A stretch of DNA of 64,000 bases. It comes from Gracilariopsis chorda. Its lineage: Eukaryota; Rhodophyta; Florideophyceae; Gracilariales; Gracilariaceae. The stretch covers positions 124,001 to 188,000 of the forward strand of contig NBIV01000092.1 in assembly GCA_003194525.1 (NCBI GenBank), given 5' to 3'. The position numbers and the translations under genes were made by a program. Positions 1 through 64,000 of the stretch are shown one piece after another (within the stretch, counting starts at the first letter, position 1; each line of letters begins with the position of its first letter). A model generated the notes under the pieces. The model saw only the letters and a program-made list of their open reading frames with translations. It made no database searches and was not told where the DNA came from.

Positions 1-970
1 CTGGTGTTAAAGGGTTACTGTTGGTTTGCTCTTCGAAATCCTCTCATTTCAAAAACTCTTGTCCAGCGGCTGTGTTCAGTACAACCGTAAGTGTCGCAAC
101 CAGGTATAGTCACTCACGCGCTTCCAGAGACTTTACCTGCACTTGGATTTCTTCGTTAAGCGGAACGGACTGCTACTTTCTTTGCACTACCATTTTTTCT
201 GAGTTTGACTCGGTGCTTGTGTTTCCCAAAGACGGAGTCTGAGCAAAGCCTAGCGGCAACGTTTATCAACCTAGTACGCACCTTACGTACATTAATAGTG
301 CATATTAAGCTTCTCTCTCTCTCTCTCTTTTACGAGTACACTACTTTAATTCTTACTTAGTGCAGATACTAAGCTTGTCAACTACGTATTGAGTCCTACT
401 AGGCTACAAAAAAATGAGATGATCCTTGTCTTAGTCCTTGAACGCTGTGTGAGCGCGGTACAAACTCTCGAAACTCTCCTATGTTTCTTCAAACCACACC
501 AGAGATGTGAACCTGACAAGAAAGGGCATGAGCGTTGTCCTACAACAAGTACCAAGGGTACACGCTGACAACGAGCCTTGAAACAAAACACTCGGGACTG
601 CAAAGGCTGAGATCCGCCAACGACAACTGAAGGATCGGCACCTTCTGTGCCCATTCAAAACACAAAAATTTACGTACCGACTGTTAGCCTTCCCTTATTC
701 CTTGGTGAGCTCGTGTCACGGTCGTATGTTTTGGAGCTGCAGTCGTGACCACATGCGTTTCTGGGCAGGCGGCATGCAGCCATGTACCGAGTTGAGTGCA
801 GGTACAGTCTTGGCTAGACTGCAGTTTTGCTCAGTCGCTATCGAGTTGGGTGAAATCAGGAAACCATCCCCCGCACGACAGTATGCAGAATGGTTCAGAT
901 ATGGCAAACACACTTGAGGGAGGGAGGCCACGTAACTGGGCGTACCAGCAATAGTCTCGAAGAACGAGGG
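1..970. other. intergenic, no confident gene
   Basis: Small ORFs on both strands overlap one another and show no recognisable domain. The stretch holds a short CT microsatellite (about 312-327) and a perfect copy of the dispersed palindrome GTACC-AAG-GGTAC at 549-561. Confidence 0.5.
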
Positions 971-2488
971 ATGTATGAGGGAAATACGACCCGATCAAAT
1001 CAGCGCCGTGTCATAAATCCACGCTTGGCCTTTCTTACACGATTTGTTTTCCCATCACGGTGTCCAGGGAGTACGCACCAACCTTGTTCTGCGATATGTT
1101 CTGTTGTGTCAAACGAAAATGTTCCAAAAGTACCGAAGGTACAGGTACCTAAACGTAGTTCGAGGAAACCGAGGGGGTACTGGAAGAATATTCACAACGT
1201 CCGAAAGGAAATATTGAATGTTTATGAGCAGAACTCTGAATCGCAACCCTTCTTCATGCCAAGCGCAAAATATCTGCGAGATTCTGGAAGGAAAGACATC
1301 GACAATGCGGTAACTAACCTTGGGGGTTACCGCAAAGTGGCTTCAATGCTCGGGTGGTCGCCGAGGAAGTCTAAACGACCACCCGGTTTTTGGGAGGACT
1401 TCTCAAACGTGGAAAGTGAGCTTCTGAGATTTATAGAGAACTCAAAGCTTGGTCTGGCCCCTAGATTCATGCCTACTCTGAAACAGTTGCGAGATTGTAG
1501 ACGCTCTGATCTTGTAGGAGCAATTGAGAAGAATGGTGGAGTTGCTGCAGTTGCGGAGAAGCTGAATCTTCGACGAGTAGTCGAACACAAACCAAAGAAG
1601 TACTGGAGCGACTGGATGATTGTTGAATCTGAGATCAGGGCGTTTGTTGAGAATCAAGAAGGAGAAAGAAATGGGGACAGTACACGAAAAGGCCAGGTGA
1701 GTAGAATGCCATCGCTGCGTGAACTTCGTGCCGCAGGAAGAGGGGATCTTGCGGAGGGGATCGTGAAGTACCACGGTGGTTTTCGGGCCGTGGCAAGCAA
1801 ACTCAATTTAGCCCCGAAGAAGAAGAACGATTTCTTTTATGTGCAGTTTTATAATGTAGCTCGTGAGGTTTACACTCTTACGAAGGATATAGGCACTGAT
1901 GGGGTAATGCCATACTCGATAGTGCTACGCGCGGCAAAGCGTTCAGATCTGGCGGCCGCAATCGTGAAGTTCGGTGGAATGTCCAAGGTGTCTCAACGAC
2001 TAGGTTTGCAATACCGTATGAGAACAAAGGGAGTGCTGAAAGACTGGGACGTCTTCCGCCTAAGCCTTTCAGAATTTATGAGGACCCTCAATAATACCAA
2101 AGAAATTCCGCCATCCCAGACGTTGGCTAAGTTCGGGCGAGCAGATCTCTACCAAGCAATTTTGCATCACGGTGGGGCAAACGAGGTCGCAGATAGAATG
2201 GGTCTGAAACGAAACTACTGGCAGGACTTCTGCTATGTTGGGGCTGAAGTGCTCAACTTTATAGCAGTGCATGGAACAGAAGGAGTGATGCCCACGGAAA
2301 ACGAGTTCCGTGAAGTTGGTAGAAGTGCCTTAGATGTTGCAGTATCTAAGTTTGGTCGTTCTGAAGTTGCTGGTCGGTTGGGATTAGTTGAGCAAGCGTC
2401 GGGAACCAATATACAACATGGTGAAACAGAATATTTTCAAAGCAAATCAACAAACTCCCAAGGCGACAGCTATGCTTGTGAAGAATAA
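971..2488 (+). CDS. six-module repeat protein, possibly plastid-targeted
   Basis: I do not recognise a named family. About 505 residues if translation starts at the ATG at 971; the frame is open further up, to an ATG at 890. The first ~50 residues are basic, Ser/Thr-rich and poor in acids, as in a transit peptide. The rest is six imperfect modules of about 60 residues with the pattern W-x-D-F/W...E-L/I-x-x-F, then MPS-x-x-x-LR-x-x-x-R-x-DL, then AI-x-x-x-GG-x-x-x-VA-x-x-LGL. They lie near nt 1170-1360, 1380-1572, 1597-1806, 1825-2015, 2036-2205 and 2213-2392. Similar modules may occur in plastid proteins of plants and algae; that is from memory and uncertain. The tail after the last module is not repeat-like, so the true 3' end may be spliced. 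A perfect TACC-NNN-GGTA palindrome lies at 1130-1142, where the modules begin. Confidence 0.65.
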   Translation: MYEGNTTRSNQRRVINPRLAFLTRFVFPSRCPGSTHQPCSAICSVVSNENVPKVPKVQVPKRSSRKPRGYWKNIHNVRKEILNVYEQNSESQPFFMPSAKYLRDSGRKDIDNAVTNLGGYRKVASMLGWSPRKSKRPPGFWEDFSNVESELLRFIENSKLGLAPRFMPTLKQLRDCRRSDLVGAIEKNGGVAAVAEKLNLRRVVEHKPKKYWSDWMIVESEIRAFVENQEGERNGDSTRKGQVSRMPSLRELRAAGRGDLAEGIVKYHGGFRAVASKLNLAPKKKNDFFYVQFYNVAREVYTLTKDIGTDGVMPYSIVLRAAKRSDLAAAIVKFGGMSKVSQRLGLQYRMRTKGVLKDWDVFRLSLSEFMRTLNNTKEIPPSQTLAKFGRADLYQAILHHGGANEVADRMGLKRNYWQDFCYVGAEVLNFIAVHGTEGVMPTENEFREVGRSALDVAVSKFGRSEVAGRLGLVEQASGTNIQHGETEYFQSKSTNSQGDSYACEE

Positions 2489-2855
2489 TCAGAGACCAAC
2501 TCCACGAAGCACCGCCTTGAAGCACTTTGAAGAAATATTTCCCGCCCGGAAACCGGAGTTGTTGCCAATAATCAACGGAGTGGAGATGTTTGAAAACTTC
2601 AGGTTGTTCATTGCTTGTATTGAAGCTGCATGCACACCTTCCGGGAAGGAGACTTCTTTGAAAAGATTAGTGCACTTTGAGCTCACTCATTTGGCTACCG
2701 TTGGGCGGAGCTGGAAACATCGCCCGGCAAATCAGCAATGTTTCCTAATCATCCGCAACATGCATCGCTTCCTTCGTGACCGGTCAAGTGCTGAAAGCTT
2801 CATTGCATTGATGTCCATGCATATGTTCCTCCCACGCAGGCTGAGTGGGACCTAG
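2418..2855 (+). CDS. hypothetical ORF, possible 3' exon of the repeat protein
   Basis: An open frame of about 145 codons starts at an ATG at 2418, overlapping the end of the repeat-protein frame out of phase. It contains amphipathic helical stretches and no domain I recognise. It could be a separate gene, a downstream exon joined to the repeat protein by an intron near 2400-2500, or chance. The overlap favours the exon or chance readings. Confidence 0.2.
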   Translation: MVKQNIFKANQQTPKATAMLVKNNQRPTPRSTALKHFEEIFPARKPELLPIINGVEMFENFRLFIACIEAACTPSGKETSLKRLVHFELTHLATVGRSWKHRPANQQCFLIIRNMHRFLRDRSSAESFIALMSMHMFLPRRLSGT

Positions 2856-2860
2856 GCCTT

Positions 2861-3541
2861 CTAGAGATCTGCGACCGATGCCTTGTAAGCTTGATAATTA
2901 GCACTTCTCTTTTCTGCCTTCATGTTCTCTAGTCGAACCTCGAAGCCGTTCGAGCGGTCGACACCATCCCACCGAGGTCCAGGTAAAATCCCGTATCTGT
3001 TTGGAGGTGCTCTGTGTGCGAACGGACTACGCGTTTGCTGAATTCTAATAACGGCTTGGCGTTGCCTAGGCATTCTTTCTCGCGGTGAGTTTGACGCAAG
3101 AGGGTTTGCACTTGAGCGAACTGATATTAAATCGTCATCAGTAACCGAGCTGTGAGACGCACGCCTGGCCGTAATATCTGTAGAAACTCTCCGCCCTTCA
3201 ATAGACCGCGAACGCTTCCGAGGACGACTATCGGCTGCACTGGGATACGCGCCAGGATCACGACTTCGAACTCGACGCCGTGGCGGTGAAGCATCGCTTA
3301 CATTTCTTTCATCTTGATCGGCACGCGAGGCTCCGACTCTCGTAGGGCGCGGTGCAGAGAGTATTGGACGCGGACGCCGTGGGGGGGATGCATCACTTAC
3401 ATTCCCTGTCTCTATCGGAGTCTCATGGTTGTGAGATACATTCTTTGGTCTCTCCTCAGGATTATTTGCGCTTTGGCTGCCCTTACGATGTGTTGACAGA
3501 TAACCTTTTGATTGTTTTTCGTCGTTTGGTGAAGGAGACAT
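2861..3541 (-). CDS. BUD13: BUD13-like pre-mRNA splicing factor
   Basis: 226 residues. The C-terminal third carries the BUD13 signature: [18 protein letters not shown] preceded by RAPPNRY, ending in a [12 protein letters not shown] tail. Upstream are two copies of an [10 protein letters not shown] motif in an Arg/Ser-rich region, typical of the family. In yeast and animals BUD13 is part of the nuclear RES complex, which binds the activated spliceosome and promotes splicing of some introns. The usual N-terminal lead motif of the family is not seen. An in-frame stop (near 3570) sits just above this ATG, so the protein is short or has an upstream exon. The BUD13 call rests on the C-terminus and is firm; the start is not. 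The gene faces the repeat-protein gene tail to tail. Confidence 0.82.
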
Positions 3542-6003
3542 GCAAGCGGTGGTAAGGGGCTTGAACGCAACTCAGTTGTCCACACCGCCCACTCACTACT
3601 TGGTTTTCATGTACAAAATGTCAAGATGTTGTTTCTCTTGGGAAAGACAGTCATCGACTGTAGCCGATATCAAAGTAATGAATAGTGCACTCTTCTGATA
3701 TGCTTATGCCGCAGAACACTGGCTCTGGAGGGTGAAGTTGACAGTTGGTAATATGATCTGCCTATCAGCAGCCGCTTTTGAATCCACGCGATTCGACTGA
3801 CGAAGGTTTATGATGATGGTTTGGAACAGGACAACTTCCTCTTTGATACTGGCTGCATGGATTATGGCAAACACTGCTTGTAACTAGTTCGTGCTAAGCA
3901 AAAGCTCTGGGGTATGAGGCCAGGTTGCTGATAATCAAGTTGGCCGTGGGGTCCGGAACGCGCAAATCCCTGTTTCTGCTTTTCAGTTTTTTTTGTGTAT
4001 GATAGCGAAATCAGTAGCCCTCCTCGTTGGGACTCGAAACCCCGAAAACGAGAACAGCCAGATCGCGTGGAGAGAACTCCGAACGCTTCGGTTTGGTGAG
4101 CTGCACGCCCTATAATCCTTCTGCTTCTTATGCTCCGTTCGGCTTGTCCGAGTGGAGGCTCCGATTGTTTATCATGTAAATGATGACGGGACATTCCTTT
4201 CAAGAAGAAGATAAGGGTTACATCAGAAAGCGGCCCACAACCCAAAGCTGATCATTGATGATTACACAGTAACCTCAACATGGACAAGCGATCATTGGGC
4301 TAGTATACTGACGGCTCTCTTTTCGATGGTGCATCTCAAACTCACTTTCACCAAAATGGCCGGTCTCGGTTATGGTTTGAGGTAGCCTTCTATTACTCCA
4401 AAGCATCTATACGACAGGGATGATGGGGTTGAGGTCGAATATGAAGTGCAAGGACTATCATGTATACTTACTACAGATAAGAAGGGAATACTGCAGTGCC
4501 ATCACCAGTGCATCACACCCCTCTCTCCGATGCTTGTCCAGGAAGCCCGTCATCCCAATCTCGTTCAATCCTCCTGGAATGTCTGCGCGTTCATACGCTG
4601 GACTGCACTACCAGCTGTAGCAGTAAAACTCTGTACTGACATTATCAACATCTCCGCACTTCACTCTTCTATATTCGGGTAAATGGTCATCATAATTTAC
4701 TTCTCTCGATAACTCCTCATTGAAAGTAATAGGTGAAACTCGAATCCATAAGACGTACGTGTTTAGCCTTAATTTTGCTCTGACGTATTCATCAGATGAG
4801 CCTTTTGGAGCATCACAACCACGGGAGAGTCAATGTAGTCCTCCTTGAGAGGTTTCTTGGCATATAAAACCATTTGTAAGTATGCGATTGCTTGCCTTGA
4901 CAACACTACCTCAACCATTTGAAATAGTATGGCGCCGTGATGCTTCCCAGACAACCCAACCCGAGTTTTACCATCAAAAGCAACCGAAGCATACCGTCGT
5001 AGCATTGCAATTATTGTGTTGTTTCGTCATGAGTGCTTTAACTGCAATATTAGCAACGTACGGAACTTGAGCACAAATACCCAATCTCGTACGTGTGTGC
5101 GAAACTTATTTCATTTCTCTGCACGCTCGTTTTATCTTTTGCATATAAGAAATGTTCAATTCAAGTGCTTCTGAAAGAAAGAACAAAAGCATAATCATTA
5201 TCGTGATGATCACGACGCTCATCCCTGTGCTGCTGTCAATAATACTGATAAAAACGGAACCAACATGTATAGCATACCATTCGATATCTGTCGATGAATT
5301 ATGATTGAATTGGTTTCTCTTTCTTGTTCCCTTCGATGGCCCACGTATGTTGGAAATGCTTGGATCTGTGCACAATACCCGCTGATCAGTCTACACTTCC
5401 ACTTTCTGAGCTTCGAACTGAACTTTAATGCAAACAAGCAGGCCAGCATACATTCGGTCAGATACCCGTGTCATAATATGTGTGCATTGCTATATATTTG
5501 ACGTACGTACACATGATTCTTCTTCATAAGTAATGTAACGCTTAGTGCTTTTGTTTTGTACGTGGTAATCTCTTTTCATAGTCACTTGACCAAACCGTAC
5601 GACACTGTTTCTGTTCAGGTGTATGGTGAGGTTTCAACTGCAACTGAAAGAGTATAGTTTGCATGAGCGAATTGTTGATTCATGGGGTTTTTCAAGCCGA
5701 GATGTTTGGGGAATGGCATACGTATTCATCACCGCCGCACAATAGAAATAGAGGTACTGAAACACTCTAACTGCTTTCTAGCGCACAATGGGAGACTACC
5801 CGCTCAATTCAAGACCGAGTTATTGTCGTCTGCTCACGCATATGATTCTCCGATGGGTAACCGGTAGACATTTTTAGGCAGCAGGATTCGGGCGATCTTC
5901 ACATTCCTTCCTATAAACGCAACTACCGCAGCCTCAACTCAGCCTTTATCATCACCCCTTGTAATCCGTAGCGTCATTTGCTTTTGAAAGGAGATTGCGA
6001 GAC
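3542..6003. other. 2.5 kb without a confident gene
   Basis: ORFs here are under 130 codons, overlap on opposite strands and lack recognisable motifs. A stretch near 4015-4090 resembles a tRNA T-arm on the minus strand but has no matching acceptor stem. The interval presumably holds the BUD13 and zinc-finger gene promoters. Confidence 0.4.
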
Positions 6004-6733
6004 ATGATGAGAGGAACAGCAATGACGCCGAAGACGAACAGGCGGAACAAGCTGGGCATTGTACGCACCAACGATTGTGGCTCAGGAGATAGTATGTGCG
6101 ATGGACCTGGTTGTACGGTTCCAAGTTTCCGTCACCTTCTACATCAGATTGGTGAACGGCTCGATACCAAAGGAAGGGATTTCAAACCGCAGTGGGATTT
6201 AAACGACAGCAACGGAAGCAAAGACTTTGTTGGCTCCTCCGGGTCAACCATTAGTCCTTCATGCTCAAGTACTATCAGCCTTGAAACGGACTGCAACGCG
6301 CCCACTCCGGAACGAGAGAGAAGTTGCTGCAAGTCGCGGAAGGATTTCTGGAGGACGGTTCTCGGGCCGTCGCCTACAGTTGTGAAGACGCAGCGAAAAG
6401 GTCAGCTTTCAGATTTTCATGTAAAGCCGCACGGGTGTCCGAAGTGCCCGCTTCGCTTTAAGAAGCGCTGCAATCTACAGTCCCACATGCGCAGCGTCCA
6501 TGAAAAGCTGCGACCGTTTGGATGTGGTGTTTGTCTTCGGAAGTTTGGAAGGAAGTCGAACTGTGCGAAGCATGTAAGTTTGCCATTCGAGTTTTGCGGG
6601 TTTCGTTTCACAGCTCCAAGCTAACTGTTTTGTTGCGCTATTGGTTTGACTGTAGATGCGGCTTGTGCACCAACTTCGCGATTCGGATGTAAGGGTGTTA
6701 CACATCGATATGTCCACTGGTCAACCTATATGA
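6004..6733 (+). CDS. C2H2 zinc-finger protein, two fingers, one intron
   Basis: Modelled as 6004-6573 joined to 6656-6733 (about 215 residues). Exon 1 holds a Ser-rich N-terminus and, near its end, finger 1 (C-x2-C-x12-H-x4-H) and most of finger 2 (C-x2-C-x12-H). The unspliced frame loses the last zinc ligand. Removing an 82-nt GTAAGT...TGTAG intron (6574-6655, branch candidate CTAAC at 6621) appends MRLVHQ and restores C-x2-C-x12-H-x4-H exactly. Adjacent C2H2 fingers imply a nuclear nucleic-acid-binding protein, probably a transcription factor; its target is unknown. The first ATG in the frame is 6004, with another at 6007. Confidence 0.75.
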
Positions 6734-7525
6734 GTCGGACAAGCCTGCGCTCTGTCGTACCCATCGTACCCACAGCTGCACACATGCAGATGATTTGAAT
6801 GAGGTCGCGTGCTCTTCCTTGGCACGACACCGGCAAGTAGCTTATTAACATGGTACACCTTAACTCTCAAACTTACTCTCTCTCTCTCTCTCTCTCTTTC
6901 CTGACTATGCGGGGAGGCAAGGGCGCAATATTACTTTGCGTTGTCAAGTGGCTGACAAGGGTCTGCCATTCTCTCCCTTTTGCAACTCTTCAACAAGTGT
7001 TGGATTAAACATTCTGGCGTGTATTGACAGTTTACTTGATGAGTTGATGTGTCCGTAGTGTTTGTTCAGTTGGCGGCAAAGAATGCGGGTCGTACGCTGT
7101 GCTTTTGCACACTCGATAGCGGGTATTCTTTGGGATACATGCACAGACTGACGTAGAGACGACCAATAGCGGAATTTGGTCGTAAATGGGCGTACACACA
7201 GCAGCCCTCCCGCCGTTCTCATCTCATGTCATTGTCTCGTCCACTGTGACTGGCGAGTTTGGGTTCTTTACCTGGATGGCCCTGAGCTGTAAGGGTTCAT
7301 AGTACAAGGCTAAAGGCGGAGAGAAGGCCTCGAAGCACTAAGGGCTAGCAGTAACCGCTACCCTTGGTAGACTATCCCTACTAGTCATCATCAGATATCT
7401 ACAGCAGTGGGGCAAATACGGTTTGAACAGGTGGCAGTTGCTGAGAAAGTGGTATCTATAAGGCATGACCAGAATTACAGTCTCGGGCGCTTCTATTTAT
7501 AGCGGCGGCAACGACCACTGCGTTG
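6734..7525. other. intergenic with CT repeat and TACC/GGTA palindromes
   Basis: No supported gene. It contains a CT-dinucleotide run (about 6875-6897), a one-mismatch copy of the GTACC-NNN-GGTAC motif (6757-6769) and a variant CTACC-CTT-GGTAG (7358-7370). The latter is followed by the 11-mer TTGGTAGACTA, which recurs at 14236 and 41863. Confidence 0.45.
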
Positions 7526-9052
7526 CTAAAGAGCACTCAAGTTGTGCAATTGCAGTTCGGCTTCCTTGGCGCTCTGCGGCTCACGCAACCTCGCTTCCGG
7601 GTGGAACTTGAGCATCTCGTTCCACATCAAACGGCGGATTCCCTCAATTCCAAGTTGCCGCTCACTCGGAGGTTCCAAGCTCTTGTAGTCTATGTGTTGT
7701 GCACTTGTTTCGGATTCAATCTCCCTATAGTCGCATACATACGGATGACTCAGCGCATCTGCCGCAGAGAGCCTTTTTCTAGGATCAAACTGCAGCAGTC
7801 TGTCTAACAGGTCTATGACGGCTGGGCAGGCGCCGGGTAACAGCTTCCCGAAACTCTTTCGATTCGTAGATGGTAAGTCCATTAGAAAATCCCTTGCCTT
7901 CTCGTTTGTTACAAAGTGCAAGTCGTCGGACGTCGGCTTGCCAACCACTGCGCACACAATCTCGATTTGGTTCTTCACGTCCTTTCCGGGAAAGATGGCC
8001 CTTCTGGAATACAGTTCGGCGATTACGCAACCAACGCTCCACATATCGATTGCCGCATCGTATTCCTCGCACGCGAGCAAGAGCTCCGGCGCTCGATACC
8101 ATCTCGTGACTACATATTCAGTCATGCCCTGAGCGGCTGCATCATTAGGATCCAGGTAGCGAGCGAGCCCAAAGTCACAGATTTTGATGTCACACTGCAA
8201 TACAACAATAAAACGGGAGTTAGCTGTTGAACAAGACAAAATGTGTCCCATAGAAACCAGTTCAAAACAAGATATACGCAGACGCAGCTTACCGTTGATG
8301 AAACTAGAACATTTGCTGGTTTGAGGTCCCGATGCAGAATGTTTCCACTACCCACAACCGCAAATCGACACAAACAAACACACACCACATGGTCAAAATC
8401 ATTGTTGCTTCGCCTTGAACACCGGCAAGCTATGCCATTGAAAAATGATAAGAGAAAAGCTTTTAAGCGCCGCTTACCTGTGGATATACTTGAGCGCCCT
8501 GAACATCTGGTACGCAAAGTATTTTCGTTGAGAATCAACTAGTGTATGCTGGGAATGAAGAAGCTTGTGCAGGTCGGAATCCATAAGCTCGGTAACAAGG
8601 TAAATATCGGCAAAAGTGTCATAGTGTTCGGGTTCGTCAATGTCGAGTATAGTGAGAATGTTTTCATGTTTCATCTCCCCCAGCAAGCGGATTTCGCGAA
8701 TGATGCGTTTAGCATCAGTCAGGTCCTCAAACACCGCAGTGACCTTCTTGACAGCCACTTTTCTGCAATGAACGGCGTCGGTAACCTCACATACAACGCC
8801 GTACGCTCCATGACCCAGAGTTTTGCTGTACGAGTATCGCGGGTCGATACGAAACGGGTTTCCATGTGCAAGAAAGAGAGTTTTCTGAGGAACGGGTCTG
8901 GAGGGCGGAAGGCTCGGGGTGAGGTTTGTCATGATGGAGTGTTGGTCCATGTTGTTTGTGAGGGCGTCGTCCGAGCTTGGACGACCGTTGAAAATGTCGG
9001 TGATGCTCTTCCTCTTGTTAAAAACCCATTTCTTGAGGTTCTTGTTCTTCAT
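7526..9052 (-). CDS. ERK-type MAP kinase (TEY)
   Basis: Three exons on the minus strand: 9052-8478, 8347-8293 and 8194-7526, giving 432 residues. Both junctions restore the kinase alignment: the first completes YIHS-GNILHRDLKPAN (phase 2), the second VSST-CDIKICDFGLAR (phase 0). Visible motifs are the Gly-rich loop GHGAYGVV, the VAVKK lysine, the catalytic HRDLKPAN, DFGLAR, and an activation loop reading MTEYVVTRWYRAPELL. TEY marks the ERK class, activated by dual phosphorylation by a MAPK kinase. A basic N-terminal extension of about 70 residues precedes the kinase domain. The introns are 130 nt (8348-8477) and 98 nt (8195-8292, branch candidate CTAAC on the minus strand at 8223-8219). Expected role: cytosolic and nuclear Ser/Thr kinase at the end of a MAPK cascade; the input pathway cannot be read from sequence. 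Confidence 0.93.
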
Positions 9053-9536
9053 GCTCTCCTTTCAAAGCGGTGGGGGAAGACAGCCAGGTGCGAAACAAAT
9101 GCAAAAGCACAACAGCACAGCGGAATGAACGGGGATAGAAACACACAGCTCACGCCGAGCTGAATGGGTGCAAAAGGCAACAACAACAGGGGGGGTTGGG
9201 TTGGTACACGAATGGGCGTCGTCGACGGGGTGGTGCACAAGGACAGAAACAAACAACGAAGAAAGTGATAACGCAAACGTAGAGCGAAGCGTTGGCGCGC
9301 ACGAGGTTGGACAGACTGCAGAGAATTGAATCGATGAGGCGAACACGATAGGAGAAAAAAATGTGGTGTCCGACGTTGGTGCCCCCGCCCATTCGGGAAA
9401 CACAATGAACATATGAATTGCGATACAACAACAAAAACATACAACAACATAATGCACACAAGTGAAGTAAAACGTGACAAGCATAAAACGTAACAAGCAT
9501 TAAAAAAGCAAAAAAAAAAGAACAACAAAGAGAGGT
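9053..9536. other. MAP kinase upstream region
   Basis: This stretch lies between the MAPK start and the 3' end of the membrane-protein gene. Its three overlapping minus-strand ORFs are T/C-rich and low in complexity, with no domain. It is probably the MAPK 5' UTR and promoter and the neighbour's 3' flank. Confidence 0.4.
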
Positions 9537-10720
9537 TTATCCGTCAAGATGATAGGTAGTAGGAGTGGGCTGTTGTTTATGTGCAGGATGAAACCATGGA
9601 GCAGCAACGCTTGAACTGTTTGCATTCCCCAATGCATTCGGATAGACGGGTGCAACAATAGTGTCGCTACTCGCGGACGATGCATCAGACTCTCTTCTCG
9701 AAAACTGAGAGGCGGACGGAGCTGTAGGGCCAGGCATAGCGGCGTAGATGTTGCTATTATCTGGGCGATCGTCTGCTGCAGGCGGTGGGGAAAGCGGCTC
9801 AATGTAGTTGGACGGTTGTTGCGAGGCGGGGCGGCGTTGAGATGGGTGGGACGGATTGGAGGAATTAGGCGGGTTGGATGGATCGGGAGCGGCACTCGGG
9901 TGTTGTTGGTCGAGCAAATCGGGGTCCTCGAAACGGTAGTAAGAGTTATCTGAGGAGGGGCGTCGCTTGTAGAGGATAAAGAGGGAGAGCGCAACGAGGA
10001 TGACGACGGTTACACCGCCACCGACGGCAATGGCGATGATTGCGGGTGTGGACAGAGCGGAGGAAGAAGCGTCGGGATCATCGGATGTGGCGTTGCCTGC
10101 GGCGGCGGAGATGTTGTTGCCCTCGTTGGGCGCGGACGGGACGGTGTTATTCTGGGCGTTGGACGGGTTGTTCGCTGTGTTGGGTGCGTTTGCGGCGCCT
10201 GCGGTGTTTGAGGGGGGCTTGGTTGTGGGCGGGCTCTGCGCGTCTTGTTGGGCTGAGGTGGTTGCGGTTGCGGGAGGGGCGGTTGTGGACGGAGTTTGCG
10301 TTTGCTGTGGCTGCTGCGGCTGTTGTGTGGATTGGGGGGGGTAGACGCTGGCTGCGGGGAAGCCGAGGGCTGTTCGGAGGAGGGGTCTGCAGCGGATGGA
10401 GAGGGCGATACGGCGGAGGGGGGGGAAGGAGAGGCATCGGGGGGTGGTGCGGAGGGGGAGGGCTGCGAAGAGGGCGGTGGGGCGGAGGGGAAGGGGGTTG
10501 GGGAAGCGGGGGAAGCGGGGGAAGCGGAGTCAGGGGGGGTGGCGGAGGGGGAGGAGGAGGGATCGGCGGCGGCGGCGGGAGAGGCGTCGCCCTGGCGCAG
10601 GGAGGAGGGGGCGGGGAGGGCGGCGGCGGCGGCGGCGACGGAGAGCGAGAGCGCGACGAGGGCGAGGGCGAGAGCGAGCACGGGCGGCAGGGCGCTACGA
10701 CGGGGGACGACGCGACGCAT
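9537..10720 (-). pseudogene. Pro/Ser-rich type I membrane protein, frame broken at a C8 run
   Basis: From the ATG at 10720 the minus strand encodes an Arg-rich N-terminus, a Leu/Ala-rich signal peptide (LALALALVALSLSVAAAAA) and a Pro/Ser/Ala-rich, mucin-like stretch. At a run of eight C (plus-strand G at 10334-10341) the sensible frame changes. The new frame continues a Pro/Gln/Thr/Asn-rich ectodomain, a transmembrane helix (AIIAIAVGGGVTVVILVALS, near 10035-9975), a basic stop-transfer (YKRR) and a Pro/Ser-rich cytosolic tail ending at 9537. A one-base difference in the run would make one reading frame of about 395 residues. Either the run length is miscalled, or the allele is broken, or the run slips in expression. 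Expected location is the cell surface or secretory membranes, as a glycosylated stalk protein. I know no homologue. Confidence 0.6.
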
Positions 10721-11095
10721 GGTGCATGTCGGCGGGCGCGGGCGCGCGGGGGCGTAACGCGCCTCTGCGGCGCGCTTTAAGAGCGTCGCTGCTGCGCGCG
10801 CGCAACGCTGACGCGCCGCCACTTGAACGCTGCGCGACTGTTGCGCGCGCTACGTGGCGCCACATGCGCGCTTCACACGTGGACAACGGCGCGCGCGTGC
10901 GCCGCTCGTGCCGCGGTAACCACGTCGCGCTCGCCAGCTTGCGCCCCCCGCAGCGGAGTAACCTCCTGCGTGCGCTTCCCTGAGAGCCCCCCCCACCCCT
11001 TTCCGCCGCCCGCTCCACATCTCTTCTTCCTGCTACGTTCCTCCTTCTTCTTCACTTCCTCCTTCCTCTCCCGCTTCGTACCCCGCCCCCAAAAC
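10721..11095. promoter_or_regulatory. CpG-rich bidirectional promoter region
   Basis: 375 bp separate two divergent start codons (10720 minus, 11096 plus). The segment 10730-10930 is dense in CpG and GCGC (for example GCGCGCGCAACGC near 10795), then becomes C/T-rich toward the plus-strand gene. ORFs crossing it look like composition artefacts. The arrangement suggests a shared promoter; no TATA box is evident. Confidence 0.45.
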
Positions 11096-12067
11096 ATGGC
11101 CGCCACGCCCCCCGTGGCAAACCCCGTGCGCAGTCGCTCCTTGCTGCGTTCCGTCGTGCGACGCATCTCCAAAGCCGCGCCCTCTCCTCAAGCCGCCGCC
11201 GCCGCCCCCCCCCCCTGCGCCCTCGTCGAGATAGATCCCCACCGCCGCGAACCGGACGACGCCCGCAAACCCGCAGATTCGCTCTCAACAAGTGCTTTCG
11301 ACGACCTGCCTCCCCCCGAGCTGTACGACCCCTCGTGGAACACGCTGCCCCTCCGCTGCGAGGCCGGTCGTCTAGCGCCCGGCTCCACCGGCCCAGTTCT
11401 GCCCGTCGCCTTCACCTTGAACAGTTCCGACTTGGATGACACCGACTCCGAAGACGATTGCAACACCTCTTCAACCCATCCGCCGCTTTCTTCCTGCGCC
11501 TCGCACCACCACTGTCCCGCCCCCGTGGCGGACACCCCGCCCCTCGTTTTGCAATCCTCCAACGCACCGTCCACGGCCGCTTCCACCCGCACATCGCGCG
11601 CAAGTTTCAAGACAGCAGATAATCCATCTCCGCGTCAAGCCAGGAAGTCGACCGTGTGGCGCAGAATGGCCGCAGCTCCGCTTGCAGTGTCCAGTATTAT
11701 CACCCCTTCCACGCCCAATAATCGTCCGTCTGTGTTTGATTCACCGCTTCCTATCGCCCTCACGGCCGCCGACATTCGCCTCATAGTGGAGCATGACTTC
11801 CAGGGCGAGCTTACTGCCCAACGACCTGCAGAACTTCGAGCAAGGATTTCACTTAATTTGCACAACTCGCCGACTATGTGTACCTTTGTCTTCGCGCTTG
11901 AACAGAGGCATCACACATGCCGTGTTTCTGTTCGTCGTTCTTTTGCAGACTCTTTTCGCATATCTAATGACCACTTTGATTACTTTTGTTCTCAATTCTC
12001 CACCCGCTTTTATCAATTGCGTCATCTTTCGCAACACTCGCAACACTCGCAGCACTCGCAACACTAG
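11096..12067 (+). CDS. hypothetical Ser/Pro-rich protein
   Basis: About 323 residues if started at the ATG at 11096 (context AAAACATGGCC). The frame is open upstream, but that part is C/T-rich leader. The N-terminus is basic (VRSRSLLRSVVRRISKA), followed by low-complexity Ala/Pro, an acidic patch (SDLDDTDSEDD) and Ser/Thr-rich segments. The most protein-like block is at the end (LTAADIRLIVEHDFQGELTA). The frame finishes in a tandem CAACACTCG repeat (12035-12066) encoding alternating Ser-Gln-His, which may be a decayed or unspliced 3' end. It is divergent from the membrane-protein gene. Function unknown; probably intracellular. Confidence 0.4.
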   Translation: MAATPPVANPVRSRSLLRSVVRRISKAAPSPQAAAAAPPPCALVEIDPHRREPDDARKPADSLSTSAFDDLPPPELYDPSWNTLPLRCEAGRLAPGSTGPVLPVAFTLNSSDLDDTDSEDDCNTSSTHPPLSSCASHHHCPAPVADTPPLVLQSSNAPSTAASTRTSRASFKTADNPSPRQARKSTVWRRMAAAPLAVSSIITPSTPNNRPSVFDSPLPIALTAADIRLIVEHDFQGELTAQRPAELRARISLNLHNSPTMCTFVFALEQRHHTCRVSVRRSFADSFRISNDHFDYFCSQFSTRFYQLRHLSQHSQHSQHSQH

Positions 12068-14716
12068 CTTTGCTTTCTCCTCTTGTTCAGCTTGTTTCCG
12101 TTCGCTTCTACTGTCGCTTCTGCACAGCGTTTCTGCTTGTACTAACTTTAATTCTCGTGCTCTACCAATCTGCTCTTCCGTTCACAAGCTTGCTTTTCTA
12201 CTTGCGCCGTTTCATCTTGTGTGTAAACCTTTTTTGTTTTCCTTGTGCATTCGCTTCGTCGTTTTGTTGTGTCTGTTTTTCTTGCATCAGATCACGCCGC
12301 TACGTGTAGTACCAGCTGAACTCATGCTGCATCACTTTTCTGCCTCATCTACGCGTCTTGCACTGTCTGAGCTCACCCGTTTGCGCGGATGCGCTATTGC
12401 CAATACGGGCCTGCGCTACCCTGCATTGCATCTCGACGACATGTAATGCAAATAAGCACCCGGCACTGCGTTGTCCCCCCACCACTTATGGTAGAAACTG
12501 TCCGTTGTACGGGCCCCCCCCCGTCACTGTGATCACTCATCACACCGCTCGCGAGACTGCCACTCTACGCCAACAGCAACGCCCCCCACGCCTCCTCTCA
12601 CTCGCCTGTTCTTGCTTTGTTATGTTCGTGTCCAATCATGCACGCTCATGCTTTCTCACGTGCAACGCTACCAACCGCAAAAGGTTACATACCCGGACCT
12701 TCCCGCACTTTGGCTGTTGTGGACGCCAAATTTGAAGTTTGGTTGCGCCGTTTCCACCCTTTCTCGATGAAGCACGATGCTTCGATCACACTAGTCTCGC
12801 GTCTCTTGTGCAAACGCTGTGTGGTTTGTTAACAGATGCACACCCGTGGGGGCGGTCACGTGAATTGCTTTTTGGTACCCCGTCGTTGTATATAGATACC
12901 CTGTCCCTTTCGTAGTGCGTGTGTTCATCGATCTTGAAAGATGTCCAACTCCGACAGTGCTGGGCGACGCTAAGGCGCATATGTCTCCAACATACGCTCT
13001 TTCAGTGCTGCTCAGAACATGATAAGCGCCCAGATGCGCTGCAACTATCGTTGCTGCTCGAATGGCAGTTCAAAGCACTCTTGAGATCAGCAGCGAATCC
13101 TGCACTACTTGCTCGCCATTCGTGTACGTGGGTAAATGTACCGTGGTCGTTCTTGGCCTTGATATAAGCCGACGGATGATGGACGGATCGACACATAATA
13201 AACGCATTGTATGGGCTGCTCTAGTACGTACAACCTTTTCACAGACGATGTGCCAAAAGGATAGCGATTACCGTTGGTCACTCTCGTTTTCAACAGGTTG
13301 TCATTCTAATGCGAAACTTATGTTTTCAAGTGAAGCACGACTTTCAAACTATATATTGATTGCATCGAATCATTTCTTCGGATACGCAAGGAAACCACAC
13401 TTTGCTGTACGCCTTATCGTCAAGGGTGTACAAAAACGGTTAACGGTGAGGCGTCCCGCCTCTCGGACAACCATCAACTGCGAGTTTCACTGTAAACGCC
13501 CTTCAGCGCTTCAAAAATAGCGCGGAGGTCTACGCCGTTGTAATACATTCAAGCGCTCAACTAGATGCTGTTCTTGGTGAGCTATATCGCTCACATGTGC
13601 CTTCACATGCTAGCGCTACTGGTCTGGTTTGGTCGTGAGACTGTAGTCTTCCTTTCCCTGTCGTGAGCACAGGTTTGCTGCTCACCTTTCGCGCTCAACG
13701 GTCAAGTTTTGTATCGTTCCATTGCGCGCTTTCCTGTAATGATGCTGTCTTTTTTTCCCTCGGCCGTGTGGAACAAAGGGGGGGGTTTGTGTAGCGAGGC
13801 ATAATTACTCGTCACTACGAGTACACGCTCTCTGCGAAACTGCCTGGCGGATTCAAAGATAATGGACCGCGCACATGGTTGCTTTTCTCGACCATCATTT
13901 TCCGGTTCCAGGGGGGAGGTGCGGAGAGTTGTAATCCAGTAGCATGTAGGTAGGTTTAACAGTAGTGCGAGGCGGGAGTTGGTCTCATGGCGCGACGCAT
14001 TGCTGGAGAGCACTTGCGTGTATCAGTTGGTCGTGCTGCCACGCACACAAGTGCCGTCGGACCGTAGAGCAAGTGCCGGGAACTGTTTCACACATCTTCG
14101 TACTTCTTAGCGCTAGTAGGTTGTTGCTGTGATGGGAAAAAACGGATCACCTTGTGCACCCGCGCCAGGTGCAAGGGCTTGGTGAAATGGTTGGTTGCCG
14201 ATCAATCCTTCCAGGAATCTACAAGAATCTGTTGCTTGGTAGACTATGGTGAACAGCACCTCTACGGCAGCGGATCCATCACGATTCGAACTAGCAAAGG
14301 TACCAAGAGTACGACGGCAACGTTATCACGTCTTTCATGAAGTTATCGAAGAGAAGCTGCGCTACTATAGACACCAAAGAAATGCTGTCAAGCGCAATGC
14401 CCCGATTGAAGATTTGATTTCCGGTGTTTTTCAATTATTTGGCCAATCATCAATCAAGTCAATCAAAGCGAATTGATTCTTTTTCTTTTGCTTTTCAAAC
14501 AGGCGCGTAATCATCAACAACAGTGCACCAACACCAAAATCCCACAGTCGATTCTTTTCTTTCCTGTTCACAACATGCCACCTCGTCGGGATCATATACC
14601 GCACTACGGATTTCTTCTGTGTTTATACATCTATCTCTTCATCGCTTGAACCTACGAAAAGGGAAGCTGGTCTCATAGGTAGGTAAAAATCGTCCCAAAA
14701 GTGCAACGCGAACATC
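12068..14716. other. 2.6 kb with no confident gene
   Basis: The first 500 bp are T/C-rich and may be a 3' UTR. Beyond that only small overlapping ORFs occur. One at 14246-14476 (76 codons) encodes a basic helical stretch (YHVFHEVIEEKLRYYRHQR) and contains a TACC-NNN-GGTA-type palindrome at 14300-14312. It could be an exon or a mobile-element remnant, but no family is recognised. Confidence 0.35.
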
Positions 14717-15514
14717 ATGAACAGGAGAGGAAGAAGATCCAGCGAAGACTCTTCTGTGACCACTGCTACCGATACAGCTTCAACTTCGAGAACAGTCGAA
14801 ACGAACGAATCAAAACCAAAGGCCAAACTGGACAAGTCCGGTCTTTATGACATGCAACAAGTGAAACGATTGCTCGACGATGAGGTTATGGCGGTATGTT
14901 CGAAGCATTCACAGCTGCATCTGCGACAAGAGCAAACATGCGAGCACACCGCGCGCCTGCGAACGCTTTCATTCTCTGATCTGACATGCATCTTTCTTTA
15001 CAAAAATGTACCATGTTACCTATTTCAGTTTATGGATGATCAAGGTTACGTCGAATCCACTTTCGTAAGCAATGTCAAGATCGTCGCTGGAACTATTGCA
15101 GTGGCAGCCGCTCTTTATTCTCATTTTGGTCCTGGAGAATTCCCCGCCAACAAACCGGTAGTGTTTGCGTGCGTTGCCATCTATATCTTCTGCGTCAGTC
15201 TAATCAACCTTACTTCCTTCGTTTTGGAAGCTTCTGCAATCTACGTTGGAACATTAACAAGTCGCATGATTCAAGTTTCACAGGGCTCGCTCGCGAAGAA
15301 AATCTGGGTCCATACCACAATCGGCGGAAAGGGATCAAGCGATTATAAAGTTGAACTGCGACTTGCTTCACGCTCCAAAAAAGGCTCTGTAGCAAAGTCT
15401 ACACCATATGAAAAGTTTATCACAGAAGACGGCAGATTTCTTTCAGATGTGTTCCGTGCTGAAATGAGGTCCATTTTGTCTGAGCTCAGTCCGGGTGTGA
15501 AGAAGACCAATTGA
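14717..15514 (+). CDS. SPCS2: signal peptidase complex subunit 2 (SPC25)
   Basis: The family signature is clear: SGLYDMQQVKRLLDDEV, then FMDDQGYVESTFVSNVKI, followed by two hydrophobic segments (VAGTIAVAAALYSHFG and VVFACVAIYIFCVSLINL) around a PANKPV turn, the SPC25 topology. The frame runs through with 265 codons. However, 14894-15028 has GTATGT...TTTCAG ends and separates the two conserved blocks. It is 135 nt long with no stop, so it is a phase-0 intron that can be read through. Spliced, the protein is 220 residues, close to the human length. SPCS2 is a non-catalytic subunit of the ER signal peptidase, helping couple it to the Sec61 channel. The long acidic/Ser N-terminus and C-terminus face the cytosol. 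Converges with the MIP18 gene, 80 bp between stops. Confidence 0.9.
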   Translation: MNRRGRRSSEDSSVTTATDTASTSRTVETNESKPKAKLDKSGLYDMQQVKRLLDDEVMAVCSKHSQLHLRQEQTCEHTARLRTLSFSDLTCIFLYKNVPCYLFQFMDDQGYVESTFVSNVKIVAGTIAVAAALYSHFGPGEFPANKPVVFACVAIYIFCVSLINLTSFVLEASAIYVGTLTSRMIQVSQGSLAKKIWVHTTIGGKGSSDYKVELRLASRSKKGSVAKSTPYEKFITEDGRFLSDVFRAEMRSILSELSPGVKKTN

Positions 15515-15594
15515 TGAACCAAAGCAATTCAAGATATAAATCAAAAGGGTACACAGTTGTTAAAACAGGTCGTTGCGCATTAATGTAAGCGGCA

Positions 15595-16077
15595 TCATGG
15601 CAGATGATCTGTGCATTCCCTCAACACCTTTAGGATTTTTGGGTTCTCGAAGGCGGCCGACACGCGCTCTTTGTCTCCCAGTTGCTTATTAATCTCTCCT
15701 GCCGAGGTATGAGTCCCATCCACACAGGTGACCTTTAGTTTGTAGTAATGCTCACCTTTTGGGTTAAGAATACCGCTCTCTCTGATCTTGGACTGAATGC
15801 TTAGTCCGATTATAGAAGCGAGCGAACAGTGAGGCACTGTCGGTGTGAACGACACCCAGATCTTTCCATGTCCCGGGCTATCATCCGGTGGGTTTGTGAT
15901 GTTGATACAGTTCAAGTCAACGACGGACAGCTCTTCTAGAGAGTGCGGGTGTTCTGGGTCGCGAATGTCACGGATTATTTCGAAAACTCGCTGTTGCAGT
16001 GTGAGGGGTTTGCCTGGTTCTCGCCTTTCACGTGAGAGAACCTTCACCTCAGGGTTCGGATTGTCCAGTGCATCCAT
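15595..16077 (-). CDS. CIA2: MIP18/FAM96-type cytosolic Fe-S targeting factor
   Basis: 160 residues from the ATG at 16077; the frame extends to 16161 but has no ATG there. Family blocks are present in order: an NPNP motif near the start, the RDPEHPHSLEEL box, VSFTPTVPHCSLASIIGL with the conserved cysteine, and GTHTSAGEINKQLGDKERV near the end. The length matches human CIAO2B (FAM96B, about 163 residues). These proteins work with CIAO1 and MMS19 in the cytosolic iron-sulfur assembly targeting complex, delivering 4Fe-4S clusters to DNA polymerases, helicases and other apoproteins. No introns. Whether it is the CIAO2A or CIAO2B type cannot be settled by eye; the early NPNP resembles CIAO2B. Confidence 0.93.
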   Translation of the reverse strand: MDALDNPNPEVKVLSRERREPGKPLTLQQRVFEIIRDIRDPEHPHSLEELSVVDLNCINITNPPDDSPGHGKIWVSFTPTVPHCSLASIIGLSIQSKIRESGILNPKGEHYYKLKVTCVDGTHTSAGEINKQLGDKERVSAAFENPKILKVLRECTDHLP

Positions 16078-16720
16078 TTTGCTTTCGCATAAACCTACAA
16101 CACGGGCCTCAGAGTTCCTTTGCAATTCTTTCGCGTTCCTGGTCCTGCTTCTGTCCGCCAAAGTCTCTGACGCTTAAAAAACTGTTTGGTCTGTTGTATT
16201 TGAAGAAGAACGGTCAGACGTTTGAGTACGAAGCAAAGGGAGCGCACTGCGGTATCATAAGGTAGTTCGTCATCCCATCATCCTGAGCATGGTAGCAAAG
16301 CCATGCGCCATGTCCCGTGACGTCGCCCAGCCGCGAAGATCTTCAAAATCAATGTTGAAAACCGTGTACAAATGTACACTTGGGGTACGTGCTGCAATCT
16401 CATTTGGCATGGTATGAGCGAAAGATAGTCCACCATTGGCTCTGCCTCTGGCTCCAAACCCTCCCAGTCAACGGTTCCCAGTAATCTTTCTCGCATGCTC
16501 CGTGATGCGCCCATCCAATCTCATCCAAACGTTGAAGGACTGAATGGTCATTGCATGCTGCGTACAAGTTTTGGTTTGTCTCACCAAGGTCAACGAATAT
16601 CTGCTGGAGTCGCCATGAAGTAGAGCAACGCAAATGTAGTTGCTGTTACCCCTTATGTGCAACGCAGCGGTACCAACGATACCAGGGGCAGAACGAGTTT
16701 TAAAAAAACTAGCGACTGCG
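16078..16720. other. intergenic between MIP18 and the desaturase-like gene
   Basis: Head-to-head spacing of about 640 bp between divergent starts, so it should hold both promoters. A one-mismatch copy of the dispersed palindrome (GTACC-AAC-GATAC) lies at 16670-16682, about 40 bp before the chosen start of the plus-strand gene. Small minus-strand ORFs (16278-16662) look like chance. Confidence 0.4.
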
Positions 16721-18739
16721 ATGACTGCGTCTCAACGCGCCTTCGTGTCTTCTTTCACGAACGTCTCTCTAAATAACGTAGCAAACACAAAGTTCAGCAA
16801 CAAGACAACAAACCGTAAACCCGAGCAAGGGAGATGGCGGATGGAATCTGACGGCGTACGCCCTAATCGCATCGCCGTGATTGGAGCGGGCTGGGCTGGC
16901 TTGGGAGCCGCTCACCACTTAGCGCAACAAGAAAACACCGAAGTCACTCTTATTGATGCTGCACCCTCGGTCGGTGGTTTAGTCGCTGGATGGAAAACAA
17001 AGAAAGGTCAAGACGTAGAGGTTGGAATTCATGGCATGTGGCGCCCCTACTTTAACCTCTTTCATCTCGTAAAACGTGAACTAGGCTTGGATCCGTTTAC
17101 TGACTGGACAAGATCTTCTCAAAGATCTCCAAAAGGAAAAGTTGTAGAAAGCCCCATATTCAACGACATGCCAAGGCTTCCATCACCTATGGGCACCTTT
17201 GTGTATACCAAGTTCTTAGACTTGCCTCTTGTTGACAGGTTATCTGCGCTCCCGTTGCTCGAGGCAGTTATTCTGTGGGATAACTCTGACGAAGCCTGGC
17301 GCAAGTTTGACAAGATGACTGCCAAGGAACTGTTCAAGCAGTACGGTTGCTCTGAGCGCGTGTACAAAGAAGCTTTCGAACCAATGCTTCTAGTCGGATT
17401 GTTCGCTCCGGGTGAACAATGCAGCGCTGCTGGTGCGCTTGGTATGCTGTACTTTTTTATTCTAGCACACCAAGCAGACTTCGATGTGGTATGGCCTCGC
17501 GGTACCGTCGGCACAAAGATTTTCGCTCCACTTGTTGATCGTATAATGTCATACGGTGGAAAAGTGCGAACGGCTACGAGGCTTCAAGATGTCGTTATTG
17601 AAGATAACAAGGTCAAATCCATTGTCACAACTTCTGGTACTGGATTAGAAGAGTCTTTGGATGTTGATGCGTTAATATTCTCCGTCGGCATAAGCGGCCT
17701 GCAAGGGATTCTGCGTAATAGCAAGACACTAGCGTCACGCGAAGAGTTTCGTAACACCAATAATCTGTCCAGTATTGATGTTATGGCCGTTCGTCTTTAC
17801 TTTGACAGAAAGATTCGCATAGAATTCGACTCTAATGCGTGTTTCGGTTTTGACGAAATGACGGGATGGACCTATTTCAATCTGAATGCGATCCACGATG
17901 AGTTCAACGATGCGGATAAGACCGTTATCGAGGCAGATTTCTATCACAGTAATCAGCTGATGCCGATGGATGACGGTGAGATAGCCGAAGAGGTGCGACG
18001 ACGTTTATGTATCGCTGAAAGCACTTTCAAAGGGGCAGTTGTAGAGGACTACGTTGTAGTTCGAGTCCCTCGCGGCGTCACGCGTAAGTTTTGTGCATAC
18101 TATAACCATGTTGATAATGGTGAATCCACCACTCCGATGAATTGCAACTGGTGCCCTAACTGACTTCAAAAATGGTTTCAATGACAGATTTCCGTCCGGG
18201 CTCATACCAAGACTTCATGGACACTACAACATCGATTGAAAACGTGTTCATGTCGGGAGGTACGTTCGAGACCATTGTTTCTCTATTTTACGAAGATAAT
18301 CGTTCTAATTCTCTCTATCTCTCCCAATACGTTTTTGCTCGTCCTGTTCATAACTAACTGCATCTCGATGCTTCAAACAATGAATCAATATCAGACTGGT
18401 ATGTGCAAGCCCCCACTTGTTGTTGTTATCGTGCCACCAGAATAGCTGACACTTATCATTTTGCTTCATGTCTTGCCGCCTTTCTTTTCAACCTTATGCG
18501 TTGCACCAAACAGGATAAGGACTTTGCATGGCAGCTTCAGTCAGGAGAAAGCCCTTGTTACCGGGTATGAGGCAGCGAATGCAGCTCTTCAGTTTTTCAG
18601 ATATGACGAGTCGACCCACAAGAGTATTATTCCGGTCGAGGAAGACGAACCTCATATTGTCGCAGCAAGGCGAGTGTATAAGAATTTGGAAAGGCTTCGT
18701 CGTCAAGTGAACCCCTTTTCGGAGTTTTTCATGATGTAA
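16721..18739 (+). CDS. carotene-desaturase-like FAD oxidoreductase, plastid-targeted
   Basis: Four exons: 16721-18083, 18188-18259, 18395-18398 and 18514-18739, giving 554 residues. The start at 16721 gives a transit-like leader (MTASQRAFVSSFTN); an ATG at 16655 is the alternative. A Rossmann FAD site, VIGAGWAGLGAAHHLA, lies at residues 53-68, then GGLVAGW and a substrate-side block typical of phytoene/zeta-carotene desaturase-like amine oxidases (GIHGMWRPYFNLFHLV, GLFAPGEQCSA). Splicing rebuilds the C-terminal flavin motif: VTHFRPGSYQ, then FMSGDWIRTLHGSFSQEKA, then LVTGYEAAN. The D-W of GDW comes from a 4-nt exon, ACTG. The introns are 104, 135 and 115 nt, all GT-AG; the first two have CTAAC branch candidates. 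It probably acts on a carotenoid or related plastid lipid. It is not clearly PDS, ZDS or CRTISO, so the exact reaction stays open. Confidence 0.85.
18395..18398 (+). other. 4-nt microexon (ACTG) of the desaturase-like gene
   Basis: The upstream exon ends GGA-G at 18259 before GTACGT, and the downstream exon begins G-ATA-AGG at 18514 after CAG. Joining them directly gives GGA-TAA, a stop. Between them lies TATCAG|ACTG|GTATGT with CTAAC at 18354-18358. Including these 4 nt gives GGA-GAC-TGG-ATA, that is G-D-W-I, the residues conserved at this place in the family. Confidence 0.75.
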
Positions 18740-18798
18740 AAGCGAACCGGCATGCCTTACAAACCTGGCTGCTAACATTTATCGCGATAAAACCGCTT

Positions 18799-19541
18799 TT
18801 AAACCACAGACCTCAGGTCTTTCAAGAGATTTTCGTACACTGCAATTGTATCCTTCAAAGCTTCTCTGCCCTGCTTGACAAGACTCATCTTACTTTCAGT
18901 GAGTTCAGTGAAACTTGCTGAATAGAGTTGAAAGTCGATTGATGAGATGCCATTGATAACATCGTTCCATTCAGTTTCCAGTCTTTCAATGAGTTCATCA
19001 TCAGTGCTAGTATCGGCTACTATCTGCCACGACTTCAGAAGTGGTTTCCTAATATTGAACAAGGGAGACTTGACACCAACTGTTCCAAGCACCCGACGCA
19101 CTACATCTCCGTCAAAATCCTTTGTTTTTGCTTCCCAATCTCTATCAAGGCCTAAGAGAGCCTGATATCCTGCCTCGATTTGTGGCAAGTATCTATTGTA
19201 ACCCGCATTTGTGATAATGTGTGAGATAAGATTGACAAGAACAAACGGGTTAGTTTGTATGCAACCTATACGGGAGTACGTCGAGATTGAGAAACTCACG
19301 TTTCAAGTTTCTTTGGATCACCAGTAGTGGAGAAGTCGGACTTCGTATCCGCAGAGTACATCGCCGCGTTTACATATAGAGAGGGACGCAAGAAGGTCAA
19401 TAGGATCGCTGTAGAGACTCCCTTTAGACATGATCTTCGATCAATGCAAGCAGTTTCACCCACCATACATAATGAATTTTGGCTGGTGGTCCGAAACTGT
19501 GATTTCGCATGTAACAGCAGCGAAGAAGACACGAAAGCCAT
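18799..19541 (-). CDS. predicted thylakoid-lumen protein with Tat-type leader
   Basis: Two minus-strand exons, 19541-19300 and 19192-18799, give 211 residues. The 107-nt phase-2 intron (GTGAGT...AATAG, CTAAC on the minus strand at 19253-19249) joins KKLET to YLPQIEAGYQALLGL. The leader is bipartite: a Ser-rich start, then twin arginines in DRRSCLKGVSTAILLTFLRP ending near NAA, as in lumen proteins imported by the Tat route. The mature part is about 150 residues, all predicted helix (RDWEAKTKDFDGDVVRRVLG, LIERLETEWNDVINGISS), fitting a small four-helix lumen protein of PsbQ-like style. That fold is inference; I do not recognise the family. It converges with the carotene-desaturase-like gene (60 bp apart), another plastid candidate. 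Confidence 0.7.
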
Positions 19542-20382
19542 AGATGATTGCGGAACTGCTAAGCGATTGCGAGAAAACTTAAGGAAGCGCTCTCCAAGAA
19601 TTTCTCTCTCTGGAAAACGGTTCTTTGTTTGATAGCAGGTTCTCTTTTGACCTTATCCTTCTCGTTGGATTTCCAAGGTGTCTTTACTAGTCCAGAAGCC
19701 CCGTTGCTTCCTAACTTGTCAAGTTATGAAACGGATAGATTCCTGAGTCTCGGGGAGTAGAGGGAGATTGACTTTGATACGAACTAAATTTTGCCTGTTT
19801 GCGTACTTTCAAACTAGTAAGGATAACTCCGCAGAAGTTGGACGCTCCGCTCCTTTACTCCTGGCTGCAAAGGTAGGAATATCTCAAGTCCTGTGTCGTT
19901 CGCTGTCTTACGGAGATCGTATCCTGATGCTCCTAGAATGTCAAAACGATGCTGTCTTTATGCAAATTTAAACTGCTTTTCAGTACCGATGTTCAAAAAA
20001 GTTGTCGAAAGGCATGCGAAAAAGAAAGCGAAAGTCAGTCTCCGCTAATATGTTTTGTTGCTCATTTGGAAACGCATGTCTACCGCCGTACTTACATCGT
20101 CTTAGGAGGGTGTGAGCACTCTCCCTTTCACGTCTCAGGCTGGTTACGCTCAATGCGAATCAAACGAACTCCGTTCATCGTGTACGTGAAGTGAACTAAA
20201 CTGAAACTGTGCCATCCTCGTTGTAGATCTGGAAGATACTGAAGTTACTTGAAAAAAGGCACACCCCAGAAGTTTGTTACTATTCCCTCCATTCCCATAT
20301 TCTAGTCTGTGTATTTATTCACAACAGCATCCTCGAAAGAACAGAAGCCTTGAGTCACAGAAGTCTAGATTTTGAGCACGAC
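19542..20382. other. intergenic between lumen protein and cyclo-ligase genes
   Basis: Divergent promoter interval of about 840 bp. It contains only short overlapping ORFs with no domains. No repeats stand out. Confidence 0.4.
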
Positions 20383-21009
20383 ATGATCAAGAACGTAGGC
20401 ATTTGTGATGCAAACATGCTTCTCAAACGAGAGCTAAGAAGACGAATCCGGTCCTCGCTGTTTTCCATGCCACAAGATTCAATTGATCGGGAAAGCGTTT
20501 CACTTGTTCAGAAATTCGTTACATCCGTCACATACAAGAATGCTTCTTCTATAGCGCTGTACGCATCAATGCCCCACGAACTGAACACCTCCTCACTTTT
20601 GCACAGAGCTTTCGAAGATTCCAAACGGGTTTTCCTGCCTAGGGTAATATCAAAAGAAAACCATGACATGGTGATGCTCGAATGCAAAAGTATGGACGAA
20701 CTGAACTCCTGGGTTCCAAATTCGTGGAAGATTCGGGAACCACCTCTTGAAGAAGGGCGTCTACAATCGCCGAAAGACGTTCAGCTGGACGTTGTTGTCG
20801 TCCCAGGCGTTGCTTTTGATTCACTTTGTCGCCGTTGTGGCCAGGGGATGGGTTTTTACGACAAATTTCTAGCCGCGTGCCACTCTTCGAAAAGACCAAT
20901 GCCGTATACTGTGGCCTTGGCCCTTTCCGTGCAAATGGTCGATACCGTTCCTACAGATGATTCAGACTGGCAGATTGACGAAGTAATCCACGGGAAGAGC
21001 GTGAAATAA
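20383..21009 (+). CDS. MTHFS: 5-formyltetrahydrofolate cyclo-ligase
   Basis: 208 residues from the ATG at 20383; the open frame upstream has no ATG, and a second ATG at 20416 also fits. Family motifs are in order: LKRELRRRIRSSL (N-terminal helix), SIALYASMPHELNTSSLL (substrate site), KRVFLPRV, WKIREP, LDVVVVPGVAFD, then the nucleotide-binding CGQGMGFYDKFLA and a C-terminal TVALALSVQMVDTVPTDDSDW with DEVI. The enzyme uses ATP to convert 5-formyl-THF to 5,10-methenyl-THF, returning folinic acid to the one-carbon pool. It could be cytosolic or organellar; no clear transit peptide is seen. Intronless. Confidence 0.95.
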   Translation: MIKNVGICDANMLLKRELRRRIRSSLFSMPQDSIDRESVSLVQKFVTSVTYKNASSIALYASMPHELNTSSLLHRAFEDSKRVFLPRVISKENHDMVMLECKSMDELNSWVPNSWKIREPPLEEGRLQSPKDVQLDVVVVPGVAFDSLCRRCGQGMGFYDKFLAACHSSKRPMPYTVALALSVQMVDTVPTDDSDWQIDEVIHGKSVK

Positions 21010-21060
21010 GCGCCGCTTTGTAGATGTTGTGAGCAGAGCTGACAAGACACCGATGACATT

Positions 21061-21636
21061 CTATTGCTCCCTTCGAAAAGCACCATTGTTCAACCACTGA
21101 TCTGAATTGTCAGAACTGGTCACAACCACGGTCAAAGCCTGAAGTTGCTGAGCCTGATGAGGAGCAGCATTCAAATCATGTTGTATCGGATTATCTCCGG
21201 GATGAGTTTTGGCTGTTTCTTCGCCACGGTTGTTGTCTGCGAGCCACTTGCCTACAGATGTCGTACTGCCTTTATCCCCCGATGAAGTATGAACAGCTTT
21301 TGGTGTGCAGGTGTCGCTGTCACTGCCGGGTGGCGTACGAGCATCTTTGGATTCACTATCGGGCACATTCATTGGATGAGAGGAGTTTGCTTTTCCCATC
21401 GATTCCCCAGTTTCTCCATTGCATTCCTGTTGATTAGCTGCCGTCAGGTCAGAAACCAAACTTCCCCACAATCGAGATGCCTCCGTTTGAAAGCCCACGT
21501 GATGAAGACGAGCACAGATTCCTAGTTTAAGTGCTGTTTCGTTGATCCCCGAGACGTTCGGAAGGGGGTAAACTTCATTTTTGTCAAAGTTGTAAAAGAC
21601 TTCGAGGATTTCTTGCCATTCTAAAGCCTGTTGCAT
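21061..21636 (-). CDS. hypothetical protein, helical N-terminus and Ser/Thr-rich tail
   Basis: About 191 residues from the ATG at 21636; the frame is open further upstream without an ATG and may hide an exon. The first ~65 residues look conserved and helical (QQALEWQEILEVFYNFD, GINETALKLGICARLHHVGF). The rest is low complexity: Ser, Thr, Asp and Gln. No family recognised. It converges with the cyclo-ligase gene with 50 bp between stops. Confidence 0.45.
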   Translation of the reverse strand: MQQALEWQEILEVFYNFDKNEVYPLPNVSGINETALKLGICARLHHVGFQTEASRLWGSLVSDLTAANQQECNGETGESMGKANSSHPMNVPDSESKDARTPPGSDSDTCTPKAVHTSSGDKGSTTSVGKWLADNNRGEETAKTHPGDNPIQHDLNAAPHQAQQLQALTVVVTSSDNSDQWLNNGAFRREQ

Positions 21637-23755
21637 GGTACGCTTCCCAACTCTTGGCGAATGAAGCCTTTGATAGGAGGGATATTGGACTAAGCACTTG
21701 AGACATCCGCACCGGGAACTGTAGATGCAATTGTGAACAAAAGTAGATAAGCGCAGTGCAGTGCGCCTAACTGAAACGAAGAGCGAAACGAAAAGTTCTA
21801 CCAAAATCAACGAATCCTCTGTCGTTGGCTTTTCTGTTTGGGAACAACTTCTGGATGTGATTGTGGTGAAGAGATTCCATACACGCTACAGACCTTGCGA
21901 AGAAAGGAATTCTTCAACAAGGGTTCCTACCACGCTTTCGGAATTAGTGGCGTGCGCCCGTAAACAGACATACATACATACACGCTACGCCTGAAACCAT
22001 CAGAAAAGCAAAGCTTCTTGGAGGTGATGCGCCTGCGATATGTCGATGATACTCGCTATCGTTATTCAAAAGTGCTGGATACGTGAGAGGATAGCCTTTT
22101 CGAGGAGAGGGGGTTTCTTTACAGAGACAGGCGGTATTTCGAGGCTCTAGTAAAGCGTCGTGCACCCACATAGACAGGGAAACATGACGAGGCTGAGAGA
22201 CAAACGAAAAGAAACGTACAACTGTCTTGATTTGCTTTCGCGAGACTGCTGTTTTGCTGTCCTCATTTATCGTGCTTCGCGACGGCTTCGCTTGGCCCTA
22301 ACATTCTTCATGCAACGCATCCATCAATGGAGTGGGCGTGCCGATGTCATGGACAAACATTACAAATTCACGTAAATCAGGGGAATGGCCGTTAAGGATA
22401 CTGCGCGGCAGATGCATTTGTCTCCTCCAAAGATAGAGAACCGCTAGGAGTGGGGCAGATCTAGTAAGGGTTCCCAGCATTCTTGAAGCGGTGAGATGCG
22501 ACCCGTAGGATGCAAACAATGCCGCTTCGGGAAGCGCTAGAGGGAAAAACCGCTGCATATTCTTCAGCACAACTTCAAATTATCAAAGTAATCGGGCAGT
22601 AGTGTTCTGGAACAATCCTCTGTCGGTTTCCATCATTGGGCATCAATGAATCCACTTGCACTTCCTCTGACTGGTACGGTAGAGCGAGTAATCATGGCCG
22701 TCAGAATGTAGGCTAGTAGAGCGTCTGTTGAACAAGGCCCATAGAAAACGTTTCACCACTATCTTTCCAACCTCCCAATGCTCTCCACAGCGCAAGGGCC
22801 CCCACGCAACACCAGAATCACCATGACGTCTTTTCTACATCTGTAGCAAATACACGTTCAACGCAGGCAAACTCTAGCATATCCTGTTCTTATCTACACG
22901 TCACATTTTACGTTTCGACATGCATGGCTCGGGGCAGTTGTGACAAACCTTTGCTGTCGAAATAACGCTGCAAATGCTCTTCTTGAGTGGAAACAAAAAC
23001 TATATGTGAAGGAAAAGTACGCAATGTGGGGCAGCACTACGGTACGTCTGTTGCTACCCAAAAAGTGGTCTGCAACGGCCCTTGTACTTGTGGGGCGAGT
23101 GGGTACACTCTTGGCATTGGCCGTGCAAGGATTCAAGCTTGTGTGGCAACTCTTGCTTCAACCGGCAGAGGACAGCAAAGCAAGCGAAACCCACCAAGTG
23201 CCACACTCATGATGAGAATCCCACGAACTTTGTGAGATCCGCGTGCAGAGTTGGAGGCAGCTTGAAAGCGAAAGTTCTGTACATAGGCATTCACATTCAT
23301 TTACATAGAGAATCAATAAGCAAGAGACAAAAATCCTAGAGTATCTAGGAGTCAAGCGAGTAAGCACATGAATAAAGACATTGCAAAAGAGAAAAGCGCT
23401 AGTTGTGGCACTGGCATCCAACCGGTAGAGATGAGCACAACTACACAACTTGCTCAACCGGTGGATAAACAAAAACCAAGCGCCTCCAAAAAAGCACGCA
23501 TGCTTGCAACACACACACACGCGGGTGCGTCGAAATCCGAAGAGAATTCGAGTACTCCCCTAAGGGTAGCGTAACGCTGTCTGAAATCAGAAGTCAAAAG
23601 CGCTCTTGTAGGCAATGGCAAACAGGTAGTCTGTCCATATTGCGAGTGACCAGACAAGCATAGTCATCCAGAAAATGAGGGGAAGAAGCATGGCAGCGAG
23701 GGACACCATGCATCAATCGCACACTCTCCATATTAGACGCCACCGAACAAGATAA
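21637..23755. other. 2.1 kb without a confident gene
   Basis: Small overlapping ORFs only. A CATA tetranucleotide run lies at about 21967-21982 and a short CA run near 23510. An ORF at 22940-23212 has a hydrophobic stretch (TALVLVGRVGTLLALAVQGF) but its other frames are equally open, so it is not called. Confidence 0.35.
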
Positions 23756-24787
23756 TCACGAAGCGAGTGCACTTGCCTGTTTTGCAGCCCAAGCATTGCC
23801 GACACAAACGGCAGCAAACGCAGCAAACTGAACTTGAGTAGTATCTCGTTCACGCTGTCTGACATCGAAAAACGCGACAACGTGAGACACATCGCCAGCC
23901 ACAGGAATAGGAACAGCGAAAGCGCACTGAATTCTTGCGGCGGCCAAAAGTTGAGCGCGTTGAGCGACCTGACACTGTTGAACCGGCGAACAAGACCATC
24001 TCGGAACACGCGTTTCAAAACACTTTCCTACAAAATCATCGGCGAAACAAAGCTGAGTTTGGGCGGCAGAGACGTGTGCAAGATGGTTCAAGGCGGGGAA
24101 ATGCATGGTGGTAGCCCTGGGAGAAGTGTGTATAAGATTGATATGGGGAGGTTGTGCATGCCATACCTCAGCATACGGCCAGGCAGCGGTATGACAAACG
24201 AGGGATATGAAAGGATCTAAAGCCTGTTGAATGGAGGAGGCGGTGGGCACGAAGGAATCTACCCATTTGACCAGACGAGGCCTCGAACGAAGCGCGAGTA
24301 AGAGTTGCAGATTTGCGTTTTGTTGGTGCATTTCTTGAAGGGCGGTAATGGCGTGATCGAGAATATGCACCTTGTGTTTAACTTCAACTGTGGGTGAGCG
24401 TGGGAGAATGTTGTTAAGAGTGTCGAAACGACCGTTTAGACGGGCTCTACAACGGCGGGTATGAGTGTTATGATGGTTTCGACGTTGCTGAGTTGGGGAT
24501 GCATGTCCGGATGTTATGGACTGATTTTCAGGGTTGTTAGTGATGATGGTGGGAGTAGACTGCGGTTGAGGGGGTAGTGGGGTGTGGTGCTGTTGTTGAA
24601 AATCGGAGTTGTTGGAATCATCATCGGAAGGCTCGTATTCGTTCTGGTCGGGCAGGGAAGCGTCGTCGTCATCCTCGTCGAAGGAGGGCGGGGAGGTTTG
24701 CGGAGAGGAAGGCAAACGCGCCTGCGACATGGAAGTATGATGCGACGGGGAATTTGCGGACGGGGCGTGAACGGAGAGCAGCGACAT
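23756..24787 (-). CDS. bHLH transcription factor with GAF-like domain
   Basis: 343 residues, intronless. Residues 1-95 are low complexity with an acidic patch (DEDDDDASLPDQNEYEPSDDD). A basic helix-loop-helix follows at about 100-165: HTRRCRARLNGRFDTLNNIL, then VKHKVHILDHAITALQEM. Residues 185-335 resemble a GAF-type sensor domain: an opening helix around ISLVCHTAAWPYAEVWHA, a core with FADDFVGKCFETRVPRWS, and a final AFAVPIPVAGDVSHVVAFFD strand pair. In the basic region the His is kept, but the Glu that normally reads the E-box is Thr, so DNA specificity may differ from CANNTG or binding may need a partner. The bHLH call is firm, GAF moderately so. A GTAAGT donor on the minus strand near 25303 hints at a 5' UTR intron. 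Confidence 0.82.
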   Translation of the reverse strand: MSLLSVHAPSANSPSHHTSMSQARLPSSPQTSPPSFDEDDDDASLPDQNEYEPSDDDSNNSDFQQQHHTPLPPQPQSTPTIITNNPENQSITSGHASPTQQRRNHHNTHTRRCRARLNGRFDTLNNILPRSPTVEVKHKVHILDHAITALQEMHQQNANLQLLLALRSRPRLVKWVDSFVPTASSIQQALDPFISLVCHTAAWPYAEVWHAQPPHINLIHTSPRATTMHFPALNHLAHVSAAQTQLCFADDFVGKCFETRVPRWSCSPVQQCQVAQRAQLLAAARIQCAFAVPIPVAGDVSHVVAFFDVRQRERDTTQVQFAAFAAVCVGNAWAAKQASALAS

Positions 24788-25660
24788 ACGAACGGGGTGT
24801 GGGGTGGGGGGTGGGAGTGTGGTAAAGGGGTGGTGAGGCGGACAAGAAAGAGCGGAGGTTTGGGTGGGGGGGGAGTGCGTACCTCGCGGAGACTTGAGTT
24901 GGGCGCGACGATGAGAACCTGTGGCGCGAAGGGCAGTGAGATTTGAGGTGTTGTCATAAATGAACCCTTTTTAGAGCGATGGGCGGCGGTTAGGCCGCAC
25001 GCACGGCGGGCGTTGCGGGCCGTGTCGCTTGCGTGCGCTGCGAAATTGCTCTGTCACCGACGCCGGGTAGGATATGCGCAAGAAGCGCGAAGAAAGCTTT
25101 TTGATTTCCATTTGCTCGCGGTTAGTGTGTGTTGCACGACGGGAGAGGGCGGGAGGGAGTTCAAGCTAGTTCGCGGTTCAGAGCAGTTGTTTGTCGTTGC
25201 GTTCTTGGGCGTCTCCAGTGTGCGCCGGGTAAGGTTTCCGGCGTCGGATACCGTCGAACAGTCATCCTTTCCGACTTGATGCGCGAGAGCTGTGACTTAC
25301 CGTGTGCAAAGGCGCTCCGCGGCGCCGTCCCGCGCGCGGTCTCGCGGGATGTCCGCCGCTGCCGATGACGTCGATGGCGCCACGGTACCTTCGGTACATA
25401 GGTGCATAGATGTGTACGGTCGCCGCCGGGAAGCATCGCACAAGTGGCAAGTGATCATTCACCATTCGATCATAAAGCCCATTCCGCGGCTTACACAAAG
25501 CGCTTACGGTATCTCATCTTCAATTGACAGGTGCCACCCTTCCTTCCCAAGCAACGCGGCTTGAACTCGGCAGTCATCGTCCGAACGCGAATTGCGCCGC
25601 TTTGCTTAACGCCGCTCGCAGCTTGTACATGCGCCTTCTCCCCGATCTTCAACAGCCCAC
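24788..25660. other. divergent promoter interval with perfect palindrome
   Basis: About 870 bp between the bHLH start (minus) and the membrane-protein start (plus). It is G-rich near 24800-24890, then CpG-rich. It contains a perfect GTACC-TTC-GGTAC palindrome at 25385-25397. No gene called. Confidence 0.4.
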
Positions 25661-26514
25661 ATGGACGCTCACAACCAGCCTATATGGCCGCAATTGGCCA
25701 TAGTCGCCGCTGTAGCCGCCTCTCACATGTCCATGCCCAACCACTGGCTACCGTACTCTCTCGTCGCCAGAGCCCATTCCTGGACTCTTCGTCGAGCCCT
25801 TCTCCTCAGTAAGTCACCCTTCCCAAAGAAAAAGAGCCCGCAGTGCAAATCCCCGCTAACCGCAAGCCGTCCTCAACCCCGCCAGCCGCAATCGGAGCAT
25901 TTGGACATGTCGCCGTCACAATAGCCATCTCACTTTTGATATCTGAGATTGGCGGCGCCTTCATCTCACACGAACAATACCGCGTTATGTCAAGCGTCTT
26001 GCTTATGGTCCTGGGTTTGTACTACTTCTACACCTACTTCTCCAAACGAAAATCATCCGCTTGTTGTGATTCCACTGAAATTCTTCCCTCACTTTCCAAA
26101 TCGCAATCCACCTCTCAAACCGACTCTGCCGCCGTGCAAAGAACCGCTGCCATATCCCTCATCATGCTCACCACCTTGTCCCCGTGCGTCGGCTCAATGC
26201 CGGTCTTAGTTACACTTATGGCCCCGCCCGTCAAACCATCCACTGTTCTTCTTGCCGCTGCGGTCTTGTTTCTCACCTCCATGACCGTTTGCTGTGTCTT
26301 GGTCGCCATTTCTATGTTGGGAGCTTCCACTATTGAATGCTCTCCGATTCGACGACATGAACGGCTTATTCTCGGCGTTGGCCTGCTTGTTTTGGCCGCT
26401 CTTACCTTTTTTGTCTTTTCTGATGATCATGCTCATCATCATCATGACCACGCCGCTGCACAGTCTGCTCAGCCGCCGCCTCATCATCATGACCATCATG
26501 TACCAGCTCTATGA
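25661..26514 (+). CDS. polytopic membrane protein, metal-transporter-like, His-rich tail
   Basis: Two exons, 25661-25808 and 25886-26514, giving 258 residues. The 77-nt intron has GTAAGT, CCAG and CTAAC at 25856-25860; splicing (phase 1) joins RRALLL to TAIGAFGHVAVTIAIS. The protein has about six hydrophobic segments: IWPQLAIVAAVAASHMSM, GHVAVTIAISLLISEIGG, VMSSVLLMVLGLYYFYTYF, a Pro/Cys-containing segment (ISLIMLTTLSPCVGSMPVL), VLLAAAVLFLTSMTVCC and LILGVGLLVLAALTFFVF. The ends are His clusters (HAHHHHDH and HHHDHH). The MPNHW early motif and GHV in the second segment resemble the NicO/UreH/HupE group of Ni/Co exporters and related proteins. A divalent-metal role fits the His tail but is inference. 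A Cys pair (ACCDS) lies in the first cytosolic-type loop. Confidence 0.6.
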
Positions 26515-29489
26515 CACAATGTTGTGCGATTTTCATGCAGCCCTTGATCAGCTTTGCGTGCATTTTATCGCTGTCGTTTTTGTTCTGGTTGCTCTTTTTT
26601 TTGAGCTTTGCGACTTCTTCTTCTTTGCCTTGTGCCATGTTTGCTAGAGCGACGATACAGACAGACTTCCACTTATTCCCTTTCTAACAATCTGAATATC
26701 ACATCTGTATTTGAATCCAAGGCGCGAAGCGCCACTTGTACTATCCATTCATTCCCAAGTAGCACCACTTCTTTCCGTCGTATCTATGTGCAGCGGTTGG
26801 CGGAACCAACTCGTCTTCATGTCGCATGTCTGTCTTTGTAGCAAACAACAACATCAAGCGGAGCCAATTATGTTCGTGACCTCATATCTCCGACGCACCA
26901 AGTCAGGCCCCTCTTCTCTTTCTCTCTCTCGCTCACACACACACAGACACACACGCATTCTCTAGCAATAACAGGGTTAGATATCTTTGGCGGTTTTCAG
27001 ACATCATTCGTGGAGCCTCCACACCGGAGGGGGTCTCTCTGGTGTCACGACGCCGTAGTTAATCTCTTCGCATGCGTACGACACTTGACACTGGCTCCTC
27101 AGATTGATTCTCTTCACGCTTTGTACTTTCCTAGCTAGGTGGCACCATCACCTAATGGCGGAACACATACCGAAAAAAAGCAAAAAAAAACCCTTCAGAA
27201 TCTCTGATAGGCAGCACACCCTCGTCATCAAGACGATAGCTCTCGCGACATCGGAATAAATCGGCGTATTCCCGTGCGATTCGTACATACAAAGAATTTA
27301 AGTGCCATGTCCAGATAAGAACACTCGACTTGACATCCTTACGTATCTGGGAATGACGTGCAACATCTTCCTGGAAAGTGGTTAGTCGTGAAGTACATGA
27401 ATTCTAGTCTTACGATCTATTCTTTCACCAAACACTGCCTAGTCAACATGACAGTTCAAGCGTAAGAGTAAGGGTTACGATTCTTCCTCCCGCTCTCGGT
27501 CCAGAGACTTCAACATTTCCGCAACGTCCGGATATACGGATAACGAATGCCCCAATGATGTCTCGAACACCAACACTTTCAGGGTGTCTACCATGCAAAC
27601 AAGGCATCCGCCAATCACAAGCTCTCTCCTGGTGTCACAGGTGCATGCTGAGGCAAGAGTTGGACCGTTGGCACCTGTTCGGTGCGCTTTCCAACGGAAG
27701 AGGTTGTTGACACGTCTTGCTCGCAGGGGTTTCAATCGGGTTCTGTCGCATAGGAGTTGGAAGCTTCCCTGTATCTCGCTCATGGCGTAAGTCCTACGTC
27801 TTCGAGCAATGGTAGTTGAAAGATCAATCTGCGGGATGTGCTCGTATCGCTCACGCTACGGTCTCATTCCCGTCATTCAACTCGAGCGATCGTCCGATTT
27901 GCGACAGGTAAACTGGAAGTAGAGAAGGCTACTTCTCACAGCCTGGAGTTAAAACAAGTACACGTAGGGTTCAGAACGGCTAAACTTGGAACACCATTCA
28001 AGACGTTAAACAATGTAAAATCTTGCATAGCTTTTGGTATCTCCCGCACCGATAGTAGACAAAGTAGGGCTTAACTTGAGACAAGGACAGAGCTTGGACT
28101 TCGTATCGTCTGTTGAAACTTGTATTCTGTTTTGGCATAGTGGCAGTGAATCTTGTTACTATGAACCGCAATGGAACAAAATGTTGCACAACTAACTTCT
28201 TAATGCGGTGTTAAGATAACGGACATTCTTGCATTCTCTAACGCAATGCAAGGGTAAGGCATTTGGTCCACGTATTGAGGACAGAAAGCCAACAGCTACG
28301 TAATAAACGCTAACCACAACTAATATTCTTATTTGTACAGCCCATCCGCTTTTCTTTCTTCCGCACAAGCTATTACCTTCTACTTCACTTTCGAGTTTGA
28401 AGGCCTTGTACTGAACTCCGCTTATGCCGATTTTGGCACTTCAAAAAACACAACGCACCGGTAATTCACACGTTGATAGACAAACGCAGGTAATTTGGAT
28501 CTGTGCAAGTTTTCAAAACCAAAAATTAGCTAGTTACAAGAAGGAAAAGCAGGTTCTTCTCCATATCAGTTACCTTTCTGGCAATCTAATCGTCTCAAGA
28601 CTTTTCTCATGTTAAGCCCGTCTGACTGCTAAACCTCTTCACCCTCTGCGGCAGCTGAACTGCTATCGCGCCATGCTCCGTTTCACGCACATGCTGAATA
28701 TAACGTGAATGCGGCTCTTCGAAGGACGAACAAAACAATGTAGAATTTCTCTCTCCAGCTCGTGCAGAACATCATTCAAGCCTGTTTCGAGTTTCCACCG
28801 ATCTATGTCACGGGATGGTAAAGTCAGCCAGATTCTATCACACAGCTCCCCGTTCGCTCTGATGACCCCGGCCCGATTTTCAGAATCAGATTCACATCAC
28901 CTTGCACAGTATGTCGTCCCACTCAAAGGCATTTCAACAAAGCAGATTCTACGGCAGCATCGTCCGAACTGCTGGGATGCTGCAAAACGAACCACAAATC
29001 AACAAACAGATGTTATACAGCTAAGAGGATGAGGTCTTGCAGGTCCTATCGGCATCGACGTCATCTTTCCGCGATCTTGAAACGAGAAATATGCTTCTGA
29101 CGTTTAACGCCTGAAAAGCTTTGTATCAACTTGACTTGATGTTACTCCTAGAATCACGCGAACTAACTCGGTCAACAGAATGTGTCCCCGGGACGTCCAG
29201 CGTTCGGAACGGCTATCTTGAAGCCCTGTGAAAAAGCAATCTGTCTTCTCACTTCTTGAGGGAAAGGCGCTTGGTTTTAGAGGACGGGAATAGATGATTA
29301 GCACCAGCGAATCGAAAAAAGTGAGGTTAGAAGGCTACGTGCACGGAATAATGCTGCTGAATAGGATGTTAAAATCGTTGAACGAATCTGAACAATGACG
29401 AAACTGAAGAAAATGACTTCCAACTAGACACACTTGAATCTTGAAATTGCTAATCTGAAGCTGTTCTGATCGCTCTCCATAAAACATCA
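26515..29489. other. gene-poor stretch, low-complexity repeats
   Basis: No confident gene except the weak ORF listed at 27475-27783. A CT/CA-rich microsatellite lies at about 26911-26955. A GTAAGT at 27786 follows a short plus-strand ORF. Otherwise nothing I can support. Confidence 0.35.
27475..27783 (-). CDS. hypothetical ORF, 102 codons
   Basis: From an ATG at 27783 the frame encodes a basic start (RTRLKPLRARRVNNLFRWK), a Cys-rich middle (ELVIGGCLVCMVDTLKVLVF) and an acidic helical end (AEMLKSLDREREEES). Its composition is protein-like but no family is recognised. It may be a terminal exon or a short gene, or chance. Confidence 0.3.
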   Translation of the reverse strand: MSEIQGSFQLLCDRTRLKPLRARRVNNLFRWKAHRTGANGPTLASACTCDTRRELVIGGCLVCMVDTLKVLVFETSLGHSLSVYPDVAEMLKSLDREREEES

Positions 29490-29557
29490 ATGCGGGAATG
29501 CGGATATAGTAGTGTTCTGGAAAAATATCGTATTCTTTTCGTGTCCATCTGCCCAGT

Positions 29558-29693
29558 ACAAAGCGGATACCATGCAGGAGGGGCAGACAACGAAGAAGAG
29601 GAATCGAGACTGCGGAATGTCATGGCAAACTATGTCAGCCGCTGGGAAAGACTTAAAGCTCTGAGGATCGATCGGTTTCCAGAGACCACATGA
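29558..29693 (+). CDS. possible terminal exon
   Basis: After a polypyrimidine-type tract ending TGCCCAG (about 29551-29557) an open frame encodes an acidic segment (GGADNEEEESRLRNVMANY) and a basic helix (SRWERLKALRIDRF), stopping at 29693. An AATAAA polyadenylation signal lies at 29697-29702. It reads like the last exon of a gene whose upstream exons I could not place. The part 29490-29557 may be intron. Confidence 0.25.
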
Positions 29694-29702
29694 ATCAATA
29701 AA

Positions 29703-32700
29703 GAGCTGGGCCGCGATTATTGGAGATCATCTTCAACGGCGTTTTGCAGTGGTGAAATGCGCTAGAACCTCGGTAGCAGATCACGACGCGAAAAATTACT
29801 CCGTTCGTACAGACTGTCGAAAGAACAATAAGTCGAGCCGCCATCGGGTCTGCCTCGAAGTCAGCCTCGGAGCGGAGATTAGCACATAAAGTTGGAATGT
29901 CGAAGGTGACATCAAACCTCGTCGCCCACGGCAAGCAACCATATCAAAGGTAATACGGCTTTAATCAGAAGGAGATCGAGGTAAGATTACCAGTAACTGG
30001 GTGCAAAACTTACCTTGGGTCGTTCTGAACTAGGACGCTCGTGAGTCAGGCTAAACGGCGATGTGGATACTCTTCGGCAACCCCTTCTCTCTCATCTTTG
30101 CGTTATGCGACCTACCGTAATCCATGAACTTCCAACGGCGCGCATCCGTTGGTAGCAAAATGTTGGTCCTCGGATGTACTTTGTTGTGGCAAGCCATCGA
30201 ATACCTTGACTCGTTCTTGATACTTGAGTAGTATACGTCGGAATAGAAATTCTTAGCACGAAGAGTCGATTACAATGCAATACTTTCACAGCCTTGCAGG
30301 AATTGAAGGTGGTAATGATAGAGCTGAAACGTTTCCCGAAAACTGTGATGCCCAAACGCATAAGCTGAGTAGCAGTTCTTAGAGCTCACTTTGCCGTGTA
30401 CCCAGCATTTTTAGGGTACGTAATCCTGCTTGTTGATTCGATAAGATCAGTGCCCGTGTTGAGTGGAATCGATAAGTTTTCCTCGAAGTGATCACACTCT
30501 TGGAAGTTAAAATTAAAAGAGAGTCATATGTCTACTGCTGAAGAAAAGCAGCGGAAGGCCAACACACGAAAATAGACTGTCGAAAGCTTTGGTGTTTCTG
30601 GTTGTGCGCAATTCCGCATTTCTCGATCCGAGCACTTTGTTTGTCACAGCCTGTAACAAGAGTAGAACCGGCCGTTGTATGGGAAGGCAGATCCGAATCA
30701 AGTTTTGTGTGCAGTGGACACGAGCTCTGGAAAAAGCTCCATCGGCAACCGCTGCTCTGATGTGATGCTTTCGTTCGTCTAAGCAACCAACAAAACCGTT
30801 TTCGCAGTGCGCAACGCCCTCAGCATGAATCTAACACCACAGAGAAGTAGCGTTTAGCGCCTTTTGCTCACTCAGAACTGTGTACTTGCCGCAAAGGTGG
30901 TCTTCTGAACTTGACGTTCCAAAAAAAAGCATTTAAGGTACCAACGTACGCCAAGCGCTGACACTCGTTTTCGTACTCGTTGTAAGGCGTAAAGGCCGAA
31001 AAACACAACCTTTGGTAGATTTACCGCCGAATAAACAAAACGAAGGCCGTTTTCACGCTAATGTGTCCTCCTTCGCATAGCTCGTACTTCAGATGTAGCT
31101 GTTCTTCGATATATGATGAAAGAGCTGTCTTGTCCTTGACAGAGACTGCTGAAGCGCAAGTCAGTAAGTTTGAAAGAGATCGTAGCACTGTTGGAGTGGT
31201 TGTTGCGCATTTAGCACCTCCTTTGAATGTACGGGCGCAATCAGAAGTTACAATTTCCATTTTGATTGTGAAGTGCTACCGCGGTTGGTGACAATTAAAT
31301 AGATGGAAGGGCTTAAGAACAGTCGCCTTAGAATTTTGGTCGGCATCCCAAGGGCGTTAGTCTAATACAAGCGCTATGTACCCACACTCGGAAGAAGAGT
31401 CGCTACCTAACAAACAATTACTCTTAGGGGAATTTAGCCGTCGAATAGATGATTAGCCTTCTTGTGGAAAGTGAATACCGCTGCCTCGAAATCAGAGGCA
31501 CATGCCCGTAAACTCACACACAGGCACACTTACTCTCTTGCGAGCAGTGTGCGCTACTCCCTAAGTTTAGTCGGGATTCGCGTGGTGGAGAGAGATCGTT
31601 GCCGCATCGTCATAATTGGGTTTCAGCTTCACGTTCCTTTTTTCATACAGAATGAAGCAAGGAACGGCGATGGAAAGTGGAGCAAAGATGGGCCGAATGA
31701 CAGCTTAAGGGTTAACCCTTTAGCAACGGTACGAAGGGTACATATGGGCTTGTGGATCAAGTTAATGGCGAGTGTCCCCTCGATTGGCGGAAACAGTCGA
31801 GGCAAGATGACCCTGTGGACCTTTTTTTAATCAAAAAGAGCGCCTGGTTTGCCGAGATATTTGCGTTTTCTAGCACAGCTGCCGCGCACTTGGACATTAC
31901 CGCTGGCACTGTGTACACGTAAGTGGAGTATGAAAATAATTTTTGAACAAGTCGTGCACTGCCAGGGGTTTGCCAAGGGCATGCACCCATGGAATTCATC
32001 AACGCAAATGCGGTGCACGGCTTGCTTGTGCGCTGCCCGAATTTTTTTCCAGTTTTTTTGAACTGTGTAACATAGTATCTTACCTGTTATATTTCCTTCC
32101 AATTTGGTGCATTCCCTACCTGCCGTTTACCACTGAGCACTCGCACAACGCAAACACGATTGCTGTACCCACCGAGATTCTCCGTCTGCGACACAGCCCG
32201 TCGTCTGTTACGGAACGAATGTGTTTGCACGCATGGTACATCCATCAAACCGCTTACCCACTTATCAACGCATCCTTCCGAATCGATCCAGCCCGAGCGA
32301 ATTCAACCTTCAGCGTGCCGTCGTAGAATCGTCAAGTGTCAGGCTCACACTTTTTGCACCTTTTTGTGAATCCCAGTGTAGAGAACGCTAGGTCCTTCCG
32401 CTTCAGCCGCACTCTGACTCGCGCAGGTTTTAGTGTCTCTCTCTCTGTGTACCATTTTGCTGAACAGCTTTTCTTTAAATTCCACTAACCGCCTATCTGC
32501 GACTTCGTCTACTGGTACAAGTCTTTCTCGGCCCCAAATGAGCGATTCTTCAAGTCTGCTAGTGCTCCTGCACTGACCAAAATCTTCGCTGGGCTCTCCA
32601 CGCTTTTTTGCGAGAACATGTAAACCATGCGCCCGCGCCCGCAGTTTTGTGAATGGTTCGCTCTTCACGTTCGAGGTGTACATACATTGTTTCTACCAGC

Positions 32701-35700
32701 AAATCTTTCGCAGCCCCGAATCGTTTGGAAGCAGCTATCATCCCACTTCTAAGCCAATCTTCGCGCTGCTACCCACGCCATCAACCGTTACTTCGGCCAC
32801 ACACACAACTTTCTCTTGTACTAATCATACCCCGGCACTCCTGCATTCCCGCTTTCTTCGGCACCATCGACAGACATTTTGACTTGAGACAATGCTCCGA
32901 TATGCGAAGCGCAATTCCAACGGATCATTTGATTAGTGATCGATTGGCAGCTGCTCGTGTTTGCGAGCTTGCGACCTATGAGCAGAACGAAGCTCCATTT
33001 TGGCCTGACCGCGGACCCTATGTTCAATGTGACACCTATATCCGACTACGGATCCCTAAGATGCGATCGGTTTTGAGATCTGTGACATGCGTGATGGTGT
33101 GTATCGATATGGTCGTTTTGAGTGTGCAACTACCAGTAGGTAGGGGGTAACGTTTTTATCGTCAGTATCTGTTGGACGCATAGGTCATTTGGGAACCGTA
33201 ACCGTTTCGAATATGAATATATTGCATGACAACTGTACAGCTCGTCCTTGTTTTGGCACATTTCGCTCTTGGCTCCTGTGCTGTGCAGGTGATGAAATCG
33301 GAGAATGGCTATGGGAAGGCTAGCAATCTATAACCCTTTTCCAACGGTAGGAGATCTACATTTGCAACCTCTTTGATTATTATGGTATTTGATGATCTGT
33401 TCGTGCATTTTGCCTGGACGTTTTGTTTGTGGCCATGTGGTAAGCGGACCATGAAAAGAGGAGATGGGAAGTTGTACATAGAATGTTTTGTTACATAGAG
33501 CCGTGGACAATAGTTTTGCTTTGAAATGGCGCAGATGTTGCGCGCCGAAGGCGAGATTCTAACTGAATAGTTGTGTTTTTGTTGAAGAACAGAGAAAGCA
33601 GACCAGCACGCGACCAAAGGCATAGCGAAGGGCCTGCTGAAGAGACGAACTGAAACGACAGGAAGTTGCACGGACACCGCTGCGAAGAATGCAGTCCGTT
33701 GTGGGCATTCAATGCTAATGCTACTCATGTGGCTGTTGCGGAAGCTTGGGAGTTGGGTCGCCAAACCTTCTCTTAGTAACTGATTACCATTCACTACTCC
33801 TTGCCACAGCCTTTGACCGCGAGGAGCTTTTGCGGCATTTGACTGACTAATCTGCCTTTTGTCGCGTACACCTTCACCGCGTAGCCTCGCTCTCGAGTTT
33901 TATCACTCTGCCATTCCCGCGCGAGTCGAACGCTTCTGGGCATGAAGTGCGGGCAAACGGGTTGTTGCTGCCAGAAAATGTCACGTTTCTCTGGATGGAC
34001 TCCCTTCTGAAGGCGCGCGAGATATGATCTGGCTGCGGCGTTGTGAGATACTTTCAAATCAATGGTTATGTGATGTTCACTCGTGAGGCGATGAACACCG
34101 ACTCTATGATGCTTTTTCAGAGAGGTTGGGACACTCGCGAAGGGGATTTGCGTGTTGGACGAAAGTATGAGCGAGACGGCGCACACAAACATGTGGAACA
34201 AGCAGCCAGATGCTCAAAAGAGTGTTGGTTTGGACGGGTAGGGTGGCCTTTCCCGTTGAACATGCAAAAGACGAGACCAGGGGGCGACTAGCTAACGGCT
34301 ACGTGGTGTATGTACAGCTGAGGGGACTGGGGGATAGTTTGGTATGTTTGGAAAGATGGAGGGATGAAGTTTGGATGACGGTAGGAGTGGAGACGGCAGA
34401 GCAGGGGTGGTTGGACAGGATTTTGCGGGCAGCGTTGGAGTGAGTGATGTGCTTCCAGATTACACAGCTGCATGTGGTCGAGGCCACGATCTCCGAACAG
34501 GAACGGTAGTAGTTTCACGTTTTGTTCCGTACCTGCGGATGAGAGGCGCGCAGCTTGCATGGGGCGTATTGACTTACGGAACAGATGCGCGGGGGAGAAT
34601 ATGCACGTAAACGGGAGGGGGGGGGGGAGCACGGCACCGAACACTGTAGAGGTGGTGTGACGAGGGAAGAATTTGACGTTCCACTTGTTTGCAACAGGCG
34701 ACACGAAGAAGAGAAGTGGTGCGGCAGGTGAGGGTTCCAAGTGGTGAATTTACAGTTGAGTTTTTTGGTAGTGCGAGTGGAGACGGCGTTACGTGCACTG
34801 CGAAGAAAGGATGGGGGTGTAAGCCAGGCGCCGTGAGTTGATGCGCTCGTTTGAGGAGATCGGGGGGGGGGGGGGGCTGCAACTGGAATGGCGGAAGTAT
34901 GTGCTCTGGGCAGGTGGAGGTTAACGGGCGCGAGTGACTGTTACGTGTGGTGCCGCACATGGGGGGTCGAGAGCCACCGCTGGCTCGGATGAGAAGTTTG
35001 TTCCACCGTTGCCTGCGGTGGAGTGGATATCAGGAGTTGGGGAAGAAGTTGAGACTTGTGTTGAGCGGCGATGATAGCGAATGCGTTTTGAGTTTGGGCA
35101 GATTGAGCACGTATAGAAGGCGGAGGAGCGCAGCTTTCTGTTTTGGGCGAAACTGCAAGCCGTGGTGGAGCGTGCAAGAGGCGGTGTGACAGAGTTGGCG
35201 GTGTGACAGACGATGCACGCGGTCACGACATGTGTTGGAACGACACGGTGCAGCTGCACCGCCGGTACCAGTGGCAGCTGTGAGGGCAGCAGTGGCGCGA
35301 GCTTCGGTGCCGCGGGCGCTCTTTCTGCGCTGCGCCATGCTGGAGAAGCGTCAGACGCTGTCAGTGACGTGTGGCCCGACATGCCACTTACCGAAGTGAC
35401 CAGCCATGTGTGCTTTCGAGCTCGTTTTGCGACAACGTCGGCAACGCAAGAAGCATTCGCATCGTACCAGTAATGGCGACCGTGAGTTCCATACAAGGCG
35501 CGGGTCAACTAGTCGCACGACGGTCAGGTCACCCTTCAAGTTACAACGCACGTTGCCGCATTTTACCGACGCCCTCTGCGCATGTGATGACGTCCACCCG
35601 AATATCCGCTGACTGCATCCGAATGCCAATCTCCTCACCTCAATCCTACGTGCACTATTTTAGTATCTAATTTGCATCGGAAAGCATGTAAGTTGTGCGC

Positions 35701-36285
35701 TTGCATACAGTCCGTAAGCGCTTTTCTTAACAGCGCCCACCGACGTGTGCTTTGCACATCCAGTGCTGTGCTTACAAGCACCGCGCATGCGCGCGCGCGC
35801 CAGCTGGCGCGTGCTCATCCCGCGCAGTGGCAGCTGTTTCGCACGCGCCGGTGCCGTGCTCCGCCGCGTGCCACCACTGCTTCGTTCCCGCTCCTGTGTG
35901 TGTGTCTGTGTTGTTGTTCTCTGCTCTCGCGCACTGCTTCGACGCGCTCCGTCGCCTAACATACCGCCTCGTTCCCTACTCCTTCTTGCTCAATGCAAAC
36001 TACCACTCCTTCTTGCTCAAGATCAGCGACCAACCTCTGCTACAACACACGCTCACATGTTGTTTCATGCCAGCTATTTTACAAAAAGGTAAACTACCTT
36101 TTACAATCCGTTTCAATACAAAAACCACAGCTCAACAGCATTTCATTATATACATATATGTACTGCATGCTGCCAGCTATTATGAACAGCCTGTAAACAA
36201 CGCTAAGCGGATGATTATGCTCTCCCCAAGCTGAGCTGAGCCTCCCGTGCCACTACTCGCATGTGTGCATTGCACATCACAGCTG
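29703..36285. other. 6.6 kb without a confident gene
   Basis: Many ORFs under 170 codons overlap on both strands without domains. Notable content: palindrome copies GTACC-AAC-GTAC (30938-30949) and GTACG-AAG-GGTAC (31729-31741); an 11-G run (34617-34627) and a 15-G run (34862-34876); a CpG/GCGC-rich block at about 35770-35860. A plus-strand ORF at 34210-34443 (77 codons, LERWRDEVWMTVGVETAEQG) is the most protein-like piece. A minus-strand GTAAGT near 35390 could belong to an unplaced spliced gene. Confidence 0.35.
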
Positions 36286-37323
36286 TCAGAAAGCTCCACC
36301 TAATAATCGGTCTCCGAGCAAATCATCACCCTGTCGGTCTGCAGCGTTCCACGTGCTATCGTCTTCGTCAAACAACGAGCACTGCACCGAAACATCGTCC
36401 GTGCCTACCGAAGAGTCCAGCTCCATCGGAATAGATAACATGTCCTCAAAGTCACCGCCTGCAAACTGTGTATCGAAAAGAGCATAGTCTGCACCTGCAC
36501 TGCTCACACCGTCAGTGCGCGTACTCATACCGTCACCTTCGGACTGAATGCTTGCATCTGATTGTGCTTCATCTTCAGTCTTCACCACAGTTTGTTCTTG
36601 CTTACCGGGCGCCTCAGCTGGCGCCAAAAGCGGAGCAACTGCTGCTTCCATGTGCATCGGAAAAGCGTTAAACGGCTCGCTCTGCTGCGCACTCACTCCA
36701 CCAGCGCTGCGCATACCAGCGGGCATAATGTGCGCCAACTTGTGTTCCGCGCGCCTCTTGTGCTGGACGGTGTGCACGGGCAGACCAAACGACTGCTTGG
36801 CGGCAGCAGCCGCCGCGGCCGCTGCGGCAGCATTGAGCTGAGCTGTTGCAAAAGCGCGAACAGCTTCCTGCTGCGCCTTTGCAGCTAACTTCTTCCTCCT
36901 CCGATAACGGGCGGCATACGCCTTGACCTGCTTCTCGGAGCGCGTGCCGACGGCACGGATGATGTGATCCCATGCAAAGGGGCCGTAGCGATGTAGGGCG
37001 GCCTCGAAGCGCGCCTTTTCGGCAAAGCTCCAGTGCGAACCACGCGCGGCCATCTCGCGCGTGGGCGAGTGGTTCACGTAGTCGATCGTGCGCGGGGAAG
37101 AAACGGGAGAGGCTGAGGGGGTGCATTGACTGGGTGGGGGGGTGGAGCTGCGGGTGCGCTTGGTGCCTAGCAGGCGGGCGAGCTCTCGACGCTCGCTGCG
37201 GATCATACTCTCCAGCTGGCGGATACGGGTGGCATTGGCTTCGGCGTGGGCACGAAGGTGAGCAGTAGCGGTGACGACGGCAGTAGGGTCGGGCACCAAA
37301 GGGGAGTGTTGAGAGACTTCCAT
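36286..37323 (-). CDS. single-repeat SANT/MYB-like DNA-binding protein
   Basis: 345 residues, intronless. A coiled-coil-type start (ATRIRQLESMIRSERRELAR) precedes one SANT/MYB repeat at about residues 96-146: HWSFAEKARFEAALHRYGPF, then WDHIIRAVGTRSEKQVKAYA, followed by a basic RYRRRKK. This matches the R-R-type single MYB repeat in which SEKQVKAYA replaces the SHAQKYF-like third helix. A poly-Ala run (about 165-177) follows, and the C-terminus is strongly acidic (FAGGDFEDMLSIPMELDSSV and FDEDDSTW), a plausible activation region. The 5' leader, on the minus strand, has a run of 20 C at 37404-37385, about 60 nt before the ATG. Likely a nuclear transcription factor; target unknown. Confidence 0.82.
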   Translation of the reverse strand: MEVSQHSPLVPDPTAVVTATAHLRAHAEANATRIRQLESMIRSERRELARLLGTKRTRSSTPPPSQCTPSASPVSSPRTIDYVNHSPTREMAARGSHWSFAEKARFEAALHRYGPFAWDHIIRAVGTRSEKQVKAYAARYRRRKKLAAKAQQEAVRAFATAQLNAAAAAAAAAAAKQSFGLPVHTVQHKRRAEHKLAHIMPAGMRSAGGVSAQQSEPFNAFPMHMEAAVAPLLAPAEAPGKQEQTVVKTEDEAQSDASIQSEGDGMSTRTDGVSSAGADYALFDTQFAGGDFEDMLSIPMELDSSVGTDDVSVQCSLFDEDDSTWNAADRQGDDLLGDRLLGGAF

Positions 37324-40300
37324 GGTGAGTGTAAAGGGTTGGGTGTTGGGTCGGTGGGTTGGGGTTGGTGTCGAGGGAAGAGAAGGGGGGGGGGGGGGGG
37401 GGGGAGTTGGGGACTAACGGGTGTGGGATTAAGTAGAGCCGGGGGGGGAACGGTCTGCGCTGCGCTCGCTGGGCGGGGCGAGAAGGTGGCACGCGCTAAG
37501 CACGCGGCGAGTGGCGTGGGGGGCACGTTCGCACGAATCACGCACGCGCGCTGCTGCAGGGCGTTGTTGGCTCGGCCAATGAAGCACGCGTGCGCGCGCG
37601 CCTGGCAGCTGGTACACGTGTCTCGCGCGTGCGCACAGTTAGGCGCCGAATCTCCGTATCTCCGCCATGCGCAGCCATTTGACACACCGCCTCTTCGGCG
37701 CGGCGTGCGGCTGCACGCTCCCCTCGCTGCAAAATCTGCACTTCCGTATCTGTCCATCTCCATTTGGGCGGGGGGCCCAAAAAATCTGTCGCCGCCACCC
37801 GTCGCCGCAGCGCTGTAACAGCCATGTAAGCGCGCGTGCTCGCGCCGCTTCGTGTCCGAATCTCCCTTGTGACGCTTCACTGCCCAATCGTTGCACGTCG
37901 TACCAAATCTGCACCTTGTGCCCCAATTCTCATGCGCATCTCCCTCCAATCTATCACTGCTCTGACATGCCGTCTGCGTTCCGCACAAGCCATAGCGCAT
38001 GCCCCCACCCCCCGCCCCTAACGAGCTCGCGCTCCCATGCTCCGATCTCGACCACGTTCCACAACGACCATCACCACTGCCTCCACCCTAATGCTACGCG
38101 TTGCGTACCTTGAAGCGCTTTATACCGAGCGCAACACAATTGCGCCATCGCCCCTCCAATCTTCCCATGGCACCAATGCCCCCCCCCGTATTAACAAACT
38201 CCTCCGCAGTCGATTCTCTTTGCGACCCGTGGCGTAATTTCGTATCCTTTGTCGTACCGATTTGGATGTAATGCATGTAAAGCGCCCGAGCCGCCTCTTG
38301 CTACTCTCCCCTCCTCTCACAACTACACATTCACACTTGTGCACAGTTGCATCGCTCTCGCCCACATCTGTGAAGAAGTGCGTGGCCGGCAGGCCGGCAG
38401 AAAGCACAGACTGTGCCGCCGGCCGCTCCTTTATACACTCTATGTTCTAATTTTCTGTTATCCTAATAAAGGAGAGTAATGAATTACAATGCAACTCTCT
38501 CTAATTCTACCTCTCACAGCATCAGCCGTCGTGAGCCGCACTGCGCGCAAAACATGTTGCCGCTTTCGAGAAAGATCTCAAGCGTCGGGCACACCGCCCT
38601 GCGCTGCCTTGCGCCAACCATTGTCCAAAAGTAGTGTCCCGCACACTTGCCCACCATTTGCTCTACGTACTGTACCAGTTACAGTGCAACACCAACAGTG
38701 TGCAAAACCCTCGGTATGGTCTCCGCGCTTGCGTTGCCCTAACACTGTCACAGGCCGCATGGCGCGAATATTTGGCAACGGCACGGCCTGAAGCTCGCAC
38801 GCACGCGTTCGTACAATAAGCAAATTCGGCGTCGAAGCGCCGCTCATTCCACTCATATGTGGCGGCTGCCATAAAAATCGCGGCGGACAGGGCGTCGCAA
38901 AATGCTTCACTTACTCCTTACCAATCACAAGCGGCGACTTGGGAGCTGAGCGCGCATTGGCGCTCTTGTGGCAGCTCAGATTTGAATGAACGACGGGAGA
39001 ACAGTGGGAGGAGCCGACCGGCTCGTTCTGTACTGCACGAAAGACTTGGTGCCTCTCGCGTCAAATAGTTACGTATCAGCTATGAGACGTGTGAAATAGT
39101 TTTTTAGAATGGTTCGGCGGCACTGTATGGGTGCACCCGTGCCCAGGACGGAAAACTCGTGCCTGCTGAGATTTTTGCAGCGTTTGAATACGTGAGAAAG
39201 AAAGTTACAAATTACGTTTGTCGCCAAAGGTGCTGTAGCGTTCCAAGCGTTCCTTCTTGCGCCGCGGAACAGCTCTACATTGTAGAGTCTACAAGAGCTG
39301 TTCCCCTTGCCGCAGAAGCTGTACCTAGTGTACCAACGGTACGCAATCAAGAGAAGCACCACGAGAGAGCATACTTGATGCAAAATTGCTTTGTCAGCAG
39401 TCGCGGTTCGCTCTGCAGCACGGGCCGGCGTACACGCATACCAATGATTGTGCTGTCCGTCCGTACGACGAAAGAGCACATGGTCAAACTGACCAACGCC
39501 AGCGCGACAACCCTAATCTAATTGTGCCGAGGTAGTGTCCAACACACCCGATGCCGCAATGTATTTGCGTCCAGCCCGCTCCGCAGTGGTGAGGCGAAGG
39601 CTGGCTAAGCATTGCGCGCAGGAGCACCGTCTTCACGCTGCGGTGAACGTCTCGAAGCGTCCAACGTTTCACTGCTTACAACACAAAGTACAGTATCCGA
39701 ACGCCAACTCCTCTTGAGCGCGGCCGGTGATAAGCCAGCATCGGCGAACAACGGAACGCACATGTGCCGTGCACATAATAAGTTACATGACCTCACATTC
39801 GGCCGTGGCGTCCACTTGCACCGGGTGCAGTGAATGGGCACCGTGTGGTATGGCTCATTTCTGGCACGGGGGCGGCCAGTGCCGGTGCCGAACTTGGTGC
39901 CTTATTTTGCTTTGCTGTTGTTTTTGGAAATTCGTGTGCACCGTAATGTCCCACGGTGCGCCGTGACAACGCGCACAGCACGCGCCGCGCTTCTGATTGG
40001 TGCGCATGATCGCGCGTGCGGCGCGCGTGCGGCACGCGTGCGGAAGATGAGCACAAACTTGCAGCGCAGTGGCTGAGTTGCTGCCACCTTGTTTGGCACC
40101 GCTTTTCCACGTCATTTGCGCTTCACAGCGCGCGTTTGTTACACCCAAGTTGCACGCCGCGCGCGTGTGCGTCAGCGCTTTTCGCTACAATGTGCAAGGA
40201 GTGGTGCACCCACTTTCGCATTTCAACCGCAACTCGTTTAAAGCACAGCTCAACCGCCAGTCGCTTGCCTCTTATCTGCGTTTATTGTTAACTGTGCTTA

Positions 40301-42263
40301 ACATCAAGCTTTGATGACGCGCGCACTTGATGTAACTTATCGTTAGTTGTGCCTCGAAAATGGCCGATTCACGTTCATTCAAGTTTCGCACGCCGAGTCC
40401 GTTGTCGGACGCTCCTCCAACCACAGACGTCGCACACACCATCATACCCTTGTACATGCAAGTGAACCACATCGTGAAGCCAAAACATTTGCGTGCGCCC
40501 AGCAGAAGGCACATGCTCATTTTCAGTCCACAGCAGCAGCCGTACCTCATAGACAACACATCGTTTAGTGTTTTCCAGATTCCAAACCGAAACTACTTGT
40601 ACTACTTGTTCGCTGCTTCGCACACACCTCTCCAACTATCCCTGCCGCACCATCCATCAGAACAAACATGTTTGAAGAGCTGCGGTGTTATACATTTCTA
40701 TTCACCGCACTTGTCCTCAATGGGCACCTCATGGTCACGTATACTACGGTACAGTACCTGTTCCACGAGCAAGTGAGCCGTGTCTTGGAACACGCATCGT
40801 TGTAAACTTCACATGAGAGCTTTCACATGAAGTGAACAAGCAGTTTTATTTGAAAGAGTTAAAACCTTATTTGTGTTGAGGGTAAACAGATTGCTAGTTT
40901 ACCGACGGCACTTCCTGGCACGTGTCCCAGCGAGTACTGAAACAGCACTGTTCACTCCGCAGGGGGAACGCGTCCTTGAGCTCTGTTTCAACTTGTGCAC
41001 AGCCTCATGAAACCGCCATGCCGAGTGGTGCTAAGGGCAAAGTCAACGGATAGCAATCCCACCACCAGAAACACGGATCAGCCATTACTTTCTGCGATTA
41101 CTGCCTTGCTATTCATTATGCATTTTGTATCGTTTCTCCAATCTATTTCTCTTCCCAACTTGGGACTCCCATGCCAGTGATATACATGAGAGGACGTGTC
41201 TAACACAAGTGTTGCGCGGCACGCTGCCATTTCACAACCAATACCACAAGGCTGCAAGCAACACAGACAGGGGCGCAATACTTGTCATCGTGGTCCTAGC
41301 TAGTCGACACCACTACTCTAATCTTACCTGCCAATCATTTTGACACTTGATCCGCAATCAGGAAGGACTCGTGGAGACGTACAGGATCGCGAATCACTTC
41401 AAGCACAATCAGTGCAAACGAGCCAACAGCGCAAGGTGTAACACTGATCACAATGAAGGGTAAGAATGGTTTTAGGGAGCTTTCTTTCTCAGGGAGCTTT
41501 GACTTTCTCACCTCTTTTATAGTAATACTAGCTACACTAGCGTAATGGTGTATACGCAACGTGACTATACTGTCGCCGAACAGCTTCAAGTGCTACAAGG
41601 GTGACAGAACTGTCTCCTACGATCTTGAAGTGTTACATAAAGGCGCGTGTTCTATGCAGACGGTTCAGAATGAAAAAGCTTTTGCGAGCCGTCATTCCGT
41701 TTTGATCAGAAGGGACGAGAGGGAACCCCGAAGGAGAACACAGCACAAGTGAACCGATTTGTGTGAAGAAGGACGTGTGTGTGTTGCGTTCAAGAAGCGA
41801 CACTCCATCATCAAACGTTGACGCGTCTTTCTAATTTAAACGGTACCAAGGGTAAACTACCGTTGGTAGACTACACTACCCGTGCCAGGCGCAGAAAGCC
41901 CTGCGGCACATTAAAGGTTACTCCTAGGTAGCCTCTACCTGCGTGCGACGCCTTTTTGAGCACACGCTTACCAACAGCAGAATCAAATTTGGGCCAGTTT
42001 GCGGATACCAAACATCTTCCGGTAGCTCGGTTATTCAACGGTGAGGATCATTCTTGTACAGAAACTCATCAGCGAAGCGAAGAACGTGCGATTTCGTTTC
42101 GGAAAGGAGCATCGTCCGATTGTTCGAGACGCGCGCATATTCGCTTTGCGCACGTTGTCAGACAAAAACTGTATCCGCCGCAGCCGCACGTCCTTTTGTC
42201 GATCATCCGTGTGGAACACTGGCGCTGCGCTTCACAATTCCTAACAACTGATTCGTTTTCAAG
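37324..42263. other. 4.9 kb, CpG-rich, no confident gene
   Basis: GCGC-rich blocks at about 37440-37640 and 39960-40050 make long overlapping ORFs in several frames, so frame length alone is not evidence here. Palindromes of the TACC-NNN-GGTA type lie at 39330-39342 (perfect), 41843-41855 (one mismatch) and 41857-41869 (CTACC-GTT-GGTAG). The last two form a mini-array followed by TTGGTAGACTA. A weak ORF at 40360-40776 is listed separately. Confidence 0.35.
40360..40776 (+). CDS. hypothetical ORF, 138 codons
   Basis: Starts at an ATG in good context (AAAATGGCC) with MADSRSFKFRTPSPLSD, then a mixed hydrophobic/basic region including PNRNYLYYLFAASHTP. No homologue recognised, and an overlapping minus-strand frame is also open. 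Low-confidence gene. Confidence 0.25.
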   Translation: MADSRSFKFRTPSPLSDAPPTTDVAHTIIPLYMQVNHIVKPKHLRAPSRRHMLIFSPQQQPYLIDNTSFSVFQIPNRNYLYYLFAASHTPLQLSLPHHPSEQTCLKSCGVIHFYSPHLSSMGTSWSRILRYSTCSTSK

Positions 42264-44306
42264 ATGGGCTCCGAACGGAACGCATCATCGCTGGTGCTGT
42301 TACACGACCGCTCGTTTTCGGCCGCCGTATCGAATGTGACAGTATGCCCGAATATGGACTTGTTTGCGGCCGTACTCGATCGAATCTCAATCGCCATCTT
42401 CAGGAAGAACTGTCAACGCCTGGCCACGATTTCGGCGTGCACCAAGCAGAAGGAAAGTATAACCGCGTATACATGGTCTCCAGATGGAGCAAACATCGCG
42501 CTTGCATCGTCTAGTGGTGCGTTGTCAATCTACTCAGTAGACCAGTGCTCTTCGGCTGTATCGAAGACGAAACGCGGATCGCGCGACAGCGATGCGGTGG
42601 CTAGCGTTACTCTGCCCACCCCCGCATCCACTCTGCTTTGGGCAGACACTCAGGCGCAGTCGATGCCCGAGCGCGACCGCTCTGATTCTGCCCATGAGTA
42701 CCAAGATCGAGCGGCTGAGTTTGAGAGCGACAGTTTAGAAGAAGCGAACATCCCGTGCAAAGGATTATTGATAGCTGGCGATGAGAATGGTGCCATTACC
42801 ATATACACGCACAATCTGCAGTTGCGAGTTGCGCATGTTCAAGCGCTGTGCGAGAAAGTACCTGTACGTGGCATTCATATGAGCTCAATTCACCCGCATG
42901 CATTGGCGATTGGATATGAAAAATGCGATACACCTGAACAAAACTCAACTGCTTCTCGATGCGTGATGAGAATAGTGAATCTGGAAAGTGTGTTCGCCCA
43001 TTTACCAGAGATAGATCGAATCAACAGGGAGGTGAAAGCAGCAAACAACGTGATACAAACGCTATCAACCACAATGAAACGAATTCGAAAAGAGTGGGTA
43101 CAAGGCGCTATGGCGATTTTAAGCGCATCGATTCAGAAGCCGATAGAAAAACTAATGCGTGATTTCGCAGAGGACGAATACCACCAAGACGCGTGGAGTA
43201 GTTTGTATGACGTGTATTGCGGTGCGAAGATGAAGAATGGCATGTTACAACATCTGGGCACGGATCTAAGTGAAAGTGGTGCAAAGGAAGCACTGCGATC
43301 GTTCCGGGCGCATGCTGATGACGTTGAGGAAGCTGTTATGGCAACGCTACCAATTGCGGAACAAATGACGTTTCGAGCTTCTGAGTACCGCGGTCTGGCG
43401 CGCGTGAAAGGGCGATTTGAACGGGTGGGCGTGCGCTTAAAGGAAGGCAATGAGCTTTTCGAAGCGGCGCAAAAGTTGTGCGGGGCTGTTGAACAGTTGA
43501 TGGATGAGAGCGAACGAATGTGCAGTGAGGCGGAGGCGTTTCTTGGATGGGTTGTTATAGCGGCTGCAAAAGCTGGCGGAATGGCGATTGAAACGGCGGA
43601 TGAGACGAAATTGCACAAGATGAGCGAGAAGGATAAGGAGCTTGTGAGTGGATTCTTGAAACGGATGAGTGAGGGGGAAGGGGATGTTGTTAGTGGTGTT
43701 ATTGCAAATGAGGTTGAAGATGGGTTTAGACGGTTTGAAAAGTGTGTACAGGCAGTTTTTGAAGTGCCTGCGAAAGCGATCTCGAGTGCAGTTTCGATGG
43801 AGGCGGGGATTTGGTTTGGTGTATCGGAGCTGGGGTGGAGTAGTGACAAGGTGCTGCAATGGTGTTGGAGTGAAGGGGCATGTAACGAGTATTTGGTTGT
43901 TTGTATGAGGGAAAGTGATGGGGAATTGGTGTTTGCGAGGTATGGAAGGGAGAAGAATGGGTGGAAGATTATGAAGAGAAGACTGACGAGGGGAGATAAG
44001 GTGGTGCAAGTGTGGGGCAGTGGATATGTGAGCGGTGAAAAATTTGTGATTGTGAGTGAGGGGGAGGGTAGTGGTAGGGACAGAATGGAGTGTTTTATGT
44101 TGCGGGGGAGAGATGTTGAGGGTAAGGCTTTGGAGGGCGAGGGGGAAGAATTTGAAGAGGGCTCATGTGAGATGCAGGGTTTATCGGAATGTAGGGCGGT
44201 TGATGTGGGGGTTGATGGGGCTGAGAGTTGGTTGTTGGGGCAGTTTGAAGGCGGGGGCGGTAGGTTGAGCGTTGGTGCGGATCGAAACGGACGATTTGTA
44301 TGGTGA
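42264..44306 (+). CDS. APC4: anaphase-promoting complex subunit 4
   Basis: 680 residues, intronless. The N-terminus has WD40-type blades typical of APC4: NVTVCPNMDLFAAVLDRISI, ITAYTWSPDGANIALASSSG with ALSIYSVD, then GLLIAGDENGAITIYTHNLQ. The middle is the long helical APC4 domain (about 270-480), including IQTLSTTMKRIRKEWV, then EYRGLARVKGRFERVGV. The last 150 residues return to beta-rich sequence. Compared with human (about 808 residues) and yeast (about 650) the size is normal. APC4 is a scaffold of the APC/C ubiquitin ligase platform that bridges the TPR lobe and the catalytic module, so it acts in mitotic exit. In the last ~700 bases the codons become G-rich and C-poor compared with the first half. 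Confidence 0.88.
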   Translation: MGSERNASSLVLLHDRSFSAAVSNVTVCPNMDLFAAVLDRISIAIFRKNCQRLATISACTKQKESITAYTWSPDGANIALASSSGALSIYSVDQCSSAVSKTKRGSRDSDAVASVTLPTPASTLLWADTQAQSMPERDRSDSAHEYQDRAAEFESDSLEEANIPCKGLLIAGDENGAITIYTHNLQLRVAHVQALCEKVPVRGIHMSSIHPHALAIGYEKCDTPEQNSTASRCVMRIVNLESVFAHLPEIDRINREVKAANNVIQTLSTTMKRIRKEWVQGAMAILSASIQKPIEKLMRDFAEDEYHQDAWSSLYDVYCGAKMKNGMLQHLGTDLSESGAKEALRSFRAHADDVEEAVMATLPIAEQMTFRASEYRGLARVKGRFERVGVRLKEGNELFEAAQKLCGAVEQLMDESERMCSEAEAFLGWVVIAAAKAGGMAIETADETKLHKMSEKDKELVSGFLKRMSEGEGDVVSGVIANEVEDGFRRFEKCVQAVFEVPAKAISSAVSMEAGIWFGVSELGWSSDKVLQWCWSEGACNEYLVVCMRESDGELVFARYGREKNGWKIMKRRLTRGDKVVQVWGSGYVSGEKFVIVSEGEGSGRDRMECFMLRGRDVEGKALEGEGEEFEEGSCEMQGLSECRAVDVGVDGAESWLLGQFEGGGGRLSVGADRNGRFVW

Positions 44307-46793
44307 GTTGGCGCTTTTTATTATTATTTTATTTGTTGTTGGTGTTGTTGGTGGTGTACTGACGTTTTTGCTGTTTGTTGTGTTGAACAGTTTGTTGATG
44401 AAGCGTAACCGAATTCTGATTGTTGGAGCCAGAGGGGATGAGGAGTTGGCAGATTAGTACACGGTTTGGGGAGAAGGATGGCAGCGTAAATCTGGCGATA
44501 TATGTGTGATGAGACACATACGTGTCGAATTTATAGTGACTATATTGTAATTGAACGCAGGCGCGCGACCAAATCGAACGTAGTAGTATACACTTAGATA
44601 GCTGACAAAGATGAAAGGTCAGAACAGAGATGTATACGGAGTAAGAATGGGCGCGTGCGAGTGTTATAAGAGCAGCGAAGATGCTGAGAGTAAACTAAGA
44701 GGGCTGTTGTATTCCCAGATTACATTGTAGTCGCGGTAATTGAGATGGAATCTAATAATAATGCCAAGGATACCACGGCGGCTACGCAAGGCACACGTGG
44801 AGCTGTGTGTGACACGTGTTGCGTAGCGGCTGCTTTTGCGGCGAGTAGTGTATGCTGTGGCGGTTGGCTTCGCAAAGTGAAATGCGCACCGGGTAGATAT
44901 GTACTACATATCGTGCTTATCAGCGCAGGGCTACGCCGCGTGTATTCATCGAGGCGTCGACGGCGATGGTTCCACCGAAGGTGGGGTGTTGCGCAAGCGC
45001 ACAACACGCAGAAAGTTACGTGCCGAACAGAATCTGCAAGCGCGTAGCGTTGGCACACCTGAGCGGTGAGTCGGTGAGCGCAAACAAGAGGTGAGCGGGG
45101 CGCGAAGGCGGACAGTCTTGGGCACATTTTCCGCGGAGGGGGAGGACTGCTGCTGATGCTGTAGCGCTCAGGGGGGCTTGCGACGACGCAGCGGCTGGCA
45201 CGCGCACACGGAGCGCGGCGCGGCGCCAGTGGCAGATATTTGGGTGAGATTTGCGCCCCGAGCACAGTGCTGCTCGCAGTTACTCCTTTCCGGCGCGAGA
45301 AAAGAGAGAGGAGGCGGCCCTGCTGCAGCACTGTGCGCCACCGGTGCGCGCCGCCTCGCACCCCCTGCGCCCCCGCACGACGGCTGCACGCGCGAAGCGA
45401 GCGGAGACCGCACGCGCCCCTCACGCGCGCCGGGTAAGCGCTTACGCGCCTTTCGCCAACGTTCGGCGTCGGCGCATGTCAGCTGTCACAGCAGCGCGCC
45501 GCTGACGGAATCGTGCGCCAGTGAGCTGTCCGCGAACGCGGATCACGCAGCTGCGCCGACCACGTGCGCAATGGCGCTCTTTGCTCCGCCCTCGCGTGCC
45601 GCCGCCGCCGCAGCCACAACCTGAATCAAACAATCCACGGCGCGCGTCGCGTCGTCACATTTCACGCCTGCCGTCGCATGTGCCGCTTCAACATGCCATC
45701 TTTCTTCCCACCGCCACTTCCACGCTGATCAATTCGCGCGCCCGCAAAGTAGCTCGCGAGTGTCGCCTGGCTCTACTTGTCCATCGCTCAAGCTCGCGAC
45801 AATGAGCCTCCAGATGGGCCCCCTTTTCATCAACCTTGCGCTGACAACTCTTCTTTGCCAATTCGCTCATCCACTTGCAAAAGAGTAAAAACTCCTCACT
45901 TCTTTTCAACCCTACCTCCCCCGCCCCACCTTATCTGCCGGCGTAAGAGAGAAACCAATTTGGTGCCGTTTTTGAAAATATCCATAAGATAACTCGTTTA
46001 TATAATCCACCTTCATACTCGCCCTTCTTCCAGCTGTACACTTGCAACACACAATGACACTCAAACACGCGCAGCATGTGAAACCGTCCGCCCCTTACTG
46101 CCGCTGGGGAGGAATGGCGTTCGCCCGCTACGCGATCGTAATACAAGGGTAAAGCCCGTGGTCTTCAATGCTCATGCATTTTCACACTCCGATTCTGTTC
46201 TCATACTCGCACCAGTCGCCACCCCCACCCATCTTCCGCAGCAACTCACATACATTACCCAAATTACTCGCCTCCCTTCCCCAGAGTCATTCCCTTCCAC
46301 CGGCCTCAGTAACACCACTCATCGTCCTACCCATCCTAAACCCACATCACCTGTTTCTCCGTGTATGCTGCAGCCGCATCCTTGTTCAAACCCGCTCATA
46401 TGCTGACGCACCCTTCACAGAATCTGTCGCCGTCAACCACACCCCCAAAAGCGCACAAGCCTGACAATCCCTGCCCCCGCTCGCTTCTCACACATAATCA
46501 GAGACATCTGTTCCTGATCTACACCGACGCGCTCCTTCAAAATACTGTTGCGCACCGCCTGCACACCTGCACCAAACCCGATATTCGCTAACGATATCAC
46601 AGCCATCCCTATGCGTTTGTCACAGTGCCCGCCCAACCGTCAAAAACAGCTGCAGCTACACTTCGGAGTCCTTCACCATTGCCTTCGCCGTTAAATGTTA
46701 CGTATTGCGATGATCGTCCGCAGCCACGCGTTTTGTTCGCCCTTCCAGTCGCTGTCCTGCACCGCTACCAACACCCGCTCCAAGTGAAGAACC
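44307..46793. other. 2.5 kb, no confident gene
   Basis: The first 150 bp are T/G-rich and probably 3' UTR; the hydrophobic ORF 44272-44457 there is a composition effect. 45160-45640 is CpG-rich with several simultaneous ORFs. 46170-46600 is a C/T/A-rich, G-poor stretch. Nothing else is supported. Confidence 0.35.
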
Positions 46794-47326
46794 ATGCCCC
46801 TCACCAACATGGACGTAACTTTGATAGCACTGGCTGCCATTATCATGCCGCCGTCTATTCTGGGAAACGCTTCCAACTGCCCTGTTCGAATGGAACCCAC
46901 ACAAGTCCCCACTGCAGACGCCAAGTTCACCCTTCCAACCTTCCTGTACGATCGCCAGATGACACGACTTGGTTTAACGTCAGCCACTGGTCTAAAGTGT
47001 GCCGTATACACTCCCCCCAGGTTTGGTAAGTCAAAAACCGCATACCTCTGTCCAGATAGAGTGCCCTTCCATCGCAATCATATTATCACTAAAAAGGCAG
47101 TTATCCGAACAGAGATGCGCTGGTAAGAAAAGCTTCTGCTGTTGATGCTGCGGTAGTCAACGCTCTGTACGCCGACGTACACATCTGGACTAGGATAAGA
47201 AACGAATTGGTGGAAACCAAAGAGTGCCGTGGTCAACCTCATCTACCTCTTGCTGTGCTAGCGCGCCGTCTAGCTGAATCGGCAATTGTAGATACACTGC
47301 GTGATACGCCGAGATGGTCATGCTAA
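46794..47326 (+). CDS. possible secreted protein, two-exon model
   Basis: Model: 46794-47025 joined to 47115-47326, 147 residues. Exon 1 starts with MPLTNMDVTLIALAAIIMPP, a short hydrophobic leader that could be a signal peptide, and ends TTT-G before GTAAGT. The second exon is open for about 70 codons and reads like protein: ALVRKASAVDAAVVNALYAD, then ARRLAESAIVDTLRDTPRW. Splicing at AACAGAG|AT (89-nt intron) keeps the frame. Against it: no clear branch site, an open overlapping minus-strand frame (46691-47077), and no recognised family. Confidence 0.35.
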
Positions 47327-47925
47327 AAGGCACTGAACGGAGGACAGCAACTTACTTGAATTTGGATTCGGATGGTTGTGGTCTGGACGACGCGTCCTGT
47401 GAACAGAACGTTAGTCTCATTCGTCATCGCACTCTTCAGTGAGCGATCCGGAGTGCATAAAAAAACACCTCGGTGTGTGTATGTACGTATTTCACCAGAA
47501 GGGGCCTTCGAAAGCGTGGATAGGCGTACCGTGGGATCCGATATTGCTTTGGTTCAGCAATCCCATTCTGAACCCTTTCAATATGCTTACTAAGAAGGTG
47601 AACATCTGGTTGTGAGATTAACAATGCTGAAGATAAATCGGTGAACCCTCAAACTAGGGATGGCATCAGTTCGGACGAAAGAAAGTTTGCCACGGTAGGA
47701 CAGAGAAATGTCCGCTTCTAGTGTCTATCTGACCAGCGACCTCATATGAGGTCAATTTTAATTACTCTAGAACTTTATCAAAACCTTAAAACTTTTCCAA
47801 AAACTTTTTCGCTTTGATCTTCTCATCATGTCTTCTACGCCGGCAGCGCTGAAACATGTCCACAACACATCACCAACAGTCGTAGCTGTCACATCAAGCA
47901 CTATCGTCAACAACATTCGTACACA

Positions 47926-48509
47926 ATGGCCTCGTCCACAGATCTTCGCAGAACTGTTGGAACAACTGTCAACAGCCGTGCTCGTCTGGTTACAAATAAC
48001 GCTGAATGCAAACGTTATTACGGATCTCTACGGAAGTCAACAACGGTACACGGTTCTGGCCTCAATGTTGACATTCGTAAGATCAACAATCGAAATCTTA
48101 CTTTTCTGACTGTGAAGTTGAGTCTACCGAACCGAGAAAAAGAAGTAACCCTACCTCTATCTATTTTCAAGCTAGGTACCGGTGTTGACGAAGCCTTGAA
48201 TGCTGCAGAAGAGCCTATTACCGAGGTTGAACCCATTAATACGCAAAATGTAGAGGAAGATGCTCTTGTGACCCCATCTCAGATGCAAGTTTTGCAACCG
48301 CAAACAAGTTGATTAAGCGAAAATGTACCTGTCCAATCAACTGTGATTCATGGTCAAGTGTGGGAAACCTGTAGGACGTTGAGTCCTCTGAATGTCTGTA
48401 TGCAAATGCATCAGTGGAAAGTGGTTGGCCCAGCTGGAGATTTTATCTCACCGCGTCACGTTCCTCCAAACATGAGTGCATTAGATTTCTTTCTTTGGAT
48501 GTTCCCTAT
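47926..48509 (+). pseudogene. transposase-like remnant, stop codon inside, cut by LTR
   Basis: From ATG 47926 a frame of 128 codons ends at TGA 48310-48312. The same frame resumes at once and runs to 48509, where the LTR of element A begins. The second part has KVVGPAGDFISPRHVPPNMS then ALDFFLWMFPI, which resembles the start of a PiggyBac-type transposase domain (a P-x-x-x-FF-x-x-FP pattern); this match is weak and from memory. Read as one older coding unit with a nonsense mutation, split by the retrotransposon. The rest of it should lie beyond element A's far end, outside the window. Confidence 0.4.
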
Positions 48510-49333
48510 TGAAGTGCAACGCCCTCAGGGAGTGATTATTGGTACTTGAACGCTTTCCCGATATTATCGGTTGTGTAGTGTGTATATGAACTACGCCCCA
48601 CAATGGTGGATATGGACACGTGGGACACGGTTTTGGATCAATTGGCGGTTGGCCACAGTAGTGGATGTTGCCACGAAATGTGGAGTATTTTAGTTAATAT
48701 TATTTGTTATTTTCACACCCATTTCTGGAAGCTAGTACTTAGTGCGACGGCGCACTGCCGTCGCACCAGTAAACCTTCCCCAACAAGGGACCCCAACCTG
48801 GGGAATTGGTTCTAGTTGTTGCCGCTTGCGCGCGTACTCTACTCCTCCTTGGAGGGAAACGCCGTAAACCACGGGACATCTAACCCCCTTGCACATCTAA
48901 AGAAGCCCATCCTTGGGAGTATAATTGTTCCAATCATATTGGTGTTTCGCCCTGTATAGGGATATTGTTACCGGCATCGCCGTTCGTCCCCGTCGCTCTC
49001 GCGACTCACTCCGTCATTCCTTCCTCCTCTTCGCCCTTCCTTTTTCCCCCTTTTAGGGTAGCACCTCCCGCTATCCGCAGCCCTCGTGTGCGCATCCGCT
49101 CACACACTCCCACTAACGTGGAAACATACCTCTACTGAGGATCACACCCCGCTCACGCAGATACCGATTCTTCGCCTTCACCTCCCTGCGCAAGTCGCGA
49201 CAGGTGTCCCTGGTCTTACAAACCGGCTCCGCCGTGACACCTCTGGGAGGGCTCTACCCAACTGGGTTCACCTCGTGAGAGGAAGATCCCGAACGTCTTT
49301 CGGTGTTTTTCCCCTTTGGGGCATTGCACCACA
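48510..49333 (+). repeat. 5' LTR of element A
   Basis: Begins TGAAGTGCAACG and ends CATTGCACCACA. The termini are TG...CA and form an imperfect inverted repeat (8 of the outer 10 bases). It matches, inverted, the LTR at 53427-54229 over its whole length with scattered substitutions and small indels. It includes short hairpins such as CCCCA-ACC-TGGGG (48791-48803) and a TATAATT near 48917 that could be part of a promoter. Confidence 0.85.
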
Positions 49334-49336
49334 AAG

Positions 49337-49354
49337 TGGTCTCCCGACCTAGAA
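49337..49354 (+). other. primer binding site candidate
   Basis: TGGTCTCCCGACCTAGAA starts 3 nt after the LTR's CA. Its complement ends in ...GGGAGACCA, as a tRNA 3' end would. Which tRNA is not known. Confidence 0.5.
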
Positions 49355-49435
49355 TCGGTTTTTTTCCCTCTTACGAGGTTTGTTTTTATTTATCGGAAGT
49401 TCCGTGATCGTTTCCCGTCGTAACGGTATTTTCTC

Positions 49436-51610
49436 ATGTCGAGAAATCCCTCCGATGCGGAGCCAGTGGTTACGCGTAGTCGCTCCCGCGACAACGCGTA
49501 CACCTCCGAAGTTCGGTTCGTACCCCGTATCCCTATACGGACAAGTTCCAGCCGTACTGGCCCCGCTTCATCGCGGAATGATACTCCCGACCGGGAACCC
49601 CGGAACCTCTTTTTGCCCTCGTTACCACCCCCGCAGGGGAATGCAGCATCGACTCCGGCTGTTGCCGCAGTGCCCCAGGCACCGCGGCCTGCTCCCACTA
49701 TCGCGGCTTCAAGCCCCCGTGGAACGGGCGATAACACCCCCCAGGGGACTTCCCTGGAATCCCAGGTCCGCGCTCTGTGGACCGCCCATGACACCCTTGT
49801 AGGGGAACTAAAATCCCTCCAAGAGGTGGTCTCGGTAACCCCCGTAAAGGAGGTCGCCGAGGAACTCCGTATTTTACGGTCTGACGTCAACTCCATGTTG
49901 GAGAGTTTGGGACAACCCGCCACCTTCATCGAAGGTGTTGAAGCCCGATTAGATCGGATTGGTGCCAGCCTGGAAACGCTGGAGCAGTTCGTCCTCATGG
50001 ACAAACCATCCCCGGATGATCCTGTAAACGAGGCATCGCACAACGACCAGCTTGCTGGGAAGAAGAAACGCCGTCATCGACGGAAACACCACCGAAAATA
50101 TTCGGACTCCGATTGTTCGACATCGTCGGACTCATCCCAAAACCATTCGGTTAGCTCGAGCTCCTCGGACTCCGACTCGGAGGACGAGAAGCGAGGCTAC
50201 TCCTCCCGCTCGAAGTGGTCATCGGCCACTGAAGGTGTGGTCCGAACCCACCAGAAGTGGAGAAGACACCCCGGTCTTCGGGAATTGAAACCGACAAACC
50301 CGGATTACCGGAAGCTTTTATCATACCGGTACTACCGGCTCGAAGACTCGTCACTTGGACGTACGCCCCATGGTACGGGAAAGGTGCGAGAATGCATTAA
50401 GCGAATGCAGCTCTCGCTCCGCAACCAGTATTTTACTGGAGAGGACCCAGTCCTAGTACTGGATTTCCTATCCCGCTTTGTAGCGGAGGCCGATATCCTC
50501 GGTATGAATGAGAGACAAGCCTATTTGGCTTTACCTTATTTCTTACGGGGAATGGCGGAGGACCAATACAACTCTGTCAGAGGATCTTCTCGTGCCTCCG
50601 AGGGAGAAGTTACTTGCTGGCCAGAGGCTGTGCAGTATCTACTGCGCTCCTACGCCACAAACACCGCTATTCAGCAGGCTATCCTCGCTTTGCGAGATAC
50701 ACGCCAGCGTGCTGGAGAGACCGAGACCGACTACTTGGTGCGCCTTAACAAGGCTTTCCACAGATGTGGTAACGTATACCCCGCTGGGAAGCGCAGTACC
50801 ATGTTCATCGATGGCCTTAACCCGGCAATCCGGAGTTTAGTTACCTGTTATCGGGAGGACAAGCGGAGGATCACCTACCTCGAGCTGGTCCAACACGCTC
50901 GAGCGGAAGGGGATGCACTTCGTGCAAGAACTCCGAACAATCGGTCTAAATCCGCCAAGGCATTGTTGCTAGAAAGCGGAGCTTCCTCACTCCCGCTCAC
51001 TGCGGATGGGAACCCTGGACAGGGATTAGATACCGTGCATTTAGTGCAGGAGGATGGTGTGTCGATACCCACCAGTGATTTACCGTCAACGACGGAGATG
51101 ACCCGCGATACGGGAACGGAAGACCCCGTTTTGTACGGTGTTAACAGTCGGATTCAACCCCAACGACTCCCGTTTTCAAACGGTCAATCCCTTTATCAAC
51201 GGCCTGGATGGACTGACACCCGCCCTGCGGTTCGCTTCTCCGATACTCGGAATAATAATCCGCGTGTCGTGGTATTGGCTCTCATTTGCCACCTGTGCTA
51301 TGCCCATGGCCATACCTCACCTCAGTGTATTTGTTCACTGAAGGATATGGCCAAGGTGGTGGCAAATTATGAGGCCCTCACTCCAGAGGAGAAACGTTCC
51401 GTCCCGACGGCTTCCTACCTCCGTGCTAAAACGGACTTTTCCCATGCCCTACCACAGACCCCGCGTGCGCGGCAAGCTTCATACACCCCGATTCGGGAGA
51501 TCACGCAACCATCCGTTGCAACCCCCGCTTATGCGGATAGAAACCCCCGTCAACGGGATGAAGCACTCGTTGTCGAGGAAACCAACCCACCGCCGAAGGC
51601 GGAAAACTAA
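49436..51610 (+). CDS. gag: gag polyprotein of element A
   Basis: 724 residues. Order: a low-complexity Pro/Ala region, a coiled-coil-like segment (LVGELKSLQEVVS, LESLGQPATFIEGVEARLDR), a basic/Ser cluster (KKKRRHRRKHHRKYSDSD, SSSSSDSDSEDEKRGY), the retroviral-like gag core (about 300-490: LRNQYFTGEDPVLVLDFLSR, YLLRSYATNTAIQQAILALR), and one CCHC zinc knuckle, CHLCYAHGHTSPQC, at about 619-632. Gag forms the intracellular virus-like particle and binds the element's RNA. The gag stop (TAA 51608-51610) is followed by pol in the -1 frame; the pol frame is already open for about 45 nt before that stop. The coding sequence is filled with short inverted repeats (see findings). Confidence 0.9.
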   Translation: MSRNPSDAEPVVTRSRSRDNAYTSEVRFVPRIPIRTSSSRTGPASSRNDTPDREPRNLFLPSLPPPQGNAASTPAVAAVPQAPRPAPTIAASSPRGTGDNTPQGTSLESQVRALWTAHDTLVGELKSLQEVVSVTPVKEVAEELRILRSDVNSMLESLGQPATFIEGVEARLDRIGASLETLEQFVLMDKPSPDDPVNEASHNDQLAGKKKRRHRRKHHRKYSDSDCSTSSDSSQNHSVSSSSSDSDSEDEKRGYSSRSKWSSATEGVVRTHQKWRRHPGLRELKPTNPDYRKLLSYRYYRLEDSSLGRTPHGTGKVRECIKRMQLSLRNQYFTGEDPVLVLDFLSRFVAEADILGMNERQAYLALPYFLRGMAEDQYNSVRGSSRASEGEVTCWPEAVQYLLRSYATNTAIQQAILALRDTRQRAGETETDYLVRLNKAFHRCGNVYPAGKRSTMFIDGLNPAIRSLVTCYREDKRRITYLELVQHARAEGDALRARTPNNRSKSAKALLLESGASSLPLTADGNPGQGLDTVHLVQEDGVSIPTSDLPSTTEMTRDTGTEDPVLYGVNSRIQPQRLPFSNGQSLYQRPGWTDTRPAVRFSDTRNNNPRVVVLALICHLCYAHGHTSPQCICSLKDMAKVVANYEALTPEEKRSVPTASYLRAKTDFSHALPQTPRARQASYTPIREITQPSVATPAYADRNPRQRDEALVVEETNPPPKAEN

Positions 51611-51627
51611 CTGAGGCAGTCTCCCCT

Positions 51628-53376
51628 TTGGGAGAGGCGTCCTCAAGAACGAGGCTGTTGGCGCCCGAGGCTTCCTCGCCTCGCTCCCCGGTGAAAGTCC
51701 TCTCGAGGAAAGACACCGCTGACGCGGAATCTGCGCACCTCGGTGTGTTGCGTCGCCCGTGGATACGGAGTAAAAATCCCCGGATTCCCGGTAGAGTCTT
51801 GGTCTTGGCCAAACGCAATTATAAGGTCTATGCCGACCTTGGCCTTGATCCCCAGTTTATGGTGAGGTTTCTCACCGTCCTGGATACAGGTGCAGGCCCC
51901 AACTTGGTTGTGGAATCATTGTTACCCCCGCTTGTGCGGTGGCGTATCCGCTCGGACGCGGTCCCCGACATTTCGGATGCGAACAACAATCCGTTACAAA
52001 CGGTGGGCACAGTGGACCTCGTCGTGAGACTTGGTACCTCTGTGATGAAGTTGGACTTCATCGTTTGCCGTTCATTCGCAGCACCAGTGATACTGGGATG
52101 TGATTACTGCGACAGATTTGTCGACGCAATCAGGCCCCGCCTCAGGCGTGTAGAACTTGACCACGGATCGTCGGTTCCGACTGTTCGCCGCCCGCTAAAG
52201 CGGTCCTCTCGGAAACACGTTCCGCTCCCTGCTGCGCAGGAACCACCGCCCGCGTCCCGCGAGTCCACCAAGCTCCGCGTCGCTGCCTCGGTTTCTATAC
52301 CGGCTGAGTCCCAAGTCTGGGTGCAGGTACATTCCCGTCAACACGGTCTTCGGGTTATACAACCCCTCGCCTCGTTGTACGAGAAATCCCAGCTGGCGCT
52401 GGCTAATGGAATTGTCTCCATTTCCCCGGATGTTCCTTTCCGGATATTGGTTGCCAACCTTGGCAAACACCCCCAGTATCTGGTCAAACACCAAGTAATT
52501 GGGAGTGTAACCCCCCATCCTATGGGAATGCTGCCAACAAAGATGACAGCCGCCGATGTACTCGGAGTTACCACCTCTTCTGAGGAGTTCGCCCCGCCGT
52601 CCGAAGACGTCAAGTCTAAGGAGGGGGAGGAAACCGCTACTTCAGCGTCGAACATACCGAGTAACTCGGAATTGCGAACCACACCTGTTCCACAGGACAA
52701 TGCTCTATCGAGCAACGACCGGATTGATCCGGAAAAAGCACTTGAAGCGCTGGACTTCAGCCACGTGCCAGAGTCGCACCGCGACAAACTCCGTACTATG
52801 TTACGGGAATTCACCACAATGTGGGATGGCTCGCTTGGCGAGATTAATGCAACGGAACACCGGATCGATTTAATCCCCGGTGCGCGACCGGTTGCACAAC
52901 CCCCTTACAGGGCAGGTCCGAAAGCTCGGGAAGAGGAGCAGTCCCAAGTTGAAAAGATGCTCCGCGCAGGTGTGATTGAGCCCGCTCAATCACCCTGGGC
53001 ATCCCCAGTTGTACTGGCTTTAAAGGCCGACGGAACCTGGAGGTTTTATGTCGACTACCGCCGGCGCAATGCCGTGACTGTTAGGGACACGTACCCCATC
53101 CCTCGTATGGACGAGTGCATTGACTCCCTTGGAGACGCCACCGTGTTCACGGCCCTTGATGCCAATTGGGGATATTGGCAAGTACCTGTCAGACAGGAGG
53201 ATCGCGACAAAACCGCATTCACCTGCCATGCAGGAACGTACCGCTTCAAGCGGATGCCATTTGGGTTAACCAACGCCCCCGCCACCTTTCAGCGTGCAGT
53301 AGATATTCTACTCAACCGCTTTAAGTGGCGGAGTTGTCTGGTCTACCTTGATGATATTATCATCTTCTCCAACTAG
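51628..53376 (+). pseudogene. pol: pol of element A, truncated in reverse transcriptase
   Basis: 582 codons to a premature TAG. No ATG is needed if pol is made by -1 frameshifting from gag; the first plausible codons lie around 51610-51630. The aspartic protease motif LDTGAGPNLV is at about residue 85. The RT domain starts near residue 430 (KMLRAGVIEPAQSPWASPVV) and reaches FGLTNAPATFQ and YLDDIIIFS. RNase H and integrase are missing because element B interrupts the frame 50 bp after the stop. The premature stop and the altered RT residues (VDYRRRNA) mark it as inactive. Confidence 0.88.
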
Positions 53377-53426
53377 TTGGACGACCATCTCACTCACGTC
53401 CGAGACGTGCTGACCGTACTCTGCGA

Positions 53427-54229
53427 TGTGGTGCAATGCCCCAAAGGGGAAAAACACCGAAAGACGTTCGGGATCTTCCTCTCACGAGGTGAACCCAGTT
53501 GGGTAGAGCCTCCCAGAGGTGTCACGGCGAAGCCGGTTTGTAAGACCAGGGACACCTGTCGCGACTCGCGCAGGGAGGTGAAGGCGAAGAATCGGTATCC
53601 GCGTGAGCGGGGTTTGATCCTCAGTAGAGGTATGTTTCCACGTGAGTGGGGGTGTGTGAGCGGATGCGCACACGAGGGCCGCGGGTAGCGGGAGGTGCTA
53701 CCCTAAAAAGGAGAAAAAGAAGGGCGAAGTGAGTCGCGAGAGCGACGGGGACGAACGGCGATGCCGGTAACAATATCCCTATACAGGGCGAAACACCAAT
53801 GCAATTGGAACAATTATACTCCCAGTGATGGGTCCCTTTAGATGTGCAAGGGGGTTAGATGTCCCGTGGTTTACGGCGTTTCCCTCCAAGGAGGAGTAGA
53901 GTACGCGCGCAAGCGACAACAACTAGAGCCAATTCCCCAGGTTGGGGTCACTTGTTGGGGAAGGTTTACTGGTGCGACGGCAGTGCGCCGTCGCACTAAG
54001 TACTAGCTTCCCAGAAATGGGTGTGAAAATAATAAATAATATTAACTAAAATACTCCACATTTCGTGGCAACATCCACTACTGTGGCCAACCGCCAATCG
54101 ACCCAAAACCGTGTCCCACGTGTCCACATCCACCATAGTGGGGCGTAGTTCATATACACACTACACAACCGATAATATCGGGAAAGCGTTCAAGTACCCA
54201 GAATCCCTGCCTGAGGGCGTTGCACTTCA
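53427..54229 (-). repeat. 3' LTR of element B
   Basis: On the minus strand it starts TGAAGTGCAACGCC (54229) and ends GCATTGCACCACA (53427). It is flanked internally by a polypurine tract and externally by element A's pol. 803 bp against 824 in A's LTR; the difference is small indels. Confidence 0.87.
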
Positions 54230-54241
54230 TATCCCCCCCTA
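54230..54241 (-). other. polypurine tract of element B
   Basis: On the minus strand TAGGGGGGGATA lies directly before the LTR's first TG. This is the usual position of the plus-strand DNA primer in LTR elements. Confidence 0.7.
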
Positions 54242-54284
54242 AGACGGGAAAACGACCGCGGACGCGGAGGATTTCCAGACGAAA

Positions 54285-55751
54285 ATGGGTGATAAAAGCG
54301 CGTGCTCTGTCTCCGGTTCTCTGGTAAATTCCTCTGCACCAGAGTCCTCAAGTGCACAAACGACAACAACAGCCACCCTCGACAAGGGAGAAATGAACGA
54401 CGACAACAACATCAACAACCACAGCCAACCTCCGAGACTTCTCGGGCGATACACCACCGGTTTCCGGTCAGTTCCCCTGCCTCAGGGCGATCGACATCCG
54501 GTACAACCGCGGAGTATGGCTGCTGCAGCCGACCATCCCTTCGCACTACCACCTTCGGTGGTGTCCTCCGGAACCAATCCGGTGTCCAACTGGCCAACCT
54601 ACAACACCCTGGTGGGGCTCAACCCGATGAATCAGAATCACGCGTCGCGCCTGCGCCTTGCCCCGTGGTTTCACCCGGTCGCTGTCCTCAATGAGGGATT
54701 GGTCACCGCTAATGCGGATGGCTCAGACACCCTTCCGGGAGACCTGCCCAGAGCAGTCACCACATCGTGGGATTGGCGTCACCGGATTGCGATTCCGCGT
54801 CACCACCTCCGAAGAAATTCGGGCGAGACCGTCGCTGCGGCGCACACCGCGTTGACGCGCATGGCATATCAACGGCAGAGCCGGGCTCCATTCGATGTAC
54901 CGGTCCCACCGGAGTTTGGCTTCGACGTTAGCTATTTCCGCACTCGCGGGGAGATTGGGTACGGCGAGAACCTGTTCCGCCTCGAGACCCTCGCTTGGAG
55001 GAATTTCCCCGCAGCGCGGCAAGAAGCCCTTTGCTGGGAGCGACCGACTATTCGGGCGGAGTTCAGGTACCTTCCCCGGCAATACCGGTCCAACTTTCTC
55101 CAAAACTTCATCCGCTACGAGCGGCGTTGGCGATCCCGATTCGGGTATTTTATCCCGTATCAGAACGTGGAGATAGAGCGGATTGCGCCGCCTCACCGAC
55201 TAGGTCGGTATGTAGCACTCCCCGAGTGGTGGCGCTTCCATGAAGCCTGCCGGGGGTGCTACATAGAACTCCCGCCAGTACTTACGTACCTCGGTTCACT
55301 GCTCATGCAGGATCCCCGGTCGGGGTTGTGGTCCGTAGTGGTTACGGAGTGGGCAGCCCGCAGTGCGGCATATATCCTCAACGAGGCGTACGACCAGTAT
55401 CGTCTCTGGTTCCTTCAACAGCGTGTGCGGGCAGCAATCCGAAACCTGGATCTTCGCATCCCCCTTGGGGGCCAGGCCAACAATGAAGAGGTCCTCCAAT
55501 TACTTGGGTACATCGACAGCGTTAGCTGGAGTGAGGTCCCGCTGGAGCAAAGCGGTCGTCTGGATGGCGGTAGCGGTGGTCCGGGACTGGGTAGAAACAC
55601 CGCCCTTGTGGGGGATTTTATCTACTTCGACCCCTGGGAGTTCCGGGAAATTTCCTCCGAGGAGGCGCGCGATCTTCGCGATACGCCCCGGCATGTGCCG
55701 GAAGACCACCCGGTGGGGTACGTCGATTCTGACGACTACTACCGCGCATAA
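54285..55751 (+). CDS. antisense ORF 1 of element B, unknown protein
   Basis: 488 residues on the strand opposite to B's gag and pol, between pol and the 3' LTR; its ATG is 55 bp inside the LTR edge. N-terminal ~90 residues are Ser/Thr/Asn-rich. The centre (about 110-400) is dense, Trp/Tyr/Arg-rich and looks folded (RLRLAPWFHPVAVLNEGLV, FQ-free helices around NFLQNFIRYERRWRSRFGYF, WSVVVTEWAARSAAYILNEA). The end is Gly-rich then acidic (DDYYRA). No transmembrane segment or known domain is recognised. It does not look like a retroviral envelope. Extra antisense ORFs in this position are known in some plant Ty3/gypsy elements (Retand type); whether this one is related cannot be told by eye. An antisense promoter in the 3' LTR would suit its position. 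Confidence 0.6.
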   Translation: MGDKSACSVSGSLVNSSAPESSSAQTTTTATLDKGEMNDDNNINNHSQPPRLLGRYTTGFRSVPLPQGDRHPVQPRSMAAAADHPFALPPSVVSSGTNPVSNWPTYNTLVGLNPMNQNHASRLRLAPWFHPVAVLNEGLVTANADGSDTLPGDLPRAVTTSWDWRHRIAIPRHHLRRNSGETVAAAHTALTRMAYQRQSRAPFDVPVPPEFGFDVSYFRTRGEIGYGENLFRLETLAWRNFPAARQEALCWERPTIRAEFRYLPRQYRSNFLQNFIRYERRWRSRFGYFIPYQNVEIERIAPPHRLGRYVALPEWWRFHEACRGCYIELPPVLTYLGSLLMQDPRSGLWSVVVTEWAARSAAYILNEAYDQYRLWFLQQRVRAAIRNLDLRIPLGGQANNEEVLQLLGYIDSVSWSEVPLEQSGRLDGGSGGPGLGRNTALVGDFIYFDPWEFREISSEEARDLRDTPRHVPEDHPVGYVDSDDYYRA

Positions 55752-55766
55752 GGCGGGGATGACCCA

Positions 55767-56063
55767 ATGGTCGATAACGAACCGGAAGAACCCGGGGAGA
55801 TGGACGTAGAGGAGACCGGCGCTAGCGCGGAAGCTTTCCCAGAGGGGGTCTCTCCGGCCGAGCCGGCTGCTGACCCTTCGGCGGCAAGTGCAGGACTTTC
55901 TATCCCCAGCGGGGTGACGGCGAATGAAAACGAAATCATTGCACGTTTCCTCCGGGGTGCCGGTCTTAGCGCTGCCGAGGTATCGGGGGATGTCACCACC
56001 ATGGCGGACGCGTTGGCCTACCGCCTTGCTGGGGGTTACGCCCCGGACGATGGGGGTGAGTGA
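55767..56063 (+). CDS. antisense ORF 2 of element B, small acidic protein
   Basis: 98 residues, starting 15 bp after the stop of antisense ORF 1, in another frame. Very acidic N-terminus (DNEPEEPGEMDVEETG), then an Ala/Pro stretch and a helical end (ENEIIARFLRGAGLSAAEV, TTMADALAYRLAGGY). An AATAAA lies downstream at 56151-56156, fitting the end of a plus-strand transcript. The two ORFs could be one protein if joined by an intron or frameshift; I see no clear splice sites. Function unknown. Confidence 0.5.
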   Translation: MVDNEPEEPGEMDVEETGASAEAFPEGVSPAEPAADPSAASAGLSIPSGVTANENEIIARFLRGAGLSAAEVSGDVTTMADALAYRLAGGYAPDDGGE

Positions 56064-56150
56064 AACCTCTAGTCCAGTTTCCTGGTTCTTCTTTCCCTGG
56101 CTATGCCAGTTAGTGTAGTGTAGTATTGTGGGGAGGTAGCTGCTCCCTTG

Positions 56151-56156
56151 AATAAA
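56151..56156 (+). terminator. polyadenylation signal candidate for the antisense ORFs
   Basis: AATAAA about 90 bp after the stop of antisense ORF 2 and about 100 bp before the stop of pol on the other strand. The two transcription units converge here. Confidence 0.45.
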
Positions 56157-56254
56157 CATTCCCGTTTAGAACGGTGCTTCTCGGTTGAGTTCCCCGTCTT
56201 CGACGGACCTTGTCTTGTTATCCTTTCCTTTCGCTCTCCGCTCGCGCGGCAACG

Positions 56255-58636
56255 TTACCCAACTTGGGCATTAACCAGCATGGCTGGGGCTGCAGTTCCC
56301 GTTTGATGGTGGTATCGCAGGACCTGCGACCGTGGGAGGTGTTCAATTGGCTCCCACGTATCCCCACTGGGGTCGTACCCGTACCAGCGGACGCGGTATT
56401 GTAGAATACCATCCTGGTCCCAGGTGTGTCCGACAAGTCGGTCTACTACGAACTCTTGTTCGTAGACCTGCCGGCTGTGCCGGGTGGTGGTTGTACTTCC
56501 TTGCGGGGGCTGCCCGCTGTGCGGTATAATGTCCCTTAGCAGGGTGTTCGGCGATAACTCTGGCGTTGCCGTGCGCTGTGATAGCGGCCGCTGCTCATGC
56601 GGGAAGATATCCCTCAAGAGGGTGTGTGGTGCCACGGTTTTCACCGGCAAGTCATTCCCCATTGGGGTAGGTTCATTTCTGCTTTCGCGGTATTGCGGGC
56701 GAACCGCCAGTCGGCGGGGGACTTGGGCTCCGCCTTCGCGGTTGAGCTCACGAACCGCGAGTTTACGGGAAGATGACCGTTCCTGTGGGATCGGCATTTC
56801 CACAATCCCCTGGGAGGTCCCGTGCGACACGGTGATTGGGTGGCAAACCGCCTCCCTGCCAGGCGCACGAGCGCTCTGCACCATACGTTCCGGCGATGCC
56901 GTGGTGTCCCCGGCTACTGACGGGTTGCCTGGGGCTAACTCCGGTACACCGGTATTTTGGTCAAAATTCCCCTTTGGGTGGTGCCGGGCAGGTGCCGATG
57001 ATACCCTTTTCAGGGGAATTGCCGCTAAGCGCGGTGCACCATCTCCATGAGGAGGAGCAGCGTCCGGTACGACCGGTTTCGAGCGTGCGATGGCGCGCGT
57101 TATTCCCGAGTTCCTCGGTTCTTCGCCGCAGCGATGCGGGGGTTGGCGCAAATTATTCCCCGTAGCGGGGGCTTCGATTCCGTCAACGACGGGAGGCGTT
57201 TCCAGTGCGTGCGAGCCAGGGCTTAAAGCTTCAACTGCGGCTTGGCTGCCTTTTTCCCCAAGAGGGGTATGGGTATTTCCCTGTGAGCCCGGCGTATCTG
57301 GGCGCCCCTTCTCCACAAGGCGCGTGTCTGATCGACCTGATGGAACCGCTTCCGCGGGGACTTCCGCCAACGGCGGCTTAGAAGCATCGCCCTGCTCAGG
57401 GGATTGGGGGCAATCGTCACCATACTCCCTTATCGGGGATCCTTCCCTGACAGGGGTGTGCGGTAGTTGCGTTTCAACTTCCCGTGTAGCACGGTATGTT
57501 TTCGGCGTTTGTGACGATGCCTCAGGGGATGGATTGGGCGATTGCCTTTCTACTGCTGCAGTATTGGAGTGAGGCTTCTCGTTTTCCCGTGACAAACGGT
57601 GTATTTGCCGCTTTTGCGGGGCCTGCGCGTCTGGTTCCTGTTGCACAGCACTGCCCGGGAACGGGGGATTAGTGTCGCGTGACATACTCCGTGCTCCACG
57701 GTCAGTGTTCCGTATGTTACGGTGTGTTTCCCGTTGCGACGGCGATATCGTTCCTCGAAAACCAGTGTTCTCCTTCCCCTCCTTAGACGGAGCGGCGGGA
57801 TAAGGGATAACATTCCCCGCCTGGCGGGTATAGATGCGCGCCAGTGGGGCAAACGTGGTAGGGGCGGGCGCTGAGGGCCCCGAATTACCCGGCTGAGCCG
57901 GTGAGTCCGACAGAGTCGGTAGGTCTGAGAGTCCCCGGCTGGGGGTTGGTAGTACCGTAGGTCTAGTACTCCCGGATGGTTCCGGTGTTGCAGAGTCCGT
58001 AGAAACGGGGTTGCCTGGATCCAGGACTACCTCTGACGAGGGAGGAGGGGCAAGTACAACACGATCACGGGAAATCCGTTCGTGCGTGTCGCCCATCTCT
58101 ACCACGACAGTGTCGGTGTTAACAGAGATGACCTTGAAGGGCCCATCCGCCACAGGCGAGAGTTTGTGACGCTTCTCCCGTTCCGGGTTGTAGTACTCCT
58201 TCCTGATGAAGACGTAGTTATTTGCCCGAATCGGGGGGGTCTTTCCTCGCAAGCGAGCGTCAAAATTCCGCTTGTAAGCGGCTTGGGCCCGTGCCATAGA
58301 CTTCGGCGCAGCGGGGACCAGCTTGGAAAGCCATTGCTTCCATTCCTGCCGGTAGATACCCACAGATGGGAAATTGTCCAAGGTAGCTTGTGGTTCCAGC
58401 GCCACAGGCGGGGGTGTTCTAGATAGAACCAACTCGAATGGCGAAACTGCGGTAGTCCGGTGTACCTGCGTATTGTACGCGTAGGTCATCGCATCAGCGT
58501 AGAGATCCCAATTCGTTGGGTGGTCAGTGACGTAGGAACGTAACGCCGCGAGTAACGTCCGGTTAAACCGTTCAACTTGCCCATTACACTGGGGGTGGTA
58601 GGTAGTCGTGAACAAGTTCTTGACAGGAGGCGACAA
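56255..58636 (-). CDS. pol: pol C-terminal part of element B: integrase end, linker, chromodomain
   Basis: About 790 codons in a frame shifted by one base from the upstream pol frame; there is no ATG at the top. It continues integrase: FTTTYHPQCNGQVERFNRT contains the catalytic Glu, followed by a GPF module (KLSPVADGPFKVISVNTDTV) to about residue 210. Then come roughly 500 residues of Pro/Ser/Thr/Arg-rich, unstructured linker. Near the end (about 725-780, nt 56300-56465) is a chromodomain: EFVVDRLVGHTWDQDGILQY, then RVRWYGYDPSGDTWEP. Chromodomains in this position direct integration toward particular chromatin in chromoviruses. The linker is far longer than usual. Confidence 0.85.
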   Translation of the reverse strand: MSPPVKNLFTTTYHPQCNGQVERFNRTLLAALRSYVTDHPTNWDLYADAMTYAYNTQVHRTTAVSPFELVLSRTPPPVALEPQATLDNFPSVGIYRQEWKQWLSKLVPAAPKSMARAQAAYKRNFDARLRGKTPPIRANNYVFIRKEYYNPEREKRHKLSPVADGPFKVISVNTDTVVVEMGDTHERISRDRVVLAPPPSSEVVLDPGNPVSTDSATPEPSGSTRPTVLPTPSRGLSDLPTLSDSPAQPGNSGPSAPAPTTFAPLARIYTRQAGNVIPYPAAPSKEGKENTGFRGTISPSQRETHRNIRNTDRGARSMSRDTNPPFPGSAVQQEPDAQAPQKRQIHRLSRENEKPHSNTAAVERQSPNPSPEASSQTPKTYRATREVETQLPHTPVREGSPIREYGDDCPQSPEQGDASKPPLAEVPAEAVPSGRSDTRLVEKGRPDTPGSQGNTHTPLGEKGSQAAVEALSPGSHALETPPVVDGIEAPATGNNLRQPPHRCGEEPRNSGITRAIARSKPVVPDAAPPHGDGAPRLAAIPLKRVSSAPARHHPKGNFDQNTGVPELAPGNPSVAGDTTASPERMVQSARAPGREAVCHPITVSHGTSQGIVEMPIPQERSSSRKLAVRELNREGGAQVPRRLAVRPQYRESRNEPTPMGNDLPVKTVAPHTLLRDIFPHEQRPLSQRTATPELSPNTLLRDIIPHSGQPPQGSTTTTRHSRQVYEQEFVVDRLVGHTWDQDGILQYRVRWYGYDPSGDTWEPIEHLPRSQVLRYHHQTGTAAPAMLVNAQVG

Positions 58637-61600
58637 ACATCCTGGAAGAACTTGCTCACCAACTGCCTCCCGTTGTCGGAGAGCACCTCCACAGGGGGAC
58701 CGTAGACAAAAATCCAGTGCGTCACCAGAGCCTGGGCCACCGTGAGAGCGGTTATCCTCCGAAGAGGGACAGTCCGTACCAGCTTAGAAAAGCGGTCGGT
58801 GATGACAAGTAGAAACTTGTTTCCACGTTTTGTGGTGAGTAGTGGTCCGAGAAGATCAATTGCGATAAACTCGAGTGGCGCCCTTGCGGGGAATAGTTTC
58901 ATCTTCTTCGCATTTTTGCGGAGCTTGACGCGATTCTTCGCGCATTGGCTACAAAACCGCACAGTTGCGTAGCAATCCACCGCCATTGCGGGCCAATAGA
59001 AATCCCTTCGCAGGGTTAGGTAGAGTTTCCTTCCACCTGGGTGACCTCCAATGGGGGCGTAGTGTGATAGATGTAACACCCGCGATTGCAGGGAATGTGG
59101 TACCACAATCTGTGGGCGGGCTTCGACCTTTCTTACGAGGTAGCCTTTGTCGTTTACTCCGAAAGGGAGATCTTCACCACCGTTGATACGGGCACGAATT
59201 CTCGTACAGAATGGGTCGCCGAATTGTTCTCGGATCATTTCTTCCGGTGATACCGGTACAAAGTTTCCCGGTAACGGGTTCTCAGATATATCTCGCGATG
59301 CGACTAGTTCGTCAAAATCAGCATCCTCGTCCCAGGTTTCTGGCCTAGCCTCGACGGCATATTCCGGATCATCCGGGTCTATAGCCATGAAGCATGGGAC
59401 TTCATCATCCTCCGTTGGGAGTGCTTCCCCACTTGTGGGTAACCGCGATAAAGCGTCGGCCTGGGTGTTCTGCGCACCCTTTTTATAAATGACTTGAAAG
59501 TCATATTCCGCGAGGCGGAGTCTCCAGCGCATGAGGCGTCCCGACGGGTCGGAGATATTCATCAACCACCTCAATAAGGAATGATCCGTGTACATGGTGA
59601 AGTGAATTCCCATAAGGTAGGGGCGCAAAGTGGTCATCGCCCATACGACGGCGAGGCACTCTTTCTCCGATACGGAGTAGTTCCGCTCATGAACATTGAG
59701 CGAACGTGACCAATAACCAATTGGATGTCGTTCCCCCTCGGGGGTGGTTTGAAAAAGAGCACACCCGACTTGGTAGTCGCTCGAGTCCGTATCTACGGAG
59801 TATGGCAACCCAAGTTTTGGGAGATGTAGGATTGGTGCTGATGTGACAGCCTCCTTTAAGGAGTTAAAAGCTTCTGATTGCTCGGGCGTAAATGTTCCCA
59901 GTTTTGGGGGGTATCCCTTTCGCAACAACGCGTTCAGGGGCGCTGCAGTATCCGAAAAGTTCGGGATAAACCGTCGATAGACGTTGACCAGCCCCAGAAA
60001 GGAGCGCAGTTCCGTTTGAGTACGGGGTTCTTTCGCCTCAACGAGGGATTTGACTCGAGCTTTCTCGATCGCTACCCGTCCAGGACGGATAATGTGACCC
60101 AGATACTTCACAGTATCTGTGAAAAACTCGCATTTCGTCAACTTGAGGGTAATTCCCGCATCGCGGTGTACGGTCAGCACGTCTCGGACGTGAGTGAGAA
60201 GGTCGTCCAACGAGTTGGAGAAGATGATAATATCATCAAGGTAGACCAGACAGCTCCGCCACTTAAAGCGGTTGAGTAGAATATCTACTGCAGGCTGAAA
60301 GGTGGCGGGGGCGTTGGTCAACCCAAATGGCATCCGTTTGAAGCGGTACGTTTCTGTATAGCAGGTGAATGCGGTTTTGTCGCGATCCTCCTGTCTGACA
60401 GGTACTTGCCAATATCCCCAATTGGCATCAAGGGCCGTGAACACGGTGGCGTCTCCAAGGGAGTCAATGCACTCGTCCATACGAGGGATGGGGTACGTGT
60501 CCCTAACAGTCACGGCATTGAGCCGGCGGTAGTCGACACAGAACCTCCAGGTTCCGTCGGCCTTTAAAGCCAGTACAAATGGGGATGCCCAGGGTGATTG
60601 AGCGGGCTCAATCACACCTGCGCGGAGCATCTTGTCCACTTGGGACTGCTCCTCTTCCCGAGCTTTCGGACCTGCCCTGTAAGGGGGTTGTGCAACCGGT
60701 CGCGCACCGGGGATTAAATCGATCCGGTGTTCCGTTGCATTAATCTCGCCAAGCGAGCCATCCCACATTGTGGTGAATTCCCGTAACATAGTACGGAGTT
60801 TGTCGCGGTGCGACTCTGGCACGTGGCTGAAGTCCAGCGCTTCAAGTGCTTTTTCCGGATCAATCCGGTCGTTGCTCGATAGAGCATTGTCCTGTGGAAC
60901 AGGTGTGGTTCGCAATTCCGAGTTACTCGGTATGTTCGACGCTGAAGTAGCGGTTTCCTCCCCCTCCTTAGACTTGACGTCTTCGGACGGCGGGGCGAAC
61001 TCCTCAGAAGAGGTGGTAACTCCGAGTACATCGGCGGCTGTCATCTTTGTTGGCAGCATTCCCATAGGATGGGGGGTTACACTCCCAATTACTTGGTGTT
61101 TGACCAGATACTGGGGGTGTTTGCCAAGGTTGGCAACCAATATCCGGAAAGGAACATCCGGGGAAATGGAGACAATTCCATTAGCCAGCGCCAGCTGGGA
61201 TTTCTCGTACAACGAGGCGAGGGGTTGTATAACCCGAAGACCGTGTTGACGGGAATGTACCTGCACCCAGACTTGGGACTCAGCCGGTATAGAAACCGAG
61301 GCAGCGACGCGGAGCTTGGTGGACTCGCGGGACGCGGGCGGTGGTTCCTGCGCAGCAGGGAGCGGAACGTGTTTCCGAGAGGACCGCTTTAGCGGGCGGC
61401 GAACAGTCGGAACCGACGATCCGTGGTAAAGTTCTACACGCCTGAGGCGGGGCCTGATTGCGTCGACAAATCTGTCGCAGTAATCACATCCCAGTATCAC
61501 TGGTGCTGCGAATGAACGGCAAACGATGAAGTCCAACTTCATCACAGAGGTACCAAGTCTCACGACGAGGTCCACTGTGCCCACCGTTTGTAACGGATTG

Positions 61601-61959
61601 TTGTTCGCATCCGAAATGTCGGGGACCGCGTCCGAGCGGATACGCCACCGCACAAGCGGGGGTAACAATGATTCCACAACCAAGTTGGGGCCTGCACCTG
61701 TATCCAGGACGGTGAGAAACCTCACCATAAACTGGGGATCAAGGCCAAGGTCGGCATAGACCTTATAATTGCGTTTGGCCAAGACCAAGACTCTACCGGG
61801 AATCCGGGGATTTTTACTCCGTATCCACGGGCGACGCAACACACCGAGGTGCGCAGATTCCGCGTCAGCGGTGTCTTTCCTCGAGAGGACTTTCACCGGG
61901 GAGCGAGGCGAGGAAGCCTCGGGCGCCAACAGCCTCGTTCTTGAGGACGCCTCTCCCAA
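58486..61959 (-). CDS. pol: pol of element B: protease, RT, RNase H, integrase
   Basis: 1157 codons. Aspartic protease LDTGAGPNLV at about residue 85. RT about 430-600, with RFCVDYRRLNAVTV, FGLTNAPATFQ and YLDDIIIFS intact. RNase H about 720-850, with YSVDTDSSDYQVGCALF, SEKECLAVVWA, TDHSLLRW and ADALSRLP. Integrase zinc region HLSHYAPIGGHPGG...FCSQC near 970-1010; core starts with IDLLGPL and SDNGRQ. The frame fails after VCRLLS near 58630, and the next 150 nt in this frame are nonsense while the correct integrase continues in the neighbouring frame. So this copy has a small indel. Pol is in the -1 frame relative to gag, as in A, and lacks its own ATG. Confidence 0.9.
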   Translation of the reverse strand: MGEASSRTRLLAPEASSPRSPVKVLSRKDTADAESAHLGVLRRPWIRSKNPRIPGRVLVLAKRNYKVYADLGLDPQFMVRFLTVLDTGAGPNLVVESLLPPLVRWRIRSDAVPDISDANNNPLQTVGTVDLVVRLGTSVMKLDFIVCRSFAAPVILGCDYCDRFVDAIRPRLRRVELYHGSSVPTVRRPLKRSSRKHVPLPAAQEPPPASRESTKLRVAASVSIPAESQVWVQVHSRQHGLRVIQPLASLYEKSQLALANGIVSISPDVPFRILVANLGKHPQYLVKHQVIGSVTPHPMGMLPTKMTAADVLGVTTSSEEFAPPSEDVKSKEGEETATSASNIPSNSELRTTPVPQDNALSSNDRIDPEKALEALDFSHVPESHRDKLRTMLREFTTMWDGSLGEINATEHRIDLIPGARPVAQPPYRAGPKAREEEQSQVDKMLRAGVIEPAQSPWASPFVLALKADGTWRFCVDYRRLNAVTVRDTYPIPRMDECIDSLGDATVFTALDANWGYWQVPVRQEDRDKTAFTCYTETYRFKRMPFGLTNAPATFQPAVDILLNRFKWRSCLVYLDDIIIFSNSLDDLLTHVRDVLTVHRDAGITLKLTKCEFFTDTVKYLGHIIRPGRVAIEKARVKSLVEAKEPRTQTELRSFLGLVNVYRRFIPNFSDTAAPLNALLRKGYPPKLGTFTPEQSEAFNSLKEAVTSAPILHLPKLGLPYSVDTDSSDYQVGCALFQTTPEGERHPIGYWSRSLNVHERNYSVSEKECLAVVWAMTTLRPYLMGIHFTMYTDHSLLRWLMNISDPSGRLMRWRLRLAEYDFQVIYKKGAQNTQADALSRLPTSGEALPTEDDEVPCFMAIDPDDPEYAVEARPETWDEDADFDELVASRDISENPLPGNFVPVSPEEMIREQFGDPFCTRIRARINGGEDLPFGVNDKGYLVRKVEARPQIVVPHSLQSRVLHLSHYAPIGGHPGGRKLYLTLRRDFYWPAMAVDCYATVRFCSQCAKNRVKLRKNAKKMKLFPARAPLEFIAIDLLGPLLTTKRGNKFLLVITDRFSKLVRTVPLRRITALTVAQALVTHWIFVYGPPVEVLSDNGRQLVSKFFQDVCRLLSRTCSRLPTTPSVMGKLNGLTGRYSRRYVPTSLTTQRIGISTLMR

Positions 61960-61976
61960 AGGGGAGACTGCCTCAG

Positions 61977-64000
61977 TTAGTTTTCCGCCTTCGGCGGTGG
62001 GTTGGTTTCCTCGACAACGAGTGCTTCATCCCGTTGACGGGGGTTTCTATCCGCATAAGCGGGGGTTGCAACGGATGGTTGCGTGATCTCCCGAATCGGG
62101 GTGTATGAAGCTTGCCGCGCACGCGGGGTCTGTGGTAGGGCATGGGAAAAGTCCGTTTTAGCACGGAGGTAGGAAGCCGTCGGGACGGAACGTTTCTCCT
62201 CTGGAGTGAGGGCCTCATAATTTGCCACCACCTTGGCCATATCCTTCAGTGAACAAATACACTGAGGTGAGGTATGGCCATGGGCATAGCACAGGTGGCA
62301 AATGAGAGCCAATACCACGACACGCGGATTATTATTCCGAGTATCGGAGAAGCGAACCGCAGGGCGGGTGTCAGTCCATCCAGGCCGTTGATAAAGGGAT
62401 TGACCGTTTGAAAACGGGAGTCGTTGGGGTTGAACCCGACGGTTACCACTGTACAAAACGGGGTCTTCCGTTCCCGTATCACGGGTCATCTGCGTCGTTG
62501 ACGGCAAATCACTGGTGGGTATCGACACACCATCCCCCTGCACTAAATGCACGGTATCAAATCCCTGTCCAGGGTTCCCATCCGCGGTGAGCGGGAGAGA
62601 GGAAGCTTCGCTTTCCAGCAACAATGCCTGGGCCGATTTAGACCGATTGTTCGGAGTTCTTGCACGAAGTGCATCCCCTTCCGCTCGAGCGTGTTGGACC
62701 AGCTCGAGGTAGGTGATCCTCCGCTTGTCCTCCCGATAACGGGTAACTAAACTCCGGATTGCCGGGTCAAGACCATCGATGAACATGATACTGCGCTCCC
62801 CAGCGGGGTATACGTTACCACATCTGTGGAAAGCCTTGTTAAGGCGCACCGAGTAATTGGTCTCGGTCTCTCCAGCACGCTGGCGTGTATCTCGCAAAGC
62901 GAGGATAGCCTGCTGAATAGCGGTGTTGGTGGCGTAGGAGCGCAGTAGATACTGCACAGCCTCCGGCCAGCAAGTAACTCCTCCCTCGGAGCCGCGAGAA
63001 GATCCTCTGACAGAGGTGTATTGGTCCTCCGCCACTCCCCGTAAGAAATACGGTAAAGCCAAATAGGCTTGTCCCTCATTCATACCGAGGATATCGGCCT
63101 CCGCTACAAAGCGGGATAGGAAATCCAGTACTAGGACTGGGTCTTCTCCAGTAAAATACTGGTTGCGGAGCGAGAGCTGCATTCGCTTAATGCATTCTCG
63201 CACCTTTCCCGTACCACGGGGCGTACGTCCAAGTGACGAATCTTCGAGCCGGTAGTACCGGTATGATAAAAGCTTCCGGTAATCCGGGTTTGTCGGTTTC
63301 AATTCCCGGAGACCGGGGTGTCTTCTCCCCTTCTGGCGGGTTCGGACCACACCTTCAGTGGCCGATGACCGCTTCCAGCGGGAGGAGTAGCCTCGCTTCT
63401 CGTCCTCCGAGTCGGAGTCCGAGGAGCTCGAGCTAACCGAATGGTTTCGGGATGAGTCCGATGATGTCGAAGAATCGGAGTCCGAATATTTTCGGTGGTG
63501 TTTCCGTCGATGACGGCGTTTCTTCTTCCCAGCAAGCTGGTCGTTGTGCGATGCCTCGTTTACCGGATCACCCGGGGATGGTTTGTCCATGAGTACGAAC
63601 TGCTCTAGCGTCTCCAGGCGGGGACCAATCCGATCAAATCGGGCTTCAACTCCTTCGATGAAGGTGGCGGGTTGTCCCAAACTCTCCAACACGGAGTTGA
63701 CGTCAGACCGTAAAATACGGAGTTCCTCGGTGACCTCCTTTACGGGGGTTGCCGAGACCACCTCTTGGAGGGATTTTAGTTCCCCTACAAGGGTGTCATG
63801 GGCGGTCCACAGAGCGTGGACCTGGGATTCCAGGGAAGTCCCCTGGGGGGTGTTATCGCCCGTTCCACGGGGGCTTGAAGCCGCGACAGCGGGAGCAGGC
63901 CGGGGTGCCTGGGGCACTGCGGCAACAGCCGGAGTCGATGCTGTATTCCCCTGCGGGGGTGATAACGAGGGCAAAAGGAGGTTCCGGGGTTTCCGGTCGG
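61977..64000 (-). CDS. gag: gag of element B, 5' end outside window
   Basis: About 674 codons visible, open to the window edge in the same frame as element A's gag (D-R-K-P-R-N at the edge matches A's D-R-E-P-R-N). It retains the coiled-coil segment, basic/Ser cluster, gag core and the CHLCYAHGHTSPQC zinc knuckle. Differences from A are scattered substitutions, without frame breaks in the visible part. By alignment with A, roughly the first 50 residues lie beyond the window. Confidence 0.9.
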   Translation of the reverse strand, partial: DRKPRNLLLPSLSPPQGNTASTPAVAAVPQAPRPAPAVAASSPRGTGDNTPQGTSLESQVHALWTAHDTLVGELKSLQEVVSATPVKEVTEELRILRSDVNSVLESLGQPATFIEGVEARFDRIGPRLETLEQFVLMDKPSPGDPVNEASHNDQLAGKKKRRHRRKHHRKYSDSDSSTSSDSSRNHSVSSSSSDSDSEDEKRGYSSRWKRSSATEGVVRTRQKGRRHPGLRELKPTNPDYRKLLSYRYYRLEDSSLGRTPRGTGKVRECIKRMQLSLRNQYFTGEDPVLVLDFLSRFVAEADILGMNEGQAYLALPYFLRGVAEDQYTSVRGSSRGSEGGVTCWPEAVQYLLRSYATNTAIQQAILALRDTRQRAGETETNYSVRLNKAFHRCGNVYPAGERSIMFIDGLDPAIRSLVTRYREDKRRITYLELVQHARAEGDALRARTPNNRSKSAQALLLESEASSLPLTADGNPGQGFDTVHLVQGDGVSIPTSDLPSTTQMTRDTGTEDPVLYSGNRRVQPQRLPFSNGQSLYQRPGWTDTRPAVRFSDTRNNNPRVVVLALICHLCYAHGHTSPQCICSLKDMAKVVANYEALTPEEKRSVPTASYLRAKTDFSHALPQTPRARQASYTPIREITQPSVATPAYADRNPRQRDEALVVEETNPPPKAEN

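What the first reader, a model, noticed from the sequence alone, without database searches (positions are those of the whole stretch)
48510..64000. Both retrotransposons are tiled with short perfect inverted repeats, even through conserved codons
Reading element A and B I repeatedly meet arms of 4-7 bp around loops of 1-5 nt, mostly of the form CCNNN...NNNGG. Example cluster in gag: CCGTA-TTT-TACGG (49867-49879), CTCCA-TGT-TGGAG (49891-49903), CACCTTC-ATC-GAAGGTG (49921-49937), CCGAT-TAG-ATCGG (49945-49957), that is one per 24-30 nt. The conserved RT has CTCC-CTT-GGAG (53124), CCGTG-TT-CACGG (53141) and CCTGT-CAG-ACAGG (53185). The linker has CCGAG-TTC-CTCGG (57106), CCGCA-GCGA-TGCGG (57126), CCCCG-TAG-CGGGG (57158), CCGTC-AAC-GACGG (57180). 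The antisense ORF has CCCTG-CCT-CAGGG (54475) and ACCACC-TTC-GGTGGT (54548). Random expectation for 5-bp arms with such loops is roughly one per 200 nt. Host genes nearby do not show it by eye. Possible causes: template switching by reverse transcriptase that perfects quasi-palindromes, selection for RNA structure, or a nucleic-acid binding code.
Basis: seen in the sequence. Interest (0 to 1): 0.9.

Follow-up and report, generated by a model that had tools for sequence, protein, structure and literature searches.

The report
Retrotransposons tiled with selected mini-hairpins
A group of jumping genes in a red seaweed carries hundreds of tiny, perfectly matched hairpins along its length, through its protein-coding parts too, and natural selection appears to keep them there, perhaps so that something can recognise the element's RNA.

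Summary
Inverted repeats (arm >=5, loop <=5) run at 19.6/kb in 48510-64000 against 5.4/kb in shuffles and 5.6/kb in the rest of the window; the excess survives shuffles keeping protein, codons and dinucleotides. It is one device: perfect hairpins 11-14 nt long, mostly based on 5'-CC...GG-3'. CC-stems occur at 20/kb in the elements and 0.6/kb in host DNA, with a sharp edge; equally stable GG..CC stems are near chance. Six families of this red alga share it, and so does a distant relative from another sample, without the base preference; nine more distant Ty3-like loci and five host genes do not. Between families, doubly changed pairs stay complementary in 150/337 cells against 17-30% in controls. 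Synonymous variants shared among copies avoid breaking hairpins (8, expected 22); private ones do not (43, expected 41). So selection, not copying error, most likely maintains them. Function is unproven; my best guess is dispersed Gag-binding (packaging) hairpins on the genomic RNA, though folding predictions support an RNA reading only weakly.

The parts
48510..53426 (+). Element A, 5' part (LTR, gag, start of pol), hairpin-tiled: 103 inverted repeats (20.9/kb), 98 CC..GG stems (19.9/kb); interrupted here by element B
48510..49333 (+). 5' LTR of element A; tiled (17 CC..GG stems, 0 GG..CC stems)
49436..51610 (+). gag ORF of A, 724 aa (zinc-knuckle motif CX2CX4HX4C at residue 618; basic region judged by eye); 49 inverted repeats, z 9.5 against protein+dinucleotide-preserving shuffles
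51628..53376 (+). start of pol ORF of A with reverse transcriptase (PF00078), cut by B
53427..64000 (-). Element B, 3' part; its 5' LTR ends about 1,060 bases beyond the window; nested in A with a 5-bp target-site duplication differing at one base (read by eye); 201 inverted repeats (19.0/kb), 220 CC..GG stems (20.8/kb)
53427..54229 (-). 3' LTR of B; 20 CC..GG stems, 0 GG..CC stems
54285..55751 (+). antisense ORF (488 aa) between pol and 3' LTR of B; similar to proteins of other families and other Gracilariaceae; tiled (27 inverted repeats, z 5.4)
56255..58636 (-). ORF of B with C-terminal chromodomain (PF00385); 44 inverted repeats, z 6.8
58486..61959 (-). pol ORF of B: RT, RNase H, integrase domains; 66 inverted repeats, z 9.9
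61977..63974 (-). gag ORF of B (part), in the stretch 98% identical to A
49867..49957 (.). four quoted hairpins in gag (49867-49879, 49891-49903, 49921-49937, 49945-49957)
53124..53197 (.). three quoted hairpins in the RT (53124-53134, 53141-53152, 53185-53197)
54475..54562 (.). two quoted hairpins in the antisense ORF (54475-54487, 54548-54562)
57106..57192 (.). four quoted hairpins in the chromodomain ORF of B (57106-57118, 57126-57139, 57158-57170, 57180-57192)

Best explanation
A clade of Ty3/chromovirus LTR retrotransposons is under selection to keep a dense series of perfect Watson-Crick mini-hairpins (mostly 5 bp with a loop of about 3 nt, outer span 11-14 nt, roughly one per 50-76 nt) along the element: LTRs, gag, pol and the antisense gene, in all codon phases. 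In the Gracilariopsis lineage the base of the stem usually also reads 5'-CC...GG-3' (C at the second pair in family 3). SHOWN here: excess over protein-preserving shuffles, fixed geometry, base polarity, compensatory evolution between families, avoidance of hairpin loss at synonymous sites in variants that spread, absence from more distant elements tested. INFERRED: the hairpins act in the element's own genomic RNA as many weak, dispersed binding sites for the element's Gag (a capsid protein with a zinc knuckle), marking that RNA for packaging into virus-like particles and ordering it there. They would thus work like the dispersed packaging signals of single-stranded RNA viruses. I give about 0.9 to selected pairing, about 0.6 to action as RNA, and about 0.4 to Gag packaging.
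For: Excess and geometry. Polarity over spans 11-14, count/shuffle in six families: CC..GG 229/21.9, 175/16.3, 51/11.8, 91/13.1, 69/8.3, 58/5.2; GG..CC 28/19.5, 18/18.7, 17/10.7, 14/11.5, 7/7.4, 7/6.9. Pairing itself is the target: 4-fold sites are near saturation (identity 0.26-0.41), yet pairs with both sides changed are Watson-Crick in 150 of 337 cells, against 17-30% at 18 slid partner positions. For example the hairpin over YSVSE changes by compensating synonymous pairs among four families; that over YRFKR likewise, with one amino-acid change in family 2. Selection in spreading copies: shared synonymous variants break 8 hairpins against 22.0 +- 4.0 expected (0 of 300 resamplings as low), private synonymous ones 43 against 41.4. 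Clade: the 6 tiled and 8 untiled labelled rows lie on opposite sides of a 100/99 branch. LTRs and all ORFs are tiled. Flanks differ by strand and by family (fam1 3' A, fam2 3' C and 5' T, fam3 3' T), as a single-strand reader would give; in family 1 the 3' A also holds in its LTR and antisense-ORF regions (12 A against 3 mirrored T, and 12 against 5). Linkers of 0-2 nt are rarer and of 6-8 nt commoner than under random placement in families 1, 2 and 4. Gag relatives match Retrotrans_gag in 16 of 31 and a zinc-knuckle model in a few; three of four family Gags show the knuckle motif.
Against: No Gag-RNA binding was tested. G-U pairs are not favoured over other mismatches: internal single-mismatch stems occur near chance (GU 61/57.4, AC 89/65.6, other 248/246.4). 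That is odd for RNA. Predicted pairing probability of the stems in 300-nt RNA is about that of chance stems in host DNA. Folding-energy excess is modest in three families (3.5-6.3%; 11.1% in family 1) and does not differ between strands; two untiled elements have 7.7% and 13.6%. Flank asymmetry differs between families, is weak in families 4-6 and is not seen in family 2's antisense region (6 A against 7 mirrored T). Loops carry no shared motif. The base code is not uniform: stems starting CG, CT and CA are also enriched, family 3 favours TC..GA and AC..GT as much as CC..GG and has GC..GC at three times chance, and L062 has no polarity.
Confidence: 0.4

Rival explanations
1. Selected RNA hairpins that serve protection rather than packaging: they hide the element's RNA from host small-RNA or nuclease defence, or steer translation or export, with no Gag contact.
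For: Pairing is selected along the element. Dense genome-wide structure is known in RNA viruses; in the FMDV paper (passages read) the nonstructural regions have a folding-energy excess of 10.9%, near family 1's 11.1% (200-nt windows here, 400-nt there).
Against: Masking should accept any stable stem, yet GG..CC stems are near chance in six families while CC..GG is 4-11 times enriched. Predicted pairing is about that of chance stems. The stems are only about 5 bp.
Confidence: 0.2
2. The hairpins act in DNA: as folded single-stranded cDNA during reverse transcription, or as cruciforms in the integrated copy, read by integrase, the chromodomain protein or a host factor.
For: Strict Watson-Crick pairing without G-U tolerance. 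Folding-energy excess is the same on both strands. A CC..GG palindrome is its own reverse complement, so polarity does not need one strand.
Against: Flanking bases are strand-asymmetric in families 1, 2 and 3 after stratifying by codon phase. Cruciforms of 11-14 nt would be very small (general knowledge). Resident copies lose hairpins as expected at random (private synonymous variants 43 against 41.4), so an effect in resident copies is not what is selected.
Confidence: 0.2
3. Mutational drive: the element's reverse transcriptase switches template at quasi-palindromes and copies one arm into the other, perfecting hairpins without selection.
For: Strict Watson-Crick stems, with one-mismatch stems near chance. 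Restriction to one RT clade. Repair of broken arms could also explain the lack of shared losses.
Against: No clear excess of hairpin gains in private or shared synonymous variants (5 against 7.7; 5 against 4.2). Gains between close copies mostly take one substitution: 63 of 70 over ten partly overlapping comparisons, where fixing several mismatches at once would be expected more often; compensated pairs in shared hairpins number 2 in those ten. Polarity leaves out GG..CC. Related RTs go with different base and flank preferences.
Confidence: 0.1
4. Composition, codon bias or a repeated unit produces the excess by chance.
For: The elements are GC-richer than most of the rest of the window.
Against: Dinucleotide and protein+codon+dinucleotide shuffles; untiled Ty3 families and host genes at the chance level; inner triplets are diverse; no consistent codon phase.
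Confidence: 0.01

Closest known systems
Dispersed packaging signals of ssRNA viruses (PS-mediated assembly: MS2, parechovirus, HBV pregenome; PMC6281560, passages read)
   Same: Many stem-loops spread through coding sequence, varied sequences around a shared recognition feature; that review itself speculates about Gag-like proteins.
   Different: The MS2 signal in that review is recognised through loop and bulge bases. Here loops show no motif, the stem base is the constant part, geometry is near-uniform, density is about one per 50-76 nt, and the carrier is an LTR retrotransposon. No binding is shown.
Genome-scale ordered RNA structure (GORS) of positive-strand RNA viruses (FMDV paper PMC8386395, passages read)
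   Same: Genome-wide base pairing maintained through codons, with individual stem-loops differing between lineages while overall structure persists.
   Different: GORS is seen as a folding-energy excess of varied structures. Here the energy excess is modest and not strand-specific, but one tiny hairpin shape with base polarity is strongly over-represented.
Ty3/gypsy chromoviruses (chromodomain LTR retrotransposons)
   Same: LTRs, gag, RT, RNase H, integrase, chromodomain.
   Different: Hairpin tiling, and an antisense gene between pol and the 3' LTR in at least families 1 and 2; three untiled Ty3 loci of the same genome lack the tiling.
Quasi-palindrome correction by template switching (recalled)
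   Same: Yields perfect Watson-Crick inverted repeats.
   Different: No polarity is expected and gains should often be multi-base; neither fits.

Membership tests
Ty3/gypsy chromovirus | RT, RNase H, integrase and chromodomain | tested here: met
   PF00078, PF17917/PF17919, PF17921, PF00385 over cut-off; rve just under its cut-off (32.0 against 32.6)
Ty3/gypsy chromovirus | LTRs and target-site duplication | tested here: met
   LTR copies 48510-49333 and 53427-54229; B's LTR ends and a 5-bp duplication with one mismatch, read by eye
Dispersed packaging signals | Many dispersed stem-loops conserved beyond protein coding | tested here: met
   that they lie in the packaged RNA is inferred from tiling of LTRs and all ORFs
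Dispersed packaging signals | A shared recognition motif | tested here: inconclusive
   CC..GG stems enriched in six of six Gracilariopsis families and the strongest class in five; in family 3 TC..GA and AC..GT are as strong; no preference in L062; no loop motif
Dispersed packaging signals | Binding by the capsid protein and an effect on assembly | not testable with these tools
   needs binding and particle assays
GORS | Folding energy well below dinucleotide shuffles across the genome | tested here: inconclusive
   excess 11.1, 6.3, 5.9, 3.5% (families 1-4), 11.7% (L062), host 0.1%; untiled L041 0.3%, L063 7.7%, L065 13.6%
GORS | Structure on the genomic strand rather than its complement | tested here: not met
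   sense minus antisense excess -0.5 to 1.9 in families 1-4 and L062, each within two standard errors of zero
Template-switch quasi-palindromes | Excess of new variants that perfect hairpins | tested here: not met
   private variants: gains 5 of 180 synonymous (expected 7.7) and 17 of 400 nonsynonymous (expected 19.7)

The most novel reading that the evidence does not exclude
A new kind of dispersed cis-element: a structural code of uniform perfect mini-hairpins written over an entire LTR retrotransposon and read by a lineage-specific partner that checks both pairing and, in these red-algal elements, the polarity and identity of the stem base. Individual hairpins turn over, so the density of the code is what is selected. 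It is shared by much of a chromovirus clade across hosts and co-evolves with its reader, whether in RNA or in cDNA.
Probability: 0.35. Interest if true: 0.95.

Novelty: new variant of a known kind. Interest (0 to 1): 0.85.

Why it matters
LTR retrotransposons make up much of many eukaryotic genomes, but how their RNA is told apart from host mRNA and packed is known in few systems (general knowledge). Here the sequence itself shows an element-wide, selected hairpin code with internal controls: untiled families in the same genome, equally stable stems of the wrong polarity, and private against shared variants. The packaging-signal question for retroelements becomes directly testable with short RNA oligonucleotides and one protein. 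It also warns that silent sites in such elements are not neutral, so silent-site dating and dN/dS on them would be biased.

Tried and rejected
Composition and codon bias: rejected by shuffles. Mutational drive: disfavoured. Purely thermodynamic selection: disfavoured by polarity and by pairing probabilities about equal to chance stems. A repeated hairpin unit: rejected by diverse inner triplets.

Results against my reading or unclear. The gain of 16 hairpins (expected 5.9) from L042 to L040, and of 12 (expected 4.7) from L046 to L055, looked like positive selection, but decay of the first copy explains them equally. In the same call B and A against L039 lose 25 and 24 hairpins (expected 29.3 and 32.4), near or mildly below chance. 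Private nonsynonymous variants break more hairpins than expected (116 against 87.7 +- 8.3), unexplained. Two counts of private variants differ: 865 (29 copies, multiple alignment) and 580 (31 copies, pairwise alignment to one copy). The shared-variant result points the same way in both (19 losses against 31.0; 23 against 40.5). One search counted substitution types per comparison before the pooled test. Loop composition flips between the antisense-ORF regions of families 1 and 2; treated as noise. The shared-centre excess between families was not controlled for conserved amino acids. L060 is not in the RT tree and L062 fills a third of its columns.

Searches that led nowhere: four viral-contig scans gave no confirmed relative; profiles of Gag and of the antisense protein found no convincing solved structure; no Pfam model reached its cut-off for the antisense protein of the window, and none matched its relatives below E 0.07.

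Papers: ten searches showed no report of hairpin-tiled retrotransposons; several lists were capped at 10-12 of many papers, and most subscription journals are not held. Only passages of two papers were read; the rest were seen as listings and abstract starts.


Full report
WHERE IT IS. The window is C92:124001-188000 of a 91.3-Mb eukaryotic assembly. An antisense-ORF relative, P0122, is annotated as BWQ96_03215 of the red alga Gracilariopsis chorda, on a contig of 445,473 bases. Contig C30 of this genome is 445,473 bases long and encodes residues 1-491 of P0122 at 100% identity (its last residues were not listed there). I therefore take the host to be G. chorda (inference). The two elements are chromodomain Ty3 retrotransposons. 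B (minus strand) is inserted in A (plus strand): A stops at about 53426, B starts at 53427, and beyond the window A's pol resumes right after B's 5' LTR, with a 5-bp duplication that differs at one base (duplication read by eye).

13 of 13 quoted repeats are in place. Inverted repeats with arm >=5 and loop <=5: 304 in 15,491 nt against 84.1 +- 10.0 in shuffles; rest of the window 270 in 48,509 nt against 249.8 +- 14.1. With protein, codon use and dinucleotides held, the seven ORFs examined of this family (three from copy L039, four from the window) have z 5.1 to 14.5, three ORFs of family 3 have z 4.1 to 10.4, an untiled Ty3 ORF (L041) has 0.3, and five host CDS have -1.1 to 0.8.

IT IS ONE DEVICE. 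By loop size the excess lies at constant outer span: 12-13 nt above all, 11-14 in all. The 5' arm mostly begins CC and the 3' arm ends GG. CC..GG stems (two further pairs inside) run at 20/kb in A and B and 0.6/kb in the 48.5 kb of host DNA; from 48001 the 500-base bins read 0, 11, 9, 15. At spans 12-13 CC..GG stems are about 9-23 times the shuffle level in families 1, 2 and 4 and 5-6 times in family 3; GG..CC stems there are 0.4-2.4 times on small counts. Over spans 11-14 GG..CC is 0.9-1.6 times in six families. Stems starting CG, CT or CA are also enriched, and in family 3 TC..GA, AC..GT and GC..GC too. Nearest-neighbour stacking treats CC/GG and GG/CC alike (established knowledge), so stability alone cannot be the target. 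Hairpins show no consistent codon phase, and fill LTRs and the antisense ORF at the same CC-stem density. Stems with one internal mismatch are near chance, G-U included, while perfect ones are 862 against 126.

WHO HAS IT. Of 20 Ty3 loci compared (some overlap one another), 17 are tiled (ratio 2.0-4.5) and fall into four families; three (L041, L047, L054; 33-41% identical to the tiled ones) are not (0.95-1.19). Two more families, L060 and L061, are tiled (2.84, 3.68). A scan of the prokaryote genome collection returned seven contigs with Ty3-like matches, presumably eukaryotic DNA in MAGs (inference). One, L062 (48% identical in its best segment of pol), is tiled: 59 repeats against 21.1, ratio 2.8; 22 of 35 maximal stems of span 12-14 are at span 13; ORF z 3.8 and 6.3. 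It has no CC..GG preference (CC..GG 14/5.4, GG..CC 18/5.1). The other six have ratios 0.93-1.32. In an RT tree of 31 rows the 6 labelled tiled rows and the 8 labelled untiled rows lie on opposite sides of a 100/99 branch; 17 rows carry no label because only proteins were available; L060 had no RT in the piece held; L062 fills a third of the columns. So the hairpin shape looks older than the base preference (inference).

SELECTION, NOT COPYING. Families 1-4 are near saturation at 4-fold sites (identity 0.26-0.41). Yet 3-10 hairpins per pair of families share a centre (0.5-1.6 expected under random rotation, not controlled for conserved amino acids). Where both partners of a hairpin pair changed, 150 of 337 cells are still Watson-Crick, against 17-30% when the partner column is slid by 1-9 (ordered comparisons, so each pair of families counts twice). 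Within family 1 (31 copies), private synonymous variants break 43 hairpins (of 180; expected 41.4) while shared synonymous ones break 8 (of 98; expected 22.0 +- 4.0; none of 300 resamplings as low); Fisher p 0.001. Nonsynonymous: 116 of 400 private against 15 of 93 shared, p 0.013 (expectation matched for base change, synonymy and CpG). The three smaller sets have too few shared variants to test alone (18, 10 and 4; losses 0, 0, 0 against 2.2, 1.0, 0.5). Hairpins thus seem to be kept in lineages that transpose and to decay in resident copies.

HOW IT PROBABLY WORKS. The selected object is pairing within 11-14 nt over the element, plus base identity at the stem base in this host's families. Codon phase, gene and coding strand do not matter, and individual hairpins turn over. 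That fits a reader that needs many equivalent sites on the element's nucleic acid. The natural reader is Gag: 16 of 31 Gag relatives match Retrotrans_gag and three of the four family Gags show a CX2CX4HX4C knuckle. I therefore favour dispersed packaging or assembly sites on the genomic RNA (0.4). Against it: G-U is not favoured, the stems are not predicted to pair better than chance stems, energy excess does not differ between strands, and loops have no motif. Strand-asymmetric, family-specific flanks lean to a single-strand reader. The DNA-level and protection readings stay open.

COMPARISON. It works like dispersed packaging signals or GORS but meets only part of each definition (membership table). 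My ten paper searches (listed under Tried and rejected) did not show this feature in retrotransposons.

Noticed in passing
window 54285-55751 (+); L057: Antisense gene between pol and the 3' LTR: 38-64% identical to the family 2 copy and to Gracilariopsis, Gracilaria and metagenome proteins, with open frames of about 609 aa in many genomic copies. No Pfam or convincing PDB match. A conserved antisense accessory protein in chromoviruses deserves its own study.
   Followed up: partly
window 53422-53436; L069: Element B is nested in element A, with a 5-bp target-site duplication differing at one base (read by eye).
   Followed up: yes
L062-L068: Ty3-like elements sit in contigs filed under bacterial or archaeal MAGs, probably eukaryotic contamination.
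   Followed up: partly
L065: A distant Ty3 element with inverted-repeat ratio 1.32, folding-energy excess 13.6% and a mild excess of GG..CC stems (12 against 3.7); perhaps a different structural habit.
   Followed up: no
window 32001-48000: Mild inverted-repeat excess (ratio 1.28-1.32 at arm >=5, two 8-kb bins) without an excess of CC..GG stems.
   Followed up: no
L039, L056/L002/L057, L042, L058/L046/L059: Pol is split in two overlapping or adjacent frames in families 1 and 2 but is one long ORF in families 3 and 4.
   Followed up: no
family 1 copies L010-L039, window A and B: Private nonsynonymous variants hit hairpins more often than expected (116 against 87.7 +- 8.3), unexplained.
   Followed up: no
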